Virus record (IMG/VR): IMGVR_UViG_3300048833_000771
Location: 1 to 26,270 of that record
Source of the DNA: a virus
Strand: one strand, 5' to 3'
Length of the DNA: 26,270 bases
This document shows positions 1 to 26,270 of the stretch, piece after piece (position 1 is the stretch's first letter; each line of letters begins with the position of its first letter). The position numbers and the translations under genes are program-made. Below the pieces are notes generated by a model. That model was not told the origin of the DNA. It saw only the letters and a program-made list of their open reading frames with translations, and did no database searches.

Positions 1-831
1 CTATCCCTTGCGGGCGCTCGCAATCGCTTCTTCGCCTAACGCGGCGCGAGGGTCAAGCCTTCCGCGCTTGGCGGCTTCGGCCTCCTCGGGCGTCAGGAAG
101 TCGAGATAGAGCTCGGTCGTCTTCACCGAGGAGTGCCGAAGATGCTCCTTGAGGGTGTAGATGTCACCGCCATCCCGCAGGAACTCCACGGCATAGAGGT
201 GGCGCATGTCGTGGAAGCGGAAGCCCCGGAACGCACGCCCCTCTTTCTGTGCCGCCTTCTGTGCCGCCCGCCGTGCGCGTGAATAGACGAACGCGGCCTG
301 GGCGATCGGCTTGCCGTTGACGTGGAAGATGTTGTCGCACAGCAGCGATGCCGGCTGCCGCTCGAAGATCGCTGCAGCCTCCTCGGACAGCGATATCGCC
401 CGCTGCTTGTTCCCCTTGCCGCGCACCAGCAGGCTGCGCCCGGCGATGTTGAACTGTTTCCGCGTTGCTCGCACGAGCTCATCCTGCCGCATGCCGGTGG
501 CGCGGGCGGCGCGCAGCATGTCGGCATAGGCTGGTGCCAGGCGGGACAGGACGAATCGGTAATCGTCCTCGTCCGGCAAGACGATGGGGTCGCGGTTCTC
601 CTTAAGCCGCCGCATCTTGTCGAGCGCCGGATTGCCCTCCCGCCAGCCTTCATCTTCTGAGAAATCGAGCAGCGACGAGATCGCCATCAGGTCGCGCCGG
701 ATCGTGGCGTTGGTGACGCCGGCCGCGCGCCGCGTCGCGACGAAACGGTTGTATGTGTGTTCTTTCCACGGGAACCCGCAGCGCGTGCAGTTCCCTGGCA
801 TTGGCCCAGTCGGGACAGTGCGGTCAGTCAT
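1..831 (-). CDS. int: Tyrosine recombinase (phage integrase), N-terminally truncated or fused
   Basis: This 276-aa protein should catalyse site-specific integration and excision of the prophage. The catalytic domain is complete by eye: Arg115 in GMRQDE, Lys139/Lys142 in GKGNKQR, His207 and Arg210 in HDMR, His233 in LRHSS and the nucleophile Tyr242 in ELYLDF. Residues 29-70 (from RFVATRRAAG to NPAL) match only the second half of a core-binding domain. The first half, normally two further helices and often an extra arm-binding domain, is missing. In its place is a short stretch with a Cys pair (C15, C18 in CTRCGF) that looks like the start of an unrelated small phage protein. The ATG overlaps the stop of the upstream gene by 8 bp (ATGACTGA), so the fused frame should be translated by coupling. 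It is the last gene of a minus-strand operon. The family call is firm; whether it is active is doubtful. Confidence 0.92.
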   Translation of the reverse strand: MTDRTVPTGPMPGNCTRCGFPWKEHTYNRFVATRRAAGVTNATIRRDLMAISSLLDFSEDEGWREGNPALDKMRRLKENRDPIVLPDEDDYRFVLSRLAPAYADMLRAARATGMRQDELVRATRKQFNIAGRSLLVRGKGNKQRAISLSEEAAAIFERQPASLLCDNIFHVNGKPIAQAAFVYSRARRAAQKAAQKEGRAFRGFRFHDMRHLYAVEFLRDGGDIYTLKEHLRHSSVKTTELYLDFLTPEEAEAAKRGRLDPRAALGEEAIASARKG

Positions 832-1132
832 GGGGCGTGTCCTTCCGAAGACGCTTCATCGCGGCGTCGAGCTGTTCGTCGGTGATGGTGGAGAGGCCGC
901 GACGCGACGCCGCCCGGCGCTTGAGTTCGGCGATGGCGGCCGAAAGCTGGCTCTCGTACCAGTTGTCCATCTCACCCTCCCGCCCGGCCATGGCGTCCTG
1001 CATGGCGCATGCGCCGGCTTCAGCAGCTTGATGGATGCGGCGGCGTTCGGCCTCGAAAAGGGCGACGCCCTCGCAGATTTGTTCGGCGACCTTTGCCGCC
1101 ACCTTCACCGCATCCGGCATGTCAGCGGTCAT
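824..1132 (-). CDS. Small helical hypothetical phage protein
   Basis: This 102-aa acidic, Ala/Glu/Arg-rich protein is predicted mostly helical, with heptad-like stretches at residues 5-40 and 60-95, and has no family I recognise. It ends 8 bp inside the integrase start and begins 3 bp after the stop of the next upstream gene, so it belongs to the same translationally coupled operon. Its first codons (MTAD) and the 17 bases around its start codon are identical to those of the neighbouring gene at 1136-1546. The function is unknown. Confidence 0.65.
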   Translation of the reverse strand: MTADMPDAVKVAAKVAEQICEGVALFEAERRRIHQAAEAGACAMQDAMAGREGEMDNWYESQLSAAIAELKRRAASRRGLSTITDEQLDAAMKRLRKDTPHD

Positions 1133-1135
1133 GGC

Positions 1136-1546
1136 TCAATCCTCCCCGAAGACGTAGAGGGGCTTATCGTCCGGCGATCCGCCTTCTGCAGTGTGGATCG
1201 CATATGCTTCTGCAAACGCTATGGTGTGTTCCGGGTCCAGTTCGCCGAAAGAGCTGGTCGCCCAGCATTCATCATGCTGCGCCTTGATCTCGGCATAGGT
1301 GTAGGCGCATTCCTCGCAGAAGATTTCACCGCTCGCCTCGTCTTGGGCCTTGTCGCCGGGCAGGATTAGGCACTCGCAGCCGAGGCAGGTTGCCGGGTCA
1401 TCCGTCAGGCCGTGAGCGTCAAGGAGCGCGTGCCTGCGCAGATTGATCCTATTGAGCACCAGGCGCGCGGACCTCGCCTCGTCGTCGAGAGAGGCAAGTT
1501 CCGACTTCAGAGCCGCACGGGCCTCGGGGGAGATGTCAGCGGTCAT
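1136..1546 (-). CDS. Hypothetical protein with a four-Cys zinc-binding motif
   Basis: This is a 136-aa protein. Residues 1-45 form a charged helical segment. They are followed by Cys54-x2-Cys57 and, 19 residues later, Cys77-x2-Cys80, a spacing typical of a treble-clef or ribbon zinc site (seen in sequence; zinc binding is inferred). Further Cys residues lie at 59 and 94. The C-terminal 40 residues are acidic. The gene overlaps the stop of the upstream gene by 11 bp and precedes the next one by 3 bp, so it is in the int operon. A DksA/TraR-like or other small regulatory zinc-finger role is possible, but the DksA signature is not clear. Confidence 0.6.
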   Translation of the reverse strand: MTADISPEARAALKSELASLDDEARSARLVLNRINLRRHALLDAHGLTDDPATCLGCECLILPGDKAQDEASGEIFCEECAYTYAEIKAQHDECWATSSFGELDPEHTIAFAEAYAIHTAEGGSPDDKPLYVFGED

Positions 1547-1793
1547 GGCGGGGCTCCGCGTTGCGCCGCAGCGTCATGGTGAACTGCTCGTCACCGCCGC
1601 CGAAGCTGACCTCAACCGCTTCCCCATGCGCCGGCATCTCGCCATCGAAGGAGAACGACACCAGAGCCTGCCAGAACTCGCTCATGGCATCGCGCTTATC
1701 CAGCGCCACGTTCGGGTCTTTACCCATGCGAGCTAGCACGATGCGGTTGCTAAGGGCGGCGTGTTTGATGTGGACCTTATCCAAGGCGCTCAC
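1536..1793 (-). CDS. Hypothetical phage protein, GTG start
   Basis: This 85-aa protein begins with GTG at 1791-1793. The start is supported by a 4-bp GTGA overlap with the stop of the small membrane ORF upstream. The N-terminal half is basic and helical (DKVHIKHAALSNRIVLARMG) and the C-terminal half contains beta-like alternation (EAVEVSFGGGDEQFTMTLRR). No domain is recognised. Its place in the int operon suggests an early accessory gene. Confidence 0.55.
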   Translation of the reverse strand: MSALDKVHIKHAALSNRIVLARMGKDPNVALDKRDAMSEFWQALVSFSFDGEMPAHGEAVEVSFGGGDEQFTMTLRRNAEPRHDR

Positions 1794-1942
1794 GATGCGT
1801 CTCCGTAAATTACTAGCGCCGCGACCCTCACGAGGCCGTCAAGGGCGGTGGTCTTGTGGATGAGAAAGCCAGTCAGGAGGCCGATGCCGATGGCTCCGAT
1901 CACGATGGCCGTCATGAGACTTTCGGGCGTCTGGTAGTGCAT
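1790..1942 (-). CDS. 50-aa single-pass membrane peptide
   Basis: This short ORF reads MHYQTPESLMTAIVIGAIGI and continues to a TGA at 1790-1792. A hydrophobic segment spans about residues 10-28, which is enough for one transmembrane helix, followed by a basic/polar tail. Its start codon overlaps the upstream stop (TGATG), and its own stop overlaps the GTG of the next gene. This continuous coupling is the main support for it being real. The function is unknown. Confidence 0.5.
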   Translation of the reverse strand: MHYQTPESLMTAIVIGAIGIGLLTGFLIHKTTALDGLVRVAALVIYGDAS

Positions 1943-2208
1943 CACCCGCCCTCCTTCATGGCCGCGTCGCGGGCGGCAAGGAAGCTCTCGCCGGCATAGG
2001 TTAAGACGAGACGGTCTTTGTGCGCCGGGTTGTGCGGCACGTAGACTTCGACAAGTCGCTGACGTTCGAGACGAAGGCGTACCGAGTCAGGGATTAGGTC
2101 GTACCGCTGCCCCGGATACATGCCGCCACGACGGGCTCCGATCTCGCGCAGCCATTTCACGTCTTTCGCACGTACCGGGCGCTCTCCGGCCTTCGCGGGG
2201 TCAGTCAT
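1942..2208 (-). CDS. Small winged-helix-like hypothetical protein
   Basis: The likely protein is 88 aa, starting at the ATG at 2206-2208. That start overlaps the stop of the DUF5131 gene by 8 bp (ATGACTGA), the same arrangement as at the integrase start. A longer frame runs further upstream, but it lies entirely over the DUF5131 gene and is not needed. The segment LIPDSVRLRLERQRLVEVYV followed by LVLTYAGESFLAAR resembles the recognition helix and wing of small winged-helix proteins. This is inference from pattern only. A role as a small DNA-binding early protein is possible. Confidence 0.6.
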   Translation of the reverse strand: MTDPAKAGERPVRAKDVKWLREIGARRGGMYPGQRYDLIPDSVRLRLERQRLVEVYVPHNPAHKDRLVLTYAGESFLAARDAAMKEGG

Positions 2209-3091
2209 GGGCGGGGACCTCCGGGCGCGCGTCGTGCAGAACGAAGTCGACAAGCCGGCCGGAAAGCCGCTTCCCAACGCGAGCCATGACGACATCGCTG
2301 CTTCCCCACGGCGCGATGATGTTTCGGCCGTCCACCGGCGCGTAAGGCTCGGGAATGAGACCAAGCGCAAAAGCGTACCCGCGCGGCATCCACTCGCCGT
2401 TTTGCTTGTGGTGGAAAGCCGCGCCGACTTCATCGGTTTGATCGCGTAAGCTTCGGAACCAGGAAGGATGCGACGGCCGCGCCTTGTGCTCTCCCTGGTC
2501 CGTCTCGCCGCCAGTGATGACCCAGTCGATGCCGTGCAGAGGCCCGGCGACAGGGCCGAGCAGAGGCTCGCAGGACAGAAATGCAAAAGCCGGATCGACT
2601 AGGTGTTTCGCCGCGCGAAGTGCAGGCACGTTGGTGTCGAACCGCTTTTGGTCTTCGACCGTGGTGCCGAGCGCCGCGTTGCGTGGAAGGCCGCCGGCTT
2701 GTCGGCACAGCCCGACAATGTTCTGCGGGCGCTTGGTGAGCAGCAGGTACACCAGCCGGGGCGTTCGGCGCATGACCTCGAAGGCTTCGGCGCGCCATTC
2801 AGCCGGCACCTGATTGTCGAAGATGTCGGCCAGCGAGGCGCAGAAGACGAACGGCCGGGTGCCGGCCTTCTCAGCCTTGCGGTGCCAGCGGAACGGGTCG
2901 TTCCAGGTCGACGCCGACGTGCGCGACCGCGTGCCTACGCCCTTGCCGGGGGCGCCCCATTCGACGCGACCATGACGCTTGTCCATCAGCTGCTCGGCGT
3001 AGCAGCCATCGCAGGCCGGTGAGACCTTCGTGCAGCCGATCCACGGGTTCCACGTGTGATCGCACCACGAAATTGCTGTGACCTCACCCAC
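2201..3091 (-). CDS. DUF5131 / phage Gp37-Gp68 family protein
   Basis: This 296-aa protein starts with GTG at 3089-3091 behind a strong GGGAGGG ribosome-binding site. The N-terminus has the family hallmark ISWCDHTWNPWIGC followed by C-x6-C-x2-C (Cys20, Cys27, Cys30) and CYAEQ. The family is radical-SAM-like, so an iron-sulphur cluster is likely at these Cys. Later family landmarks are FCASLADIFD, LLLTKRP, LGTTVEDQ, FLSCEPLLG and WVITGGE. The length is normal and no motif is missing. These proteins are common in phages and mobile elements, and their substrate is not known to me. It is the first gene of the minus-strand operon ending in int. It overlaps the opposite-strand NusG-like ORF at their 5' ends, which leaves no obvious promoter interval. 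Confidence 0.88.
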   Translation of the reverse strand: MGEVTAISWCDHTWNPWIGCTKVSPACDGCYAEQLMDKRHGRVEWGAPGKGVGTRSRTSASTWNDPFRWHRKAEKAGTRPFVFCASLADIFDNQVPAEWRAEAFEVMRRTPRLVYLLLTKRPQNIVGLCRQAGGLPRNAALGTTVEDQKRFDTNVPALRAAKHLVDPAFAFLSCEPLLGPVAGPLHGIDWVITGGETDQGEHKARPSHPSWFRSLRDQTDEVGAAFHHKQNGEWMPRGYAFALGLIPEPYAPVDGRNIIAPWGSSDVVMARVGKRLSGRLVDFVLHDARPEVPAHD

Positions 3092-3614
3092 GGCGCCCTC
3101 CCTCGCTGTCGGCGAAGGGGCGGGCGCCCCGCGCGTTGTGAATGATCAGCGTCAGTGCTTGGATGATGAAGCCTTCACCCGAGTGCGCCGCCGCCGGCGG
3201 AAACCAGGCACGACGCAGATGATCGTCGAATGGGTCGATAAGCCGTTCTTCAGCCGTTACGTGTTCGTCGGCCTCGATCACGACGGGCAGATCGGCATGG
3301 TGAACGCCGAGGACACGGTTTCGACCATTGTGACGCTTGGCGGTGTGCCGATGCGCATTCCGCCAATCATCATCGATCGCCTGATGGCGCTGACGGATGA
3401 CCGGGGGCTTGTCGGCGCCATCGACCTGACGGCCCGGCCGCGCATTCCGGACGGCACTCTCGTCACCCTCAAGTCCGATCATCCCTTGGCCGGTGTCGTT
3501 GGCGAGGTGGTGCGGGACGCGGGCAAGGAGGTGGTTGTTCTGCTCAGCATGCTTGGAGCCACGCGCGAGGTGCGCGTCGACCCCAGGCATGTGAAAGACG
3601 CTGCGGCGGCTTGA
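3078..3614 (+). CDS. NusG/RfaH-like transcription antitermination protein, N-terminus probably truncated
   Basis: From about residue 31 (DEAFTRVRRRRRKPG) the protein follows the NusG N-terminal domain, including the diagnostic FFSRYVFVGLD strand and GGVPMRIP. Residues 122-170 look like a KOW domain (DGTLVTLKSDHPLAGVVGEV, then LLSMLGATREV). Such proteins bind RNA polymerase and promote read-through of terminators. The first 20-25 residues of the NusG fold, usually with WYAV and a following Glu helix, are not seen in any frame upstream. The start is uncertain: GTG 3078 gives 178 aa and GTG 3138 about 158 aa, and neither has a convincing ribosome-binding site. Two terminator-like hairpins follow within 250 bp, which fits an antitermination role. 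The family call is good; the truncation is an inference. Confidence 0.75.
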   Translation: MTSPTAPSLAVGEGAGAPRVVNDQRQCLDDEAFTRVRRRRRKPGTTQMIVEWVDKPFFSRYVFVGLDHDGQIGMVNAEDTVSTIVTLGGVPMRIPPIIIDRLMALTDDRGLVGAIDLTARPRIPDGTLVTLKSDHPLAGVVGEVVRDAGKEVVVLLSMLGATREVRVDPRHVKDAAAA

Positions 3615-3763
3615 CGATGGGCCGCAACTCAGCGTAAACCAGCAACGTCGACGCTTCCGCGTCGGCGGTCGCGGAAATCGTCTCATGAGGCGCGCGATCG
3701 GTTGCAATGGGCCCGACCCGACAGGGCGACCTTCCCAACGCAGCCCGGCCGCTACGGCCTAGA

Positions 3764-3786
3764 TCGCCCGCCGTGGGCGAGTTTTT
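3764..3786 (+). terminator. Intrinsic-terminator-like hairpin 1
   Basis: A perfect 6-bp stem TCGCCC/GGGCGA with a 5-nt loop is followed by GTTTTTG. It lies 150 bp after the NusG-like gene. The short stem makes it a modest terminator on its own. Confidence 0.55.
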
Positions 3787-3833
3787 GTGTTTACGTCAGC
3801 TAGAAGCGCCATCGACACTATCGACCCCATCAG

Positions 3834-3861
3834 CCCGCCCGCTCACGCGCGGCGGGTTTTT
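3834..3861 (+). terminator. Intrinsic-terminator-like hairpin 2
   Basis: The stem CCCGCC/GGCGGG extends through one bulged C to CGC/GCG with loop TCAC, and is followed directly by TTTTT. It is stronger than hairpin 1 and placed about 50 bp downstream of it. Both precede the plus-strand gene run. Confidence 0.7.
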
Positions 3862-3919
3862 CGTGGGAGCCGACCCTGCACGGCACATGAACCACGCCAC
3901 CACATCTGAGGCCGTTCTC

Positions 3920-4156
3920 ATGACGCTGACGCATAAGGGCTGGTTTGGTCTGTGCCCGGTCTACATCGGCGATATTCACGGCGACGCCCCGTTGTTGGTC
4001 GAGCGGCATTGGACGCTTCTCCCGCTGATGCTGATCTCCGAATGGTTCTTCGCCGCGATCATCTTCGTGAAGTCGTGGCAGGACCCGGAATGGGAGCCGG
4101 CTTGGCCGATCAAAGTTACTGGCGACATTGATCCTCGCCCCGCGCCTGGTGCGTGA
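3920..4156 (+). CDS. Small membrane protein, hypothetical
   Basis: This 78-aa protein starts at ATG 3920 with GAGG nine bases upstream. An upstream ATG at 3887 lacks such a site. One hydrophobic segment is visible (LLPLMLISEWFFAAIIFV), flanked by charged residues. The C-terminus is Pro-rich. Its stop overlaps a following ATG (TGATG). It is the first gene after the tandem terminators. The function is unknown. Confidence 0.55.
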   Translation: MTLTHKGWFGLCPVYIGDIHGDAPLLVERHWTLLPLMLISEWFFAAIIFVKSWQDPEWEPAWPIKVTGDIDPRPAPGA

Positions 4157-4257
4157 TGCCCATCACTCTCACCTGCTCCGCAGATATAGCCCGCTGGCTC
4201 ACGACCCGAGCGCAGGCGTCTATCTCTGGCCTAGGGTTGCTGAGACGGAAGGGATGA
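4156..4257 (+). CDS. Possible 33-aa peptide
   Basis: An ATG overlaps the stop of the upstream gene (TGATG) and opens a 33-codon frame, MPITLTCSADIARWLTTRAQ to a TGA at 4255-4257. Support is limited to the coupling and to filling the gap before the next gene. It may be non-coding. Confidence 0.25.
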   Translation: MPITLTCSADIARWLTTRAQASISGLGLLRRKG

Positions 4258-4276
4258 AGGGAATGGGAGGCGGGAA

Positions 4277-4477
4277 GTGAAGAACAAACTTCGCGCTCGC
4301 CGCCGGGCTGATCTCGCTCGGATGAAACAGAAGTGCCGCCGCTTGTATCCGCATGACCCCAAAGCGCGGCTTGCGGATCACCTGACGCCCTGCTCCGGGC
4401 CTTGTTGCGGCAATCCGCGTAAATGGTTCGGCGACCGCACCATGCAGGAGCGCCGCGCTCTGGAATGTGCTGCGTGA
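4277..4477 (+). CDS. Small basic Cys-rich phage protein
   Basis: This 66-aa protein has a GTG start directly behind GGAGGCGGG. It is strongly basic at the N-terminus, then carries YPHDPKARLADHLTPCSGPC and CGNPRKWFG, with Cys39, Cys43 and Cys44 and a His35. This pattern of a Lys/Arg helix, PHDPKA, ADHL and a CGNPR end recurs in many alphaproteobacterial phages as I recall, but has no assigned function. A nucleic-acid-binding metal knuckle is plausible. Confidence 0.7.
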   Translation: MKNKLRARRRADLARMKQKCRRLYPHDPKARLADHLTPCSGPCCGNPRKWFGDRTMQERRALECAA

Positions 4478-4662
4478 CCCACCTCATCATCTTGGTCTGC
4501 GCCATCGCAGCGCCCTCTACCTGCCACGAAGAACGCCTCCCCACAGAGGCCCGTCAGTCCATGCCTATGGAGTGCATGTCGGCGATGGTCGAATGGGCGC
4601 GTGAGCATCCTAAGTGGCGCGTGGTAAGCTGGCGGTGCGGTGTGCGCGAGGAGAGCATCTAA
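4474..4662 (+). CDS. Small exported Cys-containing protein
   Basis: This 62-aa protein is taken from GTG 4474, which overlaps the upstream stop (GTGA). An ATG at 4465 is an alternative and adds three residues. A short hydrophobic N-terminus (THLIILVCAIAAPSTC) looks like a signal peptide. It is followed by a soluble segment with Cys and Trp (MECMSAMVEWAREHPKWRVV, ending WRCG). This arrangement is familiar from phage accessory genes of Rhizobiales; the role is unknown. Its stop overlaps the next start (TAATG). Confidence 0.6.
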   Translation: MTHLIILVCAIAAPSTCHEERLPTEARQSMPMECMSAMVEWAREHPKWRVVSWRCGVREESI

Positions 4663-4844
4663 TGCCGCTTCTCTGGCTGCTCGGCACGTTCATCCTTTGG
4701 CTGGGCGTTCTTGCGTTCTGGTGGGGATGTTCGGTCCTCGTCGGTTTCAGCCCGTTGAGCCACGATCAGGCCTTGGCAATCCTCTTTGTGCTCGCGCCCG
4801 TCACGGGGATCGGGGCTCTCGTGGCCTATGGAAAGTGTGCATGA
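4662..4844 (+). CDS. Two-TM small membrane protein
   Basis: This 60-aa protein starts at ATG 4662, overlapping the upstream stop. Two hydrophobic segments are visible: LLWLLGTFILWLGVLAFWWG, and ALAILFVLAPVTGIGALVAY, separated by a short polar loop. Its stop overlaps the next start (ATGA). No family is recognised. A holin-like or superinfection-exclusion role could be imagined, but nothing here shows it. Confidence 0.55.
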   Translation: MPLLWLLGTFILWLGVLAFWWGCSVLVGFSPLSHDQALAILFVLAPVTGIGALVAYGKCA

Positions 4845-5116
4845 ACGAAGCGCTTTACATGACAACGGCACAGGCAGCCGATCGGCTTGGTTGGCCGCGC
4901 AACGCCTTCTCCGACATCCAGCAGAACCTGCCTGGGTGCGCGATCAATTCCAACGCCAAGTCGCCTCTCGGCAATCGGCCTCGCTGGCCGGTGGAGTTCG
5001 TCGAGAAGCTGGCGATCCTTTCCGGGCTGGGGTTCAAGCACCTGCCTGCCGCGCGCGTGGCGATAGTCGCCAAGCTCGAAGGCGGTCGGCTGATCATAGA
5101 TCCCGCGAAGGACTAG
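4841..5116 (+). CDS. Small HTH-like DNA-binding protein, hypothetical
   Basis: This 91-aa protein starts at ATG 4841, overlapping the upstream stop. MTTAQAADRLGWPRNAFSDI at residues 7-26 looks like a MerR/AlpA-type helix-turn-helix (T-x-x-x-A-A-x-x-L-G-W). The rest includes a basic stretch and a hydrophobic C-terminal segment. A regulatory or small-terminase-like role is possible. Its stop codon overlaps by 4 bp the stop of the convergent lipoprotein gene. Confidence 0.6.
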   Translation: MNEALYMTTAQAADRLGWPRNAFSDIQQNLPGCAINSNAKSPLGNRPRWPVEFVEKLAILSGLGFKHLPAARVAIVAKLEGGRLIIDPAKD

Positions 5117-5520
5117 AACGCCGGGCAGGCGGTTGAGCCATTCGCCCATTCGACCACCAGATCGCGCACGCGCGCCGGGGCCAGCTGGTTACCGCTGTAG
5201 ACGGTTAGGCGGCTGCCTTCTCCGACCTTCTCGATCTTGGCTGACATGTAATAGTTCCGGGCGAGGCTCCCGTGCGAATAGGTGACCTCGCCATAGCCGA
5301 GTTCGTTGTAGAGCTCGGTGTCGACCTCGAATGAACCGCCTTCGCCCACATCGACCTTGAGGCACCGCGTGGCCTGCTTGGCCACCCGCCGATAGATCTC
5401 CTGATAGTTCTCCTTGAACTCCAAGACGGTCGGCGCGGTCTTCTGTTCCAGATCCGTTGGCGTGGTGGAGCAGCCCGCCACGGTGAGTCCGATGAGAACG
5501 ATCGCAAAGGCGAGGCGCAT
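5113..5520 (-). CDS. Lipoprotein on the opposite strand (candidate moron)
   Basis: This 135-aa protein has a classical lipoprotein signal: MRLAFAIVLIGLTVAGC with lipobox VAGC and the lipidated Cys at 17. The mature part carries LEFKENYQEIYRRVAKQATR and alternating beta-like segments, with Cys residues near 54 and 132 that could pair. AAAGGA lies about 7 bases before the ATG. It resembles small lipoproteins annotated as BPTD_2524-type, a recollection not checked here. It is the only minus-strand gene inside the plus-strand run, so it probably has its own promoter and is expressed from the lysogen. Outer-membrane placement could alter surface properties or phage sensitivity, but that is inference. 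Confidence 0.8.
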   Translation of the reverse strand: MRLAFAIVLIGLTVAGCSTTPTDLEQKTAPTVLEFKENYQEIYRRVAKQATRCLKVDVGEGGSFEVDTELYNELGYGEVTYSHGSLARNYYMSAKIEKVGEGSRLTVYSGNQLAPARVRDLVVEWANGSTACPAF

Positions 5521-5554
5521 GGTGAGTTCCTTTCAACTTGCGGGATACTGACCG

Positions 5555-5689
5555 ATGGCGATGAAGGTCCGCAAGACGGAACACGCAGGCGCGAAGCGAG
5601 CCAAAGGGCACTGGGGCCGGAAAGCGGAAGCGAAGGCGCACGCGGCGCGGCGCCGTCGTGAGGATGGCAAGGCGGAGTGCCGGCGCTGA
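5555..5689 (+). CDS. 44-aa highly basic phage protein (KTEHAG type)
   Basis: A 44-codon frame reads MAMKVRKTEHAGAKRAKGHW and continues with GRKAEAKAHAARRRRE to a TGA that overlaps the next ATG (TGATG). The KTEHAG...GHWG...EAK pattern recurs in my memory as a tiny conserved gene near phage HNH/terminase genes. The coupling fixes the start of the HNH gene. The high Lys/Arg content suggests nucleic-acid binding. Confidence 0.6.
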   Translation: MAMKVRKTEHAGAKRAKGHWGRKAEAKAHAARRRREDGKAECRR

Positions 5690-6051
5690 TGGCTGATCGC
5701 CGCCACGCCCGCCTCACCACGCTGCGGCCCAAGGTGGCCGCCGTCTTCACCGGCGCGGCGCGCCCGCTGCCGAAGGAAGCCGACGCCGAACTGCTCACTC
5801 CTGAGCATCGCCGCTGGCGACAGACCGTGTGCGACCGCGCCGGCTGGCGCTGCGAGCATATTGAGAACGGCCAGCGCTGTGAGCGCAGCCGGGCCAATGG
5901 CGACAGGATGATCGCCGACCACATTCGAGAGCGCGCCGATGGTGGAGCGCTCTATGACCCGACGAACGGCCAGTGCCTGTGCGCAGCGCACAACACGGCC
6001 AAGGGGCTGCGGGCGCGCGCCGAGCGCATGCAGCGGCCCGTGAGGATCTAG
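5689..6051 (+). CDS. HNH endonuclease
   Basis: The protein is 120 aa when started at ATG 5689, which overlaps the stop of the small basic ORF. A GTG 12 bases earlier is the alternative. Four Cys form a likely structural zinc site: CDRAGWRCEH supplies two, and the later NGQRC and QCLC segments the others. The HNH core is ADHIRERADGG, then DPTNGQCLCAAHNTAKG, giving the metal-binding Asp-His, Asn and His. Free-standing HNH nucleases next to terminase genes are common in HK97-like cos phages, where they take part in genome cutting at cos with the terminase. Its position 0.9 kb before the small terminase fits that role. Confidence 0.88.
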   Translation: MADRRHARLTTLRPKVAAVFTGAARPLPKEADAELLTPEHRRWRQTVCDRAGWRCEHIENGQRCERSRANGDRMIADHIRERADGGALYDPTNGQCLCAAHNTAKGLRARAERMQRPVRI

Positions 6052-6054
6052 GAC

Positions 6055-6312
6055 ATGCTCCAGTTCATCCGTTCCCTTTTCACCCCGGCGCCTTCGGCTC
6101 CTCTCGTCAATCTTGCGGACGTGAAGCGTCTTGATGTGAAGCCGGGCGACGTCATTGTGATTACGTCACGGCGACCCATTTCCCGCGAAATGGCCGTGCG
6201 GTTGCGTGAGGAAATCGGGCACTACCTGCCGCAGCAGAAAGTGCTGATCGTCGATCATGGGTTCATGGTCGATGCCGTTCTCGGCACTGAGGCTGTCCAG
6301 CATGTCCACTGA
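6055..6312 (+). CDS. Conserved hypothetical phage protein
   Basis: This 85-aa protein starts at ATG 6055, behind GAGGATCTAGGAC. Residues 20-40 (LADVKRLDVKPGDVIVITSR) and the following REMAVRLREEIGHYLPQQKV give a beta-strand/helix pattern ending in VLIVDHGFMVDAV. I recall similar short proteins in Rhizobiales phages, without a function. It overlaps the start of the bacterioferritin-like gene by 11 bp, so the two are probably translated together. Confidence 0.65.
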   Translation: MLQFIRSLFTPAPSAPLVNLADVKRLDVKPGDVIVITSRRPISREMAVRLREEIGHYLPQQKVLIVDHGFMVDAVLGTEAVQHVH

Positions 6313-6775
6313 CGCCAAGGTGCTCGACTATCTCCGCCAGGCCATCGCCTCGGAGTTCCGGGCCTCGTCGCAGTATACCCTGCATGCTGGTGCGCTGGAG
6401 AACTGGGGCTATGGAGGCCTCGCCAAGCACGAGCGGCGCGAGGCTAAGGAAGAGAAGGGCCACGCCCGCCGCTACATCGAACGCCTGACGTTCCTCAAGG
6501 GCGACATGGACGTGGGCGACATCGGCGCGCCGGCCGTCGGCAACAGCGTGCCGGAGATCCTGATGTCGGACCTGCGGGCCGAGCGCGAGGCTGTCGCCCT
6601 CTACACCGAGGCGGCGGTGCACGCCCGGTCGGTGGGCGACCTGGTCACGGCCGATCTGTTCGAGTCCATCCTCGCCGATGAGGAGGGGCACGTGAATTGG
6701 CTGGAGACACAGCTGGGTGGCATCGATGCCCTCGGCCTGCAAGGCTACCTGCAGCAGCAGTTCGACCGGGCCTAA
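6302..6775 (+). CDS. Bacterioferritin-like protein
   Basis: This 157-aa protein has the same length and register as bacterial Bfr. The six diiron (ferroxidase) ligands are all present at the standard numbers: Glu18, Glu51, His54, Glu94, Glu127 and His130, with Tyr25 also kept. Family landmarks are ASEFRASSQYTLHAG, ENWGY, ERLTFLKG and DEEGHVNWLETQL. The Met at position 52 that ligates haem between Bfr subunits is replaced by Lys (EKGH), so a haem-free cage or smaller assembly is expected. The role would be iron oxidation and storage, or protection from peroxide. The start at 6302 lies inside the end of the upstream gene. It sits between the HNH nuclease and the terminase, an unusual place for an iron gene. 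Confidence 0.88.
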   Translation: MSTDAKVLDYLRQAIASEFRASSQYTLHAGALENWGYGGLAKHERREAKEEKGHARRYIERLTFLKGDMDVGDIGAPAVGNSVPEILMSDLRAEREAVALYTEAAVHARSVGDLVTADLFESILADEEGHVNWLETQLGGIDALGLQGYLQQQFDRA

Positions 6776-6926
6776 ACCCAAGGCCCTCCATACCCCACGG
6801 GGGTAGGGGGGTTTAATTATGTATGCCACCATGGGGGCGCCCAACCGCTAGGGGGCCCATTCGCACAATCTGAGGGGGGGCTTTGATTTCTCGCCCCTCG
6901 ATAATCAAACGTGAAATTGGCAGGAA
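6776..6926. other. Candidate cos / terminase recognition region
   Basis: This 150-bp gap before the small terminase is unlike its surroundings, with G-tracts alternating with AT-rich patches. It holds a perfect inverted repeat TACCCC-ACG-GGGGTA (about 6792-6806), the palindrome GGGCGCCC followed by a second GGGGGCCC tract, and a 7-bp inverted repeat TTTGATT (6882-6888) / AATCAAA (6903-6909) with a 14-bp spacer. The combination of an HNH nuclease upstream, terminase downstream and dyad symmetry is what a cos site and its binding site look like. This is inference; the cut points cannot be read. Confidence 0.45.
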
Positions 6927-6989
6927 TTGATTGATGCGCAAGGGAAAATCGCCCGGATATCAATCGATCCGCGTCCGGATGTCCTGAGA

Positions 6990-7403
6990 GTGGCACGAGG
7001 CGGGTTCCGGCCTGGGGCCGGACGTCCGAAGGGATCGGGCAAGAAGACCGCGAAGCGAGAGCCGAAGGGCGCCGGGAAGAAAGCGACGCCGATCGGTGAC
7101 GCTGTCGAGAAGGTGCTCAAGGCGACCGACCCGGCGAGCAAGTCGCAGACCTCGACCAAGCGGTTCGAGACGGCGCTGGATTTCGCGATGGCGGCCATCA
7201 ACGGCGATGTCGATGGCGTCGAGGTGGACGACAAGGTCCGCCTGGCCGTCGCGGCAATGCCCTTCCAGCATGCGCGCCTGGCCGACAAGCCGATGACGAA
7301 GGCGGAGGCGCGCAGCGCGAAGGCCAAGGCCGGCTCGACCGGGAAATATGCGCCGGTCGCTCCTCCAGGCAGCCGGCCGAACCTTGTGGTTGATAATGGC
7401 TAA
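6990..7403 (+). CDS. terS: Terminase small subunit
   Basis: The protein is 137 aa from GTG 6990, which gives the familiar opening MARGGFRPGAGRPKGSGKK. A TTG at 6927 would add 21 residues and is the alternative. The Arg/Gly/Lys-rich N-terminus is followed by a helical core ending DKVRLAVAAMPFQHARL, which matches the R-x-x-x-A-x-x-A-A-P-Y-x-H segment of phage small terminases. It recognises cos/pac DNA and hands it to the large subunit. The gene end overlaps the large-subunit start by 8 bp. Confidence 0.75.
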   Translation: MARGGFRPGAGRPKGSGKKTAKREPKGAGKKATPIGDAVEKVLKATDPASKSQTSTKRFETALDFAMAAINGDVDGVEVDDKVRLAVAAMPFQHARLADKPMTKAEARSAKAKAGSTGKYAPVAPPGSRPNLVVDNG

Positions 7404-9111
7404 GCCCGTCTGGTCGACGGCGTGTCTCGACTGGGAAGAAAGGATTATGGCGCGGCAATCGCTCGTGCCGTTCTCGCCGCTCTTCCCTGAGCAGGCCGAA
7501 GGCGCCATGCAGGTCTTTCGGGATCTGCGCATCGTGGACATGCCCGGCCGGCCGACCATCGGAGAGGCGTGCCGGCCCTGGGTGTTCGATCTGCCGAATG
7601 CCCTGTTCGGCTCCTATGACGTTGACGACGGCCCCAGCGGGCGCCGGCTGATCCGCGAATACATGCTCCTCGTGAGCAAGAAGAACTGGAAGTCCGGCAA
7701 CGCCGCCTCGATCATGCTGACCGCCCTGCTGCGCAACTGGCGCGACGAGGCGGAGTTCCTGATCGTCGCGCCGACGATCGAGATCGCCAACAATTCGTTC
7801 AACCCGGCCGCGGCGATGGTGCGGGCCGACGAGGAGCTCTGGGAAGAGGAAGGCGGGTTTCTTCGCGTCCAGCCGAACTTCCGGACCATTACCGACCGCC
7901 GCAACGGCGCCACGCTGAAGGTCATTGCTGCCGACAACGAAACGGTGGGCGGCAAGAAGGCGTCGGGGGTGTTCATCGACGAGCTTTGGCTCTTCGGTAA
8001 GCGCCCGCACGCGGAGAACATGTTCCGGGAGGTCACGGGCGGCCTGGCGTCGAGGCCGGAAGGCTTCGTGATCTATGCCTCAACCCAGTCGGATGAGCCT
8101 CCGGCCGGCATCTTCGCCCAGAAGCTGGAATATTTCCGCGCGGTGCGCGACGGGAAGATCGAGGACCCGCGGAGCCTCGGCCTGCTCTACGAGTTCCCCC
8201 AGCGCGTGCTGGACACGGAGGGATATAAGGATTCGGCGTTCTGGCACGTCACGAACCCAAATCTCGGGGCCTCAGTCGACGAGCAGTTCATCGCCGACGA
8301 GTTCCAGAAGGCGGAATCTGCCGGCCCGGCCAGTCTTCGGGGCTTCCTCGCCAAACACCTGAACGTCGAGATCGGCCTAGCGCTCTCGAACAAGGGGTGG
8401 GAGGGCGCCGAGTTCTGGGAGCCGGCGGCGATTTCCATCCCTTCGCTGCAGGATTTCCTGCGGCGGGTTGAGGTGGTGGTGGCGGGGATCGACGGCGGCG
8501 GCCTCGATGACCTTCTCGGCCTCTGCCTGCTGGGCCGCGAGAAGGGAACGGGTCGCTGGCTGGCCTGGTGCCGGGCGTGGGCTCATCGGATTGTGCTCAC
8601 CCGACGCAAGGACATCGCATCCAAGCTTGAGGATCTGCAGAAGGCCGGCTTCCTGACCATCGTCGATCTGCCGGGGAAGGATGTCGACGACGTCGCCGAC
8701 ATCATCATGGAGGTCGAGCAGTCGGGCATGCTGGCCGCGGAGAAGGCCGTCGGCGTCGACGTGGTCGGCATCGTCGACATCGTCGACGAGCTGGTGACGC
8801 GCGGCATCGCGCTGGAGCGCATCATCGGTATTTCGCAAGGCTGGAAGCTGAACGGCGCGATCAAGTCGTCGGCGCGCAAGCTCGCCGGCGGGGAACTTAA
8901 GCACGAGGGCTCACCCCTCATGGCCTGGTGTGTCGGCAACGCGCGCACCGAGCCAAAGGGAAACGCCATCACCATCACCAAACAGGTCAGCGGCTCGGCG
9001 AAGATCGACCCGTTGATGGCGCTGTTCAACGCTGTGTCGCTGATGTCGCTCAATCCGGAGCCCGGCGGCGGCCCTTCGGTCTACGAAGACCGCGGCTTCT
9101 TTTTCGTCTGA
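7396..9111 (+). CDS. terL: Terminase large subunit
   Basis: This 571-aa protein starts at ATG 7396 inside the end of terS. The ATPase domain carries a Walker-A-like VSKKNWKSG (residues 93-101) and Walker B GVFIDELW with Asp195/Glu196. The C-terminal nuclease domain has the acidic triad candidates Asp366 (AGIDGGG), Asp455 (GVDVVG) and Asp538 (KIDPLMA). The protein pumps genomic DNA into the prohead through the portal and cuts it. Length and motif order are normal for the HK97/Terminase_1 type, and nothing is missing. Confidence 0.95.
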   Translation: MAKPVWSTACLDWEERIMARQSLVPFSPLFPEQAEGAMQVFRDLRIVDMPGRPTIGEACRPWVFDLPNALFGSYDVDDGPSGRRLIREYMLLVSKKNWKSGNAASIMLTALLRNWRDEAEFLIVAPTIEIANNSFNPAAAMVRADEELWEEEGGFLRVQPNFRTITDRRNGATLKVIAADNETVGGKKASGVFIDELWLFGKRPHAENMFREVTGGLASRPEGFVIYASTQSDEPPAGIFAQKLEYFRAVRDGKIEDPRSLGLLYEFPQRVLDTEGYKDSAFWHVTNPNLGASVDEQFIADEFQKAESAGPASLRGFLAKHLNVEIGLALSNKGWEGAEFWEPAAISIPSLQDFLRRVEVVVAGIDGGGLDDLLGLCLLGREKGTGRWLAWCRAWAHRIVLTRRKDIASKLEDLQKAGFLTIVDLPGKDVDDVADIIMEVEQSGMLAAEKAVGVDVVGIVDIVDELVTRGIALERIIGISQGWKLNGAIKSSARKLAGGELKHEGSPLMAWCVGNARTEPKGNAITITKQVSGSAKIDPLMALFNAVSLMSLNPEPGGGPSVYEDRGFFFV

Positions 9112-9117
9112 GGCAAC

Positions 9118-9306
9118 ATGAAACGCATCTGGTCCGGCCTGTTCGCCGCGCTCTCTGGAGCGGCGGAGAAAATCGGCGCGCGTGAACTGATGCTCGTCAT
9201 CGGCCTCGGTCTGGTCGGATACGGGCTCTTTCTCGTGTTCCCGCCGGCGGCGTTCGTCGTGCCGGGCGCCGTTCTGTGTGCTGTCGCCGTGTTCGGTGTC
9301 CTCTGA
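9118..9306 (+). CDS. Small two-TM membrane protein between terminase and portal
   Basis: This 62-aa protein has a charged amphipathic N-terminus (KRIWSGLFAALSGAAEKI) followed by two hydrophobic stretches: ELMLVIGLGLVGYGLFLVF and AAFVVPGAVLCAVAVFGVL. Its stop overlaps the portal start (TGATG). Small membrane ORFs at this place are frequent in HK97-like phages, and no role is established that I know of. Confidence 0.6.
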   Translation: MKRIWSGLFAALSGAAEKIGARELMLVIGLGLVGYGLFLVFPPAAFVVPGAVLCAVAVFGVL

Positions 9307-10622
9307 TGGGGTTCCTTTCCGGTCTGTCCCGTGAGGCCGCGTTCTCGGCGCCCGTTACGCGAGCGTCTGCGGGCGTCCCCGCCCAGGGGTTTCTGCCGAC
9401 GCTTGGCTCTACGCCGAGCGCGACGGGCCTTTCGATTTCGCAGGGCACGGCCATGTCCGTGTCGGCGGTCTATGCGTGCGTCAGCCGGCGCGCCTCCGAC
9501 GTGGCGCGGTGCAAGCCGTCACTGATGAAGGTCGTCGATGGCAAGCCGACCGTCATTGATAACCATCCTGTCGCCAAGCTGTTCCGCCGGCCAAACTGGG
9601 TGCAGACCTGGTTCGAATTCGCGCAGCAGATGGAAACGGCGCTGCTGCTGCGCACCAACGCTTATGCAGCGATCATTCGTGAGAGGGATGGCCTTCCGAA
9701 GGCGATGATCCCGATCAACCCTGATGCGGTGATGGTTCTGGAAGCCGCCGACGGGTCGATCTTCTACAACACGAACCGCATCGGCCTGTTCCAAATCGCT
9801 GCACTGCGCGACTTCGGCGTCGCTATCCCGGCCGAAGATATGTTCCACCTGCGCGGCCTAACCTTCAACATGCTGGTCGGCGCCTCGACGATCGGTCTGG
9901 CACGAGATTCCATCGGCGTCGCGATGGGGCTGGAGCAGCAGGCGGCGCGATGGATGGCGAACGGCGCCAAGCCGTCCGGAGTGCTCAAGACCGCGAAAAC
10001 TCTTACCGCCGATGCAGCCATTCGGCTGCGGGAACAATGGAACCAGTTCTCCAGCGGCCTGCTGAATACCGGGCGGACGGCGATCCTCGAAGAAGGGTTG
10101 GAGTGGCAGCAGCTCCAGATGAGCGCCCAGGACGTGGCCTTCATCGAGCAGCGCAACCATCAGGTGGCGGACATCGCACGGTTCTATGGCGTGCCGCTGC
10201 ACAAGCTCAATGTCCCGATGACAGGCGCGCAGCCGGACCCGCAGAAGGCCCAGCAGGTTTATGTCAACGACGTGATCATGGCCGATCTTGAACTCTGGGA
10301 GCAGAAATTCGAGCAGGTCTTTGACCTGGACGACGAAGGCCTCTCGGTCGAGTTCGACGAGCGCAAGCTGCTCCGCGCCGATGAAGCGACCCGCATCAAC
10401 AATCAGCGTCTGGCCGTGATGTCTGGCCTGCGAACCCAGAATGAATGTCGCGCCGAGGAAGGGCTGCCCCCGAGGGAGGGCGGCGATGAGCTTCTGCGGC
10501 CAGTCAATCTTGCCGCCAGCGGATCGGACATGACCGGCACCGCGCCCGACGGCGCCGGCCGGCCGGAAGCCGGGGACCTCCCCGACCCCGGCGCTGCCAA
10601 TGAGACCCCGGAGGAAAAATGA
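9306..10622 (+). CDS. HK97-type portal protein
   Basis: This 438-aa protein starts at ATG 9306, coupled to the upstream gene. Family landmarks in order are VYACVSRRASDVA, RTNAYAAIIRERDGLPKAM, DMFHLRGLTFNMLVGAS, ARWMANGAKPSGVL, ILEEGLEWQQLQMSAQDVAF and IARFYGVPLHKL. It forms the dodecameric ring at one capsid vertex through which DNA enters. The C-terminal 35 residues are Gly/Pro/Glu-rich and probably disordered. It overlaps the protease gene by 4 bp (ATGA). Confidence 0.94.
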   Translation: MGFLSGLSREAAFSAPVTRASAGVPAQGFLPTLGSTPSATGLSISQGTAMSVSAVYACVSRRASDVARCKPSLMKVVDGKPTVIDNHPVAKLFRRPNWVQTWFEFAQQMETALLLRTNAYAAIIRERDGLPKAMIPINPDAVMVLEAADGSIFYNTNRIGLFQIAALRDFGVAIPAEDMFHLRGLTFNMLVGASTIGLARDSIGVAMGLEQQAARWMANGAKPSGVLKTAKTLTADAAIRLREQWNQFSSGLLNTGRTAILEEGLEWQQLQMSAQDVAFIEQRNHQVADIARFYGVPLHKLNVPMTGAQPDPQKAQQVYVNDVIMADLELWEQKFEQVFDLDDEGLSVEFDERKLLRADEATRINNQRLAVMSGLRTQNECRAEEGLPPREGGDELLRPVNLAASGSDMTGTAPDGAGRPEAGDLPDPGAANETPEEK

Positions 10623-12004
10623 GCGCTGCTCGTCTGACCAAGGTCTATAAGGCCGCGACCGAAGCGCTGGCCGACAAGCGCCAGGTGCGGGTCATCTGCT
10701 CAACCGAGGAGGTTGATCGCGCCGGCGAGATCGTCGTGCAAGCCGGGATCGACTTTTCGCACTACATGGCGAGCGGGGCGGGCACGGTTCTGTGGAACCA
10801 TGACACCGACAAGCCCATCGCCAAGTGCGTCGACATTGTCGTCCGCAATGGGCGCATCGAGGCGCTGGTGCAGTTCCCGCCCGAGGGTGAGGACGAAGAG
10901 GCCGATCGCTATTACGCGAAAATCAAGTTCGGGTCCGTCTCCGGCATTTCCATCGGTTTCGCGCCGATCGAGATGGAGCCTCTCGACCGCTCCAACCCCA
11001 AGAAGGGCCCGCAGAAATATCTCAAGGCGGAGCTGCTGGAATTCTCCTTCACCCCGGTGCAGGCAAATCGCGGATCCTTGGTGATCGAGCGCGGCGCCGG
11101 CGCGGTGTGGAAGGTCGGCGCGTCGCTCAATCTGAGCGCCTCGGATGAGGCGGGTTGGGATGAGGGGCAGGCAAGCGAGAGCATCTTCGACAAGGCTGGT
11201 TTTGGCAGCGATACGCCCGACCCGACCTTCGCTCGCAAGGGGTTCCTCCTCTACGACGCCTCGCGGCCGGCTGATCGCAAATCGTATCAGCTGCCCTTCG
11301 CCAAGATGGTCGACGGCCGCCTCGTCGCCGATGCCGAAGGTCTCAAGGCCGCTGGCGAATTCCTCCAGCAGAGCAGCATTCCCGAGGACGTGGCCGAAAA
11401 GGCCCGGGCGGTGATCAACCATTACGAGGGCAAGATGGCCAAGACGGACAAGCCGGTGGCGAAGACCGCACCGGCCATCAAGGTGAAGGGCCTCTATGAC
11501 ATCGGGCGCCTTGCCTCTCTGCTCAGTGAGCTCGGGTGGGTCCACGACTGCTCTGTGTGGGAAGCGCAGATGGAGGAAGATGGCAGCGGCGTCCCGAAAA
11601 TGCTGGCGGACGCCATGCAGGCCGTCGCCGCCGCACTGCTTGCGATGACCGCCGAGGAAGTCGCCGAACTGCTCGCACAGATCACGCCGGAAGGCGAAAT
11701 GACGGTCAAGGCCGGCCTCGTGCCGGCGACCGCCAGCCCGATCAAAAAGGCCTTCACCGCCGCGCGCGTGAAGGCCGGCCGCAAATTCTCCGCTTCCACC
11801 CGTTCGTCCATGCGCTCCGCCTGCAAGTCCATCATAGACGGGCATGACGCGCTGGTCGCCCTGATCGGCGTGGAGGAGGAAGACGACGACGAGGGCGAGG
11901 AGCCCGAAGACGTCGAGAAGAACGCCAAACCCGACATGGGCGCGGCGGTGCTGCTGAACCAGCGTCAGCGGCGCCTTGAAGTGATGCGGCGACAGGCCGC
12001 CTGA
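10619..12004 (+). CDS. HK97-type prohead protease with long XkdF-like C-terminal extension
   Basis: Residues 1-160 are the prohead protease. The likely catalytic residues are His61 (LWNHDTDKPIA), Ser111 (GSVSGISIGF) and an acidic residue in AELLEFSFTPVQAN (about Glu138). It cleaves the scaffold portion of the capsid protein during head maturation. The remaining 300 residues are unusual for a minimal protease. Residues about 200-275 (GFLLYDASRPADRKSYQLPF and following) resemble the XkdF-type domain, then come an Ala/Glu-rich helical region, a Ser/Lys-rich segment (KFSASTRSSMRSACKSIID) and an acidic run near 420. The extension could be scaffold-like. Confidence 0.87.
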   Translation: MSAARLTKVYKAATEALADKRQVRVICSTEEVDRAGEIVVQAGIDFSHYMASGAGTVLWNHDTDKPIAKCVDIVVRNGRIEALVQFPPEGEDEEADRYYAKIKFGSVSGISIGFAPIEMEPLDRSNPKKGPQKYLKAELLEFSFTPVQANRGSLVIERGAGAVWKVGASLNLSASDEAGWDEGQASESIFDKAGFGSDTPDPTFARKGFLLYDASRPADRKSYQLPFAKMVDGRLVADAEGLKAAGEFLQQSSIPEDVAEKARAVINHYEGKMAKTDKPVAKTAPAIKVKGLYDIGRLASLLSELGWVHDCSVWEAQMEEDGSGVPKMLADAMQAVAAALLAMTAEEVAELLAQITPEGEMTVKAGLVPATASPIKKAFTAARVKAGRKFSASTRSSMRSACKSIIDGHDALVALIGVEEEDDDEGEEPEDVEKNAKPDMGAAVLLNQRQRRLEVMRRQAA

Positions 12005-12093
12005 CCCACCGGCGACAGGCCGCTCCCACCACCTCCGTCGTCTCGCGGGCTTGCCCCGCCACGGCGACGCGCACCCCTTTCGAGGAACATCAC

Positions 12094-13479
12094 ATGGAAA
12101 AGATCGCCCAGCTCCGCGCGAAGCACGCGGATATCATGGTGAAGATGAAGTCGCTCGCCGAGAAGGACGATGCCGACTTCACCGACGCCGACAAGACCGA
12201 ATTCGACGCCCTCACCAAGGAAGCGGACGCCGTCAGCGAGCAGATCACCCGGCAGAAGTCGGTGCAGGATCGCATGGCCGCGACCGCCCAGCCGACCATC
12301 GGTCAGGATCGCCCGGCCACCGTGCCGGCGGCTCCGGAAACGGATCGCTACGTCAAAGAAAAGTCCCTCGTGGTCGGCGGCATCGTGAAGATGCTCGGCG
12401 TCGGCGGCGGCAACATCTACGGCGCGCGCGAAGCCTCCAAGGATCTCTATGGCGAGAGCCATCCGGTCACCAAGGCGCTTATCGTCTCGTCCGGCCCCGC
12501 CGGCGGCTTCATCGTGCCGCCGGATTACATGAACGAGATCATCGAACTCCTGCGCCCTCGCGCTCAGGTCCGTGGCGCCCAGCCGCGCAACATCCCCATG
12601 CCGCGCGGCACCCTGACGATGCCCGGTCAAGCGTCGGCGGCCACGGCGCGGTATGGTTCGGAAAGTGCCCCGGCCACCGCAAGCCAGCCGTCGCTCAATT
12701 CGATCGTCGCCACCTACAAGAAGCTGACCGCATTCGTTCCCGTCTCGAACGACATGATGCGCTACGCCGATCCGGCCGTTGATGCATTCGTTCGCGACGA
12801 TCTGGTCAAGGTGCTTGCGCTTCGCGAGGATCTGGCTTTCCTGCTCGGCGACGGCACGGCCGATACCCCGCGCGGCTTCGCCTCTTTCGCCAATGCCTAT
12901 GCGGTGGCGAGCGGCGGCACGGGTGGCGTGTGGAGCACCACCGGCAACTCGACCGCGGCCTCGGGTGGAAACTTCATCACGTCGACCTCGTCCTACACGC
13001 TGGCGACTGCGGCGCAGGAGCTTGGTGGTCTGGTCAACAAGCTCGACACCGCCAACGTGGTGGAAAGTCGCCGCGTGTGGTTCATGCATCCGCGCTCCAA
13101 GAACTACCTGTACAATGTGCAGAACTCGCTCGGCGTCTATGTTTACCGGGACGAGATGAACACCGGAAAGCTGCTGGGCTATCCGTTCCGCACCACAACG
13201 CAGATCCCGACCAACATCCGCAACGGCGACAGTTCGCAGACAGACTGCTCGTTCGTCATCCTGGCCGAAATGGACGAGGCCATGATCCTCGACTCCATGC
13301 AGCTGGAGCTGGCCGTGTCCCGCGAAGGTTCGTACGTCGACACCAGCGGTGCGACCATCTCGGCGTTCCAGAACGACCAGACCCTGATCCGCGCCATCAC
13401 CGAGCACGATTTCCAGATGCGGCACGACGCCGCCATCGCGATCTCGCAGTTCGTGCGCTGGGCGCCGGCCATCTCGTGA
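12094..13479 (+). CDS. HK97-fold major capsid protein
   Basis: This 461-aa protein starts at ATG 12094 with GAGGA about 8 bases upstream. The first 60 residues form a charged coiled coil (EKIAQLRAKHADIMVKMKSL), the delta/scaffold domain removed by the protease, then a linker to about 110. The capsid body begins near SSGPAGGFIVPPDYMNEIIE and shows the usual NIPMPRGTLTMPG, KKLTAFVPVSNDMMRYADP, ALREDLAFLLGDG, WFMHPRSKNYL and LGYPFRTTTQIP. It makes the icosahedral shell. Length and order are complete. Confidence 0.96.
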   Translation: MEKIAQLRAKHADIMVKMKSLAEKDDADFTDADKTEFDALTKEADAVSEQITRQKSVQDRMAATAQPTIGQDRPATVPAAPETDRYVKEKSLVVGGIVKMLGVGGGNIYGAREASKDLYGESHPVTKALIVSSGPAGGFIVPPDYMNEIIELLRPRAQVRGAQPRNIPMPRGTLTMPGQASAATARYGSESAPATASQPSLNSIVATYKKLTAFVPVSNDMMRYADPAVDAFVRDDLVKVLALREDLAFLLGDGTADTPRGFASFANAYAVASGGTGGVWSTTGNSTAASGGNFITSTSSYTLATAAQELGGLVNKLDTANVVESRRVWFMHPRSKNYLYNVQNSLGVYVYRDEMNTGKLLGYPFRTTTQIPTNIRNGDSSQTDCSFVILAEMDEAMILDSMQLELAVSREGSYVDTSGATISAFQNDQTLIRAITEHDFQMRHDAAIAISQFVRWAPAIS

Positions 13480-13485
13480 TCATCG

Positions 13486-13507
13486 GGGCCGGAACTGCCG
13501 GCCCTTT
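13486..13507 (+). terminator. Hairpin after the capsid gene
   Basis: A perfect 7-bp GC stem GGGCCGG/CCGGCCC with loop AACTG is followed by TTT. It begins 7 bases after the capsid stop. The T-run is short, so partial termination or 3'-end protection of the capsid mRNA is more likely than a full stop. Confidence 0.5.
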
Positions 13508-13539
13508 CGCCCTGACATCCCCTTCGAAGGACATCCGCC

Positions 13540-14010
13540 ATGAGCGATATCGTTCTCCAGGCGAACGTGGCCTCGCTGGGCTCTCTCAAGAGCCTGTCGG
13601 GCCCCGCCGCCGCCACTGCCGCCGGCACCGGCGACAGCTCCACCACCACCGGCCGTACCGTGGACCGCTTCGGGTTCTCGTCCGGCGGCATCCCCGGCAC
13701 TCTGGCCGCGGGCATCGCCTGGGACGCGACCCTGGCCACCAGCAAGACGCTTTCTGTCGGCTACGCCGTTCAGGACAGTGCCGACGGCAGCTCGTGGAAC
13801 GATTACCAAACCGGCACCTATGCGGTTGTCGCGACTGGTTCGACGGGCGCCTCGGTGCTCGGCGGCGAGCTGGAAGTGCCGGTCGATCTGCGCAGCGCGC
13901 GCCGCTATGTGCGCGTCAACTTCGCGCTCGACCTGTCCGCCACCGGCACTGATACCGCCGTGGCGCGCTCGATCGGCTTCTTCGCCGGCTTCGACCGTCT
14001 TCCGCAGTGA
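13540..14010 (+). CDS. Capsid cement / decoration-like protein (Bbp16-like)
   Basis: This 156-aa protein starts at ATG 13540 with AAGGA eight bases upstream. It is Gly/Ser/Thr-rich with beta-like segments (GYAVQDSADGSSWNDYQTGT, then YVRVNFALDLSATGTDTAVA) and no membrane segment. The position right after the capsid gene, the size and the beta-rich pattern match capsid cement proteins of the Bbp16 type, which bind the shell surface at its symmetry axes. The family assignment is from pattern memory only. It has hairpins on both sides, suggesting its mRNA level is set separately. Confidence 0.7.
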   Translation: MSDIVLQANVASLGSLKSLSGPAAATAAGTGDSSTTTGRTVDRFGFSSGGIPGTLAAGIAWDATLATSKTLSVGYAVQDSADGSSWNDYQTGTYAVVATGSTGASVLGGELEVPVDLRSARRYVRVNFALDLSATGTDTAVARSIGFFAGFDRLPQ

Positions 14011-14014
14011 CATT

Positions 14015-14042
14015 ACGAGGGCGGGCGACGGCTCGCCCTCGT
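14015..14042 (+). terminator. Hairpin after the cement gene
   Basis: A 9-bp perfect stem ACGAGGGCG/CGCCCTCGT with a 10-nt loop starts 4 bases after the cement stop. What follows (TCCTCC) is a poor T-tract, so it may be an attenuator or an mRNA stabiliser. Confidence 0.4.
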
Positions 14043-14057
14043 TCCTCCGGGGGCAGC

Positions 14058-14630
14058 ATGAAATTGAACGTCGGCTGCGGCCGGAACATCAAAGACGGCT
14101 GGGTCAATCTCGACTGCATGGGCCTGCCCGGTGTCGACATTGTCGCCAATCTGGAAGCTGGGTGCACGATTCCGCTGGCCGACGACACGGTCGACGAATT
14201 CCTGCTGTCGCATGTGATCGAGCACATCCGCGACACGCTGCCCCTGATGCAGGAGCTGCATCGCATCGCCCGACCGGGCGCGCAGATGACCATCCGGGTG
14301 CCCTACGGCTCCAGCGACGACGCCCATGAGGACCCGACGCACGTTCGGTGCTATTTCCTCAAGAGCTTCAATTACTTCTCGCAGCCCTATTACTGGCGGG
14401 CCGATTACGGCTATCGCGGCGACTGGCGCACGACCGACATCTATCTCGTGATCGATCCCCGTTTTACCGGGTGTTCGGCGGAGCAGGTGATGTCGGCGCT
14501 GAAGGTCGAGCGGAACGTCGTTTCGGAAATGGTCGCCTGCCTGACGGCGGTCAAACCGATCCGGGCCCCCGAGCAGCGGCAGCATGTGCCGCCGAACATC
14601 CATCTTGTGGCATCCGGAGCGCATGAATGA
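14058..14630 (+). CDS. Class I SAM-dependent methyltransferase
   Basis: This 190-aa protein starts at ATG 14058 (MKLNVGCGRNIKDGWVNLDC). A longer frame from 14007 overlaps the cement gene and adds no family residues. The SAM motif I is LNVGCG, followed by the acidic residue in NLDC, then LADDTVDEFLLSHVIEHI and IARPGAQMTIRVPYG, a pattern of methyltransferases acting on sugars or small molecules. Its stop overlaps the start of the glycosyltransferase-containing ORF (ATGA), so the pair probably decorates a glycan or a virion component. It looks intact, in contrast to its partner. Confidence 0.85.
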   Translation: MKLNVGCGRNIKDGWVNLDCMGLPGVDIVANLEAGCTIPLADDTVDEFLLSHVIEHIRDTLPLMQELHRIARPGAQMTIRVPYGSSDDAHEDPTHVRCYFLKSFNYFSQPYYWRADYGYRGDWRTTDIYLVIDPRFTGCSAEQVMSALKVERNVVSEMVACLTAVKPIRAPEQRQHVPPNIHLVASGAHE

Positions 14631-17371
14631 CCGAGCATGCCCGTCTCGAACGGATGAAGTCGCGTTCGGTGATGGTGTGCACCCCCGTGGCGCGCAATCC
14701 GGTGTGGCAGTACACCCAAGGCTTGGCCTCGACGATGATGACGCTTCTCGAGCACGGCATCCCCTGCTCGTTTCAGTTCGTCGTCGGCGGTTCGGTGATC
14801 TGCAAGGCGCGGAATGAGCTGGTGGCGCACTTCCTCGCTTCGCGGTTCACCGACCTGATCTTCATCGACGACGACATGGAGTGGAGCCCGAACGACGTCC
14901 TGCGCCTGCTGGCCTCTGACAAGCAGGTGATCGGCGGCGTGGGCCGGATGCGCGTCGAGAATCCGACCGGCGACGGCACGTGGTCGCTGCTGGGCAGCGA
15001 GTTCTCAAAATTCTTCAAGTCGAAGTCCGACATTCGCTTCAGCGTTGCCGGCGATGTCGCGCCCGGCCGCTACGAGGTGCGGCTGCGCCGACTGATCTTC
15101 AAGAGCACGGACCCCAACGTCTCTGACACCATGACCTGGGCGGGTCTGCGCGCTTTCATCACCGGGCCGAAATCCTTCCCGGTCAGCACCATCGCGATCC
15201 GCGCCAAGGCCACCGATCAGTTCTCCGGCGATTCCGCCAGCAACCTCGCCGTGGTGGAGACGCGCATCCTCCCGGTGTGGACTGGTTCGGCATGGGAGGA
15301 GCAGGCGACGCGCTCGCCGGCCTGGGCGGCCTACGACATCGCCACCAACACGGAATATGGCGGCCGGTTCTCCGACACGCGGATGGACTTCCAGGCGTTC
15401 TATGACCTCGCCGCCCTGTGTGCGAGCCGTGGCGACACGTTCGACTACGACTTCACGTCCACCCAGCCGGTGCCGGATGCCCTCGATGTCGCGCTCGGCG
15501 CCTGCCGGGCAAAGCACAAATGGCTCGGCGGCACGCTCTCGCTGTTCCGGGACGAATGGGCGTCGGTTCCCGAGGTGATGCTGACGGATGGCGAGATCGT
15601 CCGGGGCTCCCTCGAGATCGAGTACATCATGAAGCCGTCCGACGCGCAGCAGTGCGTCGTCCATGAGTACATCAACGAGGACACCTGGCAGATCGAGGAA
15701 GCTGTGGCCCCGCGAGACGCCACGGAAGAAATGATCGCCGACGCCACGCGGCTCCAGCTGGCAGGCGTGGTGAACCGGGCGCAAGCGCAAAGGGAAGCGG
15801 AATTCCTGCTGCGCCAGAACCTTTATAGGCGCCGGCACGCGACCTTCGAGACCGAATATGAAGGCCGGATGCTCTCGATCGGCACGCCGATCCTGCTGCA
15901 ATCCGATCTTCCCCTCGAATGGGGGCAGGGCGCCAAGATTGCCCAGCAGATCGACACGGCGCTTTATCTCGACCGGAAACTGACCTGGGAGGCCGGGCAG
16001 AACTATGTCGTGCTGCGGACGCCGCGCGCCAAGGCCTTCGGCCCGATCAAGTGCAGCATGGGCGACAACGCGTCCGTCGTGGTGCTGGACAATACCGATC
16101 TCGGCATTGTCGAAGCCGCGCAGGGGCTGACGCTCGACAATGTGCTTGATCTGGAGCCCGGTTCGCCGCTGCCCAGCCTTGCCTTCGGGCTCGGCACTGG
16201 TTGGGTGCGCCGGGGCGTTGTCTCGCGCGGCACTCCTTCGGGAAGCCGGGTGCAGATCAGCGTCTATCTGGACGATGAGCGTGTCCATGTGGAGGACGGC
16301 ACGCCGCCGCCTCCGCTGCCGACGGGCACGAGCCTTGTGCTGCCGACCTTCCCGCAGGTCTTCGGCCTCACGGCCCGCATCATCGCCAATGAGGTGCCGC
16401 GCCGCGTGGAAGCTCAGTGGGCACCGTCGGCCGGCGCCGTCACCTATGTGGCGCGCGTCTCCTATGACGACGGGGAAAACTGGACGGCGCTCGGCGAGAC
16501 CCGCGAGAACATCCTTTCCGCCGTGGTGGACCCTTTCGCGCTCACGCTACAGGTAGCCGCAATCAACACGTCCGGCAAGCAAGGGCCGTGGGCGTCCTAC
16601 AGCCTCGCCGCTCCGGGCCCAGACGAGGTGCGCGCGGACAATATCCAGGCCACCATCGACAGCTTCAAGGCCGGTACCCGCGAAAAGGTCTTTGAGCAGA
16701 ACGACGCGGCACTGGCGACCCTGACCGAAAAGCAGGAGATGCAAGCCCAGATCCAAGCGGAACTTGACGCGCAGTCCTTCCTCGATCGGCAGGAATGGCG
16801 CTTCCAGCTGAGGGCGACAAGCGATCGGGTGACGGCCTCCTACACCGAGGCGATCACGGTCGCTGTTGGGCCCGGCTCCGCCATTGCCCAGTCGATCACG
16901 GACCTGCAAGCCCAGGTCGACAACATCGGCGCGAACCTGAATGTCAGCTGGACGACGGCGGTAACACCCGCCGGCGCGCTGGCAGCCTATGACATCGTCG
17001 CCAAGGTAGATGACGGCCTGTCCACCACGCAGGCGGCTATGACCATCGCGGCCTATTCGGACGGCGGCGGTGGCGCCTATTCGGTGGTGTCGTTCGACGC
17101 CGAGCAGTTCATCGTCAAGAACACGGTGAGCGGATCGACCATCACCCCGTTCGTCATTGATGGCACAAGCGTGACCATCTCCGGCACGATCATCCAGGAC
17201 GGCACGGTGACGGCGGAGAAGATGGATGTCGCCGAACTAAGCGCCGTCGCCGTGAGCATGGGCACCCTCAGGGGCGGCAGCATCGAGCTTGGGCCAGAGG
17301 GCGAGGATCCGCTCATCGTCCTCAGCGGCGCCACGCCTTCGGCTCCCTTCCTCGATTTCTATTCCGCATAG
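14627..17371 (+). CDS. Chimera: truncated glycosyltransferase fused in frame to TipJ/protein-J tail-tip protein
   Basis: This is a single 914-aa frame. Residues 1 to about 110 are the start of a GT-A glycosyltransferase: SVMVCTPVARNPVW, GSVICKARNELVAHFL and the metal-binding FIDDDMEWSPNDVLRLL. The domain breaks off at VIGGVGRMRVENP, less than half of its usual 230-260 aa. From about residue 113 (TGDGTWSLLG) the sequence is a tail-tip attachment protein: PGRYEVRLRRL, MTWAGLRAFI, RILPVWTGSAW, SPAWAAYDI, RGDTFDYDF, a fibronectin-like segment near 585-660 (AQWAPSAGAVTYVARVSYDD) and a C-terminal fibre-like domain. The usual N-terminal third or more of TipJ is absent. A deletion joining the two genes near 14,942-14,978 explains it. 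Each half alone is well recognised; function of the chimera is doubtful. Confidence 0.88.
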   Translation: MTEHARLERMKSRSVMVCTPVARNPVWQYTQGLASTMMTLLEHGIPCSFQFVVGGSVICKARNELVAHFLASRFTDLIFIDDDMEWSPNDVLRLLASDKQVIGGVGRMRVENPTGDGTWSLLGSEFSKFFKSKSDIRFSVAGDVAPGRYEVRLRRLIFKSTDPNVSDTMTWAGLRAFITGPKSFPVSTIAIRAKATDQFSGDSASNLAVVETRILPVWTGSAWEEQATRSPAWAAYDIATNTEYGGRFSDTRMDFQAFYDLAALCASRGDTFDYDFTSTQPVPDALDVALGACRAKHKWLGGTLSLFRDEWASVPEVMLTDGEIVRGSLEIEYIMKPSDAQQCVVHEYINEDTWQIEEAVAPRDATEEMIADATRLQLAGVVNRAQAQREAEFLLRQNLYRRRHATFETEYEGRMLSIGTPILLQSDLPLEWGQGAKIAQQIDTALYLDRKLTWEAGQNYVVLRTPRAKAFGPIKCSMGDNASVVVLDNTDLGIVEAAQGLTLDNVLDLEPGSPLPSLAFGLGTGWVRRGVVSRGTPSGSRVQISVYLDDERVHVEDGTPPPPLPTGTSLVLPTFPQVFGLTARIIANEVPRRVEAQWAPSAGAVTYVARVSYDDGENWTALGETRENILSAVVDPFALTLQVAAINTSGKQGPWASYSLAAPGPDEVRADNIQATIDSFKAGTREKVFEQNDAALATLTEKQEMQAQIQAELDAQSFLDRQEWRFQLRATSDRVTASYTEAITVAVGPGSAIAQSITDLQAQVDNIGANLNVSWTTAVTPAGALAAYDIVAKVDDGLSTTQAAMTIAAYSDGGGGAYSVVSFDAEQFIVKNTVSGSTITPFVIDGTSVTISGTIIQDGTVTAEKMDVAELSAVAVSMGTLRGGSIELGPEGEDPLIVLSGATPSAPFLDFYSA

Positions 17372-17376
17372 GCGCC

Positions 17377-18726
17377 ATGAGCACAAACACGACGATCGCC
17401 GTCATTGACGGCGTCGTGCGCTTGCGCACGGGCCTTGCCGGGCACGACCTGAAAGACCCGGCTCTTGATGAGCGCTATCTAACGTTCGACAGCGCTTGGA
17501 CCAATGCCTTCCGGCTGCTCAAGGGCGGCGTGGTGGCTGGGGGCAGTCTTTCGACGCAGAGCTTCAGCTATCCCGCCAATCCGGTGGTGGGCACCCGTAC
17601 GGTCAGGCGCATCCCCGTCACCGGGGCGACGGTCAAGACACCGGCTCTTGCGTGGGCAACGGCGGGCAGCGGAACAGTGAACTGGCATCCCGCCGGCAGG
17701 CTGCTCTCGCTCCCACCCGATACCGTCAGCTATCAGAAAGCGTATCGCACGTGCGCCGTCAATCTCGCGACCGATGAAATCAAGGTTTCGCCGTCCTTCA
17801 GCACGCGGGATTACGCCTATCTTGTGTTCCAGACCGACGCCACGGCCACGGAGGCGACGGGGCCGAACGGCGGCAGGATCGGCGTTCACCCGCTCTATGG
17901 GATGGGGGCTTTCATCTCCCGTCCGGGGTTCGACCATCTGACCTGCTCACTGGACGACATGATGCTGACGACCAGTCGCAACATGGTGCAGATTCGCGAG
18001 ACAGGCATGGCGACGCCGACGCAGTGGACCGGCGGCGGGGCGCGGTCCCCTGCGGACACTGTCTATGGCGGACCATTTAATGAAAGCGCGACTATTCGAT
18101 ACGGGGTCAGGATCACATTAAGTCGAAGCTATCCAGATTATCCGCCAGTCATAGCTTATCGGATGGATACGGGATATCTTGACTCCCTGCCGTCGATATT
18201 CTGGGTGAGTGCCAATGAAATCATCATTGGCAATCTTCTGTCAGACAACACCGTCCGCTACGCCATTCTTGGTGTCGATCCCGCATACACGCCGGCAACT
18301 GATACTGGTCGCATCAAGCGCATTCGCTTCTTCAACGGCGCGCTCGACATCACCAAGCACAACGTGAACTGGGAAGCCGCCGCCGAGGCGGACTTTTTAT
18401 TTCGGTCCAATCGGCAAACGCCACGGTTCACCGGCTTCAACGCTTTCCCGGTTTCTTTCCCGACGGGCGTCTATAGCCTTCCATCTGCCGCGCCAGCGGG
18501 GGCCGGTCCCTCTTTCGCGTTCTTCCTCGTAAACGACACAGCAGGTCTATGGTGGTGCGGCTGCGGATACACCGACATGCAAAACGTGGTCGGTAGCGGC
18601 GGAACATATAACTCCTATTGGCGCGGCGCAGTTATCAACCGATCACAGTATCGATGGTACAAAGACACGTCCATCACCTGGAATCCATTGGGCTGGATTG
18701 GCTCTATGAACGTCTCCGACTTCTAG
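17377..18726 (+). CDS. Putative tail-associated virion protein
   Basis: This 449-aa protein begins five bases after the tail-tip gene. I recognise no domain. It is rich in aromatic and small residues with alternating beta-like segments (SLSTQSFSYPANPVVGTRTV), has no signal peptide or long helix, and sits between the tail-tip and tailspike genes, where accessory fibre proteins are encoded. Base composition falls in AT-rich patches near 18060-18200 and 18600-18740. This suggests that receptor-binding segments were exchanged. Two Cys lie in WWCGCGY near residue 393. Confidence 0.6.
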   Translation: MSTNTTIAVIDGVVRLRTGLAGHDLKDPALDERYLTFDSAWTNAFRLLKGGVVAGGSLSTQSFSYPANPVVGTRTVRRIPVTGATVKTPALAWATAGSGTVNWHPAGRLLSLPPDTVSYQKAYRTCAVNLATDEIKVSPSFSTRDYAYLVFQTDATATEATGPNGGRIGVHPLYGMGAFISRPGFDHLTCSLDDMMLTTSRNMVQIRETGMATPTQWTGGGARSPADTVYGGPFNESATIRYGVRITLSRSYPDYPPVIAYRMDTGYLDSLPSIFWVSANEIIIGNLLSDNTVRYAILGVDPAYTPATDTGRIKRIRFFNGALDITKHNVNWEAAAEADFLFRSNRQTPRFTGFNAFPVSFPTGVYSLPSAAPAGAGPSFAFFLVNDTAGLWWCGCGYTDMQNVVGSGGTYNSYWRGAVINRSQYRWYKDTSITWNPLGWIGSMNVSDF

Positions 18727-18756
18727 CTCATTAAATACTTCTAAAGGCATCCCGAC

Positions 18757-21297
18757 ATGGCTGACTTTTACGCGACCGGCACCGTATCGGTGTCGAACGG
18801 CAGCACGACTGTGACCGGCTCAGGGGTGTTGTGGAGTGACGTGCGCGCCGGTGACACTCTGGAGCTCGCCGGCCAGCGTGTGACGATCGCTGCCACGCCC
18901 GTTAGCCCCTACACCTCGCTGACGCTCGCGCTGGCATGGACGGGCACCACCCAATCAGGCGCCTCGTATTACATCCGCTACGACGCGCCATCGCGCTTCA
19001 CAGCCGGCTATCTCGCCACGCAAGTGCGATCCCTGATCGAGCGCACCAGCATCATCGAGTCCGCTGCGCCGACCTACACCGTGCAGGCTGTCACCAACAC
19101 CCCGCCGGGCTCCCCTGTCGCCGACGACACCTATGCGGTAGGGAATTCACCTTCCGGAGCGTGGTCGGCCAATGCCGGCAAGCTGGCCCAATGGACAGGC
19201 TCGGCGTGGACCTTCACCACGCCCGAAGCCGGATGGCTGGCCTATGCTGTGGGCGATGGGCAGTATGTCTATGATGGTGGATGGGTCCCCCAAGGCGACC
19301 AGTTCCATACAGAGACACTGACCGACGCTTGGTTGAATGGAAAGGCGCCGAATGTCGTCTCTCGTGCTGCTCCGCGCTTCTTGACGCCGGAAATGTACAT
19401 CGGGCTTGATACCCAGATCATCTATTGCCCAGGCGGCGAAGTGCCTGACTTTTCAGGCGCTACCGACTTCAAGCCCGCTTTCGACGCCATGCGCGATGAG
19501 ATGCTGACGCTGCTGGAGGATGTCGAATGGCCGCCCACCTCTTCCTACGGGTGGAAGCGGCATAAATTCGGCATCGCGCTCCAGCCTGGCTTTCGCTATG
19601 CGGTAGATGGGCCTATCAACTTCACCGGGTTCCAGACGCGCGGCCTCGTTTTCCAAGGCAATGGCGCGCAGATCATCGGCCGCTTTGACGATGGCGCTGT
19701 TCTCGACCTCCTCGGGTCGGCAGGCTGGCGCGTCCGCGATCTCAGCATCGAGTCCTCGACTGGACTGTCTCCCGATCTCGGGGTGCTATTCGGGCGCGAA
19801 TTTCAAGGCGCCTCCAAGACCTGCGAGGGGATGCTCTTCGACAGCGTCCGTGTTGATGGATGGTGGCGCAAGGCTGGGGTGTACAATTCCGGGTCGGAGC
19901 TATTTACCTATATAAACCCCTCCGTCTACAGCTACCGCACCGACGTGCCGGCGCTCTGGATCGACTGCCAGAATGAGCTTGATGTCGCTACGCTTACGGC
20001 GTCCACGGTCGCTGATGTCGCACAGGGCGTGAACGAGAGCTGCATCCAGCACACCATTATCGGCGGGTACCTGCGAAACATCCAGGAGAACCAGTACGGC
20101 GCCGTGCGCATCGACGGCTCGCGCGACGGCGACCTGAACACGACGCGCGGCGTCAAGCTTATTGGAACGTATTTCACTAATAATGGCACCGACACGGACG
20201 CGGTGAGGCCTGCTGTTCGCATCCGTGGTATGGTTGACGACGTGCTCATTGACGGGCATGGAGAGCTGTCTAACCCGACTGACAGCATCGTAAACCTGTC
20301 TCATATACTGTATTTCGACCTTTCGGACACAGGAACGACGCACAAGTTCAGCGGGATAAAGGTTCGGGACTATTTCAGCGACGCCGAAATCGCGGTGATA
20401 GGCAAGAGCAACACCGACACGATCGAGCTGGCAGACTTCGAGTGCTCCATCGCCTACAGCCGAGGCGCTTACCCGTCCGGCACGCCGGCCAAGCTGTTCG
20501 GCTCAAACTTCACGTCGGCGACCGCGCGCATCTCCGGCAAGATCACCACTGGCGATGTCCCCTCGACTTTCATCAATCTCAACGACGTCACGTTCAATGG
20601 CACGCTCGAGACGCTGGAGGTCATGTCGGGGGTAGGCGTCGGCTTGCCCGGCCGCATCAACATCAATACGACCGACGTTGCCGGCGGTAGCTACGTCAAG
20701 CAGGCCACGAAGCTCATCACGTCCAACGGCACGGTGGCGGTCGAAGGGCACGACAAGATCGTCCTTAGCGGCTCCGTGACGGCTGTCTCGTTTTCCAACG
20801 GGTTCCGCTATCACAGTTTTGAATGCGCCAATGGCACAAGCAACGATGTGACCATATCTGGGCTTGCCGGGCCGAATATCGTTCTTTCGCCGGGGCAGGC
20901 GGTTGTCATATCCCAGTATCAGACAACGTTCTATGTCGCTTCTGGGTCGTATTCGGGTGTATACACACCAACTTGCACAAACAATTCAAACGTCGCGTCT
21001 TTTACTACGCACCCGCTTCGGGTATTCCGATTGGGGAAGTATGTGCAAGTGTCTGGGCTTATACAGATCTCGGCAACGGCCGGCTCTGACACTGCGACCA
21101 GCTTTAACATGACGCTTCCGTTTGCCAGCGCCTTGACTGGAGCGCAGCAATTGACGGGCTCAGGCGCTGTCATTGGCCAGAATCGACCTGTCGGCGTTCT
21201 TGGCGATGCCACCAACGACCGGGCGCAAGTCACTCTGGTGGCCCCTGCCAGCGGCGCGCTGAACCTGTCGATCAGCTTCTCCTACGAAGTCCTCTAG
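18757..21297 (+). CDS. Tailspike / tail fibre protein
   Basis: This 846-aa protein starts at ATG 18757 with AAAGG nine bases upstream. Residues 1-95 (ATGTVSVSNGSTTVTGSGVL) are the common virion-attachment head of phage fibres. About 108-190 is a DUF2793-like segment (TPPGSPVADDTYAV, GKLAQWTGSAWTF, YVYDGGWVPQGDQF). About 220-620 has the short repetitive beta segments of a right-handed beta-helix, as in polysaccharide-degrading spikes (NFTGFQTRGLVFQGNGAQII, LLGSAGWRVRDLSIESSTGL). The last 115 residues (GVYTPTCTNNSNVASFTTH) form a C-terminal domain found on many unrelated fibres. It probably binds, and possibly cleaves, a surface glycan. AT-rich stretches near 20935-21080 fit module exchange. 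Confidence 0.82.
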   Translation: MADFYATGTVSVSNGSTTVTGSGVLWSDVRAGDTLELAGQRVTIAATPVSPYTSLTLALAWTGTTQSGASYYIRYDAPSRFTAGYLATQVRSLIERTSIIESAAPTYTVQAVTNTPPGSPVADDTYAVGNSPSGAWSANAGKLAQWTGSAWTFTTPEAGWLAYAVGDGQYVYDGGWVPQGDQFHTETLTDAWLNGKAPNVVSRAAPRFLTPEMYIGLDTQIIYCPGGEVPDFSGATDFKPAFDAMRDEMLTLLEDVEWPPTSSYGWKRHKFGIALQPGFRYAVDGPINFTGFQTRGLVFQGNGAQIIGRFDDGAVLDLLGSAGWRVRDLSIESSTGLSPDLGVLFGREFQGASKTCEGMLFDSVRVDGWWRKAGVYNSGSELFTYINPSVYSYRTDVPALWIDCQNELDVATLTASTVADVAQGVNESCIQHTIIGGYLRNIQENQYGAVRIDGSRDGDLNTTRGVKLIGTYFTNNGTDTDAVRPAVRIRGMVDDVLIDGHGELSNPTDSIVNLSHILYFDLSDTGTTHKFSGIKVRDYFSDAEIAVIGKSNTDTIELADFECSIAYSRGAYPSGTPAKLFGSNFTSATARISGKITTGDVPSTFINLNDVTFNGTLETLEVMSGVGVGLPGRININTTDVAGGSYVKQATKLITSNGTVAVEGHDKIVLSGSVTAVSFSNGFRYHSFECANGTSNDVTISGLAGPNIVLSPGQAVVISQYQTTFYVASGSYSGVYTPTCTNNSNVASFTTHPLRVFRLGKYVQVSGLIQISATAGSDTATSFNMTLPFASALTGAQQLTGSGAVIGQNRPVGVLGDATNDRAQVTLVAPASGALNLSISFSYEVL

Positions 21298-21342
21298 TTA
21301 GCGCCCACCTTCTGACCCTTCCGACAATCTGGAGACTGCCCC

Positions 21343-22293
21343 ATGGTAAGCATCACGCTTGACCAGATGCGCCGTTTTGCGCGCACTGGCCGCCCCGACA
21401 TCCTCGCGGCGGTTGCTGCCGGCGAGGCGGTCCTTTCGCGCTATGACATCACGACCCCGGGCCGGCTCTGCCATTTCATGGCGCAGATCGCGCATGAGAG
21501 CGCCGGCTTCCGCACCACCGAGGAATATGCCTCCGGCGGCGCCTATGAGGGGCGGAAAGACCTCGGGAACATGCGCAAGGGCGATGGCACGCGCTTCAAG
21601 GGGCGCGGCCTCATCCAGCTCACCGGCCGGGCCAATTATCGGCTCTACGGCCAGCGCCTCGGCGTGGACCTTGAGGCCCGTCCGGAGCGCGCCGCGGCGC
21701 CGGACTTCTCGCTCGTCGTCGCCTGTGAGTATTGGAAGGACAAGGGCCTGAACGCCTTCGCCGACCGGGATGATATCGTCGGTATCACCAAGCGGATCAA
21801 TGGCGGCACCAACGGCCTCGCTGATCGCAAGGCGAAGCTGAGCGCGGCAAAGGCGATCTGGGGCGATGAAACCGTGGCGCAGCCGGACGATGGCGCCGCG
21901 GTGAAGGCGTTGCAGCAAGATCTCGTCGCGCTGGGCTATGACCTGGAGGTCGACGGCGATCTCGGCAAGAAAACGAAGGCGGCGGTGGAGGCGGTCCAGC
22001 GTCGCGCGGGCATCAAGGTGGACGGCATCGCAGGCCCGGCGACCAAGAGCGCGATCAAGCGGCTTCTGGCCGCCCGGCCGGCCAATGGTGTGGCGGCGAA
22101 AATCCCCGGCGCGCTGGACGCGCTCAAGACCAAAGAGGGCATGGCGACGGCGGGCACGGTGGGTGTCGCTGTTCTCAACGCTGCGGCGAACCCCGGGCCG
22201 CTTGGCTGGTTCGTGGGCGCCGCCATCCTGATCGCCGCGGGCGTCGCCGCCTATTACTTCCTCAAGCGCATGCGGCGCGAGGAGGCGGTGTGA
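21343..22293 (+). CDS. GH19-type endolysin with peptidoglycan-binding domain and C-terminal TM segment
   Basis: This 316-aa protein starts at ATG 21343 with GGAG upstream. Residues 1-172 are a chitinase-class-I/GH19 lysozyme: AQIAHESAGFRTTEEYASGG supplies the catalytic Glu52 and the second Glu candidates 60/61, followed by FKGRGLIQLTGRANY and RINGGTNGL. Residues 186-242 form a PG_binding_1 domain (ALQQDLVALGYDLEVDGDLG). Residues about 286-308 are a hydrophobic segment (WFVGAAILIAAGVAAYYFL) followed by a basic tail, a C-terminal membrane anchor. It cuts peptidoglycan at the end of the lytic cycle. No N-terminal signal is present. The stop overlaps the holin-like gene (TGATG). Confidence 0.88.
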   Translation: MVSITLDQMRRFARTGRPDILAAVAAGEAVLSRYDITTPGRLCHFMAQIAHESAGFRTTEEYASGGAYEGRKDLGNMRKGDGTRFKGRGLIQLTGRANYRLYGQRLGVDLEARPERAAAPDFSLVVACEYWKDKGLNAFADRDDIVGITKRINGGTNGLADRKAKLSAAKAIWGDETVAQPDDGAAVKALQQDLVALGYDLEVDGDLGKKTKAAVEAVQRRAGIKVDGIAGPATKSAIKRLLAARPANGVAAKIPGALDALKTKEGMATAGTVGVAVLNAAANPGPLGWFVGAAILIAAGVAAYYFLKRMRREEAV

Positions 22294-22700
22294 TGCTCTC
22301 CATCCTCCTCAACTGGTTGGGCGGCGGGGTGCTCAAAACCCTGACCGACACCTACGTCAAGCTGAAATCCAGCGAGGTCGAGAGCGAGCGCATCAAGGCG
22401 GACGTGATCGGGAAGCAGATCGAGGCGGAAATCTCCGCGCGCCAGGCCGCGCTGCAGGTTCGGCTCTCGACCTCCGGTTTCTGGGAGATGCGGCTGATCA
22501 CGGCCATCATCGCCGGGTGCTTCACCATGCACCTGGTGCTGGTGACGCTCGACACATGCTTCAAGCTGGGGTGGCGAATCCCGGCTTTCCCGGCGCCGTT
22601 CGATGAGTGGCAGGGGGCAATCCTTCTCTCCTTCTTCGGCATCTATGCCGCCGGCAAGAGCGTGAACGCCATAGCCGCCGCCTTTATCGGGAGGCGCTGA
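22293..22700 (+). CDS. Holin-like membrane protein (3TM-holin type)
   Basis: This 135-aa protein starts at ATG 22293 in the TGATG overlap with the endolysin stop. An amphipathic N-terminus (LSILLNWLGGGVLKTL) leads to a charged helix, then two hydrophobic segments (MRLITAIIAGCFTMHLVLVT and GAILLSFFGIYAAGKSV). This plan and the place right after the endolysin match phage holins of the 3TM type. It would open the inner membrane and control lysis timing. Its stop overlaps the next start (TGATG). Confidence 0.75.
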   Translation: MLSILLNWLGGGVLKTLTDTYVKLKSSEVESERIKADVIGKQIEAEISARQAALQVRLSTSGFWEMRLITAIIAGCFTMHLVLVTLDTCFKLGWRIPAFPAPFDEWQGAILLSFFGIYAAGKSVNAIAAAFIGRR

Positions 22701-23056
22701 TGTCGGGCAATGTCACGTGGGAAATGGTCTTCGCCCTCACGGTGCTCGTCGGTGCCGTCGCAGGGGTGTGGTGGCGGATCGAGGGACGAATCGACAAGGC
22801 GGTGAAGGCAGTGGCGGACGACGCAAGCCTTCGCGCGCAAGCAGCGCAGGCGGCAGCATCCTTGGCGGCAACCCAGATCGCCGAGTTCAAGCTGGAGGCG
22901 GCGCGGACTTATGTCAGCAAGGACGACGTGCAGCAGGTGCGCGACGAAATCCTTGGCGCCGTGGGTGGGGTGCGGACCTCGCTCGATCGCATCAATGAAC
23001 GGCTGGACCGCGTGGTTGAGAACGCCGCCAAGCGTCAGCCAGTCCATCGCCCATGA
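22700..23056 (+). CDS. N-anchored coiled-coil protein of the lysis cassette
   Basis: This 118-aa protein starts at ATG 22700, overlapping the holin-like stop. One transmembrane segment (MVFALTVLVGAVAGVWW) is followed by a long Ala/Glu/Lys-rich helix (residues 35-75) and a second heptad region (VQQVRDEILGAVGGVRTSLD, then RINERLDRVVENA). That layout suits an inner-membrane spanin or a second small holin/antiholin. No outer-membrane spanin lipoprotein was found nearby. The only lipoprotein in the window is 17 kb away. Confidence 0.65.
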   Translation: MSGNVTWEMVFALTVLVGAVAGVWWRIEGRIDKAVKAVADDASLRAQAAQAAASLAATQIAEFKLEAARTYVSKDDVQQVRDEILGAVGGVRTSLDRINERLDRVVENAAKRQPVHRP

Positions 23057-23102
23057 GGGGGAGCCCGCCAGCAGCCCCAAGCAACCTGCGGAGTAGCGTT
23101 TA

Positions 23103-24365
23103 ATGGCAAGCCACGTACCGGCTGGGGTGCATTTCTCGCCCGAAATCAAGGCCAAGGCCATCGAGATGTTCGCCGCTGGGCATCAGGCCAAGGAAGTCGC
23201 CGAAGCCCTCGGCATCGGGACGAGCGGAACCGAGCGGCTGCGGCGCCGCTGGCGGGCTGGCCTGGTGACCACGCCCGATGTTGAAGAGGCGCCACCGGAG
23301 GCCGCGCGGCGCGAGGTTCATGATGCCGCCTTCTGGCGCAAGCAGGCCGCGGCCACGGCAAAGGATCTCGCCGCCGCCGAGCACCTCGCCGAGGAACTGG
23401 CCGGCATCCGGGGCATGCGCGTTGAGATTCCCGACTGGCTCCTGCGCTCCACCGAGAGCCGCAAGGGCAAATCCGTCATCGGTGCCCTGACCTCCGACGT
23501 GCATATGGGCGAGGTGATCGACGCCGAGGAAATCCTCGGGATCAACGCCTATAACCCCGACATCAGCCGGGCGCGGATGCAGCGCTATTTCGAGGCGGTG
23601 TGCACCGTGGGAACGCGGTGGGCGGCCGATACCGAATGCGAGGGCGTGCTGCTTGCCATGGCCGGAGATCTGATCTCCGGCGACATCCATGATGAGCTGC
23701 GCATGACCAACGCGCTCACCGCCCATGAGCAGGTTTCCGCGGTGGTGGGGGTCTATGCGGCCGGCCTGCGCATGCTGCTGGAAGCCTATCCCCGGGTCCA
23801 TGTCGTCGGCGTGCCGGGAAACCATGGGCGAACCACGCACAAGCCGACGGCCAAGCTCTATTCGCGGCTGAGCTACGACATTCTCGCGGTGTCGATGCTG
23901 GCCGAGCAGTTCCGGGATGAGCCCCGGGTGACGTTCCAATATGGCCGGGCAAAGGACCAGATCACGCCCGTCTTCGGGCGCACGGTGTTCACCACGCACG
24001 GGGACAAGATCGGCACCCGGGGTGGCATGGGCTTCGCCGGCCCGATGCTCCCCATTGTGCGCGGCACCAAGAAGATCAGCGAGCAGCAGGCTTCTATCGG
24101 CCGGCGGCCGGACCTGATCCAGCATGGCCACTATCACACCTCGGGCGCGCCGGGGAGCGTGCTGGCGAATGGCAGCGTGCCCGGCTATGCCGAGTTCGCC
24201 GACGACATCCGCGCGGTGGTCGAGCCGCCCCAGCAGTGGGTCTATCTGCTCCATTCGAAATGGTTCCTGCGGGAACGGGCCTCGATCCAGCTCGAAGCCC
24301 CCAGCGTGCCGGACAAGCCCAAGGTGCGGGTGCCGGCGGGATTCCGGGAGACGGCGGATGCTTAA
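23103..24365 (+). CDS. Metallophosphoesterase with N-terminal helix-turn-helix
   Basis: This 420-aa protein starts at ATG 23103 behind GCGGAG. Residues 10-45 form a helix-turn-helix (EMFAAGHQAKEVAEALGIGT) like those of phage-encoded DNA-binding proteins. The metallophosphoesterase core carries SDVHMGE (Asp-x-His), MAGDLISGDIHDE, VPGNHGRTTHK, FTTHGDK and IQHGHYHTSG, that is, all five metal-binding blocks. It should hydrolyse phosphodiesters, possibly DNA ends or cyclic nucleotides; the substrate is unknown. It is followed by DUF1937 with an 8-bp overlap, a pairing seen in other alphaproteobacterial phages as far as I recall. Confidence 0.85.
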   Translation: MASHVPAGVHFSPEIKAKAIEMFAAGHQAKEVAEALGIGTSGTERLRRRWRAGLVTTPDVEEAPPEAARREVHDAAFWRKQAAATAKDLAAAEHLAEELAGIRGMRVEIPDWLLRSTESRKGKSVIGALTSDVHMGEVIDAEEILGINAYNPDISRARMQRYFEAVCTVGTRWAADTECEGVLLAMAGDLISGDIHDELRMTNALTAHEQVSAVVGVYAAGLRMLLEAYPRVHVVGVPGNHGRTTHKPTAKLYSRLSYDILAVSMLAEQFRDEPRVTFQYGRAKDQITPVFGRTVFTTHGDKIGTRGGMGFAGPMLPIVRGTKKISEQQASIGRRPDLIQHGHYHTSGAPGSVLANGSVPGYAEFADDIRAVVEPPQQWVYLLHSKWFLRERASIQLEAPSVPDKPKVRVPAGFRETADA

Positions 24366-24738
24366 GCTCGACGCGCCGGCGCTTGTGCAGATGACCAGCG
24401 GCTCCGGCTACTGGTACTTGGCGACGGCCTATTCCAAGCACCCGGCGGGCCTGGATGCGGCCCATGAGATGGCCTGCCGCGCCGTGGGCGCCCTCCGGTC
24501 TCTCGGGGTGGTGGCGTTCTCGCCGATCGCTCACTGGCATCCCGTCGGCCGGCTGCTGGGCATCGATCCTCTCGACCACGATCTCTGGATGCAGATCGAC
24601 AAGCCGATGATGGAAGGCGCCGAGGGGCTGATCGTGCTGTTCTCGCCGGGCTGGCAAGCGAGCCGCGGCATCGCGGTGGAAATCGAATTCTTCCGGGAAT
24701 CCTGCCTGCCAATCTATGGGATGCCCCATGCCGGATGA
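24358..24738 (+). CDS. DUF1937 family protein (nucleoside-deoxyribosyltransferase-like fold)
   Basis: This 126-aa protein starts at ATG 24358, overlapping the phosphoesterase end by 8 bp. Family features are YWYLATAYSKHPAGLDAA, VVAFSPIAHWHPVG, LDHDLWMQIDKPMMEGAEGL and the end SRGIAVEIEFFRES. These resemble nucleoside 2-deoxyribosyltransferases: a nucleotide-binding YLATPYS-like strand, the SPIAH loop, and the catalytic-type Glu in the last helix. A role in nucleotide or base metabolism is inferred. It overlaps the next gene by 11 bp. Confidence 0.82.
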   Translation: MLKLDAPALVQMTSGSGYWYLATAYSKHPAGLDAAHEMACRAVGALRSLGVVAFSPIAHWHPVGRLLGIDPLDHDLWMQIDKPMMEGAEGLIVLFSPGWQASRGIAVEIEFFRESCLPIYGMPHAG

Positions 24739-24943
24739 GTGGATCATCCGGGACCCGGCGACCGGCCTGGTGATGGTCGGGAGAGGGCACAACCTCGTGC
24801 ATGACGACGTGCAGGGGCTTCTCGCGCTGGCCGCGCTGCTGATCCGTGCCGCCTATGAGGTTGGGAAGGGCGAGCACGACGCCGCGCCCATGCCGGCCTC
24901 AGAATGGGAGCCGGGCTTTCTCAAGATAATTGCCGACGCCTGA
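24728..24943 (+). CDS. Small hypothetical phage protein
   Basis: This 71-aa acidic protein (MPDEWIIRDPATGLVMVGRG, ending EWEPGFLKIIADA) is the last gene of the late plus-strand run. A mixed strand-helix pattern is visible, with no recognised domain. The start lies inside the end of the DUF1937 gene. The strong terminator follows 60 bases later. Confidence 0.6.
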   Translation: MPDEWIIRDPATGLVMVGRGHNLVHDDVQGLLALAALLIRAAYEVGKGEHDAAPMPASEWEPGFLKIIADA

Positions 24944-25003
24944 CATTCGCGCTGAGCGCGGTTCGCCGCCGGGACGCCTCCCGGTCTAAGCACCCGTCAA
25001 CTC

Positions 25004-25037
25004 GCCCCGCCGGCCGAAAGGTCGCGCGGGGCTTTTT
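25004..25037 (+). terminator. Strong Rho-independent terminator of the late operon
   Basis: The stem GCCCCGCCGGCC / GGTCGCGCGGGGC pairs over 12 positions with one bulged C and one G-T pair, closed by a GAAA tetraloop and followed by TTTTT. It is the best terminator in the window and ends transcription from the head, tail and lysis genes. A minus-strand gene ends just beyond it. Confidence 0.88.
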
Positions 25038-25039
25038 CG

Positions 25040-25243
25040 TCATATCTCCCCGGCACGAATCTTGGCGGCGACCTTGAGCGTTGCGCGCCAGCAGCCACTT
25101 ACCAGTTTCATCTGGTCGACCTTCCCATCAGGTCCGCGGGCGGCATCGAAAAGCGCCTGATCTCCCGACTTCAACAGATCCTCGATGATCTTGACCGCTT
25201 CGTCGTGCGCGGCGTCCTTGATCATGGTCGGTTCTGATTCCAC
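25040..25243 (-). CDS. Small helical hypothetical protein, GTG start
   Basis: This 67-aa protein uses GTG 25241-25243, which has GGAGG seven bases upstream. A downstream ATG lacks a site. The sequence is helical and charged (HDEAVKIIEDLLKSGDQALF, then MKLVSGCWRATLKVAAKIRA). No family is recognised. It is convergent with the late operon and divergent from the zinc-ribbon gene. Confidence 0.6.
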   Translation of the reverse strand: MESEPTMIKDAAHDEAVKIIEDLLKSGDQALFDAARGPDGKVDQMKLVSGCWRATLKVAAKIRAGEI

Positions 25244-25255
25244 GTGTCGCCTCCG

Positions 25256-25283
25256 TTGTCGTCTGACTTCGTGATCCTATACT
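25256..25283 (+). promoter_or_regulatory. Sigma-70-like promoter giving a leaderless start
   Basis: TTGTCG (25256-25261), a 16-bp spacer and TATACT (25278-25283) form a good -35/-10 pair. The expected transcription start falls at about the A of the ATG at 25290. No ribosome-binding site lies between, so the mRNA would be leaderless. It is predicted by eye only. Confidence 0.5.
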
Positions 25284-25289
25284 GTCGGC

Positions 25290-25535
25290 ATGGCCTCATC
25301 CAACGGCACCCTCGGCGAGTGCATCGCCCTCGGCTACGGCATCCGGGCAACCTGCCTGGCGTGCTGGCACGCACGTGAGCTTGATCTGCCGGCGCTCGCT
25401 GCGCGCCTTGGGCCGGATCACGGCGCCCTGCATGACGATCTCGTTCCCCGCCTGCGGTGCGCCAAATGCGGCAGCAAACGGATCGCGATCACGGCGCTGC
25501 CGCCTGACGTGCCGACCTGGGGCGGGGCTACTTGA
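25290..25535 (+). CDS. Small zinc-ribbon protein
   Basis: This 81-aa protein has two Cys pairs, Cys22-x2-Cys25 (ATCLACWH) and Cys57-x2-Cys60 (RCAKCGSKRI), separated by an amphipathic segment with LDLPALAARLGPDHG. This is a typical zinc-ribbon layout and, from memory, recurs in prophages and chromosomes of Rhizobiales. It has no Shine-Dalgarno sequence but a promoter placed for leaderless expression. Nucleic-acid binding or protein contact is inferred. Its 3' end overlaps by 8 bp the opposite-strand gene. Confidence 0.68.
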   Translation: MASSNGTLGECIALGYGIRATCLACWHARELDLPALAARLGPDHGALHDDLVPRLRCAKCGSKRIAITALPPDVPTWGGAT

Positions 25536-25710
25536 TCGTAATCGCGATGGGGCGTCCAGAGGCCTCGCCAGAAGCGGCGAAGCTGATGACCTGCGCCATC
25601 GTCAGCTCGTGATGCCCGACCAGCGTCAGGCCGGGGATATCGGCCGGCTGAACATTGTAGCCGGCCGCGCGCAGCTTCGTGACGGCTTCCGAAAATGCTG
25701 ACTGCGTCAT
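25528..25710 (-). CDS. Small hypothetical protein
   Basis: This 60-aa protein (MTQSAFSEAVTKLRAAGYNV, then LVGHHELTMAQVISFAASG) has two helices with a short beta-like middle and no recognised domain. It starts 3 bases after the stop of the next upstream gene, in a minus-strand operon that enters from the right edge. Confidence 0.5.
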   Translation of the reverse strand: MTQSAFSEAVTKLRAAGYNVQPADIPGLTLVGHHELTMAQVISFAASGEASGRPIAITIK

Positions 25711-25713
25711 CTG

Positions 25714-25929
25714 TCACTCCTCAACGTTCGGGTGGAGAATGGCGCGCACCTCGTTTATGCGCTTCTCCATCAAACCGTAAAGCGCCTCGATCAAAACCAA
25801 TTCCTCCCGGTCGGTTAGGCCGCTGCCCGGCAGTCCGTATTCTTGCAGCGTGTCCAAAAGGCCCTGTACCTCCTCCATGGATGCTGGGCGCTCTATCGGG
25901 GCTGAAGTTAGGTAGACGACATCTCCCAT
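25714..25929 (-). CDS. Small acidic hypothetical protein
   Basis: This 71-aa protein (MGDVVYLTSAPIERPASMEE, then LDTLQEYGLPGSGLTDREEL) is helical and acidic. An overlapping frame at 25721-25936 was preferred against because this one has balanced composition and tight spacing to both neighbours. The function is unknown. Confidence 0.5.
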   Translation of the reverse strand: MGDVVYLTSAPIERPASMEEVQGLLDTLQEYGLPGSGLTDREELVLIEALYGLMEKRINEVRAILHPNVEE

Positions 25930-25932
25930 CCC

Positions 25933-26148
25933 TCACTCCTCTATGTCTGGCGCAGTGAAGCGGGACGGCTCTTGCCGCTCATCCCCGCGAGCAAATACGA
26001 TCAGATCGCCCTCGGCAATCTCCCGGCGGGCGCGAGTGTCCCACCAGCGGTGAATGAAGTCCGGGCGACCAAAGGCGCGGATGGCCGATGTGTACTCGTC
26101 GCCCCGGAAGCCGACGAAGTGGACGCAGCGTCTCACTTGATCGCCCAT
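25933..26148 (-). CDS. Small conserved phage protein (VHFVGFRGDEY type)
   Basis: This 71-aa protein starts at ATG 26146-26148 (MGDQVRRCVHFVGFRGDEYT). A longer frame would overlap the upstream gene fully. The segments HFVGFRGDEYTSAIRAFGRP and DFIHRWWDTRARREIAEGD are a pattern I recall from several alphaproteobacterial prophages and chromosomes. No function is assigned. Confidence 0.62.
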   Translation of the reverse strand: MGDQVRRCVHFVGFRGDEYTSAIRAFGRPDFIHRWWDTRARREIAEGDLIVFARGDERQEPSRFTAPDIEE

Positions 26149-26270
26149 AGCCGCAGGCACTCCTCGCACATCTCGCCGGCCGGCCCGCGCTTCGGGCAGT
26201 CGGCCGGGCACTCGGGCTGCATCAGCCAGCGACAGAGGCGGCGGGCGGCGGCGATCACGCACTCAGGCAT
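26133..26270 (-). CDS. 45-aa Cys-rich small protein
   Basis: The ATG lies at the very edge of the window. The peptide MPECVIAAARRLCRWLMQPE continues with CPADCPKR and EMCEECLRLWAIK. Cys at 21/25 and 35/38 form two Cys pairs suitable for one zinc. It overlaps the next gene by 16 bp. An upstream extension cannot be excluded because the sequence ends here. Confidence 0.5.
   Translation of the reverse strand: MPECVIAAARRLCRWLMQPECPADCPKRGPAGEMCEECLRLWAIK

Follow-up and report, generated by a model that had tools for sequence, protein, structure and literature searches.

Capsid-forming PICI satellites (cf-PICIs) carry head-completion (connector) genes of their own, which let helper tails join. 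They also make their own capsids, dedicated to their own genome (PMC10803314). Incomplete prophages are reported to have lost replication and structural genes and to retain integrase and fibre genes (PMC7744054). We consider here a stretch of viral DNA of 26,270 nucleotides (IMG/VR record IMGVR_UViG_3300048833_000771, positions 1 to 26,270; the window in what follows), which sequence comparison suggests is a cryptic (defective) prophage from an HK97-like siphophage lineage of Ancylobacter-group genomes, shaped by two deletions. We give this reading a probability of about 0.85. A literature search on deletions together with tail genes returned nothing. The features of the window are as follows.

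1-831, minus strand: integrase, tyrosine recombinase family (Pfam Phage_integrase, phrog_1).
3126-3176, minus strand: 3' end (~17 codons) of an HNH-type gene that junction 2 interrupts (tblastn to G032 ORF 16071-16541).
3172-3177, no strand: putative deletion junction 2, six common bases (CCTTCA), from mapping to the G032 prophage.
3174-3614, plus strand: NusG-like antiterminator gene without its 5' part, first ~52 residues lost (G032 homology, phrog_6386).
6927-7403, plus strand: probable small terminase subunit (phrog_641, E 1.7e-4, a weak match).
7348-9111, plus strand: large terminase subunit (phrog_9, E 1e-114; Pfam TerL_nuclease).
9276-10622, plus strand: portal protein (Pfam Phage_portal, E 1e-78; length as in DSM 2457).
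10619-12004, plus strand: prohead protease (Pfam Peptidase_S78; same length as in DSM 2457, 98% amino acid identity).
12094-13479, plus strand: HK97-type major capsid protein (Pfam Phage_capsid, E 1e-38; length as in DSM 2457).
13540-14010, plus strand: small protein matching phrog_5707 only, which assigns no function.
14007-14630, plus strand: methyltransferase, immediately 5' of the glycosyltransferase remnant (Pfam Methyltransf_11).
14627-14961, plus strand: 5' remnant of a predicted GT-A-fold glycosyltransferase, coding for residues 1-111 of 237 and including the common AA (99% DNA identity to G001, phrog_1574, fold match).
14960-14961, no strand: putative deletion junction 1, two common bases (AA), hybrid codon 112 (three-way alignment).
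14960-17371, plus strand: gpJ-like tail-tip gene without its 5' part, encoding residues 325-1127 of 1127 (amino acid identity, Pfam, phrog_31).
17377-18726, plus strand: conserved protein 3' of the tail-tip gene (98% amino acid identity to G018, 94% to DSM 2457, equal length).
18757-21297, plus strand: tail fibre/spike-like protein (tail fibre PHROGs, DUF2793; length as in G018).
21343-22293, plus strand: endolysin (phrog_181, E 2e-57).

The nearest relative is a prophage of Ancylobacter polymorphus DSM 2457 (IMGVR_UViG_2926570559_000004, here G001; a 53.5-kb viral record on contig NZ_JAUSUI010000013.1). Its head genes, methyltransferase, glycosyltransferase, tail tip and downstream genes stand in the same order as in the window, with 86-99% DNA identity in common blocks, but it retains the connector and tail block and the early/replication region, and differs in its large-terminase stretch and its fibre. 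Two further prophages, G018 and G032, come from genomes searched as congeners of DSM 2457. Their tail tip and downstream genes match the window at 93% DNA identity over 6.4 kb (G018) and 81% over 2.3 kb (G032), but in both the tail-tip gene is full-length (1124 and 1111 aa) with a tail block in front of it, and G032 has the early genes that the window would have lost at junction 2. The integrase and the long stretches of gene order that the window shares with the three prophages point to an origin from a temperate phage; the integrase region itself has a 97% DNA match at contig 12 of G005. Within the head and packaging region, the large-terminase stretch (6774-9075) has no DNA similarity to DSM 2457 and its flanks are ~93% identical, as in a swapped module. 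The final stretch of the window (26166-26270) stops at the same homologous base as the virus record of DSM 2457, although the DSM 2457 contig continues, and the ends may therefore be a common prophage boundary.

The ORF at 14627-17371 (plus strand) encodes 914 aa in an uninterrupted frame that joins two sources. Its upstream half corresponds to residues 1-111 of the 237-aa glycosyltransferase and its downstream half to residues 325-1127 of the lambda-gpJ-like tail-tip protein. Each half matches the DSM 2457 prophage record separately, window 14627-14973 at 28716-29062 (99% DNA identity) and window 14960-17369 at 44271-46680 (89%), which bears out the first-pass annotation in its reading of an in-frame fusion between these two genes. 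That annotation had also put the break at VIGGVGRMRVENP, which a three-way alignment finds exact to the codon. The AA at 14960-14961 are the only bases common to both sources at this point: the glycosyltransferase source runs ...GTCGAGAA up to the break and GCC beyond it, the tail-tip source runs ...CCGGCAA and then TCCGACC, and the window reads ...GTCGAGAATCCGACC across the junction. Codon 112 (14960-14962, AAT) is a hybrid, with AA common and T from the tail-tip gene; it is AAG (Lys) in the glycosyltransferase gene and AAT (Asn) in both the tail-tip gene and the window. The similarity of G018 and G032 to the window starts at 14956-14963, the same point. The alternative frames past the junction would hit stops after 43 and 54 codons, and survival of the frame, 1 in 3 by chance, needs no special explanation.

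The intact glycosyltransferase gene of the DSM 2457 prophage (28716-29429) encodes 237 aa. No Pfam match was found for the glycosyltransferase, and a profile search of PDB sequences with it gave chance-level matches only. Despite this, the GT-A assignment made in the first pass is backed by structure prediction for the full-length DSM 2457 protein, of which the AlphaFold2 model (mean pLDDT 84.8) matches glycosyltransferase structures in Foldseek, including GalNAc-T7 and GlfT2, at E around 1e-5 (best match GalNAc-T7, E 3.6e-6). With residues 1-111 alone kept, the complete fold is absent from the window, and the lost half holds conserved ED, DP and H positions and has several invariant ones. Glycosyltransferase relatives in other viral contigs are full-length (226-315 aa), and connector genes come next after the glycosyltransferase in most relatives checked. 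An adaptor homologue lies at most 1 kb after the full-length gene in three of these loci (L004, L005 and L006), and a split adaptor match lies 2.3 kb downstream of it in L007.

The intact tail-tip gene of the DSM 2457 prophage (43299-46682) encodes 1127 aa, and the fragment in the window has 93% amino acid identity to DSM 2457 and G018 and 84% to G032. Matches to Pfam Phage-tail_3 and Phage_Tail_Tip and to phrog_31 (central tail fiber J) show that the C-terminal hub and fibre domains of a gpJ-like protein are present. The fragment begins inside the FNIII-A domain, where only the second half of the FNIII-A_GpJ profile is matched; residues 1-324 are gone, and neither the N-terminal hub part nor a complete FNIII-A is retained. 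The 324 of 1127 residues missing (29%) come close to the N-terminal "third or more" estimated earlier. In lambda, the FNIII-A region, HDII and the HDII-insertion contact gpI, and the last tail ring is formed by HDII domains with gpL (PMC10721106). As the break lies inside FNIII-A, part of the gpI-contacting region in lambda, the fragment should not, by analogy, assemble into a hub. Most probably the fusion protein is inert, since it has neither the C-terminal half of the glycosyltransferase nor the N-terminal hub part of the tail tip.

A single open frame that retains a DxD-type motif and the tail-tip C-terminus might also be expected of a stable two-domain family with a glycosyltransferase as an integral part of the tail tip. 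The first-pass annotation had accepted that homologues with both domains would overturn its reading, and none was found: the matches are separate full-length glycosyltransferases or tail-tip proteins without a glycosyltransferase, 80% coverage of the fusion is reached in none of the 432 phage records, and searches of phage and plasmid collections returned no near matches. Both folds, moreover, are cut by the break. Since no other record searched has the fusion, we reject a stable family, which the homologue searches already contradict and to which we give next to no probability.

In the DSM 2457 prophage the source sites of junction 1 lie 15,222 bp apart. Between them are genes of the head-tail adaptor, head closure, tail completion and tail terminator families, together with tail tube, tail assembly chaperone, tape measure and minor tail/distal-tail genes. 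By tblastn (E<=0.01), none of the 53 connector-tail ORFs of DSM 2457, G018 and G032 is matched in the window, in agreement with the earlier claim that the tail-body module is missing; relocation of tail genes elsewhere in the window is rejected on the same search. The multi-kilobase, frame-preserving deletion proposed from the window itself is likewise supported by the intact relatives, and would measure 15.2 kb in DSM 2457 coordinates. A stretch of ~3.2 kb in the DSM 2457 prophage (34241-37456; L018 14242-17456), between chaperone-side genes and the tape measure, is absent from G032. If it was also missing from the ancestor of the window, the loss at junction 1 may have been nearer 12 kb. The "cement" label given earlier to 13540-14010 is not confirmed, its sole match being phrog_5707 (function unknown).

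Both junctions could in principle be artefacts of assembly or library preparation, chimeric joins of distant sites in an intact prophage, in which case the fusion would be absent from the cell. Neither junction is present in any other record searched, and two junctions on one contig would suit a chimera-prone sample. However, the joins share 2 bp and ~6 bp, far under assembler word lengths, and the window contains no N bases. At neither join is there a repeat of a length that would point to repeat-driven misassembly. The first-pass annotation had recommended looking for short repeats at the ends against an intact relative, and AA is all that the breakpoint holds; the two source sites of junction 1 have no repeat of more than 10 bp in common within 400 bp of them. 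Repeat-mediated deletion and repeat-driven misassembly at this junction are both rejected on that ground, and an artefact in general appears unlikely.

The element would be defective beyond its tail, because a second deletion, overlooked in the first pass, appears to remove the early region at 3172. In the G032 prophage, 16,778 bp separate the sites to which window segments 3127-3180 and 3172-3792 map, which suggests, mainly from this one relative, a large deletion of 16.8 kb against G032, part of which phage mosaicism could mimic. On one side of the junction is the end of the HNH-type gene, whose relative in DSM 2457 has matches among HNH endonuclease PHROGs. On the other, the product of 3174-3614 has 92% amino acid identity to residues 53-194 of a 199-aa G032 protein and matches phrog_6386 (transcription antiterminator). 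The G032 region spanned by the junction includes a repressor-like gene, with its first 50 residues matching phrog_769, and a 338-aa gene that has C-terminal sequence in common with a DSM 2457 replication-initiation-family gene. When the early proteins encoded by G032 and DSM 2457 were compared with the window by tblastn, the matches were limited to the two remnants flanking the junction and to a DUF5131 gene that is only distantly related. This DUF5131 gene (2201-3091, minus strand) looks like an insertion at window 2213-3092: at another locus of DSM 2457 (G005:C5), the sequences on its two sides, 2179-2213 and 3092-3126, follow each other directly. A ~875-aa helicase/methyltransferase gene has opposite orientations in the DSM 2457 (13011-15638) and G032 (13443-16070) prophages.

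Among the remaining genes, portal, protease, capsid and downstream genes are full length as in the relatives, the methyltransferase gene has 90-100% DNA identity to DSM 2457 per 100-base block, and the final few hundred bases 5' of junction 1 are 97-100% identical. In the tail-tip fragment, the window branch carries 41 synonymous and 14 nonsynonymous codons, against 69 and 30 on the G018 branch and 120 and 27 on the DSM 2457 branch, with no sign of relaxed constraint on the window branch in these counts. Pseudogene-like decay of the fragment is rejected, as amino acid changes are not in excess. The intact gene lengths, the codon counts and the identity just before junction 1 together fit a recent deletion.

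For a cryptic prophage, these observations would be explained as follows. One illegitimate deletion with 2-bp microhomology would have joined glycosyltransferase codon 112 to tail-tip codon 325, removing every connector and tail-body gene in between and preserving the frame by chance, and a second, with 6-bp microhomology at 3172, would have taken out the early region. The essential functions lost are visible in the window, which has no connector or tail-body homologue, no recognisable repressor gene and no early/replication homologue besides the junction remnants. At most, the element would produce proteins for its head, packaging, fibres and lysis; tail assembly and replication of its own would be out of reach, and it would persist passively, copied along with its host. 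With tail, connector and early genes lost, it most likely neither replicates nor yields infectious particles. The analysis covered the assembled 26,270-bp record, and the genome beyond it may still contain the genes that are missing here. What the locus records would be the ordinary decay of an old virus, unusually well resolved, with base-level breakpoints against close intact relatives. It also carries a caution, in that an open frame that runs from one phage module into another may be the scar of a deletion and not a new protein. The locus would gain in importance only through evidence that an intact phage helps the element to move.

Such movement is the premise of a capsid-forming phage satellite, with its own heads and helper-phage tails, for which the deletions would be adaptive streamlining. 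Like cf-PICIs, the window has head and packaging genes of its own and lacks tail genes; its integrase, terminase, portal, protease and capsid genes are intact, and the dedicated capsids of cf-PICIs offer a precedent. Unlike them, it has no homologue of the connectors of DSM 2457, G018 or G032, the head-tail adaptor and closure genes having been deleted too; it retains a broken tail-tip gene, fibres and lysis genes including the endolysin; no replication or regulatory module was found in it; and at 26 kb it is larger than the 14-kb cf-PICI average (PMC10803314). A second copy was not found. We regard such a satellite as very improbable, and see an equally slim chance of a head-encoding satellite newly born from a phage by the two deletions, which would fill its own heads and borrow the connectors and tails of a co-resident relative. 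The closer likeness is to cryptic ("grounded") prophages, which share with the window the loss of replication and structural genes and the retention of integrase and fibre genes (PMC7744054). Unlike that pattern, the window still has intact terminase, portal, capsid and endolysin genes, which fits a prophage at an early stage of decay.
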